A DNA stretch of 64,000 nucleotides, from positions 1 through 64,000 of the forward strand of contig DATLUO010000174.1 of the NCBI GenBank assembly GCA_035533075.1. Direction: 5' to 3'. Source of the DNA: Pirellulales bacterium (GTDB lineage Bacteria; Planctomycetota; Planctomycetia; Pirellulales; JAICIG01). Positions 1 through 64,000 of the stretch are shown here, piece after piece. Each line of letters begins with the position of its first letter. Position 1 is the first letter of the stretch. A program made the position numbers and the translations under genes. A model generated the notes under the pieces. The model made no database searches and was not told the origin of the DNA. It was given only the letters and a program-made list of their open reading frames with translations.

Positions 1-140
1 CGCGAACGGCGCCGGCAATTACACGATCGTCGAGACCGACAACTCCACGACCACGGTCACGGGCACGGAAAACACTATCACCGGCGATTCTTCGACGACG
101 ACCACCTCCAACGACCTGACCAGCGTGACGGAGAACAGCG
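1..140 (+). pseudogene. Truncated Ser/Thr-rich repeat ORF entering from the left edge
   Basis: Reading from base 2, this stretch encodes repeats such as NYTIVETDNSTTTVTG and TENTITGDSSTTT. They closely match residues encoded around 3145-3275 of the large toxin gene downstream. The similarity stops near 125-140, where the sequence jumps directly to the last codons of a HINT domain in a different frame; that frame has a TGA at 117-119. The repeat part and the toxin part are therefore not one intact ORF here. It is probably the 3' remnant of a second copy of the large repeat protein that lost its HINT core. Confidence 0.6.
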
Positions 141-164
141 AACAGCCGCGACGGCTTTTGCATT

Positions 165-1205
165 TTGGTACACAACGAAAGCGCGGAGGATCCACGTTAC
201 AAGCCGGGTGCCGAGCCAGCGCCGCCGCAAATCTATGGCCCGCCCGCGCCCGGAGGCGGAGGCGCGTCCCCCGCCGACGAAGCGTTTCGACTTCAACAAG
301 AGCAAGAGCAGGCGCAGCAGAAGGAGCTCGACCAACAGAAAGCCGCGGTTCTGGGGGAGCTCGATCAAATGTGGGGGATCATGGTGCGATCCTATACGGG
401 CCCGTTCGATCCCGCCCTCGATTATGCCGCTCAGCACCTTGACGTGGGCCGAATGCTGGAGCTTGAGAAGCAACTACCTAACCTTTTGAGCGACGAGGAA
501 CTGAAAGCCTACAACGAGAAGAAGGCGGGCTATATCGATGCGCTGAAGCGCGAAGCGGCATCTCGCCAGGCGACGAATAACGGCACGCAACTTGGCGTAC
601 CGGCCACGCCGTATCAAGGGACGTTCTGGGAGAACACCTTTAGGCCCGGCGGCTACATGGAGCAGGTCCTTCCGGCATTTGCGGGAGCGGGCGGCGCGGC
701 GCCGCGCGGGCTGGAACCGATGGTGCCTCCGACGGTGAACCCCGGGCCGCGATTGTCAACGCCGAAACCGCCGAGGGGCGGCGCCGGCCCGGGCCCAACG
801 GCCAAGGGCGCACCAGCGCGCCCCAGTTGGCGGGAGTCTGAGGTCGACGCAGGCAAGGGTCTGAATAAAGACTACAAACCTCAAAAATCATTCAAGGACG
901 GGGAAGAGGTGCCCTACGGCACGAAAGGTAGCTCCCGGCCTGAGTACTTTAAACCTGGAGCGAGTTTGGAAGTAAAGAATTATGATGTAACGACCGCCCA
1001 GGGGAGGCGAAACGTCGCCAACAACGTGAGTGAACAGGCAATCGAGCGGAGTAAGAATTTGCCCGCCGGGACACGGCAAACTGTTCTTATCGACGTGCGG
1101 GGTCAGAAGGTCAGCAAGAAAACGCTGGATCAGCTTGCGGAGGATATAGTGGTAAAGTCTGGTGGCACGCTGACGCGCGGTGATATAAAGTTCAGAACGA
1201 GATAG
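165..1205 (+). CDS. Orphan polymorphic-toxin tip with restriction-endonuclease-like C terminus
   Basis: The frame opens just after 119 and reads RDGFCILVHNESA from 147, almost the same as the end of the HINT domain in the large gene (RDGFCILVHNQSA). The first possible start is a TTG at 165, so this is more likely a displaced tip than an independently started gene. A Pro/Gly/Gln-rich linker (about residues 15-220) follows. The C-terminal 120 residues carry VPYGTKGSSRPEYF, LEVKNY (an ExK nuclease motif near residue 268) and TRQTVLIDVRGQ. I recognise this pattern from REase-fold toxin tips of contact-dependent and HINT-processed toxins. It would be a nuclease after release by the HINT protease of a full-length carrier. 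A likely immunity gene starts 8 bases downstream. The nuclease assignment is by motif, not by search. Confidence 0.6.
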   Translation: MVHNESAEDPRYKPGAEPAPPQIYGPPAPGGGGASPADEAFRLQQEQEQAQQKELDQQKAAVLGELDQMWGIMVRSYTGPFDPALDYAAQHLDVGRMLELEKQLPNLLSDEELKAYNEKKAGYIDALKREAASRQATNNGTQLGVPATPYQGTFWENTFRPGGYMEQVLPAFAGAGGAAPRGLEPMVPPTVNPGPRLSTPKPPRGGAGPGPTAKGAPARPSWRESEVDAGKGLNKDYKPQKSFKDGEEVPYGTKGSSRPEYFKPGASLEVKNYDVTTAQGRRNVANNVSEQAIERSKNLPAGTRQTVLIDVRGQKVSKKTLDQLAEDIVVKSGGTLTRGDIKFRTR

Positions 1206-1213
1206 GTGATAGA

Positions 1214-1630
1214 ATGACGATCGCCATTCGATCCGCGGGAGAGATTAAGGAGCTTGGTGGAAGTGATTTCGTACATTCTTTTTTCTCTACCATCAGTTAT
1301 CATTTAGAGCCCGATGGGTGGGGGACAAGATATCCAGTTCTCATGAACGCACTATATCAGGGACAACTCAGCGCTGAGGATGCCGGCGCAGCCCTAGAAG
1401 AGCTTGCGGACGTTCAAATGCGTCTCAATCAGTTCCCTCCCTCGGACGTCGTCTGGGATATAGACGACTTAGCCGCTACCCCCCCTTGGGGAAGAAATAT
1501 CAGCAGCGACATTACTAGCTTAGGTAACTACTTCGTCACAAGTTCTGGATCCGACCTTATAGACGTGCTTAGAGAGTCGATCAGCCGACTAAGGTCTAGC
1601 GGTGGTATCGCGAGGCTAGAATCCTTTTGA
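1214..1630 (+). CDS. Imm70-like immunity protein
   Basis: A 138-residue soluble protein starting eight bases after the toxin-tip stop. Its sequence (GSDFVHSFFSTISYHLEP, WGTRYPVLMNALYQG, DVVWDIDDLA, PPWGRNISSDITSL, NYFVTSSG) matches my recollection of the Imm70 family, which is found next to polymorphic toxin tips. It presumably binds and neutralises the adjacent REase-like tip in the cytoplasm. The gene is visibly more AT-rich than its surroundings, with T-rich runs near 1275, which fits horizontal acquisition as a toxin-immunity pair. There is no signal peptide or membrane segment. The family call is from memory of conserved motifs. Confidence 0.65.
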   Translation: MTIAIRSAGEIKELGGSDFVHSFFSTISYHLEPDGWGTRYPVLMNALYQGQLSAEDAGAALEELADVQMRLNQFPPSDVVWDIDDLAATPPWGRNISSDITSLGNYFVTSSGSDLIDVLRESISRLRSSGGIARLESF

Positions 1631-1674
1631 TAGATGAGAAAAGGGGCCGCAGCTGGATTCCATGAGGCGCCCAC

Positions 1675-1810
1675 GGGGGCCAGTAGCGTCGGGACGAGCT
1701 CGCGGCGCATCGTGATCTTTGGCAACCTACATTCAGCCAACCAGCCGTTTGGGATTTGATCGGCTGCGTCGGCACCGGTCGCGAACAACGATCGGCGCCG
1801 ACGCGCCGGT
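1675..1810 (+). repeat. Cassette-boundary element R1
   Basis: This is the first of three related elements. It shares the blocks GGGCCAGTAGCGTCG, GCGGCGCATCGTGATCTTTG, CAGCCAACCAG, CGGCTGCGTCGGCACC and CGGCGCCGACGCGCCGG with R2 and R3. It sits exactly between the Imm70-like gene and the repeat ORF of the large toxin. The first candidate start of the large toxin ORF (TTG at 1719) lies inside the element. R1 lacks the AAAACGGGTC..ACGATTTGTT block seen in R2 and R3. Confidence 0.7.
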
Positions 1811-4800
1811 CGAGACCGACAAAAGCCGGAAGAGTAGCAACGAGATCACCGACAGCACCAGCGCCACCGAAACCAACCAGACCTTCACGGCCGTCAGCAG
1901 CGGCACCACGCTCGGCACCGACACGACGCAGCGGAGCGGCAACTCGGTGCTGGGCACGTATTCGCTGACCGAGACGAACTCGACCACGACGAGCACCGCG
2001 CAGACGGACACCAACCAGACCGACACCAGCAACAGCACCGCCAGCGAGTTCGACAGCGGCACGACCACGGAAATCGGCGACGAAATCTACGGCAGCCTGA
2101 ACAGCGTCGAGACGGGCGCGGCGGCGGCGACGCTCGTCAGCATCGACTACAACCAGAGCCAGACGATCAGCATCTCGCAGATCGACGACGGCACGACCAG
2201 CACGACCGTGCTGGGCAACAGCATCAGCCAGGGCAGCAGCGGCACGAGCTACGACACGGACACCACCAGCGTGTTTCCGGGGGAAGAGAACCTGGGGAAC
2301 CTGGTGGGTCCGCCCGTGTTGGCCGTCACGGCCACGGAAACCGACACTTCGACCGACAGCACCACCTTTTCGGCCAACGACGTCACGGGCTTGTCGTTTA
2401 CCAGCACGCACGAGGTCGACACCGTCAATCGCCCCGAGACGATCTCGCACGTCTCGTCGGAGAGCAACGGCGGCAAGTATTCCTGGACCACGATCGACAG
2501 CTACGAGAGCACGAACGCGATCACCGGCGGCTTCAGCCTGAACGAAACGAGCAGCGGCTCGCTCTCCAACTACGAGACCGACACGAACTCCGGCCTGGCG
2601 AACAGCAACACCGAGACCGGCACGACCAGCGGTTACACGGCGGAGACCGGCAGCCAGATCTTGGGCAGCTTCACGCTCTCGGAGACCAGCGACACTACCA
2701 CCACCGTCGTCGAAACCGACTCCGTCGGCGCGATCACGACCAGCGCCACGACCACGGCCTACGATTACACGAGCGCCAGCGCCGCCGGCAACGACGTGAC
2801 GGGGGCCGAGAGCACGGCCGAGCAGGGCCTTTCCAGCGCCACGCTGGCCAAGACCGACAATTACGGCTCGGGCGACACCGACAACGTGACGATCGCCACC
2901 AACGGCTCCAGCTCGTCCATCGGCAGCGACAACACGATCACGGGCAGCTTCACGCTCTCCGATTCGAGCGACACGACGGTCACCACCGCCGACAGCGGCA
3001 CGCGGGCCGGCAACAGTTACAGCGCCTATTCCAGCGATGTGACGACGGCCAGCGGAACGGAGATCGGCGATTCCATCACCGGCGCGGTGGCGACGGGCGA
3101 AACGACGACCGAGAGCGACAGCCTGACCGACGGCGGCACGAACAGCACCGGCAATTACACGATCGTCGAGACCGACAACTCGACGACCACGGTGACGGGC
3201 ACGGAGAACACGATCACCGGCGACTCGTCCACGACGACCACCGCCAACGACCTGACCAGCGTGACGAAGACGAGCGAGCATCTGTCGGGCACGATGCTGC
3301 AGGTGTCGAGCGACGTGACCAGCCTCAGCAGCAGCGGCAACGAGACGGCCAACACGATCACGGGCGCCTACGTCAGCACGGCCTACGAGTTGGAGACGAG
3401 CTCGCTCACCGAGAGCGGCCTGAATTCCGGCGGCAGTTTTTCGCTCACCTCCACGACCCGTTCCTCGCCGACGATCACGGAGAGCGGCAACACGTTGTCG
3501 GGCGACTACACCTTCAGCGAGGCCCAGACGCAGGGCTACACCTTCAACGAGAGCGACGCCAGCGCCTCGGGCGGCACGACGACCAGTTTCCAGATCACCG
3601 AAACCGGCGGCAAGCACGACGTGCTGACGCAGACCGGCAGCCACGTGACGGGCGGGTACACCTTGGCCGACCCCGGCACCGACAGTTACACGATCGCCGA
3701 GACCGGCGGCACCAGCGGCGGTGGTGGTGGCGGCGGCAGCATGAGCGGCAGCGGCTCCAGCTCCAGTTCCTCTTCTTGGGGCCTGACGCTGACGGGCGTC
3801 GACAACTACACGACGACCGAATCGGGCAACGAGTTGAGCGGGGCGTTCAATCGAACGACCAGCGGCGGCGGCAGCGACACTTTGAGCGAGAGCGGTTTGG
3901 GCAGCTACAACCCGCACCCCACCACCGGCTACACGCTTTCGGAAAGCGGCAATTACCTTTCGGGCCAGCTTTCGCTGACCGAGACGGGCACCGACCGTTA
4001 CTCGTTGATCGAGGCTTTCAACAACGCCTCGAACGCGGCGCTTGCCAACGGCAACGGCCCCGGCGACCTGGATTTTTCGCCCGTCGGCGCCCCGATCGTC
4101 GTGGGCGGGGTGTCTTACTGGGGCACCGGCCCCGCCGCCAACCTCGACGCCAACGCGGCCGACTCGGCCTTCAACGAGCTTGGGCTGCAATTGCTGCACG
4201 AATACTGCTGGGCGGGCGATCAGGCGACCATGGCGAACTTCGAGGACGATCGCCGAATCGACTCCTCGCGCCGGGGCCAGTCGGTTTTGACGGCCAGCGA
4301 GCACGATCCCGAAGGGCCGCGCTACTTGGGCGAGGTCGGGGAGTTCTTCGAAAACGGGCGGAAGCACGTCGTCAACCTCTACGTCGAAGGGCGGCTCTTC
4401 CGGCCCACGCCGAACCACGGGATTTACGTCCGCCAGCGCGGCTTTGTTCCGGCGGGCGAATTGAAACCGGGCGATCAACTGCTGACGAGCGACCACCGCT
4501 GGGTGAAGGTTTCGAACATCGTCGACAAAGGCGAGGTCGTCCCAGTGTTCAACCTGATGGTCCCCAACGGCCACACCTATTTCGTCGGCAGCAACAACCG
4601 CGACGGCTTTTGCATCCTCGTGCATAACCAGAGTGCGCCCGCGGTCCGCTCAGCGCCTGCCTATCGCCCTGCGCCCGCGCAGCCCCCTGCGCAACCAGGA
4701 CGGCAAGCGCCACGGCCGGGGCAATCGCGCCCGGGCCAAGGTGCGTCACCCGGCGCCGGCACCGGCGCCGTACCGCCCGGCGGGGTGAACACGATTTCGG

Positions 4801-5672
4801 TTCCTCGGCGCGACATGCACAAGTACGAAGGCGCGCAACCGATGGGTTTTCCATCATGGGAAGCATGGCAAGAAGCCAGGAACGCATACGTTGCAGATCG
4901 CGCCAAATATGGCCAATCGCTCAACCACGAGCCGACTGGGGGTGAAGTGCTCGGATGGATGGCCGGTCAGATCCGCAACCGAACGAACTCTCAGGAGCGC
5001 CTTGACAAGGCGAAAGAGTTCGCGCGCGCCAGCGGCATGTCGGAGGCTCAGATCGATGACGTCCTCAGTGGGCCCCATGTTTCGGTGCCCGGACAAGAAC
5101 CGGATCCGGTAAACGAATTGCTGAATGCGGCCAGGCGCAAGGCGGCGGAGCAGGAGGCGGCGAAGGCAAAATCCGGGGATCCGGGGGCCACGGCAGCAAA
5201 GAATCCCGCATTGGGCGGCGCTCCGTCGCGCGCGCAAATGCTTACCGCGGGAGGCAAGAAACCGCCCACGGGTGGAGGCAGCGCTGTGGCGACGGGAGGA
5301 ATGGACCCAGGGGACGAAGGCGAGAATGCGCCGCGCCCGAACATCAAGACAAATCTTCCCGATCGTGTTACAAAGGAGCTTCCGGAAGGTGAGACGCGGA
5401 CGCCGGAGGAGAATTCCAAAGCGCGGAACTTTTTTGAGCGTAACCGCGACGCCGCGAGGAAGTGGTGGTCGGACCGGAACGGCGGACGAGAGTGGCCTGA
5501 AGATTCGACGCACGACTCGCATCCTCGCGCCCTTAAGGATGGAGGCGACCCTCTTTTTGTTGAACCTGGTTATGGCGGTCCTAATAGCGATCATAGCATT
5601 CCGAGGCCCCCTGATGGCCAGACTGATGCGCAGCGTTGGGGTAAGCAGGGCGGTCGCCCGAGGAACGAATGA
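1719..5672 (+). CDS. HINT-domain polymorphic toxin with Ser/Thr-rich repeats and HNH-like tip
   Basis: 1317 codons. Residues about 30-825 are degenerate Ser/Thr/Asn/Asp-rich repeats of the type SGNxITGxYTLSET, broken by a Gly-rich patch near residue 670. A HINT (intein-like) domain follows: start Cys near residue 830 (YCWAGDQA), TPNHGIYV, AGELKPGDQLLT, HTYFVGS and final VHN near residue 968. In related systems such domains cut after VHN to release the tip. The tip has a Pro-rich linker, an alpha-helical part (SWEAWQEARNAYVAD) and a C-terminal module with RKWWSDRNGGREWP, THDSHPRALKDGGDPLF and GQTDAQRWGKQGG, resembling HNH-type nuclease tips. The nominal TTG start lies inside element R1 and no signal peptide is visible, so the true start or export signal is uncertain. 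A SUKH immunity gene follows immediately. Confidence 0.75.
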   Translation: MATYIQPTSRLGFDRLRRHRSRTTIGADAPVETDKSRKSSNEITDSTSATETNQTFTAVSSGTTLGTDTTQRSGNSVLGTYSLTETNSTTTSTAQTDTNQTDTSNSTASEFDSGTTTEIGDEIYGSLNSVETGAAAATLVSIDYNQSQTISISQIDDGTTSTTVLGNSISQGSSGTSYDTDTTSVFPGEENLGNLVGPPVLAVTATETDTSTDSTTFSANDVTGLSFTSTHEVDTVNRPETISHVSSESNGGKYSWTTIDSYESTNAITGGFSLNETSSGSLSNYETDTNSGLANSNTETGTTSGYTAETGSQILGSFTLSETSDTTTTVVETDSVGAITTSATTTAYDYTSASAAGNDVTGAESTAEQGLSSATLAKTDNYGSGDTDNVTIATNGSSSSIGSDNTITGSFTLSDSSDTTVTTADSGTRAGNSYSAYSSDVTTASGTEIGDSITGAVATGETTTESDSLTDGGTNSTGNYTIVETDNSTTTVTGTENTITGDSSTTTTANDLTSVTKTSEHLSGTMLQVSSDVTSLSSSGNETANTITGAYVSTAYELETSSLTESGLNSGGSFSLTSTTRSSPTITESGNTLSGDYTFSEAQTQGYTFNESDASASGGTTTSFQITETGGKHDVLTQTGSHVTGGYTLADPGTDSYTIAETGGTSGGGGGGGSMSGSGSSSSSSSWGLTLTGVDNYTTTESGNELSGAFNRTTSGGGSDTLSESGLGSYNPHPTTGYTLSESGNYLSGQLSLTETGTDRYSLIEAFNNASNAALANGNGPGDLDFSPVGAPIVVGGVSYWGTGPAANLDANAADSAFNELGLQLLHEYCWAGDQATMANFEDDRRIDSSRRGQSVLTASEHDPEGPRYLGEVGEFFENGRKHVVNLYVEGRLFRPTPNHGIYVRQRGFVPAGELKPGDQLLTSDHRWVKVSNIVDKGEVVPVFNLMVPNGHTYFVGSNNRDGFCILVHNQSAPAVRSAPAYRPAPAQPPAQPGRQAPRPGQSRPGQGASPGAGTGAVPPGGVNTISVPRRDMHKYEGAQPMGFPSWEAWQEARNAYVADRAKYGQSLNHEPTGGEVLGWMAGQIRNRTNSQERLDKAKEFARASGMSEAQIDDVLSGPHVSVPGQEPDPVNELLNAARRKAAEQEAAKAKSGDPGATAAKNPALGGAPSRAQMLTAGGKKPPTGGGSAVATGGMDPGDEGENAPRPNIKTNLPDRVTKELPEGETRTPEENSKARNFFERNRDAARKWWSDRNGGREWPEDSTHDSHPRALKDGGDPLFVEPGYGGPNSDHSIPRPPDGQTDAQRWGKQGGRPRNE

Positions 5673-5680
5673 GGTGGAAT

Positions 5681-6493
5681 ATGTTCGAGTGGCTTGACGA
5701 GGAATTGCGGGCGGTTAGGACGCCCCACTTTCATGAGGTTGATGGTCCCGCGCCCCGTGAACTTCGGCGCGCAGTTAAGGAGTCGGACAGACCTTTGCCG
5801 CCATCCTATAAGGAATTTGTGATTCGGTTCGGAAACGCGCGCCTATACCGCTGTTCAAATTGGTATAAGATCGAGATTTATGCGTCACCTCGCGATGCAA
5901 CAAGTGAAAGCGCGGAGACTTTGACGAATTTCGGTCGGATACCAGGCGCGTTGGCGTATTTCAAGGATGACTTGTTGGTTGAGGGCACCGAGTCCGCGGT
6001 ATTCGAATGGCACGGTCCAGAATTTGGGTTTAGGCAAGCGGCTAATGGGTTTGAGCAGTGGTTGGAGAAAAAACACCGCGCCGCTCGACGATCGTTTTCA
6101 AAGAGCAAATGGCAATCAATCCTAGCAGGGCCGGCGCCATTTTCAAAAGAGGAAAAGGCAGTTGTTGAGGCGCGCAGGCATTTTCACTGGCGCGTCATCG
6201 GTATCGCTGAGAATGGCGACCTCCAATTCGAGGTGAAGAATCGCTCAAATATGGCATTGCCGTACCTCACGATTGGTATTCGGCGCAAGGGGGGAGAACC
6301 GTTTGGCGGTGTGAAGCTACCTGTGTCAGGAATTCAGCCCGGCTCAGGCGCGGTTGTGGAGGTTGACTGCTACAAGCAGTCGCATGCCCCAGAGGACGTC
6401 GAACCGTTCGAGAAGCCTGACCCGGAGCCGGCGCTACGTGACCTATATTGGGAATTCAAGCAAATGCCGCGCACGGAAAACAGCTCAGAGTGA
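5681..6493 (+). CDS. SUKH-family (SMI1/KNR4-like) immunity protein
   Basis: The N-terminal 140 residues fit the SMI1/KNR4 (SUKH) fold: LRRAVKESDRPLPPSYKEFV, IRFGNARLYR and later an ELxxFE-like segment around FEQWLEKK. SUKH proteins are the commonest immunity partners of nuclease toxin tips. The last 100 residues form an extra beta-rich region (LQFEVKNRSNMALPYLTIGI). I chose ATG 5681 because GAGGTGG lies six bases before it; an upstream ATG at 5669 overlaps the toxin stop as ATGA. Either start gives translational coupling with the toxin. The gene is more AT-rich than the repeat ORFs, like the other immunity gene. Confidence 0.75.
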   Translation: MFEWLDEELRAVRTPHFHEVDGPAPRELRRAVKESDRPLPPSYKEFVIRFGNARLYRCSNWYKIEIYASPRDATSESAETLTNFGRIPGALAYFKDDLLVEGTESAVFEWHGPEFGFRQAANGFEQWLEKKHRAARRSFSKSKWQSILAGPAPFSKEEKAVVEARRHFHWRVIGIAENGDLQFEVKNRSNMALPYLTIGIRRKGGEPFGGVKLPVSGIQPGSGAVVEVDCYKQSHAPEDVEPFEKPDPEPALRDLYWEFKQMPRTENSSE

Positions 6494-6570
6494 TTGTTTG
6501 AGGGGCGGGCGTTTGGCCGGGGGCAGCAAACGCGCACGGTCCAATTTGCGAATCTACAGAGGCAGCCATG

Positions 6571-6760
6571 AGGGGCCAGTAGCGTCGTGGGAGCGGAAAA
6601 CGGGTCAAAACGATTTGTTTCGAGCGGGGCCAGTAGCGCCGCGAGGAGGCTCGCGCCGCGTCGTGTTCTTTGGCAATCCATTCATCAGCCAACCAGTCGT
6701 GAATTGACCGACCGGCTGCGTCGGCACCCGCCGCTCATCGCGGTCGGCACCGACGCGCCG
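6571..6760 (+). repeat. Cassette-boundary element R2
   Basis: The longest copy of the boundary element. It has two tandem GGGGCCAGTAGCG blocks around AAAACGGGTCAAAACGATTT, then TTCTTTGGCAATCCATTCAT, CAGCCAACCAGTCGTGAATT and a stem-loop whose arms are about GGCTGCGTCGGCACC (6714-6728) and GGTCGGCACCGACGCGCC (6742-6759). It lies after the SUKH gene and before the next repeat ORF. The plus frame reads VVFFGNPFISQPVVN and stops; the minus frame reads MADEWIAKEH. Differences from R3 do not favour synonymous positions in either frame, so I treat it as non-coding. Confidence 0.75.
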
Positions 6761-6767
6761 GCCGGCC

Positions 6768-9155
6768 GTGCGCCTGCGTGTTTCGCGCTCCTTCGCATTC
6801 TTCGTGCTCTCGGAAAACGACAGCACCAGCGTGTCGTCGATCGAGAGCGACGTGAACCAGACCGACACCACCAGCGTGGCCAGCAACGGCAGCCAGTACA
6901 TGACGGCCACCGAGACGGGCAACGAAATCACCGGCGACTACAGCCGCGGCGAACAAAACAGCGGCACGCTCACGCTGTTGACCAACGAGACCAACCAGAC
7001 CCTGTCGGTCTCGGCCAGCGAGGTCGATGTCAGCAGCGACAACCCCTCGACGAGCGGCAACTCGCTGTACGGCGATTACACGCTCAGCGAGAACAGCGGC
7101 GACTATAGCTCGGCCAACGAGGTCGACAACAACAGCTTCGGCGGAGGAAGCGACGTCAGCAGCCAGACCGCGCTCGACCAGAGCAACTCCAGCACCAGCG
7201 AAGCCGGCAACGAAAACTGGGGCGCCTATAACCGCAGCGTGACCAGCAGCGAACAATCGACCACCTACCTGCTCGAAGGCAACCAGACCGACACCACCAA
7301 CAGCACGGCTTCGCAGAGCTCCACCGACAACCAGACGCAAAGCGGCAACTCGATCGTGGGCGACTATACGCTCAACGAGTCGGGGACCGACGACGGCACG
7401 ACCTATGGAACCGATACCAACCAGACCGACACCACCAACAGCACGGCTTTCGACGGCTCCAGCGATAGCCGGACGAAAACCGGCAACGAGATCTTGGGCA
7501 ACTATACGCTCAGCGATCGCGGCACCGACGGCGGAACGACCCACGAACTCGACGTCAATCAGACCGATTCCACCAGCTCGGTCGATTACCCCTCGACCAG
7601 CACCACCAGTTACGAAACCGGCAACGAAATCACCGGCGCGGACGACACGAGTCAAAGCGCCTCCGGCACCGACAGCTCCAGCGGTACGGAAACCAACCAG
7701 AGCCTGACGATCGTCACCAGCGCGTCGGCCATTTCCAGCGACGACAGCCAGACGAGCTCCAACGACATCACCGGGAGTTACACGCTGGCCGATACGAGCC
7801 AAAGCACGACCACGACGTCGGAAACCGACACGAATATCGCCGACTTGCCCGGCACCGCCGCCCCGGTCGACACCACCACCAGCCTCGACGTCTCGAAGAC
7901 CTCGACCACTTCCTACGAAACCGGCAACCAGATCGTGGCCAGCGCCTCGACCAGCGAAACCGACCAGAACACCGACAGCAGCACCAGCAGCGAGACCAAC
8001 CAGAGCCAGACCGTCCATCAGACCATCACCTCGAGCGAGACCGACACGAGCCAGAAGAGCTCCAACGAGATCACCGGCAGTTACACGCTGGCCGATTCGG
8101 GCCAAAGCACGAGCACCACCTGGGAAACCGACAGCAACCAGACCGACACGACCAGCTCGTTCGACTTCTCGACCGCCTCCACCACTTCCCAGGAAACCGG
8201 CAACACGGTCAGCGGCTTCAGCTCCGCCAGCGAAACCGACAACACCACCGACAGCACGAGCAGCGCGGAGACGAACCAGACGCTGACCCGATTGACGAGC
8301 GCCACGACGATCGGCAGCGACAGCAGCCAACAATCGACGAACGACGTCACCGGCAGCTTCACGCTGAGCGATTCGAGCCAAAGCACGACCAGCAGTTGGG
8401 AAACCGACGCCAATCAGACCGACACGAGCAGCAGCTTCGAATTCTCGACCGCCTCCACCACTTCCCAGGAAACCGGCAATCAGGTCACCGGGTTCAACTC
8501 CAGCGGCGAGACCGACAACAGCACCGACAGCACGAGCGGCGGCGAGACCAACCAGACGCTGGCCACGCTGAGCAGCGCCACGTCGCAGGAAACCGACTCC
8601 AGCCAAGAAAGCAGCAACGACATTACGGGCAGTTTCACCTTGGCCGAGTCGAGCGACACTTCGACGACGACCTGGGAAAGCGGTGCGAATACGCCGCTGG
8701 TGGGCGGAGTGCCCGACCCGGCCCTGGCCGACGCCACGAGCAGCAGCGAGTCTGCCAGCGAATCCACCACCACCAGCCAAAGCGGCAACGAGATCACCGG
8801 GCAGTACGTGACCAGCACCTCCAACTACACCACCGACAGCACGAGCGGCGGCGAAACGGACCAGACCGACGCCGTCACCACCACCGCCACGGCCAGCCTC
8901 AGCGAAACCGATCAGCAAAGCGGCAACTCGCTGGTGGGCAGCTATACGCTGAGCGGTTCCAGCGGCGGCACCACCTACACGCGGGAAACGGAGAGCAACC
9001 AGTCGCTGTCGAGCACCAGCAACGACACCACGACCACCTCGAACGCAAAACGGGTCAGAACGATTTGTTCGGAGGGTGCCAGTAGCGTCGTGAGGGGCTC
9101 GCGGCGCACCGTGTTCTTTGACAATCCATTCATCAGCCAAGCAGTCGTGAATTGA
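6768..9155 (+). CDS. Ser/Thr-rich repeat protein without a toxin tip
   Basis: 795 codons of near-pure repeats, with units of about 70 residues such as SSNDITGSYTLADSSQST, TTWETDSNQTDT and TASTTSQETGNTVSGFSS recurring several times between 7700 and 8700. The composition (Ser, Thr, Asp, Glu, Asn, Gln) matches the repeat half of the large toxin, but no HINT domain or tip follows: the frame runs into element R3 and ends there (VFFDNPFISQAVVN). The GTG start at 6768 gives RLRVSRSFAFFVLSEN and no convincing signal peptide. It could be a stalk segment of a former larger toxin, a decoy for recombination, or a remnant. I do not know its function. Confidence 0.5.
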   Translation: MRLRVSRSFAFFVLSENDSTSVSSIESDVNQTDTTSVASNGSQYMTATETGNEITGDYSRGEQNSGTLTLLTNETNQTLSVSASEVDVSSDNPSTSGNSLYGDYTLSENSGDYSSANEVDNNSFGGGSDVSSQTALDQSNSSTSEAGNENWGAYNRSVTSSEQSTTYLLEGNQTDTTNSTASQSSTDNQTQSGNSIVGDYTLNESGTDDGTTYGTDTNQTDTTNSTAFDGSSDSRTKTGNEILGNYTLSDRGTDGGTTHELDVNQTDSTSSVDYPSTSTTSYETGNEITGADDTSQSASGTDSSSGTETNQSLTIVTSASAISSDDSQTSSNDITGSYTLADTSQSTTTTSETDTNIADLPGTAAPVDTTTSLDVSKTSTTSYETGNQIVASASTSETDQNTDSSTSSETNQSQTVHQTITSSETDTSQKSSNEITGSYTLADSGQSTSTTWETDSNQTDTTSSFDFSTASTTSQETGNTVSGFSSASETDNTTDSTSSAETNQTLTRLTSATTIGSDSSQQSTNDVTGSFTLSDSSQSTTSSWETDANQTDTSSSFEFSTASTTSQETGNQVTGFNSSGETDNSTDSTSGGETNQTLATLSSATSQETDSSQESSNDITGSFTLAESSDTSTTTWESGANTPLVGGVPDPALADATSSSESASESTTTSQSGNEITGQYVTSTSNYTTDSTSGGETDQTDAVTTTATASLSETDQQSGNSLVGSYTLSGSSGGTTYTRETESNQSLSSTSNDTTTTSNAKRVRTICSEGASSVVRGSRRTVFFDNPFISQAVVN

Positions 9156-9208
9156 CCGATCGGCTGCGCCGGCGCCGGCCGCTCATCGCGGTCGGCGCCG
9201 ACGCGCCG
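9045..9208 (+). repeat. Cassette-boundary element R3
   Basis: The third copy matches R2 over most of its length: AAAACGGGTCAGAACGATTT, GCCAGTAGCGTCGTGAGG, TTCTTTGACAATCCATTCAT, CAGTCGTGAATTGACCGATC and the GTCGGCGCCGACGCGCCG arm. Its left edge overlaps the last codons of the upstream repeat ORF, so that ORF ends in element-derived sequence. The next ORF opens 40 bases further on. Confidence 0.7.
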
Positions 9209-9246
9209 ATGGCCCTTGGTGCGATTCGGGCCAGACCAACGGCTGG

Positions 9247-10135
9247 GTGAGCGCCGAAGACATCAAGTACATTGAAGACGTGCTGGCCAAGCAGAACAGC
9301 GTGGCACACGACGAGTCGATCAGCGGCGCCTTTTCGGGCAATTCGGCCGACGACACCACCGACGCCAGCGACTGGAGCTCGACCCGCCAGCACAAACAGG
9401 GCGAACGGGTCAAATCGGGAAGCGCGGTCAGCGACGGCGGAACCTATACGCTGCTGCGGTTGGCCGGCGACTCGGAATCGGAGACGATCGGCACGAACTT
9501 CAACAGCGGATACGGCGCCGGCACGCGCAGCCAGGCGGCCAGCGGGAACACCTTCGGCACGTATTTCGAGAACGGAACCTACAGCCTCACCAACGGCGTC
9601 TCGGCTTCTTCGGCCGCTTACTTCTCGGCGACGTTTTCCAACCGCCAGGAGAACGACAAGGAAATCGCCTCGGCGGCGAACGACCCAGCCACGAGCTGGA
9701 CCTCGATCTTCAACGCCAGCCAGAGCACGAGCGACTGGCGAATCGGCTCGAAGAATGTCTCGGCCGGCGTCGTCACCAGCGGCGCGGAGGGCTTCCTGAC
9801 GCTTCAAGGCACGTCGGCCACGCGGACCTTCGACGAGTCGGCCGACCAGTGGGCACCCAGCATGTCAGGCTCGGTGTGGAACGACTGGAGCAGCGTCGCC
9901 TGGTACCTGACCTTGATGACGATCGACCAAGTGGCCACGCCGCACGGCTCCCTGGTGAACTGGCCTGGCCCGCCGAACAACGTCGACCCCTCATCGACGG
10001 CCCAGGTGAGCGAAACCACCACGGCCAGCAGCACCGTCACCGGCGTCACGACGACCAGCAACGGCGCCGGCACCACGAACTCGAATTTCAGCACCACCAA
10101 CACCTTCAACGACTCGGCCTATCTCAGCAGCCAGT
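9247..10135 (+). pseudogene. Truncated repeat-type ORF, cut at a chimeric junction
   Basis: From a GTG at 9247 the frame reads AEDIKYIEDVLAKQNSVAHD and then Ser/Thr/Ala-rich sequence with loose repeats (SGNTFGTYFENGTYSLTNG, DWSSTRQHKQ, ATSWTSIFNASQST). It differs from the 70-residue units of the previous gene but shares its composition. Near 10130-10140 the character changes abruptly. The frame continues to 10323 only because it reads through the antisense of an unrelated gene fragment (Arg/Ala/Cys-rich nonsense). The native 3' end is therefore missing. It is probably a carrier-protein remnant truncated by recombination. Confidence 0.45.
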
Positions 10136-10456
10136 CGCGCTCGATGAACTCCAGAAACTGCGGGCCCCGCTCGTCGGCCGCGGCGCGCGGGTGCGCGGCC
10201 TTCTGCCGCCAAAACTCCTGCTCGTTGGCCGCGACTCGTTGGCCGCCAAATGAAACGCTTCACGCGGCGTCGGCCGTCCGTTCGGACCGCGATCGACGAT
10301 CACGAAGCTTCGCAGGTTGGTGACCAGCACGATGCCGTAGGTCTTAAGGTATCCGGCCACTTGCCGGCTGTCGGCGATGGCCATCACGTCGGGCTTCATT
10401 CCCTTGACCTCGATGGCGCCGCGTTCAAGCCGAACACGCCCAAAATCGAGGGCGCC
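10130..10456 (-). pseudogene. Fragment of a type IIG/ISP-like restriction-modification protein
   Basis: On the minus strand one frame reads DFGRVRLERGAIEVKGMKPD, then VMAIADSRQVAGYLKTYGIV, VTNLRSFVIV and FHLAANE. A second frame continues naturally with QEFWRQKAAHPRAAADERGP and FLEFIERDWLL before a stop at the junction near 10130. The two frames are split by a 14-base tandem duplication around 10220-10250 (CGGCCAACGAG appears twice). EVKG plus a segment like YLKTYGLVLVTN is typical of the nuclease end of large single-chain DNA methylase-nucleases. Both ends are missing, so this is a dead fragment. Confidence 0.5.
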
Positions 10457-10480
10457 ACGTCGATTGGTGCTCGACCATCC

Positions 10481-11455
10481 TCAGGCGATCGTTGCTCCGG
10501 GTGCCGGCCCCGGCGTCTCCTCGGCCACGGAATAGGTCTCGCTGTCACGGCCCGTATAGGCCAGGATCAACTCGGCCAGAAAGCCGATGGAGATCAGTTG
10601 TCCGCCGAGCAACAACGACGCGACGGAATAAATCAGCGCGGGACGCTGGTGCAGCGGAAGCTGATCGTCGGCGGGCCACCATTGGCCCTTGATCCAATAG
10701 GCGGTCAGATAGGCCAGCCCGATGAGGCCCAAGGCGAAGAAGCCCAGCCCCAGCGCGCCCAGGGCATGCTGCGGCCGCTGGCCGAAACCGGTGAGGAACT
10801 TGACCGTCAGCAAATCGAGAAAGCCCCGCAGGAAGCGGCGCACGCCGTACTTGGAATGGCCGAACTTGCGCGGCCGGTGCTGTATGACCACCTCGCCCAC
10901 GCGAAAGCCGCGGGCGTGCGCCAGCACCGGCACGAAGCGGTGCAACTCGCCGTACAGCCGCACCTCGCGAAACACCTCCCGGCGATAACACTTCATGCCG
11001 CAGTTGTGATCGTGCAAATGCACGCCCGTCAGGCTGCTGACCAGCCAGTTGAACACGCGCGAAGGAAACACCTTGTGCCAGGGATCGTGCCGGATTTTCT
11101 TCCAGCCGCTGACGACGTCCAGCGGCCGGTTCATCTCTTCCAGAAATCGTGGAATTTCGCGCGGGTCGTCCTGCAGATCGGCGTCGAGGGTCATGATCAG
11201 CTCGCCCCGCGCGGCGCGAAAGCCGGCACTCAGCGCCGCCGCCTTGCCGAAGTTGCGGCGAAATCGCACGCCATGCACGCGCGCGTCACGCGCCGCCAGG
11301 GCCGCGATGGTCGGCCAGGAGCCGTCGGTCGAACCGTCGTCGACAAACACCAGGTCGAGGTCGTAGCCGTGCTGGCGGGCCACCTCGTCCAGCTCGCGAT
11401 AGAGGTTCTCCAGGCTTTCGGCTTCGTTGTAGACCGGAATGACCGCGGAGAGCAT
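10481..11455 (-). CDS. Family 2 glycosyltransferase (DPM1/GtrB/ArnC type)
   Basis: 324 residues. An N-terminal GT-A catalytic domain (about 1-210) has VIPVYNEAESLENLYREL, the metal/UDP-binding VFVDDGSTDGS and the DxD-like LDADLQDDP. Two transmembrane segments follow near the C terminus (GALGLGFFALGLIGLAYLTA and SVASLLLGGQLISIGFLAEL). This is the layout of polyprenyl-phosphate sugar transferases, which load a sugar from a nucleotide donor onto undecaprenyl phosphate at the inner membrane for envelope glycans. It stands alone with no glycan operon around it. The stop lies 25 bases from the restriction-modification fragment. Confidence 0.85.
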   Translation of the reverse strand: MLSAVIPVYNEAESLENLYRELDEVARQHGYDLDLVFVDDGSTDGSWPTIAALAARDARVHGVRFRRNFGKAAALSAGFRAARGELIMTLDADLQDDPREIPRFLEEMNRPLDVVSGWKKIRHDPWHKVFPSRVFNWLVSSLTGVHLHDHNCGMKCYRREVFREVRLYGELHRFVPVLAHARGFRVGEVVIQHRPRKFGHSKYGVRRFLRGFLDLLTVKFLTGFGQRPQHALGALGLGFFALGLIGLAYLTAYWIKGQWWPADDQLPLHQRPALIYSVASLLLGGQLISIGFLAELILAYTGRDSETYSVAEETPGPAPGATIA

Positions 11456-11539
11456 CGCAGGGCGACAAGTCGGGTGGGAGTCGGCGAAAGGACAGTGCTG
11501 ATTGTGACTAGGCCGCCCGCGATCGTAAAGCGGTGATGC

Positions 11540-11788
11540 CAGGCGTCAGGCGTTCAGGGTTCAGGGTTCAGGGTTCAGGGATATTCGAATTGACCTTCGA
11601 CTGTTGCCTGTTGCCTATTGCCTGTTGGTGGGCCGGCGCTCGCAAGCTCGCTGGTCCCACCCTACGGCCTTCCTGAACCCTGAACCCCGAACCCTGAACC
11701 CTACGGCCTTCCTGAACCCTGAACCCCGAACCCTGAACCCTGAACCCTTTCACGTCGGCGCTCGCAAGCTCGCTGGTCCCACCCTACG
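11540..11788. repeat. Block of simple repeats and 40-bp GGTGGGCC elements
   Basis: The block has tandem GTTCAGG/GAACCCT heptamers in both orientations, plus a full 40-base copy (11627-11666) and a partial copy (11755-11788) of the element beginning GGTGGGCCGGCGCTCGCAAG. The same 40-base element recurs near 12555, 12663, 17595 and 17703. The block overlaps the 3' end of the membrane-protein gene on the minus strand. No separate gene is visible in 11456-11700. Confidence 0.75.
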
Positions 11789-12465
11789 GCCGCTCGTGCG
11801 GCATAGCGGGCGTAGAGGCCCATCGAGAGAAAAAGACACAGGTTGCCGGCCATCTCGCAGCCCTCTTCCAGCATCACCTCGGCTTCGCCTTTGTTGGGAA
11901 CGATCCATTCCAGCTCGGCCAGCACCGCCAACGCATAGAAGCCCGCGGTCGCCAGCAGGGCCAGCACCGCATCGGGCACGCGACGCATTTGCCAGACCAG
12001 CCCGCAGCCGACGAAGGACAGCACGAGTCCGTAGCCAATCACCCACCAGACCGTGCCATCGCCGTGCAGTCGATGCCCGGTGCCTTTCGACATCAGCTCC
12101 TTGAAGGCTTCGTGCAGGCTGGCGCACTCGTCGACGCTCATCACCAGCCAACAGGCGGCGGCTGCCAGCAGCGCGGTCGGGGCATCGGCGCCGGGCGTGC
12201 GGCGTCGTATTAACCAACCCGTCAGGGCGGCCAGCGAGGCCAGTTCGAGCGTGGCGCACGAGAACCAGACCGCCAGGCTCCCTTCGCCTTCGAGATCGAA
12301 GGCCGCCACGCGGCCATCGGTGGTCATCGACGCCACGGCCGGCATCCAATTGTGCAGCGATTCGAGTACACCGATGACCGCCAGTCCGGCGCAGGCAAGC
12401 AGCGCAAACGTGCGATGTCGTCGCGGCACAAGGTCGGTGAGGCGCAACTGTTGGTCCAAGGGCAT
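11701..12465 (-). CDS. Multi-pass membrane protein of unknown function
   Basis: From ATG 12465 the product has about 254 residues and six or so hydrophobic segments, for example TFALLACAGLAVIGVLESL, ALLAAAACWLVMS and GLVLSFVGCGLVWQM. A polar motif VDECASLHEAFKEL lies between helices, and a later segment reads LEEGCEMAGNLCLFLSMGLY. The Glu/His residues in membrane-proximal positions are suggestive, but I do not recognise the family. The track-length frame starts earlier, yet the segment before 12465 lacks membrane character. The last 25 or so residues (RERVQGSGFGVQGSGRP) are encoded by the repeat block, so the original C terminus has been replaced or extended by repeat DNA. Confidence 0.6.
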   Translation of the reverse strand: MPLDQQLRLTDLVPRRHRTFALLACAGLAVIGVLESLHNWMPAVASMTTDGRVAAFDLEGEGSLAVWFSCATLELASLAALTGWLIRRRTPGADAPTALLAAAACWLVMSVDECASLHEAFKELMSKGTGHRLHGDGTVWWVIGYGLVLSFVGCGLVWQMRRVPDAVLALLATAGFYALAVLAELEWIVPNKGEAEVMLEEGCEMAGNLCLFLSMGLYARYAARAAVGWDQRACERRRERVQGSGFGVQGSGRP

Positions 12466-12554
12466 GACTCCGAAAACGTGGCCGGGAATGATAACTTGGC
12501 ACGCCGTTTGGCGTAAGAGAGGTTCGATCGGCCTTGTCGGTTCGCAACGAAACA

Positions 12555-12701
12555 CGTAGGGTGGGACCAGCGAGCTTGCGAGCGCCGGCCCACCATCGCT
12601 AGGCGTCAGGCATCAGGCATCAGGTTGTTAGTCCTGACGCCTGAAACCTGACGCCTCAAATCGGTGGGCCTGCGCTCGCAAGCTCGCTGGTCCCACCCTA
12701 C
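12555..12701. repeat. 147-bp palindromic MITE-like element, copy 1
   Basis: Outer arms of 39-40 bases (12555-12594 and 12663-12701) are reverse complements beginning CGTAGGGTGGGACCAGCGAG. Inner arms carry GGCGTCAGG / CCTGACGCC motifs. The whole unit is nearly identical to the reverse complement of 17595-17742. It lies between divergent genes (membrane protein and oxidoreductase). Confidence 0.85.
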
Positions 12702-12758
12702 CTCGGTTGTCCAGTCGTTTCCAAAACGCCAGCGGGCCCACGCCCACGCCACAATTTC

Positions 12759-14054
12759 GTGCGATTAACACGCCGTTGTTTACTGACGCTCTCGGCGGGC
12801 GCCGGCCTGGGTGTTTCTGCCGTCGGGGTGCTGCACGCCGCCACCCGCGATACAGTCCGCCTGGGACTGATCGGCGCCGGCGGCCGCGGCCGGCAACTGG
12901 CCAACACCATTCGTTGGACCGAGCTTGCCCGGCGTTGCGGACAGATTGTGGCGGTGTGCGATGTCAACCGAGCACGGGCGGAGCGTGTGCGCGACGAATC
13001 GTGCCCGAAAGCCGCGATTTGCGACCATTATCAGGAACTGTTCGACCGCGGCGACGTGGAGGGCGTGATCATCGCCACGCCCGATCATTGGCACACGCCG
13101 CTGCTGCTGGCGGCGCTCGACGCGGGCCGAGCGGTCTATTGCGAAAAGCCGCTCACGCTGACGATCGCGGAGGGGCAGCTCCTCGTGGACCGCGTGCGCC
13201 GCACCGGCGGCATGGTACAGGTCGGCACTCAGCAGCGAAGCGACTGGCGTTTTCGCACGGCCTGCGAGCTGGTGCGCAATGGGCGGCTGGGGCAAATCAA
13301 GCGGGTCGAAGTGACCCTGCCGACCGGCTCGCTACCGGCCACGGCCAAGGGCGGGCCCTTTCCGAATTGCCCGGTGCCCGTCGGGATAAACTGGGATGTT
13401 TGGCTCGGCCAGGCGCCGTGGGCTGATTTCTGCAAGCAGCGTTATGACCCGTTTCGCTGGTGGTTCGAGTACAGCGGCGGGTTCATGACCGATTGGGGCG
13501 CACACCACCTTGATATCGTGCATCGGGCCTTGGGCGTCGAGCACGGCGGACCGGCAAAGATCGACGCCCGCGGGCGGCTGCCCCAGATTGCCAACGGCTA
13601 TAACACGCCGCGCGAGTTCGCGGTCGACTATGCTTACCCCGGCGGCGTGGCCGTCCGCGTGAAGGTGAGCGAGGAGGAGAACGGAATTCTTTTCAAGGGC
13701 GACGAGGGGCGGATTTTCGTCAACCGCGGCCGGTTGGCCGGTAAGCCCGTGGAGCGGTTGCGACTCGATCCGCTGCCGGCCAGTGCCGTGCGGCTCGACA
13801 ATGAAACCCGCTACTGGGGCACGGCAACCTATATCCACCTGCGTGAATTCCTGGACTGCATTCGCACGGGCAAGCAGCCCATTTCAGACGTCATCAGTCA
13901 ACACCGCTCGGCGGCAGCCTGCCATCTGGCCAATATCTCGATGCGTCTGGGCCGCGCGTTGCAATGGGACAGCCGGCGCGAAGAGTTCTTAGGCGACGCC
14001 GAGGCCGATTCTTTGGTCAGTCGCGGGCAGCGTGCCGGGTATCGGTTTGGGTGA
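12759..14054 (+). CDS. Secreted Gfo/Idh/MocA-family oxidoreductase
   Basis: 431 residues from a GTG start. The N terminus has a Tat-like signal (LTRRCLLTLSAGAGLGVSA), so the folded enzyme is probably exported with its cofactor. The Rossmann fold follows: RLGLIGAGGRGRQLAN, IVAVCDVNRARAE, GVIIATPDHWHTPLLLAA and the family hallmark VYCEKPLTLT. The C-terminal half is the usual alpha/beta substrate domain (FEYSGGFMTDWGAHHLDIVH). Such proteins are NAD(P)-dependent sugar or inositol-type dehydrogenases and are greatly expanded in planctomycetes. The substrate cannot be read from the sequence. It is a single gene flanked by repeat elements on both sides. Confidence 0.88.
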   Translation: MRLTRRCLLTLSAGAGLGVSAVGVLHAATRDTVRLGLIGAGGRGRQLANTIRWTELARRCGQIVAVCDVNRARAERVRDESCPKAAICDHYQELFDRGDVEGVIIATPDHWHTPLLLAALDAGRAVYCEKPLTLTIAEGQLLVDRVRRTGGMVQVGTQQRSDWRFRTACELVRNGRLGQIKRVEVTLPTGSLPATAKGGPFPNCPVPVGINWDVWLGQAPWADFCKQRYDPFRWWFEYSGGFMTDWGAHHLDIVHRALGVEHGGPAKIDARGRLPQIANGYNTPREFAVDYAYPGGVAVRVKVSEEENGILFKGDEGRIFVNRGRLAGKPVERLRLDPLPASAVRLDNETRYWGTATYIHLREFLDCIRTGKQPISDVISQHRSAAACHLANISMRLGRALQWDSRREEFLGDAEADSLVSRGQRAGYRFG

Positions 14055-14195
14055 ACCCTACATTGCTTACCGCCGGCACAACCGGTTGTTGGGCGTCGGG
14101 AAACCTGCTGTAGCCGTCACTTATGGCGTAAACAGCGGCGAAGCCGTTCAAGCGACGAACCCGGCGGCGACGATGCTCGTAAGGCAGCGCAGGGT

Positions 14196-14323
14196 GGTGT
14201 CCTAATAGTGTGTTGCTCGTGTGCAAAGAGACACTAACCCGAAGCGTCAGCGAGGCAGAATCACCGCATTTCCTCGCTTACGCTTCGGGTTAGTGTGGGC
14301 CAGCAACACACTATTTGGACACT
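14196..14323. repeat. Palindromic element with TAACCCGAAGCG inner arms
   Basis: Outer arms are about 22 bases (14196-14217 and 14302-14323, AGCAACACACTAT on the right). Inner arms 14231-14255 and 14272-14296 read ACACTAACCCGAAGCGTCAG and its near complement. One inner half recurs inside the uvrA-like gene at 26236-26260. The rest of 14055-14403 shows no gene. Confidence 0.75.
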
Positions 14324-14403
14324 ACCCAGCGCAGGCTCGCCTTTCTTTAAGCAGCCTTGCGCGGTACAATCCCGGCCCTTGCCCCTGTCCAGGACCCACT
14401 CAC

Positions 14404-14676
14404 GTGTCGAAAAACGGTCGCGTTTGGCTGGCTGTCCTGGCGCTGGGCGTGGCGGGCTGCGGCATCGGACAGGGGCAACTGGCCCGCCAGATTTTCCGGC
14501 CCGGCCCGTTCGAGTATCAAAAGCAGCAGGCCGTCCGTTTCGATCCCTATGCGGAGCAAGAGACGTTTTCTCACAACCGCGACGACACCATGCGTCCTCG
14601 CGATTATTCCCGACCCATTCCCGAACCGGCCCGTGGGCGGTGGCCCCAATGGGGCGCGCCGCGGTATGGATATTGA
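14404..14676 (+). CDS. Small lipoprotein
   Basis: 90 residues from GTG 14404. A lipoprotein signal peptide (RVWLAVLALGVAGC, cleavage before the Cys of LGVAGC) is followed by a short polar, Pro/Arg-rich body with FEYQKQQAVRFDPYAEQ and RPRDYSRPIPEPARG. Planctomycetes have many such small membrane-anchored proteins with an FDPY-type motif and no known function. The frame extends upstream to 14221, but that part lies in a palindromic repeat, so the signal-peptide start is preferred. Confidence 0.6.
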   Translation: MSKNGRVWLAVLALGVAGCGIGQGQLARQIFRPGPFEYQKQQAVRFDPYAEQETFSHNRDDTMRPRDYSRPIPEPARGRWPQWGAPRYGY

Positions 14677-14738
14677 TCGTGGCCGCGCCGTAGCGTAAGC
14701 GTGCTCGCTTGCGCGCATCTGGGTTGCTCGGTTTGGGC

Positions 14739-14892
14739 GGTGGCTGGGGCAGAGCTTGGCCGCTACCGCCGCGATCTTCAGAATGCGCTCTGCGGCCAAG
14801 CGATGCCCCGGTTTGACGCGTCGGGGCATCGCTTGGCCGCAGAGCGTATCCTCAAGCCGGGCCGGTTCTGGCCAAGCTCTGCCCCAGCCACC
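14739..14892. repeat. 154-bp hairpin element (GGTGGCTGGGGC family), intergenic copy
   Basis: Perfect 22-base outer arms (14739-14760 and 14871-14892) start GGTGGCTGGGGCAGAGCTTG. Inner arms 14785-14810 and 14822-14846 pair around GCGGCCAAGCGATGCCCC. A second member of this family lies inside the uvrA-like gene at 24154-24308. It accounts for most of the space between the lipoprotein and rluB-like genes. Confidence 0.85.
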
Positions 14893-14972
14893 GTTGCTGC
14901 CTTCGGGGTCGATCCATCCATCGACGGCTGACGGAGCACTAGCTTGTTCAGCCGGGCCGGGTATGATTGGGC

Positions 14973-15791
14973 ATGCCTCAACCTCGCCGCACCGGCGCAC
15001 GCCGCTCCGTCGCGCGTGCTCGAAAACCCCATCACGCCGCAGCGCGTGCTGACGCCGCGCCCGCCGTCGGCGAGCGCTTACAGAAGGTCATGGCCGCGGC
15101 GGGAATTGGCAGCCGCCGTCACTGCGAAGAGCTGATTCTGGCCGGCCGCGTCGAAGTCGATGGCGAGGTGGTGCCAAAACTGGGCACGCGCGTCGATGCC
15201 GAGCGGCAAGAGGTCCGCGTCGATGGCACACCGTTGCGGTCCATGCGGCGGGTCTATTATCTGGTCAACAAGCCCGTGGGCGTGGTTTCGACCAATTTCG
15301 ATCCGGCGGGCCGGACGCGCGTCATCGACCTGCTGCCGGCCACCAAGGAGCGGCTGTTCACCGTCGGCCGGCTCGACCGGTCGAGCGAGGGCCTGATGCT
15401 GGTGACCAACGACGGTGAACTGGCCAACCGCCTGACCCACCCCCGCTATGGCATCGAGAAGACCTATCATGCGTTGGTGGCCGGCACGCCGAGTGCCGAA
15501 GTGTTCGAGAGCCTGCGCCGCGGCGTCCATCTGGCCGAGGGCGTGGCCCGCGTGGTCGGCATCAAGGCCAAGCGTGAACTCAAGCAAAGCACGCTGTTGG
15601 AGATCGTTTTGGCCGAGGGCCGCAACCGCGAGATTCGCCGCATTCTGGCCAAGGTCGGCCACAAGGTCTTGCGGCTCAAACGCGTGGCCGTCGGTCCCTT
15701 GCGGCTGAAAGACATCGAGCCCGGCCAGTGGCGTCCCTTGCGCCGAGAGGAAATCGAATCGCTACGGGGCCGCGCCAAGAAAAACCGATGA
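14973..15791 (+). CDS. RluB/RsuA-family pseudouridine synthase
   Basis: It converts specific uridines in rRNA to pseudouridine. After a basic, low-complexity N-terminal extension of about 35 residues comes an S4 RNA-binding domain (RLQKVMAAAGIGSRRHCEEL, GRVEVDG). The catalytic domain has VNKPVGVVSTNFDP, GRLDRSSEGLMLVTNDGEL (with the active-site Asp of GRLD), HPRYGIEKTYHALVAG and GRNREIRRILAKVGHKVLRL. I chose ATG 14973; a TTG six bases upstream is an alternative. The stop overlaps the pyrK start by four bases (ATGA), so the two are probably co-translated. Confidence 0.9.
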   Translation: MPQPRRTGARRSVARARKPHHAAARADAAPAVGERLQKVMAAAGIGSRRHCEELILAGRVEVDGEVVPKLGTRVDAERQEVRVDGTPLRSMRRVYYLVNKPVGVVSTNFDPAGRTRVIDLLPATKERLFTVGRLDRSSEGLMLVTNDGELANRLTHPRYGIEKTYHALVAGTPSAEVFESLRRGVHLAEGVARVVGIKAKRELKQSTLLEIVLAEGRNREIRRILAKVGHKVLRLKRVAVGPLRLKDIEPGQWRPLRREEIESLRGRAKKNR

Positions 15792-16672
15792 CCTGCGACG
15801 TCAGCCAGCCGCATCTCTTTTACGCCGACGGCGCCTGGTTCGGCGCCGTGGCAGTACAAGAAAATGTTCGGCTGGCGCGCGACACCTACCGGCTGCGCGC
15901 CGAGTGCCCGGAGGTCGCTCAGCGGGTGGTGCCCGGCCAGTTCGTCATGCTGCGGCTGGCCGGTTACGACGACCCGTTGCTGGGCCGGCCATTGGCCCTG
16001 TACGATACGGTGCTCGACGGCCGTGGCGAAGCGGTCGGCATCGACCTGGTCTATTTGCTGACGGGCAAACTCACCGCGAAGCTGGCGCGCGTTTTGCCCG
16101 GCCAAAAACTGGAACTCTGGGGACCGTTGGGCAACGGTTTTGCGCCGGCACCGGCGGATCATCTCATCATGGTGGCGGGCGGCATCGGTCAGACGCCGTT
16201 CGTGGCACTGGCCCGCGAGGCGCTGGGCCGCAAAGCGTATGGTATGCCGGCCCGCTCCGCTATTTCCGTTGGAAAAGTGACGCTCTGCTACGGCGCAAGA
16301 ACCTGCGACTACCTGGCGGGCATCGACGATTTTCGCGATGCGGGCGCCGCCGTTCGCTTGAGCACTGACGACGGCACGGCGGGACATCACGGCTTGGTCA
16401 CCGACCTGTTGGAGCAGTTGTTGGTGGAAGAGCGCGACGTGGCCCGATGCCGCGTGGTTTGCTGCGGGCCGGAGCCGATGATGGCGGCGGTGGCCGAAAT
16501 GACGGCCCGCTTCGGCGTTCGTTGCCAGGTTTCACTGGAAACGCCGATGGCCTGCGGCATCGGTATCTGTTTCAGTTGCGTGGCCCGTGTGCGCGACGAC
16601 GACGGTGGTTGGGACTATCGTCGCACCTGCGTCGAAGGCCCGGTGTTCGACGCCCAGAAGATTAGCTGGTAG
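15788..16672 (+). CDS. pyrK: Dihydroorotate dehydrogenase electron-transfer subunit
   Basis: 294 residues of the ferredoxin-reductase type that passes electrons from the type 1B dihydroorotate dehydrogenase to NAD. An FAD-binding beta barrel (GQFVMLRLAGYDDPLLGRPL), a nucleotide-binding domain (LIMVAGGIGQTPFVALARE, VVCCGPEPMM) and a C-terminal [2Fe-2S] cluster site with cysteines spaced as CGIGICFSC plus a later Cys in RRTCVEGP are all present. The start overlaps the upstream pseudouridine synthase stop. The pyrD partner is not next door; pyrF is found 17 kb away. Its 3' end overlaps the convergent queD-like gene by 11 bases. Confidence 0.87.
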   Translation: MTCDVSQPHLFYADGAWFGAVAVQENVRLARDTYRLRAECPEVAQRVVPGQFVMLRLAGYDDPLLGRPLALYDTVLDGRGEAVGIDLVYLLTGKLTAKLARVLPGQKLELWGPLGNGFAPAPADHLIMVAGGIGQTPFVALAREALGRKAYGMPARSAISVGKVTLCYGARTCDYLAGIDDFRDAGAAVRLSTDDGTAGHHGLVTDLLEQLLVEERDVARCRVVCCGPEPMMAAVAEMTARFGVRCQVSLETPMACGIGICFSCVARVRDDDGGWDYRRTCVEGPVFDAQKISW

Positions 16673-17099
16673 CTCCGCCAAGACTAAACTCGCCTTCGTC
16701 GCCCGCGTAGGTCGCGAAGCAATTCGGCGTCTCCCACAGCCGGGCTTCGACGATCGGGAACCCGTGCTCGGCGGTAAAATCGTAAATCAGCTTGGCGATG
16801 TTCTCGGCCGTGGGGTTCGCATCCATCAAGAACATCGGCTCGCCCAGTTGTTCGAGCAGCTTGACCGCCGGGTCGTCGCGGTGCAGCAGCATGCGGTGAT
16901 CGAGATTGTCGTCGATCCAGCCGCTTACCACCCGCTTGATGTCGCTGAAGTCGAGCACCATTCCGCGATGGTCGAGCCGTTCGGCCTCGATCACAATCAC
17001 GGCCCGGCCGTTATGGCCGTGCAGATAGCGGCACTTCCCCTCGTAGTCGAGCAGCCGGTGGCCGTAGCAGAAATCGATTTGTCGCGTGACGCGGAACAT
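16662..17099 (-). CDS. queD: 6-pyruvoyl-tetrahydropterin synthase / QueD family protein
   Basis: 145 residues, the normal size of the family. Zinc-binding histidines are visible in DFCYGHRLLDY and in YLHGHNGRA; further motifs are MVLDFSDIKRVV, LDHRMLL, NPTAENIAKLIYDF and VEARLWETPNCFATY. QueD makes 6-carboxytetrahydropterin for queuosine synthesis, while PTPS makes pyruvoyl-tetrahydropterin. The Cys placed three residues before the first zinc His (CYGH) rather than in the usual catalytic position makes the exact reaction uncertain. It lies six bases from the DUF151 gene on the same strand and is probably co-transcribed. Confidence 0.8.
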   Translation of the reverse strand: MFRVTRQIDFCYGHRLLDYEGKCRYLHGHNGRAVIVIEAERLDHRGMVLDFSDIKRVVSGWIDDNLDHRMLLHRDDPAVKLLEQLGEPMFLMDANPTAENIAKLIYDFTAEHGFPIVEARLWETPNCFATYAGDEGEFSLGGATS

Positions 17100-17105
17100 A
17101 CTCGC

Positions 17106-17510
17106 CTAACCGCCCAACACGTCGTTGAGCACATCTTCGCTGACGTAGATCGGCAAGGGCGGGTCGCAGGTCACCGCCACCGCGATCGCGTCCGACGGCC
17201 GGGCATCGATCTCGATCAGCTCGCCTTCGTGCTTGATCCGCAAGCGAGCGAAATAAGTGTGCTCTTTAAGCTCGCTGATCACGACGCTTTGAAACTCGCC
17301 GCCCAAGTTGTCGGCCACGCTCACCAACAGGTCGTGCGTCAGCGGGCGCGGCGACATGAACCCCTTCACACGGCGGTCGATGCTCGTCGCCTCGAAAATG
17401 CCGATCAAAATCGGAAACGAACGATCGCCATCGACCTCTTTGAGATAAATGACTTGCTGATCGTTGATCTCGCTGATGATGATCCGCGACAACTCCATCT
17501 GCACGGGCAT
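17106..17510 (-). CDS. DUF151 (bifunctional nuclease family) protein
   Basis: From ATG 17510 the product has 134 residues: MELSRIIISEINDQQVIYLK, FPILIGIFEATSIDR, RPLTHDLLVSVADNLGG and IDARPSDAIAVAV. These are the DUF151 hallmarks, notably the RPxTHDL and DARPSDAIALA motifs. Some family members act as DNases and RNases; others are uncharacterised. The frame extends 41 codons upstream, but that part (GRRSQARWSHPTLP) is the translation of the palindromic repeat at 17595, so the inner start is preferred. It is upstream of, and probably cotranscribed with, the queD-like gene. Confidence 0.88.
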   Translation of the reverse strand: MPVQMELSRIIISEINDQQVIYLKEVDGDRSFPILIGIFEATSIDRRVKGFMSPRPLTHDLLVSVADNLGGEFQSVVISELKEHTYFARLRIKHEGELIEIDARPSDAIAVAVTCDPPLPIYVSEDVLNDVLGG

Positions 17511-17594
17511 GATGCCGACCTTGCACGGTGTTTTCGTTCGTTGGTAAAGCCTGATTATAGGTTGCCGCGTCCGCCAGCGGCTAGTGGCAGGGAG

Positions 17595-17742
17595 CGTAGG
17601 GTGGGACCAGCGAGCTTGCGAGCGCCGGCCCACCGATTTGAGGCGTCAGGTTTCAGGCGTCAGGACAAAGAACCTGATGCCTGACGCCTGATGCCTGACG
17701 ATGGTGGGCCGGCGCTCGCAAGCTCGCTGGTCCCACCCTACG
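17595..17742. repeat. 147-bp palindromic MITE-like element, copy 2 (inverted)
   Basis: Same structure as 12555-12701 but in opposite orientation. Arms at 17595-17634 and 17703-17742 pair over 40 bases; the centre holds GGCGTCAGG and CCTGACGCC blocks. The right edge supplies the stop codon (TAG of CGTAGGG on the minus strand) of the phosphodiesterase-family gene. Confidence 0.85.
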
Positions 17743-19126
17743 GGCCAAACTGCAATTCGAGCAGCAATCGCTTGACGTCCGTCATGGCCACGGCGTCGCG
17801 CTCGATGACTCGGTTGGACGAAATGAATACCGGGGCTTCCGCGGTCTCGCGGCCCGCACTGGGCAGCCGCCCGTGACTTCCTTTGACGACACCGGCGTCG
17901 AGACCGATCACGTCCATGTAATAGCGAAAGCCGAGGGCCTTGCGGGCCAGCCGCCGGGCCACTCGCAGCTTCGGAAAACGAAGCTTGGGATCAACGACGA
18001 GCTCGGCCGGATCGTAGCCGGGCTTGCGATGAATGTCGACCGTGCGGGCATAGTCGGGCGCGAGCGCGTCATCCAGCCAGAAATAATAGGTACACCACGC
18101 GCCCGGCGCCGCCACCGCCAGCAGCTCGCCGCTACGCGGGTGATCGGTCCCGAACTCGGCCTGCTGCCGGCGGTCGAGAACCTGCTCGATGCCCTCGGTC
18201 CGCCGCAGCAGATCGGCGACGTGGTTCACGTCACGCTGCTCGCGGACGTAGACGTGGGCCACCTGGTGATCGGCCACGGCGAATGCCCGTGAGGCGCCGC
18301 AATCGAGCGTCTCCCAACCCAGCGACTCGCGCCGCACTTCGACGAAGCCGTGCTCCCGCAGCACGCGGTTGATGTGGACCGGCCGATCGACCGCCGCGAT
18401 CGCATATTCGGAAAGCACGACGACGTCCGCCCCGTGGTTGCGGGCGGCGTCGATCAGCTTGCCGGCCTCGGCATCGACCGCACGCAGGTCGTCGGCGATG
18501 CGCGGATCGTTCGGCCCCAGCCGCTGCAAGTTGTAATCGAGGTGCGGCAGGTAGACGAGCGTGAGCGTGGGTTGATAATCGGCCATGACGGCCAGCGAGG
18601 CATCGGCAATCCAGCGCGTGCTGCGAAGATCGGCGCCCGGCCCCCAGAAGTGAAACAGCGGAAACGTGCCCAGCCGTTCTTGCAATCGGTCGCGCAGTTC
18701 GGGCGGCTGGCTGTAACAGTCGGGCAGCTTGCGGCCGTCGGCCGGATAGCCGGGCCGCGGCGTCACCGACCACTCCACATCGGCATACATGTTGAACCAC
18801 CAGAACATTTGGGCGGTGGTGTAGGCCGCATCACGTCGCCGGCCGGCCTGATAGATGCGCTCGCCCGCCACGAGATGGTTCGATTGCCGCCAGAACAGCA
18901 CTTCGGCCAGGTCGCGAAAGTACCAGCCGTTGCCCACGATGCCATGTTCGCGCGGCAAGAGGCCCGTGAGCATCGTGGCCTGTGCCGAGCACGTGACCGC
19001 CGGCAGCACGGCACCCATCGGCCGCGCGAAGCCCTCTTGAGCCAGTCGCGAGATGTGCGGCGTATCCGGGCCGAGATGGTCGTGGCTGAGTCCGACGACA
19101 TCGATGACGACAAGGGGTTTGGTCAT
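17738..19126 (-). CDS. Type I phosphodiesterase / alkaline-phosphatase-family protein
   Basis: 462 residues of the alkaline phosphatase superfamily (nucleotide pyrophosphatase/phosphodiesterase type). PLVVIDVVGLSHDHLGPDTP holds the first metal-binding Asp. The nucleophile Thr lies in LPAVTCSAQATMLTGLLPRE, and VYLPHLDYNLQRLGPNDP and VVVLSEYAIAAVDRPVHINR fit the remaining metal sites. It probably hydrolyses a phosphodiester or phosphonate; the substrate is unknown. No signal peptide is visible. The C terminus ends exactly where the 147-bp repeat starts, so a few native residues may have been lost. Confidence 0.8.
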   Translation of the reverse strand: MTKPLVVIDVVGLSHDHLGPDTPHISRLAQEGFARPMGAVLPAVTCSAQATMLTGLLPREHGIVGNGWYFRDLAEVLFWRQSNHLVAGERIYQAGRRRDAAYTTAQMFWWFNMYADVEWSVTPRPGYPADGRKLPDCYSQPPELRDRLQERLGTFPLFHFWGPGADLRSTRWIADASLAVMADYQPTLTLVYLPHLDYNLQRLGPNDPRIADDLRAVDAEAGKLIDAARNHGADVVVLSEYAIAAVDRPVHINRVLREHGFVEVRRESLGWETLDCGASRAFAVADHQVAHVYVREQRDVNHVADLLRRTEGIEQVLDRRQQAEFGTDHPRSGELLAVAAPGAWCTYYFWLDDALAPDYARTVDIHRKPGYDPAELVVDPKLRFPKLRVARRLARKALGFRYYMDVIGLDAGVVKGSHGRLPSAGRETAEAPVFISSNRVIERDAVAMTDVKRLLLELQFGP

Positions 19127-19400
19127 TCCGGTCGCGGTCAGGCCCGTTCATTACGCTTTCACAACGAACTATCCTACCTTCCCACCGGCGCGCTGGCGAG
19201 CGCCGGCCCGCCCGACCATCCGCCCCAGTTGGTTGACATTCGGCGCTGGCGGGCCTAACGTGTGAGAACCGTTTCCGGACGGGGCGACGGCGCACGGCCC
19301 ACTGCCAGAAAAGCTCTGGAGTCTACCCGATGGAACGTCCGGCCAACGGTCATTTCCGTTCCTTCAACGACGCGGCGAAACTCGTCGTGGGAGAGAAGTC

Positions 19401-19730
19401 GTGAGTCGCATTGGGTTGGCTCGAATGGTGATCGCGTCGCCGGCCGCGACGTGGCCGCTGGCGATCGTCATCCAGCCGCGATCGGCTTCCGCCACCGAAC
19501 CAACGTCCCCGCAGGCCGATGCCGAAGCAGTCGGCACGTCGGCGACTCCGATCACGTTGGCCCAGTTTCAACAGGCGGCGCAGATCGCCAAACTCGCCGC
19601 CGAGCATGGCATGCACGAGTTGAGCCAGCGCGCCATGCGCGAATCCCTGGCCAAGCGCCAGGCCGAAGCAAAGCTGGTCGGCGCGGAACAGTTCGAGAAT
19701 GAGCAACACGAAGAGGAGAAAAAGCAATGA
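19401..19730 (+). CDS. Small protein of unknown function, possibly a truncated fragment
   Basis: A 109-residue frame from GTG 19401 with a weak hydrophobic start (ARMVIASPAATWPLAIVIQ) and a helical, charged C terminus (LAQFQQAAQIAKLAAEHGMH, LSQRAMRESLAKRQAEAKL). The segment resembles the repeat-helix part of some large planctomycete proteins, but I cannot name a family. A 24-codon frame starting at ATG 19330 ends on it with a GTGA overlap, suggesting coupled reading. It may be a decayed 5' fragment of a larger gene. Confidence 0.35.
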   Translation: MSRIGLARMVIASPAATWPLAIVIQPRSASATEPTSPQADAEAVGTSATPITLAQFQQAAQIAKLAAEHGMHELSQRAMRESLAKRQAEAKLVGAEQFENEQHEEEKKQ

Positions 19731-20184
19731 AACGCGGGATGGAACGTTGTGCGGACTGTTTGCCAGGTTCGGCCGCTTCCACTTTGGCGACGAATTCTTG
19801 CGGAGTCACGCGAGAGGCCCCATGATGGCGAACGGCCGGACGATGGCGATGGGGCGATTGTAACCGGGCCGGACGCCGCCTTCCAGCAGCGCCCAGGCGC
19901 ATAAAAAAACCGCCAGCAGGAAGAAGCCCCGTGAGCTCAAGCCCTCGCTCGTGAATGCTTCGCGCTGCTGACGGTCGGCGAATAAGCACAAGCCTCCGTG
20001 CCGTTCGCCCGTCCTTGGATGTTCTTTCCATCGGTCGAGAAACGGCGTGCCGTGCAGTACAGCTATGCGGCGGATGCCGAATTGCCCTAGAATGCATAGC
20101 TTGCCGTGAAAGGGCGGCGATCGCGGTATAATAGGATGGTTGTGCGGGCAGGTTGAAGGGTTCAGGGATTCAGGATTCAGAAAG
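19731..20184. other. Gene-poor gap
   Basis: No convincing gene. A minus-strand frame at 19806-19991 has one hydrophobic stretch (FFLLAVFLCAWALLEGGV) and might be the end of a lost membrane protein. Short TTCAGG repeats lie just before the start of the next gene (20158-20180). Confidence 0.4.
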
Positions 20185-21315
20185 ATGCGAGTGTGGGTCG
20201 TCGCCGCTGCCGTCCTTTACGCCCTCCCGCACGCTGTGGCACAGGATAGCAGCCCGCCAAACTGGCTTGTCGGCCCCGAGTTGCTCCGCCAGCGGCAGCA
20301 GCCGGTGACCATCACTTGGGACGGCGTGGCCATGCGCGACGGCCTGGCCGATCTTTCCAAGGCCGAGCAAGTCGCCATGCTGCTCGATCGCCGCATTGAC
20401 CCGGGCCGGCCGATCGATCTGTCGGCCATGCGCGAGCCGCTCGACAAACTGCTCGTCCAAATCGCGCGGCAGGCCGAGGCCGAAGTGATCTGGCTGGGGC
20501 CGCTGGCGTATGTCGGACCGCATGATGCAACCGCCCGGTTGCGGACGCTCTCGGCGTTGCGGGCGGCGGATGTGCTGGCGTTGCCGAAGGAAAAGCGAAC
20601 TATCTTTCAACGCCAGGCACCCATGTCTTGGGCCATGCTTGCCGAACCGCGCAAGCTGGTGGCCGACCTGGCGGCCGAAGCCGGCGTGGCCATCGGGCCC
20701 TTGGAACGGATCGACCACGACCTGTGGCCGGCCGCCGACCTGCCGCCCTTAAGCTGGACCGATCGGCTCACGCTGCTGGCCAACGAGTTTGACCTGACAT
20801 TCGAGTTTGCCGGCGACAGGCAAGTGCGTCTCACGCCCGTTCGAAGCCCGGTTGTCATCGAACGCGTTTACGCCTCTGGAAGTGGAGCGGAACGAGCCGC
20901 CGCGCGCTGGCGGAAGCTCGCGCCGCAGGCGCAGGTCGAAGTCGATTCCGGTAAAATCGTCGTTCGCGGGCGCCTGGAAGATCACGAACTCCTGGTGGCG
21001 AAAAAGCCGCCGCCCTCGTCGGCGCCTGCTGCCGGAGTCGAAGTCTACACCATGAAGATCGAAAGGCAGCCGTTGTCCGCAATTCTCGACAAGCTGCGGC
21101 AGCAATTGTCGATCGACATCCGCGCCGACGACGACGCGCTAGAGAAGGCAAAACTCAGCATCGACCGCCCGGTTTCGTTCAAGGTCGAGCGGGCCAGTCT
21201 GGATGAACTGCTCCGGGCCGCTTTGCATGCCGCCGATCTCGACTTCGTGCGCAAGGGCAAGGCCTACCTCGTCGTGCCGATCAGCCCGGCTGGACCCGCA
21301 AAGTCGGATCGCTAG
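20185..21315 (+). CDS. Secreted protein with STN/secretin-like domains
   Basis: 376 residues from ATG 20185, which begins a clear signal peptide (RVWVVAAAVLYALPHAVA). The body has two short alpha/beta modules of the secretin and TonB N-terminus (STN) kind: GLADLSKAEQVAMLLDRRID near the start, and KIERQPLSAILDKLRQQLSI ... SFKVERASLDELLRAALHAA at the C terminus. A middle part (LTLLANEFDLTFEFAGDRQV) resembles the same fold. Such domains usually mediate periplasmic protein contacts. No pore or TonB barrel follows, so its partner is unknown. The 3' end overlaps the convergent beta-helix gene by 35 bases. Confidence 0.65.
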   Translation: MRVWVVAAAVLYALPHAVAQDSSPPNWLVGPELLRQRQQPVTITWDGVAMRDGLADLSKAEQVAMLLDRRIDPGRPIDLSAMREPLDKLLVQIARQAEAEVIWLGPLAYVGPHDATARLRTLSALRAADVLALPKEKRTIFQRQAPMSWAMLAEPRKLVADLAAEAGVAIGPLERIDHDLWPAADLPPLSWTDRLTLLANEFDLTFEFAGDRQVRLTPVRSPVVIERVYASGSGAERAAARWRKLAPQAQVEVDSGKIVVRGRLEDHELLVAKKPPPSSAPAAGVEVYTMKIERQPLSAILDKLRQQLSIDIRADDDALEKAKLSIDRPVSFKVERASLDELLRAALHAADLDFVRKGKAYLVVPISPAGPAKSDR

Positions 21316-22576
21316 GCCGTTTTCGCGGCCGGCCACGGTCGACGCGCACCACGTTCGCGGGCAAGCTCTGGTTGAGATCGCCCACGATCTCGCGGGGGTG
21401 CTTTACCAGCGTGCAGCCGTTGGGCATCTCCTGGCCGCTGCCCATCAGTACATCTGCGCCCAAAAGCGCGCCGTGCCCCAGGCAACCGCCCAGCAAGCGG
21501 GAGCCGCAACTCACCGTGCGACCCTCGAAGTTGACGCTGATGTTGCCGCGGAGATTGATGTCGAAGATGCCGCTGGCCGGACACATCGCCGCGCCCCGTC
21601 CCAACACGGAGAGTTGAGTGAAGTAGGCCCCGATGTGCCCTTCTTCGCCCACGACGCAAGATCGCACGGTCACGTTGGCGTTGACGGTCGCCTTTTCGCC
21701 CAGCGTCGACAGTTCGACGAGCGCTCCCGGACCGATCTCCACGCGGTCGCCCAACACCGCGCCGCGCACCACGGCATTCGGGCCGATCCGCACGCCGCGG
21801 CCCAGCACCGACCACTCGACATGCGCGGTCGGGTGTACTTTGCAGCCCGGCCCGGCAAGGTAGGTCTTGCCACGCAGCCGGCTGGGCCAGAGGCTGCCTG
21901 CCCGCCACACGATGCGCATGGGCAGCGTTGCCGTTCGATACTTGGCCTTCTTGGCCGATTGCAGCACGAAGCTGGGAATGCCCAGGATGTTCGCCGACAA
22001 CAGCGACGACCAATGCTGCACCGGGCATAGGGCCACGGTCGACATGGGCAGGGAATAGCTCCCCGAGGCGTCGAAATGCCGGTTCACTCGCCAGCGCCGC
22101 ACGGTGACGTAGTGTGGAATGCGGATCAATTCGGTCTGGTCGCCGGCCGGGGTGGCGGTGTCCCAATCGCTCAGGAAGTACAGATCGTAGGCGTGTACGC
22201 TTGTGCCATCGGGTTGTTGCACGGTGCGGCCTTGAAAGCTGGGGACGAACCGCTGGGTGAGCGGCGAGACCGGCAACGCGGCGGCAAAGTTCCCGCGGCA
22301 TTTCTGGCCTTCTCGCCTGGCGACCTCATTTCGACGCCGGGCGACGGCCAGGAACCGTTGTGCGGCGTGATAGGTGAAATACACATCGTCGTAGACCAGC
22401 AGGCATGGTTGCCGGCGGGCCTGCCCAAGGTCGTCGATCGTCTCCACCTGGCAACCCAGGTCTTCCAGAATGCTCTGCTGATGATCGCGCAGCCGGCGAT
22501 TGTGGACCGGCATCTCGCCGACGGGATCATCGAAGGGACTCACCCGCCGACCGGTCTCCAGGATATAGGCTTGCAT
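21281..22576 (-). CDS. GlmU-like left-handed beta-helix protein
   Basis: 431 residues. The C-terminal half has hexapeptide repeats: VHPTAHVEWSVLGRGVRIGP, AVVRGAVLGDRVEIGPGALV, ELSTLGEKATVNANVTVRSC and VVGEEGHIGAYFTQLSVLGR, ending in GDLNQSLPANVVRVDRG. This is the fold of sugar-nucleotide and acyltransferases. The N-terminal half (YILETGRRVSPFDDPVGEMP, LLVYDDVYFTY) is atypical: DDVY and the lack of a canonical nucleotidyltransferase signature argue against simple GlmU. It resembles GlmU-associated nucleotidyltransferase-like proteins of planctomycetes, but the activity is unproven. Confidence 0.65.
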   Translation of the reverse strand: MQAYILETGRRVSPFDDPVGEMPVHNRRLRDHQQSILEDLGCQVETIDDLGQARRQPCLLVYDDVYFTYHAAQRFLAVARRRNEVARREGQKCRGNFAAALPVSPLTQRFVPSFQGRTVQQPDGTSVHAYDLYFLSDWDTATPAGDQTELIRIPHYVTVRRWRVNRHFDASGSYSLPMSTVALCPVQHWSSLLSANILGIPSFVLQSAKKAKYRTATLPMRIVWRAGSLWPSRLRGKTYLAGPGCKVHPTAHVEWSVLGRGVRIGPNAVVRGAVLGDRVEIGPGALVELSTLGEKATVNANVTVRSCVVGEEGHIGAYFTQLSVLGRGAAMCPASGIFDINLRGNISVNFEGRTVSCGSRLLGGCLGHGALLGADVLMGSGQEMPNGCTLVKHPREIVGDLNQSLPANVVRVDRGRPRKRPSDPTLRVQPG

Positions 22577-23068
22577 GCTTTGCCGCCGGTGAATGGGACC
22601 CCCGAATTCTGGCGCGGCCGCCGTGGTGGGGTTATGCCGCGTCAGTTATCGGCAAAAGAGAAGCGAAGCTTGAATCGTTTTTCGCCGGCAAATGGAGGAC
22701 CGCCGACGTGGCCCGGCACGGCAGACTGGCAAAGCGCGGCAAGCTGCATGCGTACACATCTCGCGCGTCCGCCGCGTAGCGGCGAGATAGTTTAGCCGTG
22801 GGGCGCAAAGCCCACGGTACCGATGCGGTAGATGAGGCAAGCCGCGTAAGCGGCGACAGAGGCATCGCACCACGCGTTCTGTCGCCGCTACGCGGCTGCG
22901 CGGATCGTTGGCGTGCCTCTTCCGTGGGCTCGCGCTAAACTCTACCGTCCCTACGGGACTGGGAAACGCAATGGCCGCGACGCGGCGTCGGACTTGTGTA
23001 GAACAACGAGGGTTGCCAGCCTCGGCTATCGAATGCCGCACCTTCGGTGCTGGATCGGGGCGGTGACC
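22577..23068. repeat. Gap with nested hairpin element
   Basis: No gene is supported. Arms at 22841-22860 and 22878-22896 pair around GCCGCGTAAGCGGCGACAGA with one or two mismatches. An outer imperfect pair joins GTTTAGCCGTGGG (22790s) and its counterpart near 22923-22938. The whole 150 bases could form a nested hairpin downstream of both flanking minus-strand transcription units. Confidence 0.55.
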
Positions 23069-26000
23069 CTACTTGTTGCCCAGCCGGTTGGTGACGGCTG
23101 CGAGGTGCTCGCGAAGGAACTCCGCCAGCTCGTCGGCGGAGACTTCTTCCGTCAAGCGGAACTTGAGCTTCACAACATCTTTATCCGGCCGGTCGGTCAC
23201 CAATTCGCGATCGGCGCCCAGGGAGGCCATGCGGCCCAGGGCAAAACGGTTCTTGGGACCGGTCAACACCAGGTCGAGGGCCGCGGGTTTCTTGGTGTGG
23301 ATCGTGGCCCACGGCTCGCCGGGGCCGTTGATAAACAGGTGGACCACCTGCTGGTTGTTCCACAGGAATTGGCCTTCGGGAGCCGTCTCCGCCAACAGCT
23401 CGCAAAGCTCTTCCAGCACTTCCGTTTCCCACGAAACCTTCTTGCCGGGCGGAAAACCCTTCCGCGACAAGTGCCATTTGCGGCCCAGCACTTTCCAGGG
23501 CATCACGTCTTCCGGCTGCTGCTGCACGCGCTCGGTGAATGCCCGAAAACCCTCGACGGCCCGCTCCAAAAACTGCCAGAAGGCCGGCCGGTCGATCTCT
23601 TCATACGCATGCACGGCCAACTGCACCTCTTGCCACGGGCCGCGAAGCTGCTTGCACTTCACGCGCGGCTCGCTGCCATAGACCGGCAGGTGGTGCATTT
23701 CGTTGAGCGGTTTCAGATCGAGCTGGCTTACCAGGTCTTCGCGCTGAAAGGTGCGCTTGGCCACGCGGAACTTCAGCTTGAGCAGCCACTCTTCGCCGGT
23801 GATGGCGTGCAGGAACCAGCCGTCGGTCTTGCGCGAAGCACAAATCTCGACGATCGTGCGGGCGTTCCAATTCGTGGGACTGAACTCGCCCAGCTCATGA
23901 ATGCGATCGACCACCGCGGCCAGAATCTTGCCTTCCCAACGGCAGGGCAGCCCGCTACGGCCGACACGATCCTGCGTGTGCCACCGGCGGCCGTCCCGCT
24001 CCCACGGCATCTGGGCTTCTTTGCCGACCTCGGTGATATCGAGGTCTTCCGGCCGCTTTTCTTCACGGGCGGCGAAGTCGTGGGGCCTGCGCTCGACGTG
24101 CGGCCCCGCGGCCAGCACGGGCGCCAGCATCTCGCCGGTGTACGAGCGATAGAGGTGGCTGGGGCAGAGCCTGGCCTGAGAAGACGCTGCGATTATTTCC
24201 GCGTTAGGGCCAGGCGATGCCCCGGTGGGCGCACTCCGGGGCATCGCCTGGCCGCGACGTCTCTTGGCTCCGCCAGGCGATAACTGGCCAGGCTCTGCCC
24301 CAGCCACCGCTTTTTTGGTCCGCTTTGCGTGGGCGACGATATCCTCGGGCGTGCCCGCCGCGACGATGTGCCCGCCGCCGTCGCCGGCTTCCGGTCCCAG
24401 GTCGATCACCCAGTCGGCCGTCTTGATCACGTCGAGATTGTGCTCGATGACGACCACCGTGTTGCCCAAGTCGACGAGCCGATTGAGCACGTCCAAAAGC
24501 TTGGCCAGATCGTCGAAGTGCAGTCCGGTCGTCGGCTCGTCGAGCAAGTAAAGCGTCTGCCCAGTGTCGGGCCGCGACAGCTCGGCGGCCAGCTTCACGC
24601 GCTGGGCCTCGCCGCCGGAAAGCGTCGGCGCCGCTTGGCCCAGACGGATGTAATCGAGTCCCACGTCGCAGAGCGTTTCCAGCACGTGACGGACCTTGGG
24701 AATGTTCTCGAAGAGCCTGGCTGCCCGGCCGCAGGGCATGTCGAGCACGTCGGCGATGCTCTCGCCCTTGTAGCGGACGGCGAGCGTCTCCTGGTTGTAG
24801 CGGCGGCCGCGGCATTCGTCGCACTCGACCCACACGTCGGGCAAAAAGTGCATCTCGATGCGAAGTTGGCCGTTCCCTTCGCACTTTTCGCAGCGGCCGC
24901 CGGGCACGTTGAAGCTGAACCGCCGTGGCGTGTAGCCGCGCAGCTTCGCGTCGGGCAACTGCGAGTACAGCCCGCGGATCAGCTCGAACACACCGGTGTA
25001 GGTCGCCGGGTTCGAGGTGGGCGTGTTGCCCAGCGGCTGCTGATCGACGCGGATCACCTTGTTGATCAACTCGACACCGCGGATGGAATCGTGCGGCGCG
25101 GGAAAAGTCCGGGCCCGGTGCAGCTTGCGGGCCAGCGAGGCGTAGAGCACGTCCTCCACGAGCGAGCTTTTGCCGCTGCCGCTGACGCCGGTGATGGCCG
25201 TGAGCGTGCCCAGCGGAATCCGGGCGTCGACGCCGCGCAAGTTGTTGTGCCGCGCGCCGATCACCTCGAGCCAACCTCCGCCGGGCGGTTCCGGGAACTC
25301 CAAGACCGTCTGCACCGCTTCATTCGACAGCGGCACACCCCGCCGCGCCACCGCCTTGGCCACGCGCGCGAATGACTCCGATTTTGCATATTCACCGTTC
25401 GTCGCGGCGTTCTTCTTCGCTTTCCCTCTCTCCTTCTCCCCTTCTCTCCCTCGCTCCTTCTCTCCCTCTCCGCCACGGAGTGTCGGAGCTACGGCCATCC
25501 GTCGATTCACGGGTACGCCGATCGCCTTCGCGCCCGACAAATATGGTCCCGTGACCGATCCCTTCTGTTTGGCCACCTCGGCCGGTGTGCCACGGGCGAC
25601 AATCTCGCCGCCGTGTTCGCCGGCGCCCGGTCCGAAATCGAGAAGCTGATCGGCGCTCTCCACCACTTCGCGGTCGTGCTCGACCATCAGCAGCGTGTTG
25701 CCGAGGTTGCGAAGTCTCATCAGGGCCTTCAGTAGCCGGCGATTGTCGCGCGGGTGCAGCCCGATAGTCGGCTCGTCGAGCACATAGAGCACGCCGGTCA
25801 GGCCGCTGCCCACTTGGCTGCCCAGCCGGATGCGCTGGGCTTCGCCGCCGGAGAGCGTCGGCGCGCCACGGTGCAGCGTCAGGTATTCCAGCCCAACGTC
25901 GACCAGAAACTGCAAGCGGTTCGTCACCTCGCGCAGCAGTTCGCCGGCGATCTTTCGCTCGGAACCGGTGAGCTTGAGGCCCGACGTCTGCTTGAGCAGG

Positions 26001-29000
26001 TCGCCCAGAGGCGTGCGGCAAACTTCGTCCATCGTCTGCCCGCGAAAACGCACGGCGGCGGCGGCGTCGCGCAGGCGGCTGCCGCCGCACGTGGAGCACT
26101 CCACCTGGTCGACCAAGTGGTCGAGCCGGCTGCGCAACAGGGGCGACAGGCGCGACGCTTCTTCGAGTGCCGGATAGACGCCCTTGTATTGGAAGCGGTA
26201 GAGCGGCTGGCCGGTCTTGCGTTTGCCTTCGACTGCCTCGCTTGCGCTTCGGGTTGGTGTCGGATAGACGGGTATCCAATCTTCGCCCGTGCCGTGCAGC
26301 ACGAGGCGGCGATGCCGTGCGTTGAGCTGGTCGAACGGCACGTCGATCGGCACGCCCGTATGCGCCGCAAACGCTTCCACCAGCGGCCGGAAATACGGAT
26401 TCTCCGGCTCCGGCCAGACGGCCACCGCCCCTTGCGCCAGGCTCAACTTCGGGCCGCGCAAGAGCGAGGCCGTGTTCGCTCCGGTCTGCGTGCCCAGTCC
26501 TTCGCACGACGGGCACCAGCCCAGCGAGCTGTTGAACGAAAAATGGTGCGGTGTGAGCGGCTCGAAGCTGCGGCCGCACTTGTCGCAGGCGAAGTGCTGG
26601 CTGTGGATTTCGGTGGGCCAGTTCTCTTCGGCCACGTCGTCGACCGGATAGGCGACGTGCAGCACGCCGCGGCCCAGGCTGAGCGCGCTTTCGATGCTGT
26701 CGGCGATGCGGGAGCGGTTGTTCGTCCGCACGACGTTGCGGTCGATCACCACCTCGATCAGGTGTTTGCGGCGGCGGTCGATCTTGGGCGGATCGTCGAC
26801 GGAATGCGTCACGCGATCGATGCGCATCCGCTGCCAGCCGGCCTCGCGCAGTTCTTGCCACAGCGTTTCGTAGTTGTCGCCGACCTGAATCTCCAGCGGC
26901 GCCATGAGCAACAGCTTGGTTCCCTCGGGATTGGCCATGACCTTGTCGATCACCTCGTCGGCCGACTGCGTGCCGATCGGCACGTCGCAATCGGGGCAGT
27001 GGGCTTTGCCCAGCCGAGCGAAGAGAATCCGCAGATAGTCGTAAATCTCCGTCACGGTGCCGACGGTCGAGCGGGGAGTGTGCCCCAGGTGCTTCTGCTC
27101 GATGGCGATGGCCGGCGAAAGTCCCTCGATATGCTCGACCTGCGGCTTTTGCATCTGGCCCACAAACTGCCGCGCGTAGGAGCTGAGACTTTCGACATAG
27201 CGCCGCTGCCCTTCGGCGTAGATGGTGTCCATCGCCAGCGAACTTTTGCCCGAACCGCTTTGCCCGCAGCAGACGGTGATCTGATCGCGCGGAATTTCCA
27301 CGTCGATCGACTTGAGGTTGTGCTGCCGCGCACCCCTGACTCGGATTGCAGTGCTGTAGCCGAATTCGTGAGAATTCGGGCTTCTGCCACGCTTCTCCCG
27401 AACTCTCACGCGTTCGGCTACGTCGCCGTTCAAGTGCCGTGCCAGCGCCCGTCCCGTGTGCGACTCCGCGGCCTGCATCACCTCCTCCGGCGTGCCGGCG
27501 GCGACAATCCGGCCGCCCTCGTCGCCGCCTTCGGGACCGAGGTCGATCAGCCAATCGGCCGTCTTGATCACGTCCAGATTGTGCTCGACCACCAGCACCG
27601 TGTTGCCGGCGTCGACGAAGTCGTGCAGCACCTTGAGCAGCATGCGGATGTCGGCAAAGTGCAGGCCGGTCGTCGGCTCATCCAAGAGATAGAGCGTTTT
27701 GCCGGTGCTCTTTTTCACCAGTTCGCGGGCCAGCTTGATGCGTTGGGCCTCGCCACCCGAAAGCGTCGGCGAGGGCTGGCCCAGCTTGAGATAATCGAGT
27801 CCCACGTCGTGCAGCGTTTGCAGTTTGTGCCGCACCTTGGGAATGTTTTGGAAGTGATCGAGCGCTTGTTGGACGTCCATCTCTAATACGTCGGCGATCG
27901 ACTTGCCCTTGAACTTCACTTGCAGCGTTTCGCGGTTGAAACGGTGCCCTTCGCACACCGGACACGTGACCCAGACGTCGGCCAGAAAGTCCATTTCCAG
28001 CCGGTTCGAGCCGTTCCCTTGGCACGCTTCGCAGCGGCCGCCTTCGACGTTGAAGCTGAACCGCCCCTCCTGATAGCCGCGGGTCTTCGACTCGGTAAGC
28101 TGGGTATACAGCTTGCGAATATCGTCGAACACCTTGATGTACGTCGCCGGATTCGACCGCGGCGTGCGGCCGATGGGCGATTGGTCGATGGCGATCAGCT
28201 TGTCGAGATGCTGCAGGCCCTCGATCCGCTCGTGCCGGCCCGGCTCGCCGTCGCCCTTGTTCAAGTCGCGGTGCAGGGCCTCGACCAGAATGCCGTTGAC
28301 CAGCGAGCTCTTGCCCGAACCGCTCACGCCGGTCACGCACACAAACGTGCCCAGTGGAATCTCGGCGTCGATATTCTTGAGGTTGTTCTGAGCGGCGCCG
28401 ATCACCTTGAGCCACTTGTCGTTGGTCGGGCGGCGGCGAGCGGGCACGGCAATCTGCAAGTCGCCGGCGAGGTATTGCCCGGTCAGGCTCCGCTTTTCGC
28501 CGCAGATTTGAGCGACGGAACCGGCCGCGACCACTTCACCGCCGCGCACGCCGGGGCCGGGGCCGAAGTCGATGATGTGGTCGGCGGCCCGCATGGTGTC
28601 TTCGTCGTGCTCGACGACGACCACCGTGTTGCCCAGGTCGCGGAGCCGCGTGAGCGTGTCGAGCAGGCGATCGTTGTCGCGGGGGTGCAGGCCGATCGAC
28701 GGCTCGTCGAGAATATACAGCACGCCGACCAGTCCGCAGCCGATTTGCCCGGCCAGCCGGATGCGCTGCGACTCGCCACCGGAGAGCGTGGGCGCGGTGC
28801 GGTCGAGCGTCAGGTAGTTGAGGCCCACATTGGTCAAGAAGCCGAGCCGGCCGCGGATCTCCTTGAGCACTTCGGCGGCGATGATCTGCCGCGTGGCGTC
28901 GAGTTCGAGTTCGCCAAAGAAATCGACGGCGTCGGACACGGCCAGCGAGCAGACCTCCGGAAGCGACTTGGCCTGGCCGTTGAAGCGGGGATGCCGCGAG

Positions 29001-30448
29001 GCGAGCGTCACGGCGCGGGCCTGTTCGTTCAGCCGGGCGCCGCCGCACTGGCTGCAGCCGATCACCCGCATGTATTTTTCCAACTGGCGTCGCTGCATGC
29101 CGCTCTTGCTGTTGCGATATCGCGAGACCAGTTCGGGGATGATGCCGTCGAACTTGCCGCCGTATTTGTGAACGCCGCCCCCGTGCTTCCACGTGTAGGT
29201 AATGTGCAGGTCGCCCGTGCCCCAGAGCAGCAGCCGCACCAGCGCCGGGTCGAGCTTGTTCCAGGGCGTTTCCAGCAGCACGCCCGGATCGAGGCCGTGG
29301 TTTCGCTCGATGGTTTCGGCGACGCCCTCGTAGAGATGCCGCTTCCATCGGCCGAGGTCGTCCCAAGGACCGATCAGTTCCACCGCACCTTCTTTGATCG
29401 AAAGGCGGCCGTCGGGAATCAGCAGCTCGGCGTCGAAGCTATAGACTTCGCCGAGTCCGTCGCACGACAGGCACATGCCCTGCGGACTGTTGAAGCTGAA
29501 GAGCTGCGGGCTGGGCGGCTCGAAGCTGATGCCGCATTCGGTGCAGGCATAGTCGGCCGAGAAGTGCAGATCGTCGGCCGGTCGGCCGCGACGCCGCTTT
29601 ATAGGCGCGGCGGGTTCGTCGTCTTCTTCGGAGGATGGCCTTCCTAGGCCGTCACCCCGACGCGACGGGCTAGGAAGCCCATCCTCCGATTGCGGATCGC
29701 CCGGCAGCGCGTTCTCTACGGACGAACCACGTCCCACGGCCGCGATCAACGTACCCTTGCCGATCTTCAGCGCCAGCTCGACCGCTTCGGCCAATCGCGG
29801 CCGCAACGTCGGCCCAGCCACCAGCCGGTCGACGACCACCTCGATGTTGTGCCGCATCTGGCGATCGAGCTTGAGGTCGTCGCTCAGCGAGACGACGGTG
29901 CCATCGACGCGTGCCCGCACGAAGCCTTGCTTGAGCAGGTCGACAAATAGGTCGCGATACTCGCCTTTCTGGGCCTTGATGATCGGCGCCAGAATCAGAA
30001 ACTTGCTGCCGGCCGGCAGTGTGCCGATGCGGTCGATAATCTGGTCGCGTGTCTGGGCGGTAATCACGCGGCCGCACTTCGGGCAATGTCCCTGGCCGGT
30101 GCGGGCGTAGAGCACGCGCAGGTAGTCATAAATCTCGGTGATGGTGCCGACGGTCGATCGCGGGTTCTGGCCGCTGGTCTTTTGCGAGATGGAAATCGAC
30201 GGGCTTAGCCCCGAAATGAGATCCACGTCCGGCTTCGGCATTTGCCCCAGGAACTGCCGGGCAAAGCTGGAGAGACTTTCGACGTAACGCCTTTGCCCTT
30301 CGGCATAAAGGGTATCGAAGGCCAGCGAGCTTTTGCCGGATCCGCTGACGCCCGTGAAGCAGATCAGCCGGTTTCGCGGCAGCGTGAGGCTGACGTCGCG
30401 GAGGTTATGTTCGCGGGCGCCTTTGATGACGATATCGGCAGCGGGCAT
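23069..30448 (-). CDS. uvrA: Tandem (double) UvrA excinuclease subunit with extra C-terminal region
   Basis: 2459 codons. Residues about 1-1000 are a full UvrA: Walker [10 protein letters not shown], zinc module CTEC...[37 protein letters not shown], second Walker A, zinc module CEAC...[18 protein letters not shown] and [11 protein letters not shown]. Residues about 1030-2105 repeat all of this ([13 protein letters not shown]...[20 protein letters not shown]...[15 protein letters not shown]). UvrA normally works as a dimer that finds DNA lesions and loads UvrB; here the dimer is covalent with four ABC ATPases, all with intact motifs. Residues about 2110-2459 hold two similar modules ([11 protein letters not shown] and [11 protein letters not shown], each followed by a Trp-rich alpha/beta stretch) that I cannot name. 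Several palindromic elements and a purine-rich stretch (residues ~1650-1680) are inserted in frame in linkers. Confidence 0.9.
24154..24308. repeat. 155-bp GGTGGCTGGGGC hairpin inserted in frame in uvrA
   Basis: Perfect 23-base outer arms (24154-24176 and 24286-24308) and perfect 18-base inner arms around GGCCAGGCGATGCCCCGG. It belongs to the same family as 14739-14892. It interrupts the UvrA C terminus just before the conserved [11 protein letters not shown] and adds about 50 residues ([17 protein letters not shown] and on) without a stop. Confidence 0.85.
26236..26260. repeat. Solo half of the TAACCCGAAGCG element in uvrA
   Basis: CCTCGCTTGCGCTTCGGGTT matches 14272-14291 with one mismatch. 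It encodes [13 protein letters not shown] between VYP and [11 protein letters not shown] in the second UvrA half, a place where the family has a surface loop. Confidence 0.6.
27356..27421. repeat. 66-bp hairpin in the linker between UvrA halves
   Basis: Arms 27356-27380 and 27397-27421 (GTAGCCGAATTCGTGAGAAT and its near complement, about three mismatches) form one stem-loop. It codes in frame for [19 protein letters not shown] at the junction of the two UvrA copies. Confidence 0.7.
29630..29687. repeat. 58-bp hairpin in the first UvrA half
   Basis: Arms 29630-29653 and 29664-29687 (GGAGGATGGCCTTCCTAGGC on the left) pair with two mismatches. It codes for [20 protein letters not shown] in an acidic insert before the zinc module. 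A solo arm of the same family lies at 46612-46634, next to tuf. Confidence 0.75.
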
Positions 30449-30658
30449 CAGGAAAGCCGGACGTGAGAAATCCGTTTCGAGTTTGCGGTGGGTCGGACCT
30501 TGGATTTTAGAGCAGAACGACCGAGGCAGGAAGGGGAGGCGGTTGGGTTTTCGGTCTCAGCCGGGCAGTCGATGCGATCTTGCTTGGGCCTGAACCCGAA
30601 TGCGTTCCTTTCGGGGGACAGATGCGTCACGTTTGACGCATTTGGCGTCGTCAAGTCA

Positions 30659-30985
30659 TTACGGCAGTAACGCCAGTTGGATCTTGATGGCTTCGCTCAC
30701 GGCCTGCAGGTCGGCGCGCGACAGCCGGCCGACTCGATTCCGCAGGCGGGTCTTCGCAGCCGTTGTCAGTTGGTCTGCCATAGCCTTTTGCTTTTTGCCG
30801 CGCACCGTGACAATAGCCTCGCTGGGATACAGTTGCGACACGCTCGTCGTGAGCGGCACCACCTGCACGCGGTTGAGGTGCTTGTTGGAGGCATCGTTGC
30901 TGACGATCACGGCCGGCCTTTCCTTGCGAGCTTCGCCGCCGACCGCGCCACCGAAGTTGACCCACCAAACATCACCGCGTCTCAT
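30659..30985 (-). CDS. mazF: MazF/PemK-family toxin
   Basis: 108 residues from ATG 30985: [43 protein letters not shown] and a C-terminal helix. These are the conserved motifs of MazF-type mRNA interferases, which cleave mRNA at short sequences when not bound by antitoxin. The longer frame to 31045 lies in the antitoxin gene and is rejected as a start. The gene overlaps the antitoxin gene by 14 bases on the same strand, the usual antitoxin-toxin order. The cleavage specificity cannot be predicted here. Confidence 0.88.
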
Positions 30986-31202
30986 CGCCGACGTCTCCGA
31001 TGAGGCCTTCCACCCATTCCGCCGCTTCGTCTTCCCGGACCTCATCGCGGGCCATTTGACGGTACGCCGCGTTCAGGTCGGCCCCGATCACGTGCGGCCG
31101 CACCAGCGACTCGATAAAACCGCTTATCCGTCGCCGCCCGACGACGGTATATAGACCTCGATAGACGCGCTCATCAAGCGTGATCGTCAGCTTTTTTTGC
31201 AT
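30972..31202 (-). CDS. Antitoxin partner of MazF, probably ribbon-helix-helix
   Basis: 76 residues beginning [20 protein letters not shown], a beta strand followed by helix typical of ribbon-helix-helix DNA-binding antitoxins, then [18 protein letters not shown]. The acidic C-terminal tail ([18 protein letters not shown]) is suited to bind the toxin. GGGAGGAG stands just before the ATG. The protein likely represses its own operon through the repeated sites 25 bases upstream. Confidence 0.82.
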
Positions 31203-31226
31203 CGCTCCTCCCTCTCGCTGGAACCC

Positions 31227-31250
31227 GTATACGTGTTAGTATACGTGTTA
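31227..31250 (-). promoter_or_regulatory. Tandem 12-bp operator-like repeat of the mazF operon
   Basis: Two perfect head-to-tail copies of GTATACGTGTTA (31227-31238 and 31239-31250), each with the palindromic core GTATAC. On the minus strand they contain TATACT, a candidate -10 box, with a weak TTGTTT 16 bases upstream. The position 25-48 bases before the antitoxin start fits an autoregulatory operator. Confidence 0.6.
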
Positions 31251-31346
31251 TGCGACCAGAAACAAGCGATGCACAGCAAACGTTTGACGCGACCGGCCGC
31301 CGCCGTTAAATTAGCGCACTACTGGGGCTCCCTGGGAGAACCGAAC

Positions 31347-31970
31347 ATGGCACGGAAGAAAATCGCCCGCCGTGGCAAGCATGCGCCGGCAGGCAAGGTC
31401 GCCTCAAATACCATCTACCAGTTCAAGATCACCTTGATCGGCTCGAAGCCTCCAATCTGGCGGCGGATCGAAGTCGAAGACGGCCCGCTCGACAATCTGC
31501 ACGGGCACATCCAAAGGGCCATGGGCTGGACCAATTCGCATTTGCACCAGTTCGACATCGGGGGCGAGCAGTACGGCGAGCCGGAACTTCTCGACGACGG
31601 CTTCGGCGGTTCCGAGTGCCACGACTCGCTCGAAACCACGATCGGCGAGATCGTGCCCAAGAACGGGAAGCCGTTCCGCTTCAAATATGAATACGACTTC
31701 GGCGACGGCTGGGAGCACGAGATTCTGTTCGAGGGCTGTTGCGATCGTGAGGCGAACGCGCGGTATCCGCGGTGCGTCGAAGGCAAGCGTGCCTGCCCGC
31801 CGGAGGACGTCGGCGGCCTGTGGGGCTATCAAGACTTCCTGGAGGCGTTGGCCGATCCGAAAAGCCCGCAACGTGCGGAGATGCTCGAATGGGTCGGCGG
31901 CGAGTTCGATCCCGAAGCCTTCGATCCCGCCGCAGCGACGAAGGCCATGCAGAGGGCCACGCCGAACTGA
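31347..31970 (+). CDS. Plasmid pRiA4b ORF-3 family protein
   Basis: 207 residues from ATG 31347. After a basic N terminus (ARKKIARRGKHAPAG), the family core is clear: IYQFKITLIGSKPPIWRRIE, LDNLHGHIQRAMGWTNSHLH, FDIGGEQYG, KYEYDFGDGWEHEI and a C-terminal ACPPEDVGGLWGYQDFLEAL. The function is unknown; the family is common on plasmids and in accessory DNA and is often beside toxin-antitoxin genes. The frame continues upstream to 31197 across the mazF promoter, so the inner ATG is preferred. Confidence 0.85.
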   Translation: MARKKIARRGKHAPAGKVASNTIYQFKITLIGSKPPIWRRIEVEDGPLDNLHGHIQRAMGWTNSHLHQFDIGGEQYGEPELLDDGFGGSECHDSLETTIGEIVPKNGKPFRFKYEYDFGDGWEHEILFEGCCDREANARYPRCVEGKRACPPEDVGGLWGYQDFLEALADPKSPQRAEMLEWVGGEFDPEAFDPAAATKAMQRATPN

Positions 31971-32005
31971 CGCGAGATGGAGTTAGAGCGGCGCATCGGC
32001 CGAAT

Positions 32006-32566
32006 TCACGGCAGCAGATCGCGCAACACGAACTCGACGCCGCGGAAGCGTGGGCTGGTGAAACGGTTTCGCAGACCGTGGGGGCGCATGACGCTGTATC
32101 GCCCGGAGCGCGGTTTGGTATACACGACAAGCCGCTTGGCCTTGAGATCCACGATCCACAACTCGCGAATGCCCGCCCTGGCGTAGAGCGGCGCCTTGAC
32201 CTGAGTATCGTAAGCCAGCGAGCTGTCGGCCACCTCGATCAGCACCTGCACCTGCCGCGGCAGAGGATGGGCGTCGACATAATCATCGTCTCGCGGAACC
32301 AGCAGGGCCACATCTGGGTTGAGCTCTGACCAGTCGGGAATGACGACGGGGCATTGGACGCTCAACTGTGTCCGACCCGCCAGCAAGTTGCCGAGCACCC
32401 GGTCGAGCCTGCGCACGCAGGCCGCGTGAGGACTGCCGATCGGGCTCATGGCGACGATTTCTCCTTCGATCAATTCAAGGCGATCGTCCTCGCGCAGGAT
32501 GCCGGTCTCGACCATTTGGTCGTATTCGGCGACGCTGAAAAGACGGCGTGAAGGTTGGATCGACAT
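32006..32566 (-). CDS. Uma2-family (DUF820) nuclease-fold protein
   Basis: 186 residues from ATG 32566. The restriction-endonuclease-like core is visible: LFSVAEYDQMVETGILREDD, RLELIEGEIVAMSPIGSPHA, VPDWSELNPDVALLVP-like Asp, LIEVADSSLAYDTQVKAPLY (ExV...K) and AGIRELWIVDLKAKRLVVYT. The family is greatly expanded in cyanobacteria and planctomycetes; its biological role is unclear. It converges with the pRiA4b-like gene, 35 bases apart. Confidence 0.85.
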   Translation of the reverse strand: MSIQPSRRLFSVAEYDQMVETGILREDDRLELIEGEIVAMSPIGSPHAACVRRLDRVLGNLLAGRTQLSVQCPVVIPDWSELNPDVALLVPRDDDYVDAHPLPRQVQVLIEVADSSLAYDTQVKAPLYARAGIRELWIVDLKAKRLVVYTKPRSGRYSVMRPHGLRNRFTSPRFRGVEFVLRDLLP

Positions 32567-32617
32567 GGCTCTTCTGACTCCGCAACGAACACGCAAGGGA
32601 TCCGCTCCACAGAATTG

Positions 32618-32736
32618 TCAACGCTCAATCTTGCAGTCGGGAAAACGCCGCCGGATTTCCTCGCTGCCAGCGACCGTCACACGCGTCGAGGTTAGGCCGA
32701 GGATCGTCAATGCAGGAAACGACTGCAACAATAAAA
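32618..32736 (-). pseudogene. C-terminal remnant of a leucine-rich-repeat protein
   Basis: The minus frame reads LLLQSFPALTILGLTSTRVT, then VAGSEEIRRRFPDCKIER and a stop. This looks like the last repeat of planctomycete LRR proteins (L-x-L-x-x-T-x-V-T ... LPNCKI). No start or preceding repeat is present. Confidence 0.4.
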
Positions 32737-33180
32737 GTGACCACACGCAATGAGAAATGCGGGAAGTGATGGTACATACACGCGCTCCTGTAATGCGAGA
32801 ATGAACGGGTTCCGAGCGGCGCGAACGCCGACTCGCGCATTCGCCTCAGTCTATCAGTCCCACCGATTGGCGGCAAAGAGCACCGATCGTCGGGGCCTGT
32901 CCGAATGCCCGGCAGCAGCCGCGACGCCTACGCCGCGATGTCGGCTTCGGAATCGCAACGCCGTCTTTCTGGGAGTTGAGCCATGAAAAGCCTAATAGGC
33001 TGTCTCTTGTTTGCGCGTCTGTCGTGGGTGGCCGCCTTCGAAGCGGAGGACGGCTGGGCGCGCTTCGACACGGCAGGCTGGGGGCCTGAAAGCGGGCCTG
33101 GAACGAAGTTTTGAACGGTGGTTTCGGGCCGCGGTGCGACGGCGCTACCCCGATTTAGCCGAATCTATTAAGCTGCTACC
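32737..33180. other. Gene-poor gap
   Basis: No conserved gene. A 42-codon plus frame at 32983 begins with a signal-like KSLIGCLLFARLSWVAAFEA and stops at once, so it may be the 5' end of a lost secreted protein. Confidence 0.35.
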
Positions 33181-34113
33181 ATGCAGACCGCACAGCCGAC
33201 GAACTTCGCCGATCGCCTCATCGCCGCGGTGCGCGGCAAGCGCAACCCGGTGGTGGTGGGGCTCGATCCGCGGCGGGAGCAGCTTCCGCCGTCGTTGACG
33301 ACCGGCATCGCCCTGGGCGATCGCGCGGCGCTGGCACGGGCGTACTTCCGCTTTTGTGCCGACGTGGTCGATGTCGTGGCGCCGCTCGTGCCCGCCGTCA
33401 AGCCGCAAGCGGCGTTCTTCGAGCAGCTTGGCCCCGACGGCATGGCGGCGCTGGGCGAAGTGGTCCACCACGCGCGGCAGAAAGGGCTGCTCGTCATTCT
33501 CGACGGCAAGCGAAACGACATCGGCAGCACGGCCACGGCCTACGCCGATGCCTACCTCGGTGAATCGAGCGCCTGGCAGGCCGATGCCCTGACCGTCAGC
33601 CCTTATCTGGGGGCCGACAGCCTGCAGCCCTTCGTCGATGTGGCGGCCGCGCGCGGGGCCGGGCTGTTCGTGCTGGTGAAGACCTCGAATTCCGGCGGCG
33701 GACAGTTTCAAGACCTCGTCGCCGACGGGAAATCGCTTTACGGGCACGTGGCCGAGTTCGTCGAGCAGCTCGCCGGCAGCACGGCCGGCGAGCACGGTTA
33801 CGGGGCGGTGGGCGCGGTGGTCGGTGCGACGTATCCGGAACAGCTCAACGAACTGCGCTCGGCGATGCCCAGCGCCTGGCTGCTCGTGCCCGGCTACGGC
33901 AGCCAGGGAGCGACGGCGCGCGACGTGGCCGGCGGCTTCGGCGAGGATGGGCTGGGCGCGGTGGTCAACAACTCGCGCGGCATCCTGTTCGCGTATTCCC
34001 GCCGCGGCTACGACGAGCGGTTCGGACCCGCGCGCTGGCAAGAAGCGGTGGCCGCCGCCACGCAGGAGATGATCGACGAGCTGCGCAGCGAAACGAACGC
34101 GGGAAGACTTTAG
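33181..34113 (+). CDS. pyrF: Orotidine 5'-phosphate decarboxylase
   Basis: 310 residues, the long (type 2) form. It makes UMP from OMP in the last step of pyrimidine synthesis. PVVVGLDPRREQLPP, VKPQAAFFEQLGPDGMAAL, the catalytic LDGKRNDIGSTA (Asp-Lys-Asp charge network), VSPYLGADSLQPF, LVKTSNSGG, VGAVVGATYP and LLVPGYGSQGA follow in the expected order. ATG 33181 is the only sensible start. The gene stands alone; pyrK lies 16.5 kb upstream. Confidence 0.93.
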   Translation: MQTAQPTNFADRLIAAVRGKRNPVVVGLDPRREQLPPSLTTGIALGDRAALARAYFRFCADVVDVVAPLVPAVKPQAAFFEQLGPDGMAALGEVVHHARQKGLLVILDGKRNDIGSTATAYADAYLGESSAWQADALTVSPYLGADSLQPFVDVAAARGAGLFVLVKTSNSGGGQFQDLVADGKSLYGHVAEFVEQLAGSTAGEHGYGAVGAVVGATYPEQLNELRSAMPSAWLLVPGYGSQGATARDVAGGFGEDGLGAVVNNSRGILFAYSRRGYDERFGPARWQEAVAAATQEMIDELRSETNAGRL

Positions 34114-34127
34114 TTGCTCGGACCACT

Positions 34128-34253
34128 TTACGCCCACTCCTCCGGCAGCCAGGGATATTCCTTCGTCACCCGCTCATGAGACTCCGCCCAGCTTTTCACC
34201 TGCTCGACGAGGGCCTCGACGGATTTCTGGAACTGCTCGCGCTGTTCGGGCAT
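34128..34253 (-). CDS. Small 41-residue protein after rpoC
   Basis: From ATG 34253 the frame reads PEQREQFQKSVEALVEQVKS, WAESHERVTKEYPWLPEEWA. It is an amphipathic, charged helix with a Trp-rich end. Its start lies about 40 bases after the rpoC stop on the same strand, so it could be the last gene of the rpo operon. I do not recognise a family. The regular heptad-like spacing and absence of rare codons suggest a real gene, but it is short. Confidence 0.35.
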   Translation of the reverse strand: MPEQREQFQKSVEALVEQVKSWAESHERVTKEYPWLPEEWA

Positions 34254-34289
34254 GATCGTTACCAAATCGGTTCTCGCGGATTTCAGGGA

Positions 34290-38606
<4,317 letters not shown>

Positions 38607-38659
38607 TGTTTTCGCTCCTTATCGGGTGGGGTTGTTGTACGCGGGTTGAGTTATTGCGG

Positions 38660-38734
38660 GACCGGGCTCGATGACGAATGACAGAATGACGAAATGACGG
38701 GACATTCGTCCTTGGACATTCGTCATTTGACATT
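38660..38734. repeat. GACGAATG/CATTCGTC repeats between rpoB and rpoC
   Basis: ATGACGAATGACAGAATGAC on one side and CATTCGTCCTTGGACATTCG on the other form an imperfect hairpin in the 128-base gap between rpoB and rpoC. Confidence 0.6.
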
Positions 38735-41700
38735 TCATACCCGTCGTTTCTCTAATTGCATGTTCAGGGCCAGGCCGCGAATCTCGTTGGTGAGCACGTC
38801 GAAGCTGGCGGGCGTGCCGGCCTCGAGCGTGTTCTCGCCCTTGACCATCGACTCGTAAATCTTGGTGCGTCCCTCCACGTCGTCACTCTTGACGGTCAGC
38901 AACTCCTGCAAGATGTACGCCGCGCCGTAGGCTTCCAAAGCCCAGACTTCCATCTCGCCGAACCGCTGGCCGCCGAAGCGGGCCTTGCCGCCCAACGGCT
39001 GCTGCGTGATCAGCGAGTACGGCCCGGTCGATCGGGCGTGAACCTTGTCGTCGACCAGGTGGTGGAGTTTGAGCATGTAGATGTAGCCTACCGTGGTCTC
39101 CTGTTCGAGCGGCACGCCGGTGCGGCCGTCGAAAAGTTGGGCCTTGCCGTGCCGGGGCAAGTCGGCCTCGTCCAGGCATTTCTGGATGATCTCTTCGGTG
39201 GCCCCGTCGAACACCGGCGTGATGGCCTGGAAGCCGAGTTTGGCGCCGGCCCAGCCGAGATGCGTCTCCAGAATCTGACCCACGTTCATGCGGCTCGGCA
39301 CGCCCAATGGATTGAGCATGATCTGCAGCGGAGTGCCGTCGGCCAGGAAGGGCATGTCCTCCTGCGGCAGGATTTTGGCGATCACGCCTTTGTTGCCGTG
39401 GCGGCCGGCCATCTTGTCGCCCACCGAAATCACCCGCTTGGCGGCGATGTAGACCTTCACCATCTGCAACACGCCGCTGCGCAGCTCGTCGCCGCGCTTC
39501 ATCGAGTTGAGATGGCGGTCGCGCTCGTCGATGGCGACTTCGACCGACGGCCAGCCGTTCTTCCAGGCTTTCTCGACGTCGGCCTTGCGCTGCGGACTGC
39601 GGATGTCGAGCGACTCGATCTTGAACCGCTGGGCCTGCTCGGCCACATACTTGTGCTCCTGATCGCGGACCAAGGCGTTGCCGTCTTCGTCGGTCATCGG
39701 ACGCTGCAAAATCCCTTCGATCTGCTCGACCAATGCGCCAAAAGCCTGCGCGATCTTAGCGTTGCCTTGCGCTTCGGCCTCCTTGAGCTGCTTCTCGAAC
39801 TGCTTGCGCTCGTCTTCCGAAAGGCTCAGCCTCCGCGAGAACTTCTGCGTGTTGATCACGATGCCCTCCACGCCGGAAGGGACTTCGAGCGAATCGTTCT
39901 TCACGTCTTCGCCCGCCCGACCGAAGATGGCGTGCAGCAGCTTTTCTTCGGGCGTCAACTCGGTCTTCGATTTGGGCGAGACCTTGCCCACCAGCACGTC
40001 GCCCGGCCGCACGAAGGTGCCGACGCGGATGATGCCGCTTTCGTCGAGGTTGCGCAGGGCCTTTTCGCTGACGTTGGGAATGTCGCGCGTGAACTCCTCG
40101 CGGCCCAGCTTCGTCTCGCGAATCTCGATGTCGAACTCTTCGATGTGGATCGAAGTGTACACGTCGTTCTTCACCAACTCTTCGCTGATGATGATGGCGT
40201 CCTCGAAGTTGAAACCGTCCCAGGCCATGAAGCCGACGAGCACGTTGCGGCCCAGCGCCAACTCGCCCTTGTAGGTGGCGGCGCCGTCGGCGATCACCTC
40301 GCCCTTCTCCACCTTCTGGCCGGGACTGACGATCGGCCGCTGGTTCTGACAGGTCCGCTCGTTGAGGCCCACGTACTTGCGCAGCTCATAGGTCTCGTCG
40401 CCGACGACGATCTTGGTGGCATCGACGTAGTTGACCGTGCCCTTCTTTTTGGCGCGGATCAGCATGCCGGAATTCTGGGCCACGTCGCGCTCCATGCCGG
40501 TGGCCACGATCGGCGGCTCGGTGACCAACAGCGGCACGGCCTGTCGCTGCATGTTGGAGCCCATCAAGGCGCGGTTGGCGTCGTCGTGCTCCAAGAAGGG
40601 AATCAAACCGGCCGACACGCCCACCATCTGGGCCGGGGCCACGTCGGTGTATTGAATCTTGTCGGCCGGCACCATCTCGAAGTCGGCACGGTAGCGGGCG
40701 ATGATGTTGTCGCCCACCAGCTTGTGGTGCTCGACCGGGGTGTCGGCCGGCGCCAAGAAGGCCTCGTTTTCCTGGTCGGCCCGCAGCCAGACGACTTCGT
40801 CGGCCACCTTGCCTTTGATGCACTTGCGATAGGGCGTAATCAGGAACCCGTATTCGTCGACCCCGGCGTAGATCGCCAGGCTTGAAATCAGGCCGATGTT
40901 CGTACCTTCCGGCGTCTCGATGGGACAGATTCGCCCGTAGTGCGAGATGTGTACGTCGCGCACTTCGAAGCCCGCCCGTTTGCGGTTCAGGCCGCCGGGG
41001 CCGAGCGCCGACAGCCGCCGCTCGTGCGTGAGCATCGAGAGCGGGTTCGTCTGATCGACCACCTGCGACAGCTCGCCGCGGCCGAAGAAATACTCGATGG
41101 CCGCCGACACGCTCTTGGGATTGATCAGACTGCGGGGCGTCATGTCTTCGACGTCCTTGAGGCTCATCCGCTCCTGCACGGTGCGGCGGAGCTTCAAGAA
41201 GCCCTTCCGCAGCTCGTCGGCGGCCAGCTCGTCGATGGTCCGCAAGCGGCGGTTGCCCAAGTGGTCGATGTCGTCGATTTCAGCCGTAGGATCGTCGCCG
41301 CGCAGCCTCAGCAAATACTTGATGGCCGCGATCAGGTCGTCGGGCCGCAACGTCATTTCGCCTTCGGGAATCTCCAGACCGAGCTTGCGATTGATGCGGA
41401 AGCGGCCCACGCGGCCCAGGCGGTAGCGGTTAGTGTCGTAGAACTTTTCGTGGAACAGCGCCTTGGCCTTTTCCAACTGCGGCGGGTTGCCGGGCCGCAG
41501 ACGCTGATAGATTTTCAGCAGCGCCTCTTCGTGACTGGCCGTGCTGTCTTCGCGCAGGCTGTTGAAGATGAGCTGATCTTTCTGGTCGGGCATGACTTCC
41601 ACCGATGTCAGGCCCGACGTGCAGATCACCTCGGCGGCGTTCTTGGTGATCTTCTGGCCCGACTCCAGGATGACCTCGCCGGCGCGGTCGCTTTCGGCCG

Positions 41701-42445
41701 GGTAGACCACGTCCGTCACGGCCAGCTTGCCTTCGATCTTGCCGACGCTGCGGCCGTCGACGACCTTCTCCACGGTTGTCTCGAAGAAACAGCGGATCAA
41801 ATCGGAGTTCTGGCTGTACCTGGCGTCCATGGCCCGCAGCAGCGTCAGCGCCGAGAACTTGCCGCTCTGGTCGATGCGCACCGTCAGCACTTCTTTTTTG
41901 CTGACGTTGAGCTCGATCCAGCTTCCGCGCTCGGGGATGATGCGGCAACTGTGCAGCCGCCGCTCCATGCCTTCCATTTCGCTGACGAAATCGACGCCGG
42001 GGCTGCGGTGCAACTGGCTGACCACGACCCGCTCGGCGCCGTTGATGATGAACTCGCCGCCGCCGAGCATGATCGGCATGTCGCCCAGGTAGACCTCTTC
42101 GTCGATGGGCTGCTCCTTGGTGAGCCGCAGCCAGACCTTGAAGGGCCGGCCGTAGGTCAACCGGAGCTGCCGGCACTCGTCGGGCGTGTAACGCGGCTTG
42201 CCCAGATCATAACGCAGGTACTGCAGTTGCAGCGTCTTGTCGTAGCTTTCGATGGGGTAGATTTCGCGTAGCACGCCCTCAATGCCCTGGTCTTTGCGTT
42301 TATCGGGCGGGGTGTCGAGTTGCAGAAACGCATCGTAGCTGCGCGTCTGAATCTCGGTCAGGTCGGGAATGCTCTGGTGTTTTCGCTCCGAGCCGAAACG
42401 AATCACTTTACTGGGGTTGAGGCGACGTTCTGCCGATGTGGCCAT
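38735..42445 (-). CDS. rpoB: RNA polymerase beta subunit
   Basis: 1236 residues. The fork/rifampicin region reads [20 protein letters not shown] then [20 protein letters not shown], with Asp, His and Ser at the positions that are wild type in rifampicin-sensitive bacteria. [20 protein letters not shown] and the C-terminal [20 protein letters not shown] and [15 protein letters not shown] are classical. It forms the catalytic core with beta'. The start is followed upstream by a 285-base gap from rplL. Confidence 0.98.
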
Positions 42446-42730
42446 AAGGAATGAAGATCCTAACGGGTAAGAGACGTAGGCCGGAAATCTGGGTCGATTG
42501 GCGCGCGCTGGCCCGCACGGCCGATGTTCAGTCCGCTATCAAAGCGCAAGATGGCGGTCAAACCACTTCCAACGATGCCGAGCGGTTCGCTACGCCGCGC
42601 GGCACTCCACTGCGGAACAAGCACTTCTGTGCCGGCCCCTGCGGGACAAGGCGCCGCCCGGCCCACAACCACGCGCCAGCGATACGCGCGGTTTTCGGTC
42701 TCTGGCGGTCGCCACAAGTTTGCACGCGAA
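42446..42730. other. Gap between rplL and rpoB
   Basis: 285 bases without a gene. GC-rich pairing segments such as GCCGCGCGGC near 42594 may form structure. In many bacteria this gap holds an attenuator or RNA-processing site that sets the ratio of L7/L12 to polymerase; here that is only an inference from position. Confidence 0.35.
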
Positions 42731-43141
42731 CTACTTGATGGAAACCGTGGCGCCGGCTTCCTCCAGCTCCTTCTTCAACTTTTCGGCGTCTTCCTTGGAG
42801 ATGCCTTCCTTGATCTTGCTGGGCACGGCCTCGACCAGGTCCTTGGCCTCTTTCAGGCCCAGGCCGGTCGCGGCACGCACCACCTTGATGACGCCGATTT
42901 TCTTGTCGCCAAAGGCTTCCAGCACGACGTCGAACTCGGTCTTCTCGACCACCTCCGGGGCCGCGGCCCCGCCCGCGCCGCCCTGCACCATCATCACCCC
43001 GCCGCCGGCCATGGCCTTGATGTCGTAGGTCTTTTCCAGGTAGTCACTCAGCTCTTTGGCCTGCTTAAGCGTGAGCTCAGCGATCTTCTCACCGAGTTCT
43101 TTGGTTGTAGTGGAATATTCCATCGTAGCTGCTTCGGACAT
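42731..43141 (-). CDS. rplL: Ribosomal protein bL12 (L7/L12)
   Basis: 136 residues. It forms the flexible stalk of the large subunit that recruits translation factors. An N-terminal dimerisation helix ([20 protein letters not shown]) is followed by an Ala/Gly hinge and the C-terminal factor-binding domain: [40 protein letters not shown] and [10 protein letters not shown]. It follows rplJ by 70 bases in the same operon. Confidence 0.97.
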
Positions 43142-43211
43142 TGATCGTTCCTTTCTCGGTTGGGTCGTTGTGGATGTTTTGGTTTGGTGGCTGGGTTCCT
43201 GGTCTCATGTT

Positions 43212-43763
43212 CTATTGTGCGGCTGCTTCTGGGGCAGATCCCTCTTCTTGCTCCTCTCCCTTTTGCTTGATCTGGCTGGCCAACGCGGCGCCGGGGCCGG
43301 TGAACTGGGCAGCCAACGTGGCCCCCGGACTGAGAATCTGACCGACCAGAATGCTGAGTTGTTCCTGCCGGCTCGGCCACTTGCTCACCGCCGCCACCTG
43401 ATCGGCGGTCAGCCGGCTGCCGTCCATCACGCCGCCACGGGCGGCGAACGGTTCGTACTGTTTGTCGCCGCTGAGGGCGGTGACCTGCTTGGCCAGCGAC
43501 ACGATGTCTTCGGCGCCCCACACGACGGCCAGCGAGCCTTCCATTTGCTCGAAGGCCGCGGCCAAGGGCGTGCCTTCGGTCGCCCGGCGAGCGAGGCTGT
43601 TCTTGATGACCAGCAATTGAATGTTCTTCTCGCGCAACGTCTTGCGCAGCCGCGAGTTCTTGTTGGCGTCGAGTCCCGCCACGCTGACCAGCAGGGCGTT
43701 TTCGACGCCGTCCAGCCGGCGCTTGAGATCGTCGCTAATCAGGTTCTTGACAAATTTACTCAT
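43212..43763 (-). CDS. rplJ: Ribosomal protein uL10
   Basis: 183 residues. It anchors bL12 dimers to 23S rRNA at the stalk base. SKFVKNLISDDLKRRLDGVE, VSVAGLDANKNSRLRKTLRE and LLVIKNSLARRATEGTPLAA match the family. The C-terminal helix that holds bL12 is followed by an acidic tail (KGEEQEEGSAPEAAAQ). The 80-base gap to rplA contains GTTCAGG tandem repeats, so any L10-type leader would have to fit around them. Confidence 0.95.
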   Translation of the reverse strand: MSKFVKNLISDDLKRRLDGVENALLVSVAGLDANKNSRLRKTLREKNIQLLVIKNSLARRATEGTPLAAAFEQMEGSLAVVWGAEDIVSLAKQVTALSGDKQYEPFAARGGVMDGSRLTADQVAAVSKWPSRQEQLSILVGQILSPGATLAAQFTGPGAALASQIKQKGEEQEEGSAPEAAAQ

Positions 43764-43800
43764 TGGAAGGATTCAGGGTTCAGGGTTCAGGGTTCAGGAC
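43764..43800. repeat. GTTCAGG tandem repeats before rplJ
   Basis: Three to four tandem copies of GGTTCAG directly upstream of the rplJ start. The same heptamer builds the block at 11550-11750. Confidence 0.6.
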
Positions 43801-43842
43801 ATTGGTCACCGACCAACTTGCCACTGACCGCTTCTTCTATAT

Positions 43843-44526
43843 CTATGCGGCGATTCGGATACCGGGACTCATCGTGGCGCTAATGGCGACCGTCCTGACA
43901 AAGTGCCCCTTCACCGTGTGCGGCTTCATGCCGTGAATGTGGTTGATGAAGGCCTGGATGTTCTCCGCCAGCTTGGCCGCGTCAAAACTCAACTTGCCGA
44001 CCGCCGCATGCACGACGCCGCCCGAATCGTTGCGGAACTCCACTTTGCCGGCCTTGTATTCTTTGACCGTCTTGGCGACTTCGGGCGTGACTGTGCCGGC
44101 ACGCGGCGAAGGCATCAGACCTCGCGGACCCAGCACGCGGCCCAAGGGCCCGACCAGGCCCATCATGTCGGGCGCGGCGATACATACGTCGAACTCGGTC
44201 CAGCCGTCTTTGATCTTCTTGGCTAGATCGTCGGAGCCCACTTCGTCGGCACCCGCCGCCTTGGCCTGGTCGGCCAGATCGCCCTTGGCGAAGACCACCA
44301 CGCGCAGCGACTTGCCGATGCCGTGCGGCAGCACGATCGAGCCGCGCACCAACTGGTCGGCCTGCTTGGCGTCGATGCCCAGCCGCATGGCGATCTCGAC
44401 TGACTGATCGAACTTGGTGGTGTTGAACTGCTTGAGCAGGCTGACCGCCTTGTCGAGCGGCAAGGGCGCGCTCGTGCCCGGCGCTTTGGCGGCCAGGGCT
44501 TTGAATCGTTTGGATTGATGAGGCAT
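43843..44526 (-). CDS. rplA: Ribosomal protein uL1
   Basis: 227 residues. It forms the mobile L1 stalk and, in many bacteria, represses its own operon. [72 protein letters not shown] and [20 protein letters not shown] are diagnostic. It follows rplK by 71 bases, a gap that contains an inverted repeat of GATTTTGG units. Confidence 0.96.
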
Positions 44527-44597
44527 CTTTGAGTTTTTGAATCTTGGATTTTGGATTCGATTTCAGTTTTGGCGCATCTGCGATCCAAAATCCAAAA
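44527..44597. repeat. GATTTTGGAT inverted repeat between rplK and rplA
   Basis: CTTGGATTTTGGATTCG and CGATCCAAAATCCAAAATC form an imperfect stem-loop that fills the gap. The same motif pair occurs at 47962-48032 between two tRNA genes. Confidence 0.65.
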
Positions 44598-45020
44598 TCA
44601 CTCCACGGTAATTCCCATGCTGCGGGCCGTCCCCTCGATCATGCGGCGTGCGTGGGCCACGTCGCGCGCGTTGAGATCGGCCATCTTCTGCTTGACAATT
44701 TCTTCAATCTGCGCCCCCGTGACCTTGCCGACCTTCTCCTTGTTCGGCACGCCCGACCCCTTGGCGATGCTGGCCGCTTGCTTCAACAACGCCGCGGCCG
44801 GCGGACTCTTGGTGACGAAATCGAAACTGCGGTCGTTGTAGACGCTCACCACGACCGGGATCGGCATGCCGCCCGCTTCGCGCGTCCGTTCGTTGAATTG
44901 CTGGACAAACTGACCCAGGTTCACGCCGAAACGGCCCAGCGCCGTGCCCACGGGCGGCGCCGGCGTCGCCTGGCCGCCAGGCACCTGAAACTTGACTTGT
45001 GTTACGAGTTGCTTTGCCAT
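44598..45020 (-). CDS. rplK: Ribosomal protein uL11
   Basis: 140 residues. It binds the GTPase-associated centre of 23S r[83 protein letters not shown] and [20 protein letters not shown] cover both domains. The gap to nusG holds GGCGTCAGG-type repeats. Confidence 0.97.
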
Positions 45021-45024
45021 GTTT

Positions 45025-45092
45025 TTGAGGCGTCAGGCGTCAGGCATTAGGCGTCAGGCGCCTAACGCCTAATACCGAACGCCTAACGCCTT
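45025..45092. repeat. GGCGTCAGG/CGCCTAACG repeats between nusG and rplK
   Basis: Several GGCGTCAGG and CGCCTAACG copies in opposite orientation make a hairpin that fills the gap. The motif also makes the core of the 147-bp palindromic element. Confidence 0.6.
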
Positions 45093-45097
45093 GAACA

Positions 45098-45976
45098 TTA
45101 AAGTTTTTCCACTTGCCAGTATTCCAGCTCGACCGGCGTCGAGCGGCCGAAAATGTTGATCATGATCGTTACGCGTCCGTTCGCCTTGTCGATGTTGTCG
45201 ACGTCGCCCTCGAAGTTCTCGAACGTCCCTTCTTTGATCCGCACCCGGTCGCCCTGGCTGTAGGGAATCACGGTGCGAATCTCTTCCTCCGCTTTATCTT
45301 CCTGCTTGGCGACGATCTTGTTCACTTCGTGCGGCAGCATGGGGGTCGGCTTGCCGCCCGATCCCGTGAAGTCGCCGATGCCGGGCGTTTCGCGCACCAG
45401 GAACCACGTGTCGTCGTTCAATTCCATGTGGACGACGATGTAACCGGGGTAGATCTTCCGCTTGACGACCCGCTTTTTGCCGCCTTTGAATTCCGAGACC
45501 TTCTCCGTGGGAACGATAATCTCGTCAAAGTAATCGCCCAATCCTTCGATGGCGATGCGGCGTTTCAGCGCGTCGGCGATGGAGTCCTCGCGGTTGCTCT
45601 GCACCTTGAGAATGTACCAGTCTTTCTTGATCGGTTGTTTTTCCAGCGACCCGACTTCGAGCGGAGCACGCAGCGCGCGGGCTTTGGCCGGCTTGCTCCT
45701 GGACGCGGCGCGTTTTGCCGCCGGCCGATCCTCTTCCTGCGGCCCCTCTTCCTGCGACAGAGCCGGCTGTTCGGACGCGTCGGGGCCCGCGGCGACCGCC
45801 TCAGTCGCCTCTGGGCTTGCCGCCCCTGCCTGCGACGGCGCATCAGGCGCGTCGACCGGGCGCGCGGCTTCAGCGGCCGGCCCGCCCGTCTCCGGTTCCG
45901 CGTGCTCGAGCGGACCCTCGTCGGGCCCGGTCAATAAATCGTCGAGTTCATCCGTCACAACCGCACTCCCCGTCAC
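45098..45976 (-). CDS. nusG: Transcription termination/antitermination factor NusG with long acidic extension
   Basis: 292 residues, about 110 more than usual. Residues 1-115 are a disordered, Ala/Glu/Pro-rich acidic tail ending in a basic patch (AAKRAASRSKPAKARALRAP). The NGN domain then starts: KKDWYILKVQSNREDSIADA, YFDEIIVPTEKVSEFKGGKK, KIYPGYIVVHMELNDDTWFL and VRETPGIGDFTGSGGKPTPM. The KOW domain follows: YSQGDRVRIKEGTFENFEGD. NusG couples RNA polymerase to Rho and to ribosomes. The extension may be lineage specific; its role is unknown. It sits seven bases after secE. Confidence 0.95.
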   Translation of the reverse strand: MTGSAVVTDELDDLLTGPDEGPLEHAEPETGGPAAEAARPVDAPDAPSQAGAASPEATEAVAAGPDASEQPALSQEEGPQEEDRPAAKRAASRSKPAKARALRAPLEVGSLEKQPIKKDWYILKVQSNREDSIADALKRRIAIEGLGDYFDEIIVPTEKVSEFKGGKKRVVKRKIYPGYIVVHMELNDDTWFLVRETPGIGDFTGSGGKPTPMLPHEVNKIVAKQEDKAEEEIRTVIPYSQGDRVRIKEGTFENFEGDVDNIDKANGRVTIMINIFGRSTPVELEYWQVEKL

Positions 45977-45983
45977 CGGCAGC

Positions 45984-46415
45984 CTATCCTCGCAATACCC
46001 CGAGCTTGGTCAGGAGCATTTGCCACAACAAATCGTAAAAGTAAAGCGTCGCGGCCAGGCCGAACATGGTGATGATCACCACCACCGAGCTGCGAAACAG
46101 CTCGCCCTTCGACGGCCACGAAACCTTATTCATCTCGGCTTCGACCGCGATGAGAAAGTCGGCAAAGCGCGGCATGTTGACCGCGCGATACGACATCCAC
46201 CAGCCCACGACGAGCACCGCACCCGCCGCGCCGAATTGCGCGGTGACCGAGCGGTCCATCAAGAACTGCTGCAAACTCCAGGCGCCCAGTGCCACCACGG
46301 CCGCCAGTACGGCAAACGTCACCTGCCGCGCAATGCGCCCCTGGCTCCGCTTATAGATGCCGACGCTGAACAACTCGCGCCACATCGGATGGATTGCCGT
46401 ATTGCCTTCTCTCAC
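45984..46415 (-). CDS. secE: Preprotein translocase subunit SecE
   Basis: 143 residues. The conserved amphipathic helix (EAEMNKVSWPSKGELFRSSV) and the last transmembrane segment (VVVIITMFGLAATLYFYDLL) are typical. Two additional hydrophobic segments precede them (VTFAVLAAVVALGAWSLQQF and FGAAGAVLVVGWWMSY), giving three helices as in E. coli rather than the one-helix form. It is part of the SecYEG channel in the inner membrane. The tRNA-Trp gene lies 76 bases upstream. Confidence 0.92.
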   Translation of the reverse strand: MREGNTAIHPMWRELFSVGIYKRSQGRIARQVTFAVLAAVVALGAWSLQQFLMDRSVTAQFGAAGAVLVVGWWMSYRAVNMPRFADFLIAVEAEMNKVSWPSKGELFRSSVVVIITMFGLAATLYFYDLLWQMLLTKLGVLRG

Positions 46416-46491
46416 GTGCTTACTCGCCGATCTTGGTTCATCGTTCCCTCGATTTCACTGCGCGCCTTACACTGTGCCTTGAGGAAATGGC

Positions 46492-46563
46492 AGGGGCGGC
46501 GGGAATCGAACTCGCAACCTCTGGTTTTGGAGACCAGCGCTCTGCCAGTTGAGCTACGCCCCT
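46492..46563 (-). tRNA. trnW: tRNA-Trp (CCA)
   Basis: 72 bases on the minus strand. The acceptor stem pairs AGGGGCG with CGCCCCT. The anticodon stem CTGGT/ACCAG encloses the loop CTCCAAA with anticodon CCA, and the T arm has GTTCGATTC. It lies between tuf and secE, its position in many bacterial operons. Confidence 0.95.
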
Positions 46564-46611
46564 ATTATTTCCTCGTAGCATAAGCGTCCTCGCTTGTCCC
46601 CGCCCTTGCCT

Positions 46612-46634
46612 GGACGGCCTAGGAAGGCCATCCT
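46612..46634. repeat. Solo arm of the GGAGGATGGCC element after tuf
   Basis: ACGGCCTAGGAAGGCCATCC lies seven bases after the tuf stop and matches an arm of the hairpin at 29630-29687. Confidence 0.6.
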
Positions 46635-46640
46635 CCTTAC

Positions 46641-47840
46641 TTACTCAAGGATCTTGGTCACCACGCCCGAACCGACCGTCTTACCACCCTCGCGGATGGC
46701 GAAACGCACGCCGTCGTCCATGGCGATCGGGCTGATGAGCTCGATCGAGAGCTTGGCGTTGTCGCCGGGCATGCACATTTCGACGTCGCCCGTCAGGTTG
46801 GCCGTGCCGGTCACGTCGGTCGTGCGGAAGTAGAACTGCGGACGGTAGCCGCTGAAGAACGGCGTGTGCCGTCCGCCTTCTTCCTTGGACAGCACGTACA
46901 CTTCGGCCTCGAACTTGGTGTGCGGCGTGATCGAGCCGGGCTTGGCCAGCACCTGGCCGCGCTCGATGTCGTCGCGCTTCAGACCGCGGAGCAAGCAGCC
47001 GACGTTGTCGCCCGCTTGTCCCGAATCGAGCGTCTTGTTGAACATTTCGACGCCGGTGACCGTGGTCTTGGCGGGTTTCTTGGAGAGGCCGACAATTTCA
47101 ATTTCTTCGCCGACCTTGACCATGCCGCGCTCGATACGGCCCGTGGCCACCGTGCCGCGGCCTTCGATCGAGAACACGTCTTCCACCGCCATCAAGAACG
47201 GCTTGTCGACCTCGCGCACCGGCTCGGGAATGTAGCTGTCGATGGCGTCGAGCAATTCCTGGATGCACTTGGTTTTTTCCGGATCCTTGGGGTTGTCGTA
47301 GGCCAGGCGACTGGCGCCGCGAATGATCGGAATCTCGTCGCCGGGAAAGCCGTAGTGCGTGAGCAGCTCGCGCAGCTCCAACTCGACCAGCTCCAGCAAC
47401 TCGGGGTCGTCGACCAGGTCGACCTTGTTGAGAAAGACCACCAACGCCGGCACGCCCACCTGGCGGGCCAACAGAATGTGCTCGCGGGTCTGGGGCATCG
47501 GGCCGTCGGCGGCCGACACGACCAGGATCGCCCCGTCCATTTGGGCGGCGCCGGTGATCATGTTCTTGATGAAGTCGGCGTGGCCTGGGCAGTCGATGTG
47601 GGCGTAGTGACGCTTGTCGCTCTCGTATTCGACGTGGCTGACGGCGATGGTCACCGTCTTGGTCTCGTCGCGCACCGTGCCGCCCTTGGCGATATCGGCG
47701 TAGGACTTGAAGCTCGCCAGGCCCTTGGCCGCCTGGACCGCCAGGATGGCGCCTGTGAGCGTGGTCTTGCCGTGGTCGATGTGACCGATCGTGCCGACGT
47801 TGACGTGGGGTTTTTTCCGTTCGAAAGTTGCCTTGGCCAT
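46641..47840 (-). CDS. tuf: Elongation factor Tu
   Basis: 399 residues. It delivers aminoacyl-tRNA to the ribosome with GTP. G1 [14 protein letters not shown]2 region [21 protein letters not shown]3 [13 protein letters not shown]4 [14 protein letters not shown] and domains II-III ([32 protein letters not shown]) are complete. It is preceded by four tRNA genes and followed by tRNA-Trp, the same arrangement as tufB in enterobacteria. Confidence 0.98.
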
Positions 47841-47888
47841 TCTGTCTCCCTGCGTTAAAGCAAGCGTTGAAAACTGTGATCAAAGAGA

Positions 47889-47960
<72 letters not shown>

Positions 47961-47961
47961 C

Positions 47962-48035
47962 TTGGCGATTTTGGATTTTGGATTCCAGGCAGTCGTTCAT
48001 TCGAACAATCCAAAATCGAAAATCCAAAATTGCCC
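47962..48035. repeat. GATTTTGGATT inverted repeat between tRNA genes
   Basis: GATTTTGGATTTTGGATTCC and AATCCAAAATCGAAAATCCA form a stem of about 18 pairs between tRNA-Thr(GGT) and tRNA-Gly. It is related to the hairpin at 44527-44597. Confidence 0.65.
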
Positions 48036-48073
48036 CCGCCGCCATCCATCTTTTTCTTCCTTTCTTATCCGAA

Positions 48074-48143
48074 GCGGGTGAAGGGAATCGAACCCTCGTC
48101 TTTAGCTTGGAAGGCTATTGCTCTACCATTGAGCTACACCCGC
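48074..48143 (-). tRNA. trnG: tRNA-Gly (TCC)
   Basis: About 70 bases on the minus strand. Acceptor GCGGGTG/CACCCGC; the anticodon loop CTTCCAA gives anticodon TCC; D arm GCTCAATGGTAGAGC and T arm GTTCGATTC are normal. Confidence 0.93.
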
Positions 48144-48147
48144 AAAT

Positions 48148-48228
48148 GGGGGGTACAGGATTCGAACCTGTGAAGGCAGTGCCATCAGATTTACAGTCTG
48201 ACCCCTTTGACCGCTCGGGAAACCCCCC
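48148..48228 (-). tRNA. trnY: tRNA-Tyr (GTA)
   Basis: 81 bases with a long variable arm (class II). Acceptor GGGGGGT/ACCCCCC; the anticodon loop CTGTAAA between CAGA and TCTG gives anticodon GTA. Confidence 0.93.
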
Positions 48229-48246
48229 GCCGCTCGACCGCGATGA

Positions 48247-48318
48247 GCTAGCGGAGGGACTTGAACCCACAACCTGCTGATTACAAATCAGCTGCTCTGC
48301 CGATTGAGCTACGCTAGC
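48247..48318 (-). tRNA. trnT: tRNA-Thr (TGT)
   Basis: 72 bases on the minus strand, first in the operon. Acceptor GCTAGCG/CGCTAGC; anticodon loop TTTGTAA gives anticodon TGT. Confidence 0.94.
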
Positions 48319-48346
48319 CTGCGTTCAGCCGCTACGAAAACCTCTA

Positions 48347-48374
48347 AATATAGCAAGCGGAAAAGATCCTGCAA
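48347..48374 (-). promoter_or_regulatory. Candidate proximal promoter of the tRNA-tuf operon
   Basis: On the minus strand TATATT (48347-48352) lies 16 bases after TTGCAG (48369-48374). A start near 48340 would give a leader of about 20 bases before tRNA-Thr. The -35 match is weak. Confidence 0.4.
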
Positions 48375-48633
48375 GACGGTCGGGCCAAAAAAATCGCGCG
48401 TTTGGCACGCCTTTGCGAAAACAGCGGGTGTCGGGGGGGGCACTCCTTGTCGAAAAGATCCCCTGTCTGGGGCGCCATAAAAAGGTCTTGGGTCGTCGGC
48501 TTTGGGTCTTCGCATGCACGGCAAAGCCCCAAAATCTAAGACCCAAGATCCATTCCAACGGTTCGCGCAGGCAACCTGTGGCGCCCGCGCCTCAATTTCG
48601 GTCTTCCTGGGCCGAACCCGTCCAGGCTCTCTT

Positions 48634-48661
48634 TTTATAATGGTTCCTTTGCGCTCGTCAA
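48634..48661 (-). promoter_or_regulatory. Candidate sigma70-type distal promoter of the tRNA-tuf operon
   Basis: On the minus strand TTGACG (48656-48661) and TATAAA (48634-48639) are separated by 16 bases. It is the best promoter-like pair in the 527-base gap 48319-48845, which otherwise holds no gene. A hairpin of GGTCTTGGGTC and GACCCAAGATCC (about 48485-48550) lies in the resulting leader. Confidence 0.5.
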
Positions 48662-48845
48662 GCCGTTCGAATCGGGTCTTTGGATTGCACCAGTCCACGG
48701 GCGAGTTGACTCCGCAATTCGTTGCCCTTGGCCATCTTCGGTGGAAGATGGCCGACTGCAAAGCGTGGCAGCCTTCCGATTTGCATAGCAGCTTTCGAAA
48801 AAACGCGGGAAGAACGCGGCAGCCTGCGGAAACCGTTGGCAGCCT

Positions 48846-51800
48846 TCACAGCTCCCCATACCCTCCGCCGCCGGGTGTTTCGATCGTCAATACGTCGCCG
48901 GGCATGGCCGTGAACTGTACTTGGCTCCCTAAATCCTCGATCGTCCCGTCGGCGCGCTGGAGCGAGTTGCGGCCAACCGCTCCCGGCTCGCCGCCGAAAA
49001 GGCCGTAAGGCGGGTAGGGGCCGCGGCGCTGAGATACGATCGAAACTTCCAGCGGCCGCAAAAACTCCAGCTTCCGCACGATGCCGTCTCCGCCGCGCTT
49101 TCGGCCCGCGCCGCCCGACCCGCGACGAATGGAGAATTCGCGCGCGCGCACGGGATAGCGGTGCTCGATCACTTCCGGATCGGTGAGCCGCGTGTTGGTC
49201 ATGTGCGTGTGAACCGCGTCGGCGCCGTCGGCATCGGCCGTAGCGCCGGCACCGCCGCAGATCGTTTCGTAATAGCCGAACGTCGCGTCGCCGAAGACGA
49301 CGTTGTTCATTGTTCCCTGGCTAGCCGCGGCCAGTTGCAAGGCGCCGAGCAATACGTCGACCACCCGCTGCGAGGTCTCGACGTTGCCGCCCACCACGGC
49401 AGCGGACGTTTCCGGCGACGGACCTTCGGGCGGATTCAGCAAACACTCCGGAACGACGATCTCGACCGGCGCCAGCACGCCCTGGTTGAGCGGAATCTCC
49501 TCGCCGATCATGGCCCGCAGACAGTACATCACGGCCGCGGTCACGATCGCCCGGTTCGCATTCAGGTTGCCCGGCAATACGGCACCGGTGCCCGTGAAGT
49601 CGATGGTCGCCGCGTCGCCCCGGACGGTGATCTTGGCGACGATGGGCGAACCGTCGTCGAGATGGTCGACGAATTGATATTCGCCGTCGCCCAGCCGGGC
49701 CAAGGCCGAACGCATCTTTCGCTCGGACGCGGCCTGAATGTGCCCCATGTAGGCCAGCACAACGGGCAGACGGTATCGTTGGACCAACCGCCGCAGATCG
49801 CCTGAGCCGCGATGATTGGCCGCGACCTGGGCCTCGATGTCGGCCAGGTTATCGGCCACGTTCCGCGTCGGATAGGCCCCTGAAAGCAGGAGGGATTTCA
49901 GGTTGTCCAACCGCGATTGGCCGCGCTCGACCAGCTTCATGCCGCGGATGAGCACACCTTCTTCGGCCAGGTTTCGCGAAAAGGGCGGAAGCGAGCCGGG
50001 CCGGATGCCGCCGATCTCCGCGTGATGGGCGCGGCTGGCCGTGAAGAACACCAGCCGCCCGGAGTCGCCGTCCGTGGTGAAGACGGGCGTCACGACCGTC
50101 ACGTCGGGCAGGTGCGAGCCGCCGCGATACGGGTTGTTCGTCACGAACACATCGCCCGACTGCATGCCGGGGAAGTCGTCGAGCAGCCGCTTGATCGTCT
50201 CGCTCATGGCCCCCAGGTGAACCGGAATGTGCGGCGCGTTGACCACCAGGTCGCCGGCAGCAGTGAAAATGGCGCAACTGAAGTCGAGCCGCTCCTTCAC
50301 ATTGACGCTGCTGGCCGTGTTTCGCAGCGTAATGCCCATCTGCTCGGCAATGCCGGCGAACTGGTTGTTGAACACTTCGAGCATCACCGGGTCGGCCTCG
50401 GTCGAAACTTGCGTACGTGCCTGGCCGGCCTGGTCGGTCAGCAGCAACTCGCCGCCCGCCAGAATCTCTCCCTGCCAGCCGGGATCGATCACCGTGGTCG
50501 ACGACGACTCGTGAATAATCGCCGGCCCGCCCATCACGTCGCCCGGCCGCAGCGTCGCGCGATCGTAGACGGCGGTGGCGTGTTCGACGGTGTCGAACCA
50601 GGCGCCGGTCGCGGCTTCACTGATTGCGCGACGGAAAGCGGCCGAGGCCGGCGCTGCCGGTTCTTCCGGCGAGCGTCCCACGACTTCCACGCGGGCGGCC
50701 ACAATTTCCAGCGGCCGCTGCGGCCGGCGGTAGCCATAGAGTCGCTCATGTTCGGTCGCGTAGGCTTCGGCGTAGTCGCCGTCGGACGGCTCCGCGATCG
50801 TCAGATAAGCGTCCAACCCGCGGTACCGCAGATCGAGCGACCGGCGGACTTCGATCCGCGCTGGATCGACGCCTTCGGCGAACAACTCGCCTCGCGCCTC
50901 GTCGGCCATTCGCTGAAATTGCCCAGCCAACTCGGCGACGGCGGTCTCGGAATAGGGTTGATACACGCCGCTGGCCCGGTGCCGCGAAACGTCGGCCTGT
51001 CCGATGCCGTACGCGCTGAGCAGCCCGGCGTCGGGATGCAAGAGAATCTGCCGCATGCCCAGCTCTCTGGCCACGGTGCAAGCGTGCTGACCGGCCGCGC
51101 CTCCAAAGGCGACGAGCACGTAATCGCGAGGGTCGTAACCCTTGGCAACCGAGATCGACTGAATGGCCTTGACCATGTTCGAGTTCGCCACTCGCAGAAA
51201 GCCGTCGCACAGTTCGATGGGCGAATAACGCCTGCCCGTGGCGGCAGCGACGGTTTCGATCAACGCCGCCAGCCGGCCTTCGACCGCGCGACGATCGAGT
51301 GGAAAGGGAAAGTGTCGCGGCAGAATCTTGCCCAGATAGAAGTTGAGGTCGGTGACGGCCAGCGGGCCGCCGCGGCCATAGCAGGCCGGACCCGGCTCGG
51401 CGCCGGCGCTATCGGGGCCGACCACCAGCTTCACGCCGTCGAAGGAGCAGATCGATCCGCCGCCCGCCGCCACCGTCTCGATCGACAGCATCGGCGCCAC
51501 CACGCGCACGCCGGCTTTCTCGGTTTCGTACTCCAGCTCGAAGCGGCCGTCGAAGCGCGCCACGTCGGTGCTGGTGCCACCCATGTCGAAACCGATGGCC
51601 CGCTCGAAGCCCGCCTGCCGCGCCGCACGGGCAAAACCGACCACGCCTCCGGCCGGGCCCGACAAAATGCTGTCTTTGCCCAGGAACCGCTCGGCGCTTA
51701 CCAGGCCGCCGGCCGAGGTCATGATCCGCAGCTCGCTCGCGCCGAGCGCCTCGCGCAGTCGCTCGACGTAGCCCCGCAACACGGGGTTGAGGTAGGCATC

Positions 51801-52652
51801 GACCACGGTCGTATCGCCGCGCGACACGATCTTGATCAGCGGCGCGACGCGGCTGCTGACGCTGATCTCGTCGAAGCCGATTTCGGCGGCGGTCCTTGCG
51901 ACGATCTCCTCATGCGCCGTGTGCTTGAAGGCGTGCAGCAGACAGATGGCCAACGACTCGATGCCACGTGCTTTAAGCTCGGTAAGCTGCTCTCGCACTT
52001 GCTGTTCATCGGGAGCTTGCAACACTTCGCCTTTGGCGGTCACGCGCTCGCCGATCTCCACCACGTGCGCAAACAAGGGGACCGGTTTCTTGATGGCCAG
52101 CTCGAACAGTTTCGGCCGGTTCTGATAGCCGATGTGCAGGACGTCGCCGAAGCCGCGCGTGGTGACCAGTGCCGTATTCGCGCCGCGGCGGGTGATCAGC
52201 GCGTTCGTTCCCCGCGTCGTGCCCAAACGGACGCGCACGGCCGGTATCATTGAATCGGCCGGCAGCCGCATGAGGTAGCGAATTGCCAGGACCGGCGCCT
52301 CGCAGTCGCTCGCCAGCTCATAGGGCTGACCCGCCGCGGGCACTTCGTTCAGGGGCATGTCGAGCGAGAACGTGCCCGTGTTGGCGTCGAAGGAATGCAC
52401 GTGTCGTTCGGCGAGCGTCTTTCCGTCGACGGACAGCAGACGCAACGTGAATCCATTCCAAAAACCGTCCGGGTCGTCGGTCCGCGCGGGATCGACGATG
52501 ACCGCTTGGCTCGAATTCGCGGCCGCCGCCCCTTTCGTCACGCCGGAGCTGAGCAGCTTATGCCGCCTGAGCGGTCCGTCGGGCAGCCGGGCAAAGCAAT
52601 CCGTAAACGTGCCACCCACATCGATCCAGAATTCCCACGGGTTTTGCGACAT
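48846..52652 (-). CDS. Fused 5-oxoprolinase / hydantoinase (HyuA-HyuB)
   Basis: 1268 residues. The N-terminal half is HyuA-like with an actin-type ATP site: [59 protein letters not shown] and AVGGGSI-like [12 protein letters not shown]. The C-terminal half (from about residue 730) is HyuB-like: [71 protein letters not shown] and the end [17 protein letters not shown]. Such fusions are ATP-dependent 5-oxoprolinases that open 5-oxoproline to glutamate. Hydantoinase activity cannot be excluded. It is a single gene, divergent from the secreted protein downstream. Confidence 0.9.
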
Positions 52653-52917
52653 GCGGCAAGTCTATCGCATCGTTGTTGATGAATGAATGGGCCAATCACT
52701 GAAGCGCATTGCCGCCCATTGGTCGGCAAAGAACCGGCGCGGCGGTTTTGTAGACGCCCCACCGCCTTCAATCCGGGTGGTTTGGTGCCGTGGCGGTAAA
52801 TTCTCCATGCGGCACACTCGTTGCTCCCGCGCTTATGCTACTGCGATCGAAGTTTGTGCTGTGCCGCGGCGGTCACTCTGCGTCGGCCTTATCCGGACCA
52901 AAAAGGGAGAAACGAAC

Positions 52918-54330
52918 ATGTTCTTACCTCGCTCAATCCTCTTTGTTTTAAGCCTGGGATGTTTGCAATTTGCGAGTTGGCCCGCCGGAGCCCAGTATTA
53001 CGGCCCGCCGGGCGGCAGCTTCCAGCGCCGCCAGCCAACGGTCGCACGTCGTCCGCTCGACAGGCCGGGCGCACTGCGACGCAATGAGATGCCGGTGCGG
53101 AATACCGATTCGATGATCAATGAAGTCGTCACGCCGATTCCTCTCACCGAAAACCGGCTGGAAGCCGCCCAAGAAGGCGTCGACCGCCAGATTCGGGACC
53201 TGATTGAAGACCTCCGCCCGCAGATGCGGCAACTCTTCCCGGACAAGCTCGAAGCGTTGTCGGGCACGGCGGGGTGGAACCCGGCCTGCCGCACCGCGCT
53301 CACCAAAGCCCTCCGCTCCGGCGATCCCGAACAGATTTATGAAGTCTGGCTCGAAGCCGAGCCGAACAACGCCGCCGGCGCGGAGCGCATCGCGCGGGAA
53401 GCCGAATTACAACGGGCGTTCAAGCATCTGGAGCAGAGCGGTGAAGAAGGGGATGCCACCACCGCGCAAATCGAAGACCTGCGCGACGCGCTCGACAAGC
53501 TGGCCGTTTCGGAGGAGAAAGCCGGCGAGCTGGCTGGCGCGCTCGACGAGCTGAACACCTGGGTGCAGATTCAGGAGACTCTCGACGAAGCGGAACCCGA
53601 TATCGGCGCCGCGACCGTCCTGCCCAAGGGCCGGGTGAAACTGATTAAGAACCCCAATCTCTCGGTCGGTACCGCGGTGGTGCTGAACGACTCGACGGTC
53701 ATGGTGGGGAGTCGCGGTCATGGCGGTGTCGAAATCGCGCGCGGCAACGCGGCCGAGGCGCTGGGTCTGCCGGTGGTCAACGACGATCCGCTGCCTGACG
53801 CCGAAGGCGCGCCCCAACGCAGCGGCACCTTGATCATGAACCCGCGCAAGTACGGCGAGACGATCCGCTATGTGCTCAACGGCGAGGAATACATTATGCG
53901 GCCGGGCACCTCTCAGCGGCTGCCGACCGGATGGCCCTGGCGAATCGAGTACGATCGCGGGGCCAACGCAGGCGTCGCCGAGTATTCGCTGAGCGACGGC
54001 ACCTATGTGTGGACGCCGACCGAGCATGGCTGGCAGCTTTTCAAGCAACGCTATGACGTGACCATCGACAACACGCGCAACCCCAAAGACTTCCACTTTG
54101 TGGTCAACGACGAGCCGATGATGGTGCGTGCCCGGCATACCCGGACCGTCCGCAATGCGTATCCGATCGTGATCGAATACGATCGCGGCAACGGCAGCCA
54201 CATGGCGAGCAAAGCCATCAACTTCAGCGGAAACGTCGAAGTGGGGATCAACGCCGAAGACAATCTTTCGGACATGTTCCCCGAGCAAAGGAACGCCAAG
54301 CGAGCGGAGGAACCGGATCTGTTCCGATAG
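52918..54330 (+). CDS. Secreted protein with repeated beta domains, function unknown
   Basis: 470 residues from ATG 52918, preceded by AAAAGGGAG. Signal peptide FLPRSILFVLSLGCLQFASW ending near AGAQ. The central part is a helical, coiled-coil-like region (REAELQRAFKHLEQSGEEGD, IEDLRDALDKLAVSEEKAGE). The C-terminal half has two related beta modules, PRKYGETIRYVLNGEEYIMR and PKDFHFVVNDEPMMVRARHT, each followed by WRIEYDRG or IVIEYDRG. I do not know a named domain. A strong terminator follows, so it is probably monocistronic. The frame extends to 52687 upstream without a signal peptide and is rejected there. Confidence 0.7.
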   Translation: MFLPRSILFVLSLGCLQFASWPAGAQYYGPPGGSFQRRQPTVARRPLDRPGALRRNEMPVRNTDSMINEVVTPIPLTENRLEAAQEGVDRQIRDLIEDLRPQMRQLFPDKLEALSGTAGWNPACRTALTKALRSGDPEQIYEVWLEAEPNNAAGAERIAREAELQRAFKHLEQSGEEGDATTAQIEDLRDALDKLAVSEEKAGELAGALDELNTWVQIQETLDEAEPDIGAATVLPKGRVKLIKNPNLSVGTAVVLNDSTVMVGSRGHGGVEIARGNAAEALGLPVVNDDPLPDAEGAPQRSGTLIMNPRKYGETIRYVLNGEEYIMRPGTSQRLPTGWPWRIEYDRGANAGVAEYSLSDGTYVWTPTEHGWQLFKQRYDVTIDNTRNPKDFHFVVNDEPMMVRARHTRTVRNAYPIVIEYDRGNGSHMASKAINFSGNVEVGINAEDNLSDMFPEQRNAKRAEEPDLFR

Positions 54331-54361
54331 GCCCGCGATCTTATCGCAAAACTCCGTGTGG

Positions 54362-54401
54362 CCCCGCGTGCCGGCGCAATGCCGCACGCGGGGTTTTTTT
54401 T
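54362..54401 (+). terminator. Rho-independent terminator
   Basis: CCCCGCGTGC and GCACGCGGGG pair around a short loop and are followed by eight T. It lies 30 bases after the stop of the secreted-protein gene. Confidence 0.88.
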
Positions 54402-54493
54402 GCGACGTCTGGTGGCTGCGATCGGCAGGGCCGTTTGCAGAGCCGGAATGCGTGTTTTACGATACGGATTCCTCCAAACCACTAGAGAGACCG

Positions 54494-57400
54494 ATGAAAC
54501 GACACGCCCCTCGTTGCTTTCTGGCCGTCTGCCTGCTCGTTGGCACCGGCCTGCACGCCCTCGCGGCCGACCAATGGGTCGCCTACAGGAGCAAAGACGG
54601 CCCCGGCAAAGGAAAGAAAATCGTCCTGGTTTCCGGCGACGAAGAGTATCGCTCGGAGGAAGCGTTGCCCATGCTGGCCAAAATCCTCAGCCAGCGGCAC
54701 GGCTTCGACTGTACGGTCCACTTCGCCGTCGATCCGCAGACCGGCATCATCAACTCCAACAACCAGAACAACATTCCGGGCCTGGAGCAGCTCGACGACG
54801 CCGACCTGATGATCATCGCCACACGGTTCCGCGAGCTGCCCGACGATCAGATGAAACACATCGTCGATTTCATCAACGCCGGCAAACCGGTGATCGGCCT
54901 GCGCACCGCCACCCACGCCTTCAGCTACTCGAAGAAGAAAGACAGCCCCTACCTCGATTGGAGCTTTTCCAGCTCGAAGTGGCCGGGCGGGTTCGGGCGA
55001 CAGATTCTGGGCGACACCTGGATCAGCCATCACGGCCACCACGGCAAAGAGGCCACGCGAGGTATCATCAACGAGCGGCAGAAGGACGCTGTGGTGCTGC
55101 GCGGCGTGAGCGACGTGTTCGGCCAGACCGATGTCTACGGCGTCAAGAACCTCACGCCCGATGCCCAGGTCTTGCTCTATGGTCAGGTGGTGGCGGGCAT
55201 GAAGCCGAGCGACCCGCCCGTCGAAGGCGAAAAGAACAACCCCATGATGCCGCTGGCCTGGCTCAAGGCGTACACCGCCCCGTCGGGCAAAGCGGGCCAG
55301 GCGTTCTGCACGACGATGGGCGCCTCGATCGACTTTACCAGCGAGGGGCTGCGGCGGCTGATTGTCAACGCGGCGTATGATCTCACCGGGCTGGGCGACA
55401 AGATTCCGGAGAAGAATGACGTCGAGATCGTCGGCACGTTCGAGCCGTCTTTTTTTGGCTTCAAGAACACGGAATACTGGCAGCAGAAGGCCCTCAAGCC
55501 GGCCGATTTTGCCTTGGAAGCCGACGGCGGTGATCGGGCATCCGCGGCCGCCGGCCTCGATCTTAAGAAGGGCGACCATATTTCGATCATCGGCAACACG
55601 CTGGCCGAGCGGATGCAGCACGATGGATGGATGGAGACGCTCGTTCATGCCCGGTTCCCGGAACATCGGCTCACGTTCCGCAACCTGGCTTTTTCGGCCG
55701 ACGAACTGACCATTCGCCAGCGATCGGAAGGGTTCGGCAGCCCCGATGAATGGCTCACCAAGACCAAGGCCGACGTGGTGTTCGCCTTCTTCGGGTTCAA
55801 CGAATCGTTCGCCGGCAAGCAGGGCCTGGAGAAGTTCAAGCAAGACCTGGACGGCTTCGTCAAGCACACGCTGGGGCAAAAGTACAACGGCCAGAGCGCG
55901 CCGAAGCTGGTGCTCTTTTCTCCCATCGCCCATGAAGACCTGCACGATCCAAACTTGCCCGACGGCAGCGAGAACAACGCTCGGCTGAAGATTTACACGC
56001 GGGCGATGGCCGAAGTGGCCAAGGCCAATGGCGTGGCGTTCGTCGATCTGTTTCAGCCGACGTTGGAAATCTACCGGGAGGCTGACGCCTCCCGCTCGCC
56101 GGCCTCGGCGAGCGGCACGCGTAAACGTGCCGGTAGGTCCCTTACCATGAACGGCATCCACCTGACGGAAGATGGCAACGCCGAACTGGCCGACGTGATC
56201 GTACAGGCGCTCTTTCCAGACCAGAAGCCGCAACTGAGCGATGAAGCGCTCACCAAGCTCCGCGAGGCCGTCAACGGCAAGAACTTCTATTGGTTCCATC
56301 GCTACCGCACGACCGACGGCTATTCGAGCTACGGCGGCCGATCGTATCTGAAATTCGTCAACGGCCAGACGAACCGCGAAGTGATGATGCGCGAATTGGA
56401 AGTGCTCGACGCGATGACCGAGAACCGCGATAAGCGCGTCTGGGAGATGGCACAAGGACGTGATCTCAAAGTCGACGACGGCAACACGCCACCCTTCATT
56501 CCGGTGGTCACGAACAAGCCCGGCCCCGGTCCCAACGGCGAGCACGTCTTTCTCGGCGGTGAAGAAGCCATCGGCAAGATGACGATCGGCAAGGGACTGA
56601 AGGTCAATCTGTTCGCCAGCGAGGAGACGTTTCCTGAAGTCATCAATCCCGTGCAGATGGCCTTCGACACCCACGGCCGGCTGTGGGTCGCCGCCTGGCC
56701 GAACTACCCGCACTGGAAGCCCAAGGAGGAGATGAACGACAAGCTGCTGATCCTGGAAGACACCGACGGCGACGGCAAGGCCGATAAATGCAAGACATTC
56801 GCCGATCATTTGCACAACCCGACCGGCTTCGAGTTCTGGGGCGGCGGTGTGTTGGTGGCGATGGCCCCCGACCTGCTGTTTCTCAAAGACACCGACGGCG
56901 ACGACCGGGCCGACGTGCGCTTGCGCGTGTTGCACGGACTCGACTCGGCCGACACGCACCACACGGCCAACAGCTTCGTGCTCGATCCGGGCGGAGGTCT
57001 CTACTTCCAGGAAGGCGTGTTCCATCGTACGCAGGTCGAAACGCCCTATGGCCCGCAGCGCAACACCGACGCCTGCGTTTGGCGGTTCGAGCCGCGCACG
57101 TTCAAGTTCGAGCGGTACGTGCCCTACGGCTTTGCCAATCCGCACGGCCACGTGTTCGATCGCTGGGGCCAGGACATCGTTCACGACGGCACCGGCGCCC
57201 AGCCCTATCACGGGGCGATTTTTTCGGGCTACGTCGAGTTCCCGCAAAAGCACCCGCATGCGCCGCAAGTATATAACCAGCGGACGCGGCCCTGCCCGGC
57301 CACCGAGATCCTGTCGAGCCGCCACTTTCCCGACGAGATGCAAGACAACCTGCTGGTGGGCAACGTGATCGGCTTTCAGGGCATCTTGCGCTACCGGCTT

Positions 57401-60400
57401 GAAAACAAGGGATCGAGCATCGCCGGCACCGAGTTGGAACCGTTTTTGTCGTCGAGCGACCCGAACTTTCGCCCGTCGGATTTTGAAATCGGCGCGGACG
57501 GCGCGCTCTATTTCACCGACTGGCAGAATCCGATCATCGGCCATATGCAGCACAACTTGCGGGATCCCAGCCGCGACCGCAAGCACGGCCGCGTCTATCG
57601 CGTGACCTACGAGGGCCGCAAGCTCAGCCCCTCGCCCAAGATCGCGGGCGAGCCGGTCGAAAAGTTGCTCGACCTGCTCAAGCAGCCAGAAAACCGCGTG
57701 CGTTACCGCGCTCGCATCGAGCTAAGCGGACGGCCGTCGGCAGACGTGCTGGCGGCGCTTAAGCCGTGGTTGCAACGACTCAGTCCGGCCGACAGCGGCT
57801 ACGAGCATCATCTGCTGGAGGCCCTGTGGCTGCACCAGCAACACAACGTGGTCAATGTCGATCTTCTCAAGCAGGTGCTCGCGGCGAAAGATGGCGATGC
57901 CCGTGCCGGGGCCACGCGCGTGCTTTGCTATTGGCGCGACCGCGTGCCGCAGGCCCTCAACGAGGTTAAGAAGCTGGCCGCCGACGAAGACCCGCGCGTG
58001 CGCTTGCAGGCGGTGCGGGCGGCGAGCTTCTTCCGCGTGCCCGAAGCGTTCGAGGTGGCGTTGGTCGCGCAGCAAGCCACGAGTGATCCGTACCTCGACT
58101 ATGCGCGCGACCAGACCATGAAGTCGCTCGAGCCGCTCTGGAAGCAGGCGCTGGCCGAGAAGCGCGAGATTCCGCTGACGACCGAAGCCGGCGCGAGCTT
58201 CTTGCTCAAGCACCTTTCGCTCGATCAGCTTCTGTCGAAAGAACGATCGCGGCCGGTCTACTACGAACTGCTGTTCCGGCCGGGCGCGCGCGACGAATAT
58301 CGCCGCGAGGCATTGGCCGGCCTGGCGAAGCTCGACAAGAAGAGCGAGCTCGACGTGCTGCTCGACGCCATCCATCGGATCGACAACAAAGAAGACGACC
58401 GCGATGAGAGCGTCGTGTTCGACCTGGTGCGGCTGCTGACCGCTCGCAACGCCGAGCAGCTCGCGGCCGTGCGCGGCCAGATCGAAAAGCTGGCCACGGC
58501 ATCGAAGCAGCCGATCATCCGCCAGGTGGCCTTCTCCGCGTTGATCGCCATCGACGGCTCGCCCGACAACGCCTGGAAGCTGGGCACGACGAGCCTGCCG
58601 GCGCTGTACGACCTGACGAGCGCGGTGCCGCTGGTCAGCGATCCCAGTTTAAGGGCACGTCTCTATCCGCTGGTCGAACCGCTGCTGCAAGGGCTGCCTG
58701 AGCCGCTGGCCCACGCCAAGCAGAGCACGGGCACGCTTGGCCGCTATGTACGGATCGAGCTGCCGCGTAAAGGGACGCTCACTTTGGCCGAAGTCGAGAT
58801 CTACAGCGGCGGCCGCAACGTCGCCCGGCATGGCAAGGCGACGCAAAAGAATACGGCCTACGGCGGCGACGCCGCGCGGGCCATCGACGGCAACACCAGC
58901 GGCCTGTTCGGCATGAACGGCCAGACGCACACGCAGGAGAACACGCCCGAACCGTGGTGGGAAGTCGATCTGGGCGAGACGTATCCCGTGGAGCGGATCG
59001 TGATCTACAACCGCGGCGACGGCGACCTGGGCAAGCGGCTCGAAGGGTTCACCTTGCGTGTGCTCGATTCGTCCAGGCACGAAGTGTTCAAACGTGGCGG
59101 CGTTGCCGCGCCGGACCGCAAAGTGCAGTTCGACCTGGAAGGTGGGGGCGGCGACACGCTGGTCCGCCGCGCCGCGATGAACGCGCTCACCTACGTTCGC
59201 GGCCAGGAGGCCAAGACGTTCGACACGCTGGCTGCCTTGGTACTTCATAGTGAGAAAGGCGCATCCGCCGACCTGCTGCCCGCCATCCGCGCCATGCAGC
59301 GCATCGGCCGCCAATACTGGAACAAGCAGCAAGTCAAGCCGCTGCTGGCTGCGGTCGTGCCCGCCGTCCGCGGCCTGCCGGTGGAAGACCGCACCAGCGA
59401 GTCGGCGCTCGATGAGCTCGAATTTGCCGACGCATTGGCATCGCTGCTGCCGATCGACGAAGCCCGCCGGATTCGCGGCGAGCTGCGCGAGTTGGGCGTG
59501 CGGGTGATCAAGCTCGGCACCTTGCCCGAACGCATGTCGTACGATCAGGACGTGATCGCCGTGGCGGCCGGCAAGCCGGTGCAGTTCCTGCTCGACAATC
59601 CGGACCTGATGCCGCACAACTTCGTGATCGTGCGGCCGGGTTCGCTGGAAGAAGTCGGCCTGCTGGGCGAATCGACGGCGCAGCAGCCCGGCGCGCTGGA
59701 GCGGCAGTACGTGCCGCCCTCGAACAAGATTCTCCTGGCCAGCCGGCTTTTGCAGCCCCGCGGCTCGCAACGTCTGACGTTCAATGCGCCGACCAAGCCC
59801 GGCGTCTATCCTTACGTTTGCACCTTTCCGGGCCACTGGCGGCGGATGTACGGCGCGCTGTATGTGGTCGACGATCTCGATCAGTATCTGGCCGGGCCGG
59901 AAGCCTATCTGGCGGCCCATCCGCTGGAAATCAAGGACGAGTTGCTGAAGGACCGGAGGCTGCGGACGGAATGGAAGTTCGACGAGTTGGCGGTGGCGGT
60001 CGAGGATCTTTCGTCGGGCCGTTCTTTCGGCGACGCCAAACAGATGTTTACCGTGGCGAGTTGCGTGGCCTGCCACAAGCTGAACGGCGTGGGGACGGAG
60101 ATCGGCCCCGACCTATCGAAGCTCGAAGCGAAGTATCAGCCGGTCGATATTCTCAAAGAGATTCTCGACCCCTCGGCCAAGATCAACGAGAAATTCCAGA
60201 CCTACACGTTCCAGCTCGATTCCGGTAAGACGGTCACCGGGCTGGTGCTGGAGGAGACGGCCGACGCGGTGAAGGTGATCGAGAACCCCTTGGCCAAGGC
60301 CGAGCCGGTGGTGCTGAAAAAATCGGAGATCGACCAGCGCGAGAAGGCGAAGACGTCGATCATGCCCAAGGGCCTGCTGGACAAGCTCACGCGCGACGAG

Positions 60401-60490
60401 GTTTTGGACCTGATCGCCTACATCGCCGCCCGCGGCGACAAGAGCAGCAACCTGTTCAAAGGCGGCGACGGGCACGAGCACCATCACTAA
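54494..60490 (+). CDS. Multidomain PVC-type protein: ThuA, SGNH, dehydrogenase, HEAT, discoidin, cupredoxin, cytochrome c
   Basis: 1998 residues from ATG 54494, with signal peptide APRCFLAVCLLVGTGLHALA. In order: ThuA-like domain (residues ~30-270, IVLVSGDEEYRSEEALPMLA); SGNH/GDSL hydrolase (~355-580, ISIIGNTLAERM and GIHLTEDGN); PVC-type membrane-bound dehydrogenase propeller (~700-1040, DTHGRLWVAAWPNYP); HEAT-like helices (~1060-1400); discoidin-like carbohydrate-binding domain (~1415-1545, GLFGMNGQTHTQENTPEPWW); cupredoxin (~1690-1795, MPHNFVIVRPG ... CTFPGHWRRM); cytochrome c heme site near residue 1857 (SCVACHKLNGVGTEIGPDLS) with distal Met possible. It probably oxidises sugars outside the cytoplasm and passes electrons to heme or copper. 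A 66-base cloverleaf repeat is inserted in frame in the SGNH domain. Confidence 0.85.
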   Translation: MKRHAPRCFLAVCLLVGTGLHALAADQWVAYRSKDGPGKGKKIVLVSGDEEYRSEEALPMLAKILSQRHGFDCTVHFAVDPQTGIINSNNQNNIPGLEQLDDADLMIIATRFRELPDDQMKHIVDFINAGKPVIGLRTATHAFSYSKKKDSPYLDWSFSSSKWPGGFGRQILGDTWISHHGHHGKEATRGIINERQKDAVVLRGVSDVFGQTDVYGVKNLTPDAQVLLYGQVVAGMKPSDPPVEGEKNNPMMPLAWLKAYTAPSGKAGQAFCTTMGASIDFTSEGLRRLIVNAAYDLTGLGDKIPEKNDVEIVGTFEPSFFGFKNTEYWQQKALKPADFALEADGGDRASAAAGLDLKKGDHISIIGNTLAERMQHDGWMETLVHARFPEHRLTFRNLAFSADELTIRQRSEGFGSPDEWLTKTKADVVFAFFGFNESFAGKQGLEKFKQDLDGFVKHTLGQKYNGQSAPKLVLFSPIAHEDLHDPNLPDGSENNARLKIYTRAMAEVAKANGVAFVDLFQPTLEIYREADASRSPASASGTRKRAGRSLTMNGIHLTEDGNAELADVIVQALFPDQKPQLSDEALTKLREAVNGKNFYWFHRYRTTDGYSSYGGRSYLKFVNGQTNREVMMRELEVLDAMTENRDKRVWEMAQGRDLKVDDGNTPPFIPVVTNKPGPGPNGEHVFLGGEEAIGKMTIGKGLKVNLFASEETFPEVINPVQMAFDTHGRLWVAAWPNYPHWKPKEEMNDKLLILEDTDGDGKADKCKTFADHLHNPTGFEFWGGGVLVAMAPDLLFLKDTDGDDRADVRLRVLHGLDSADTHHTANSFVLDPGGGLYFQEGVFHRTQVETPYGPQRNTDACVWRFEPRTFKFERYVPYGFANPHGHVFDRWGQDIVHDGTGAQPYHGAIFSGYVEFPQKHPHAPQVYNQRTRPCPATEILSSRHFPDEMQDNLLVGNVIGFQGILRYRLENKGSSIAGTELEPFLSSSDPNFRPSDFEIGADGALYFTDWQNPIIGHMQHNLRDPSRDRKHGRVYRVTYEGRKLSPSPKIAGEPVEKLLDLLKQPENRVRYRARIELSGRPSADVLAALKPWLQRLSPADSGYEHHLLEALWLHQQHNVVNVDLLKQVLAAKDGDARAGATRVLCYWRDRVPQALNEVKKLAADEDPRVRLQAVRAASFFRVPEAFEVALVAQQATSDPYLDYARDQTMKSLEPLWKQALAEKREIPLTTEAGASFLLKHLSLDQLLSKERSRPVYYELLFRPGARDEYRREALAGLAKLDKKSELDVLLDAIHRIDNKEDDRDESVVFDLVRLLTARNAEQLAAVRGQIEKLATASKQPIIRQVAFSALIAIDGSPDNAWKLGTTSLPALYDLTSAVPLVSDPSLRARLYPLVEPLLQGLPEPLAHAKQSTGTLGRYVRIELPRKGTLTLAEVEIYSGGRNVARHGKATQKNTAYGGDAARAIDGNTSGLFGMNGQTHTQENTPEPWWEVDLGETYPVERIVIYNRGDGDLGKRLEGFTLRVLDSSRHEVFKRGGVAAPDRKVQFDLEGGGGDTLVRRAAMNALTYVRGQEAKTFDTLAALVLHSEKGASADLLPAIRAMQRIGRQYWNKQQVKPLLAAVVPAVRGLPVEDRTSESALDELEFADALASLLPIDEARRIRGELRELGVRVIKLGTLPERMSYDQDVIAVAAGKPVQFLLDNPDLMPHNFVIVRPGSLEEVGLLGESTAQQPGALERQYVPPSNKILLASRLLQPRGSQRLTFNAPTKPGVYPYVCTFPGHWRRMYGALYVVDDLDQYLAGPEAYLAAHPLEIKDELLKDRRLRTEWKFDELAVAVEDLSSGRSFGDAKQMFTVASCVACHKLNGVGTEIGPDLSKLEAKYQPVDILKEILDPSAKINEKFQTYTFQLDSGKTVTGLVLEETADAVKVIENPLAKAEPVVLKKSEIDQREKAKTSIMPKGLLDKLTRDEVLDLIAYIAARGDKSSNLFKGGDGHEHHH
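56071..56136. repeat. Cloverleaf-shaped element inserted in frame
   Basis: Outer stem CTACC/GGTAG encloses three perfect hairpins in a row: GGGAGGC-TGAC-GCCTCCC (56076-56093), GCTCGCCG-GCCT-CGGCGAGC (56094-56113) and GGCACG-CGTAAA-CGTGCC (56114-56131). It codes for READASRSPASASGTRKRAG between the SGNH strand LEIY and the conserved NGIHLTEDG. It is not a tRNA: there is no D or T loop consensus and no anticodon loop of seven. Confidence 0.8.
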
Positions 60491-60499
60491 TCTGGTATG

Positions 60500-60720
60500 G
60501 ACAGAAAAATTACTGACAGAAAAATGTGTCTAACCGTGCGACACTGGTAGCAGAGGGGATCTCGCGCGTTGTGGATAATTGAGTTGCTCCGTCACTACCG
60601 CCAACTTGGTCCGATATGTTGGGATGACGAGGACCCCGGTTGCATATTACAGTAGATAAGGCTAAAGGGTGTTACTTCGGCCGCGCGCGATTCTCATTTT
60701 TCTGTCAGTAATTTTCTGTC
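60500..60720. repeat. Inverted ACAGAAAAATTACTGACAG repeats
   Basis: ACAGAAAAATTACTGACAGA at 60501-60520 and its reverse complement at 60695-60720 (one T shorter) bracket 170 gene-free bases. A third, more diverged copy, in the same orientation as the first, lies at 61291-61315. The third and second copies also bracket the nuclease-like remnant. Confidence 0.75.
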
Positions 60721-60726
60721 TTTCCA

Positions 60727-61289
60727 TGCCCGTTGCCGTCGACGCAGAGCTAACAAGGCTGTCCCAAGACCGTAGCCAGCTCCTGAATTATCTGCTTCTG
60801 ACCGAGCTGGGGCACGGCAAAGTCGTGAACTTCCGCCCGCCAACGGTGCAACACGAATTCGTTAACACCGAGTCTGATTCGTCAAGACCGCATAGTGTTC
60901 GAGATCGACGACAGCCGGTGGCGTCCCGACGGTTCCGCATCATTCGACTTGCAACGAGGCTTGATTGCGATGCTGCGAGATGTGGGCGTGGGCCTCGTTT
61001 GCAGCTTTACAGAGAAGCCATTATCCACTGGTTGGGTGGGCACGCTTTGGCGCTGCGAGAAGTCGACGTCGTCGGACGTGCAGGCAGAATTGGCACGCAT
61101 CAGATGACTTGTACGTCCGAAGGCGCGGGTATCTGCATCACGGCCCTCAAGCCACAAGACTTGGCGACGTTCGAGGACCAATACCACCGGCTCGCCGCCC
61201 ATCTCGACTTGAATGCCATCCATTGGATCAACATTTCCCGCTCGTTGGTGACGTTTCACTCGCTTGACGGGAGGAAGCACAGTAACTAA
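60727..61289 (+). pseudogene. GxxExxY-type nuclease-like fragment with compensating frameshifts
   Basis: An open frame (60669-61289) hides a broken gene. Its first part reads LTRLSQDRSQLLNYLLLTEL and HGKVVNFRPPTVQHEFVNT. The middle (about 60885-61000) is nonsense in that frame, but another frame reads RIVFEIDDSRWRPDGSASFD and LQRGLIAMLRDVGVGL. The end returns to the first frame: LYREAIIHWLGG, GTHQMTCTSEGAGICITALK and LDLNAIHWINISRSLVTFHS. The order fits the C-terminal part of GxxExxY-type PD-(D/E)xK-like proteins, with the N-terminal catalytic part missing. Most likely it is decayed, or two sequencing errors cancel. Confidence 0.5.
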
Positions 61290-61379
61290 AGACAGAAAGA
61301 TTACTGAGAGAAAAATCTCCTGATCGGGGCGGCGATATCATCACGCCCGAACCAGGCCTCAACCAGCCGGATAAGGACG

Positions 61380-63575
61380 TTATTCATTGGGTGCTCGCGC
61401 TGGACTGTCGCGGCCTTGCAGCAAGAACAATATCGCCATGCTCGTGGCAAGGTGCGGGTCGTCTTCGGCGTGCCCGGTGCCTTTCCATGAGCCATCGAGC
61501 TGCTGCAAGTTGAGCAGCGTCTTCGATCCATCATCGAACCAGTCGTGCTCGCCGAATCTCGCCTTACCGGAAATCCGCCCGGCCTTGGCAAGTGCGAGCA
61601 AGTAATAGAATTGCCACCCCTGCCCGCGGATGCCTGGGTTCCCATCAACTCTGAAATTCCGCGCCAACCAGGCCGCCGCGTTTTCAATGGACTTGGCGGC
61701 CGGTTGGTCGGGCTTGTCTTCGCCCAACACTTTCGCCGCCGCGGTCACGCAATACAGCCCCTGGCTGGTCATGCTGCCCGTGCCGCCCAGACCGGGCTTG
61801 TATCCCCAGGAGCCGTTGTTGTTCTGCGTGTTTACATAATAATCGAGCGTTCGCCGCCAGACCGCGTTTGCGGTTTTTACGCCGACCCGGTCCGCTTCGT
61901 ACAACGCCGCGACGGCGAAGGCCGTGTTCGAGTTGTCGCCCCGCGCTTGAGGGTAGCCCCAGGCGCCGGTGAACGGCCCCTGCTGCTTCTGCTGCAAGGC
62001 GAGCCATTCGACATTGCGCTCGATTGTCTTCCGATGGGTCTGAGGGCCAGCGGCGCAGAACACGAGCGTTTGAACTGCGGTACTGTAAGTCATGCTTGGC
62101 TGCAAGGGCCCAAGGTGAGCGAGTGTGAGCCGGAGGGAAGGATCGTCCGGTTTTATTCCATGCTTGAGCAGGGCAAGCGTACACAGCCCCGTGATGCCGC
62201 CGGGATAACCGACCGGATCGGGCCAGAAGCCGTCAGCCTTTTGTTGGCCTCTGAGAAAACGAATGCCACGGTCGATCGCCTGGTCGATGGCCGATGGTTG
62301 CTCGTCGTTGCCTGCCGCACCCGTCGCTGACGGACCGTCGGCGTTCGCCGCTGCGTCGGCGGACGGCGGTGGATCTTTTTCTTCAGGCGCGGTCGAGGCG
62401 TCGTCGGATGGCTGGCGGTCCGTGGCAGGCGGAGGCGATACCTCTCGTGCCTCAACGACAACCGGCGTATGCGGATTGCCGGGCATGGCCACCGTCAGCC
62501 GCTGGCCCGGCAACACCAGGCACAACGCGGCGGCGGCCATCAACCAGTAGCGGAGCGGCGTTCGGCTGCGAGCGGCAACGTTCGATCGCATGATGTGTTC
62601 GATTCGCCGTTGCGTGACGTCGGCCGCACGCATGCCCGGAAACGCCGGCAGCACCGGCGATCGCCGCTTCACACGCAGCACATCCAGCAAACATTGAGCA
62701 TACGACGCCGGCGGGCAATCCAGCGCCGCCAGCACGGCTTCGTCGCACGAACGCTCTCGCTCTCGCGTGACCGCCCGGCAGATGCACCAGACGAGTGGAT
62801 GGAACCACCACACGACCTGCGTCGCGAACTGAAACACGCCCACGTAAAGATCGCCGCGGCGAATGTGAATCATCTCATGGGCAAGCACCATCGCCAGGTC
62901 TTTCGTGTCGCGGCCGGCAAGCAACCGCAGCGGTACGACGACCGTCGGCCGCCACAGGCCAAACACGCCAGGTCCGGTCGACGTCGAGGTCACGACAACC
63001 GTTGGCCGCCGTCGCAAGCCAAGCCGAGCGGCGATTTCGCCCACCAGGCCCTCCAAGCGACTGTGGTCGGGGGCCGGCACCGCACGAATGCCGCTTCTCC
63101 ATCGCCATCCATCGACGCACGCCCGGACCAGGAAACCGACGGCCCCCGCAAGCCAAGCCGTGAAGAACACGAGCGCCGTGACCGTGCGGCCGTTCATGGC
63201 TTCTGCTTGTGTCAACGGACGCGATGGAACATTCGCGGGCGCAGCGTCTGCGGTCTGATCGGGCCGTCGCTCCGTCGGTGAGGCTGCGATCGCAGGAGCA
63301 CTCGCGGACGCCGCCAGCGACGGACCTTCGCGGGACTGCTCGCTGCTCGCCGGCGCCAGGTTGATCTGCGGCGGCCAACAAAAAATGCCGCCGTAACTGC
63401 TCCAGACGGGCGGCACCCAACATTTCAGCAAGACCACCAGCCCGACGAGATAAGCAAGCTGCGGCCGGCGATGGCATGCGAAGCGCAGGACCGCTGCGGC
63501 CAAGAGCGCCACCAAGGTCACTTGCCAGAGTTGCCGGCAGGCCAATTCGACGATTGGGTGCAGATCGGTGGTCAT
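61380..63575 (-). CDS. M56 (BlaR1-type) membrane metalloprotease fused to a toroid domain
   Basis: 731 residues. The N-terminal half has membrane segments (LWQVTLVALLAAAVLRFACH, TALVFFTAWLAGAVGFLVRA) and the M56 zinc site LAHEMIHIRRGDLY with third ligand region RERSCDEAVLAAL. A further membrane segment (YWLMAAAALCLVLPGQRL) leads to an acidic, Pro-rich linker. The C-terminal 300 residues form a squalene-cyclase-like alpha/alpha toroid with QW-type repeats: LRGQQKADGFWP, QNNNGSWGYKPG and LQQLDGSWKG. In BlaR1 the outer domain senses a ligand and the protease inactivates BlaI. Here the toroid probably replaces the penicillin-binding sensor; its ligand is unknown. It overlaps blaI by four bases. 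Confidence 0.85.
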   Translation of the reverse strand: MTTDLHPIVELACRQLWQVTLVALLAAAVLRFACHRRPQLAYLVGLVVLLKCWVPPVWSSYGGIFCWPPQINLAPASSEQSREGPSLAASASAPAIAASPTERRPDQTADAAPANVPSRPLTQAEAMNGRTVTALVFFTAWLAGAVGFLVRACVDGWRWRSGIRAVPAPDHSRLEGLVGEIAARLGLRRRPTVVVTSTSTGPGVFGLWRPTVVVPLRLLAGRDTKDLAMVLAHEMIHIRRGDLYVGVFQFATQVVWWFHPLVWCICRAVTRERERSCDEAVLAALDCPPASYAQCLLDVLRVKRRSPVLPAFPGMRAADVTQRRIEHIMRSNVAARSRTPLRYWLMAAAALCLVLPGQRLTVAMPGNPHTPVVVEAREVSPPPATDRQPSDDASTAPEEKDPPPSADAAANADGPSATGAAGNDEQPSAIDQAIDRGIRFLRGQQKADGFWPDPVGYPGGITGLCTLALLKHGIKPDDPSLRLTLAHLGPLQPSMTYSTAVQTLVFCAAGPQTHRKTIERNVEWLALQQKQQGPFTGAWGYPQARGDNSNTAFAVAALYEADRVGVKTANAVWRRTLDYYVNTQNNNGSWGYKPGLGGTGSMTSQGLYCVTAAAKVLGEDKPDQPAAKSIENAAAWLARNFRVDGNPGIRGQGWQFYYLLALAKAGRISGKARFGEHDWFDDGSKTLLNLQQLDGSWKGTGHAEDDPHLATSMAILFLLQGRDSPARAPNE

Positions 63576-63955
63576 TGTTTGCGCTCCTTGAGCTCGTCGA
63601 GCGTGCGTTGCAGCCGCTCGATTTCTTCGTCCGACAGGCCGCGATCGTTGATCAACTGCTCGACCAGAGGTAGCGGCTGGCCGTCGAACACGCGGTCCAG
63701 AAAATCGCGCACGACCTCGCCGACGACGCGGTCCGGCTCGACGCGCGAGCTGTAGATATTGGCGCGGCCCCGCTGGCGCACGCGCAAGTAGCCTTTGGCT
63801 TCCAGCCGCCGGAGGTAAGTCTGAACGGTGGCGAAATCGAGACCGCGCTCGCGGGGCAAGGCTTCAAGCACTTGCCGCACGGTGGCCTCGCCCAAGCGCC
63901 ACACGATGCGGGCCAGTTCCAGTTCCGACTTTGCCAACGGCGGACGTTTCGGCAT
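63572..63955 (-). CDS. BlaI/MecI/CopY-family repressor
   Basis: 127 residues from ATG 63955. The winged helix reads LAKSELELARIVWRLGEATV, RQVLEALPRERGLDFATVQT and YLRRLEAKGYLRVRQRGRAN; the dimer and cleavage region is VVGEVVRDFLDRVFDGQPLP. It represses its own operon until the M56 partner cuts it. I chose ATG 63955 over 63979 because the family starts near the Pro-Lys-Arg segment. It overlaps the M56 gene as ATGA, so the two are coupled. Planctomycetes carry many such pairs that are not related to beta-lactams. Confidence 0.9.
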   Translation of the reverse strand: MPKRPPLAKSELELARIVWRLGEATVRQVLEALPRERGLDFATVQTYLRRLEAKGYLRVRQRGRANIYSSRVEPDRVVGEVVRDFLDRVFDGQPLPLVEQLINDRGLSDEEIERLQRTLDELKERKQ

Positions 63956-63973
63956 GCGAGCACCCATGAATAC

Positions 63974-64000
63974 GTTCAATTGAACGCATTGTAGCGTTCA
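63974..64000 (-). promoter_or_regulatory. Operator-like palindromes before the BlaI-type gene
   Basis: TGAACGC-ATTGTA-GCGTTCA (63981-64000) is a perfect 7-base-arm palindrome, and GTTCAATTGAAC (63974-63985) overlaps its edge. On the minus strand TACAAT inside the first palindrome could be the -10 box. A repressor bound here would block the promoter. The -35 region lies outside the window. Confidence 0.6.

Follow-up and report, generated by a model that had tools for sequence, protein, structure and literature searches.

The window analysed here is a 64,000-nt stretch of contig DATLUO010000174.1 from a Pirellulales bacterium (assembly GCA_035533075.1). It contains a long open reading frame with a likely start at 54494 and a stop at 60490, whose product is predicted to be a large exported planctomycete protein. 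Within its SGNH-like domain, the gene carries a compact cloverleaf-shaped palindrome that is in frame with the coding sequence. Two other regions of the window stand apart from this gene. Positions 1-9014 hold long coding repeats rich in Ser, Thr and Asp, spaced at about 138 and 276-303 nt, and probably encode a large surface or adhesin-like protein. A cluster of five tRNA genes occupies 46491-48318 on the - strand. The features of the host gene and of the palindrome are as follows.

54494..60490, + strand: host gene, a PVC-type haem-binding CxxCH protein with ThuA-like, SGNH/GDSL-like, DUF7133, HEAT and F5/8 C parts
55547..56230, + strand: SGNH-like domain segment, as modelled with AlphaFold2
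56071..56136, no strand assigned: whole element, an inverted tail-to-tail dimer of a 30-nt unit (cloverleaf, REPIN-like); from sequence, fold z and absence from 26/26 aligned orthologues
56071..56100, + strand: unit A, CTACC-GGGAGGC(TGAC)GCCTCCC-GCTCGCC; exact match to the genome-wide pattern
56076..56093, + strand: hairpin of unit A, 7-bp stem and TGAC loop; member of an exact 18-nt hairpin class (GGGAGGCTnACGCCTCCC) with 9 genome places
56094..56113, no strand assigned: middle hairpin, unit tails GCTCGCC / GGCGAGC paired around the spacer; from sequence and fold
56101..56106, no strand assigned: spacer GGCCTC separating the units; from sequence
56107..56136, - strand: unit B, CTACC-GGCACG(TTTACG)CGTGCC-GCTCGCC; exact match to the genome-wide pattern

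Read along the forward strand, the 66-mer consists of CTACC, the stem GGGAGGC/GCCTCCC around TGAC, the stem GCTCGCC/GGCGAGC around GGCCTC, the stem GGCACG/CGTGCC around CGTAAA, and GGTAG. All three stems are perfect, and CTACC and GGTAG form the closing pair. Compared with dinucleotide shuffles, the fold reaches z = -5.6 with DNA parameters and -6.8 with RNA parameters, and none of 200 shuffles folds as well. The predicted RNA fold amounts to -47 kcal/mol. An earlier note, made from the sequence alone, described three perfect hairpins joined in a four-way junction, and both sequence and fold scores bear this out, with the qualification that the closing stem is marginal as DNA (present in the centroid, absent from the minimum free energy structure) and part of the minimum free energy structure with RNA parameters. 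The same note took the 66-nt cloverleaf itself as the repeating element. This part did not hold: the 66-mer resolves into two inverted copies of a 30-nt hairpin-plus-tail unit, set tail to tail across a 6-nt spacer, so that the middle hairpin is made of their paired tails. A second complete cloverleaf was not seen. An Rfam scan of the window gave no match at the cloverleaf, its matches being the five tRNAs.

The unit was defined by searching the first hairpin of the cloverleaf against the genome, and pattern searches then provided the census. Its consensus is [C/T]TACC-GGnnnnC-TnAC-GnnnnCC-GCTCGCC. With up to two mismatches, the pattern occurs at 33 places in the 8.5-Mb genome, compared with 2 for the reversed control, which answers the call of the earlier note for further copies at the level of the 30-nt unit. 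Elsewhere in the order, 7 of 57 genomes also carry units (at most one mismatch; controls near zero), and the order-wide pattern search shows that their stems differ between lineages. Across five stem pairs left free by the pattern, 287 of 325 cells are paired, whereas shuffles reach a mean of 200 and a maximum of 217; the hairpin is therefore what is conserved. Further unit pairs occur at four places in the genome (C87, C119, C176 and C212), all head to head and about 50 nt apart. The tail-to-tail arrangement with a 6-nt spacer was seen once, at 56071-56136. The family displays several features by which REPs and REPINs are recognised, namely a dispersed multicopy short palindrome, compensatory stem change and inverted doublets. 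Its 5' foot reads CTACC on one strand and GGCGAGC on the other, and not the 5' GT[AG]G of REPs. As far as the literature covered goes, searches returned no description of this 30-nt family.

Comparison with related proteins defines the segment as an insertion. It is absent from all 26 aligned orthologues, 24 of which are shorter by exactly 16 aa and the remaining two by 13 and 6, so the empty sites that the earlier note had proposed to look for do exist. The loop between FVDLF and NGxHL measures 26 aa in 51 of 69 parsed relatives versus 42 aa in the host protein. Relative to the usual orthologue, the gene has hence grown by 48 nt (16 aa) and not by 66 nt. Since this gain is smaller than the element, either the target must have given up about 18 nt or the loop must have been shorter in the ancestor. 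The left end of the insert overlaps a conserved Tyr codon (TAC). The 66-mer is in frame and is read as (I)YREADASRSPASASGTRKRAGR, and four of its six frames are free of stops, including the one used. A length of 66 is, as the earlier note stressed, a multiple of three, but the net change at the site is 48 nt. With the insert missing from orthologues and the reading frame kept, the locus shows the pattern expected of an in-frame intragenic palindrome.

The insert corresponds to residues ~176-197 of the SGNH-like segment, between a helix and the NGIHL motif. In the AlphaFold2 model, which has a mean pLDDT of 85.7, the two blocks of the insert score 67 and 65 and form a helix end and coil. Usual SGNH hydrolases carry GDS and DxxH motifs. 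The domain at 55547-56230 shows GNT and NGIH instead, so that its catalytic residues seem to be changed throughout the family. In another Pirellulaceae genome (L155:2001-2702), the same loop holds an unrelated insert of equal length, which suggests that the loop is permissive. The possibility that it descends from the same insertion event and has since eroded was rejected, given that the length is equal while the similarity is no better than that of codon shuffles.

By coding score, most other units lie outside coding sequence. Exceptions include a unit pair within a 766-aa open reading frame (C119), which encodes READASRSP, a peptide identical to one at the 56071-56136 locus, and a copy within a membrane protein loop (C164). 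At the C164 site, comparison with a sister genome shows that the loop varies freely, and at the C119 site homologues do not span the position. The units at C10, C16, C18, C35, C205 and C260 lie within N-terminal regions. Near gene starts, single units at C260, C205 and C10 (L093, L090 and L011) are read as LPGGLRLPLA and lead into stretches that are hydrophobic or resemble signal peptides, so that the repeat looks as though it had contributed to a new N-terminus. The earlier note's suggestion that the element has evolved to be tolerated inside genes is not borne out by this distribution, in which most copies are extragenic or at gene starts. Nor can the in-frame copy serve as proof of evolved tolerance, since selection after insertion would leave frame compatibility anyway.

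Evidence on a candidate enzyme for the repeat comes from relatives. In a genome of the same order (G020), a 187-aa TnpA-Y1 gene, P0001, is bordered on each side by two tandem units whose heads face the gene. Within the order, 45 of 297 genomes have a homologue of P0001; G020 is the only one with an intact gene flanked by exactly the 30-nt unit type, the other homologues having the same foot on different repeats. P0001 matches PF01797 and, with a score under the cut-off, NF047646. In alignment A1, H101 and H103 are invariant, and Y163 and Q167 are nearly so. With an HUH motif, Q four residues past Tyr and a conserved N-terminus, P0001 and its relatives look class-3-like. All 256 tetramers were scanned as 3' hairpin feet near 30 P0001 homologues (60 flanks), with overlapping matches included in the raw counts. 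The commonest feet were GCTC (26 of 60 flanks) and CTCG (22). In 11 of the 30 loci, hairpins with a CTCG foot flank the gene on either side; they are about 30-fold denser near the homologues than further out, whereas at other Y1_Tnp loci, used as controls, they are absent and the foot is CTAC (GTAG). Hairpins with a GTAG/CTAC foot were absent near the 30 P0001 homologues in the same scan. In another, unit-rich genome (G042), a decayed class-3-like transposase fragment (L320:1500-1830, C109) adjoins a head-to-head unit pair and is possibly a relic of a source locus.

The genome of the bacterium itself contains 12 Y1_Tnp matches. The search for P0001 homologues gave none in this genome at E 1e-15, and a profile search returned one weak match with the tyrosine motif Y---N; by homology and profile searches, a class-3-like gene was not found. 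The RAYT-like transposase that the earlier note had suggested testing for was thus not found as a cognate in the genome itself and is present, flanked by units, in G020. The resident Y1_Tnp genes were considered as mobilisers and rejected, as the flanks read contained no unit and three of the genes have a different GTAG-type repeat nearby. A dispersed repeat of this kind, GTAGGGTGGGACCAGCGAGCTTGCGAGCGCCGGCCCACC, with a classical 5' GTAG and a palindrome, occurs in the window in several copies and both orientations (11627-11666, 11756-11788, 12555-12595, 17595-17634 and 17703-17731) and also near Y1_Tnp genes L057, L058 and L061 of the same genome. It looks like a resident GTAG REP.

Known systems place the family close to, and yet outside, described classes. 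Di Nocera et al. (2013; PMC3733652) described GTAG and CGTC REPs, known from Planctomycetes among others, together with inverted dimers and translated intragenic copies; these REPs are mostly extragenic, and some dimers lie in frame in genes and are translated into 20-30 aa. Our unit shares with them a dispersed palindrome of 20-40 nt, covarying stems, and occurrence as singles and inverted dimers. It differs in having neither GTAG nor CGTC 5' of the hairpin, but a CGAG foot (the GCTCGCC tail) and CTACC at the other end, and the dimer at 56071-56136 differs in being joined tail to tail across 6 nt, which gives three hairpins. REPIN/RAYT systems (Bertels and Rainey 2011, PMC3116915) offer a similar inverted doublet of short repeats, and also a RAYT-type gene bordered by its own repeats, which here is seen in the relative G020; in contrast to them, a cognate gene was not found in the same genome, the foot differs, and copies number a few dozen versus hundreds. 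Class 3 TnpA-Y1 proteins occur mainly in Planctomycetes, Acidobacteria and Proteobacteria, carry a Q in their tyrosine motif and have genes flanked by hairpins whose foot is CnGA (PMC6006769). P0001 and its relatives resemble them in phylum, HUH motif, conserved N-terminus and Q in the tyrosine motif (printed in that paper as Y- - - -Q, so that the spacing is not certain), and in being flanked by atypical hairpins that are also dispersed in the genome. The foot is mostly CGAG rather than the published CnGA, although some flanks with CCGAG or CTGAG would fit. Rickettsia palindromic elements (RPE) likewise lie in frame within protein genes, but the unit differs from them in sequence and phylum. 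RPE-4 and RPE-6 have been equated with CGTC REPs, a class of repeats without an associated transposase, and RPE-1 is longer (PMC3733652). The repeat accordingly does not count as a GTAG REP, nor in the strict sense as one of class 3; it is REP-like in its working, with a different foot. In-frame intragenic REPs are already known (PMC3733652), and frame-keeping REP insertions have been reported (PMC6006769); what is new is the family of repeats, the CGAG type of its foot and the link to a transposase.

Taken together, the cloverleaf is very probably a tail-to-tail inverted REP dimer, REPIN-like in form, that inserted in frame into an SGNH-like domain and belongs to a kind of family linked to the class-3-like TnpA-Y1 of the order. 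The earlier note's central idea of a mobile palindromic DNA element residing in frame within a gene is upheld by the genome copies, the orthologues without the segment and the RAYT-type association in a relative. Mechanistically, a class-3-like TnpA-Y1, a RAYT-type HUH single-strand nuclease, would recognise hairpins with a 5' CGAG(C) foot in single-stranded DNA (a foot that appears as 3' GCTCGCC on the opposite strand), cut them and rejoin them at a new site. The copy at 56071-56136 would then have been retained because its frame is free of stops, the site gained a length divisible by three, and the Arg/Ser/Ala-rich segment it encodes lies in a permissive surface coil, where it may well be neutral. 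The transposase would since have been lost from this genome.

Other explanations account for parts of these data. Spread of the dimer by a different agent, either a resident class 2 RAYT acting in trans or recombination or replication slippage, is improbable. It would accommodate the 12 Y1_Tnp matches and the failure to find a class-3-like gene in the genome, but those Y1_Tnp genes have no unit in the flanks read, three sit near the different GTAG-type repeat, and the foot at other Y1_Tnp loci is CTAC (GTAG), never CTCG. Still less probable is recruitment of the element, whereby the loop it encodes, or its structure as RNA or DNA, would function in the host gene, for example by slowing translation or stabilising the mRNA. 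The very stable RNA fold and the perfect stems kept by both units inside the gene agree with recruitment, but a young insertion would also have perfect stems, the peptide falls in low-confidence coil of the model, and the insert is present in no second genome, so conservation cannot be shown. Chance or codon-level palindromy in a GC-rich Arg/Ala/Ser linker, to which the GC-rich genome and the two reversed-control matches lend some background, is already refuted by the other copies and the empty orthologues, and it fits neither the shuffles, none of which folds as well, nor the match of both halves to a dispersed, covarying family.

Through a common hairpin foot, the in-frame dimer and its relatives connect an orphan family of palindromes with single-strand nucleases of a class that has received little study. 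They also raise the question of whether class-3-like TnpA proteins read CGAG where known TnpA-REP proteins read GTAG. A bolder and rather doubtful extension would be that class-3-like TnpA-Y1 of Planctomycetota drive a separate REP superfamily with CGAG instead of GTAG as guide, in which the three-hairpin dimer is a mobile form able to enter coding sequence and not a by-product. The locus at 56071-56136 also adds a clean, orthologue-backed case of a REP dimer that has become predicted protein sequence.
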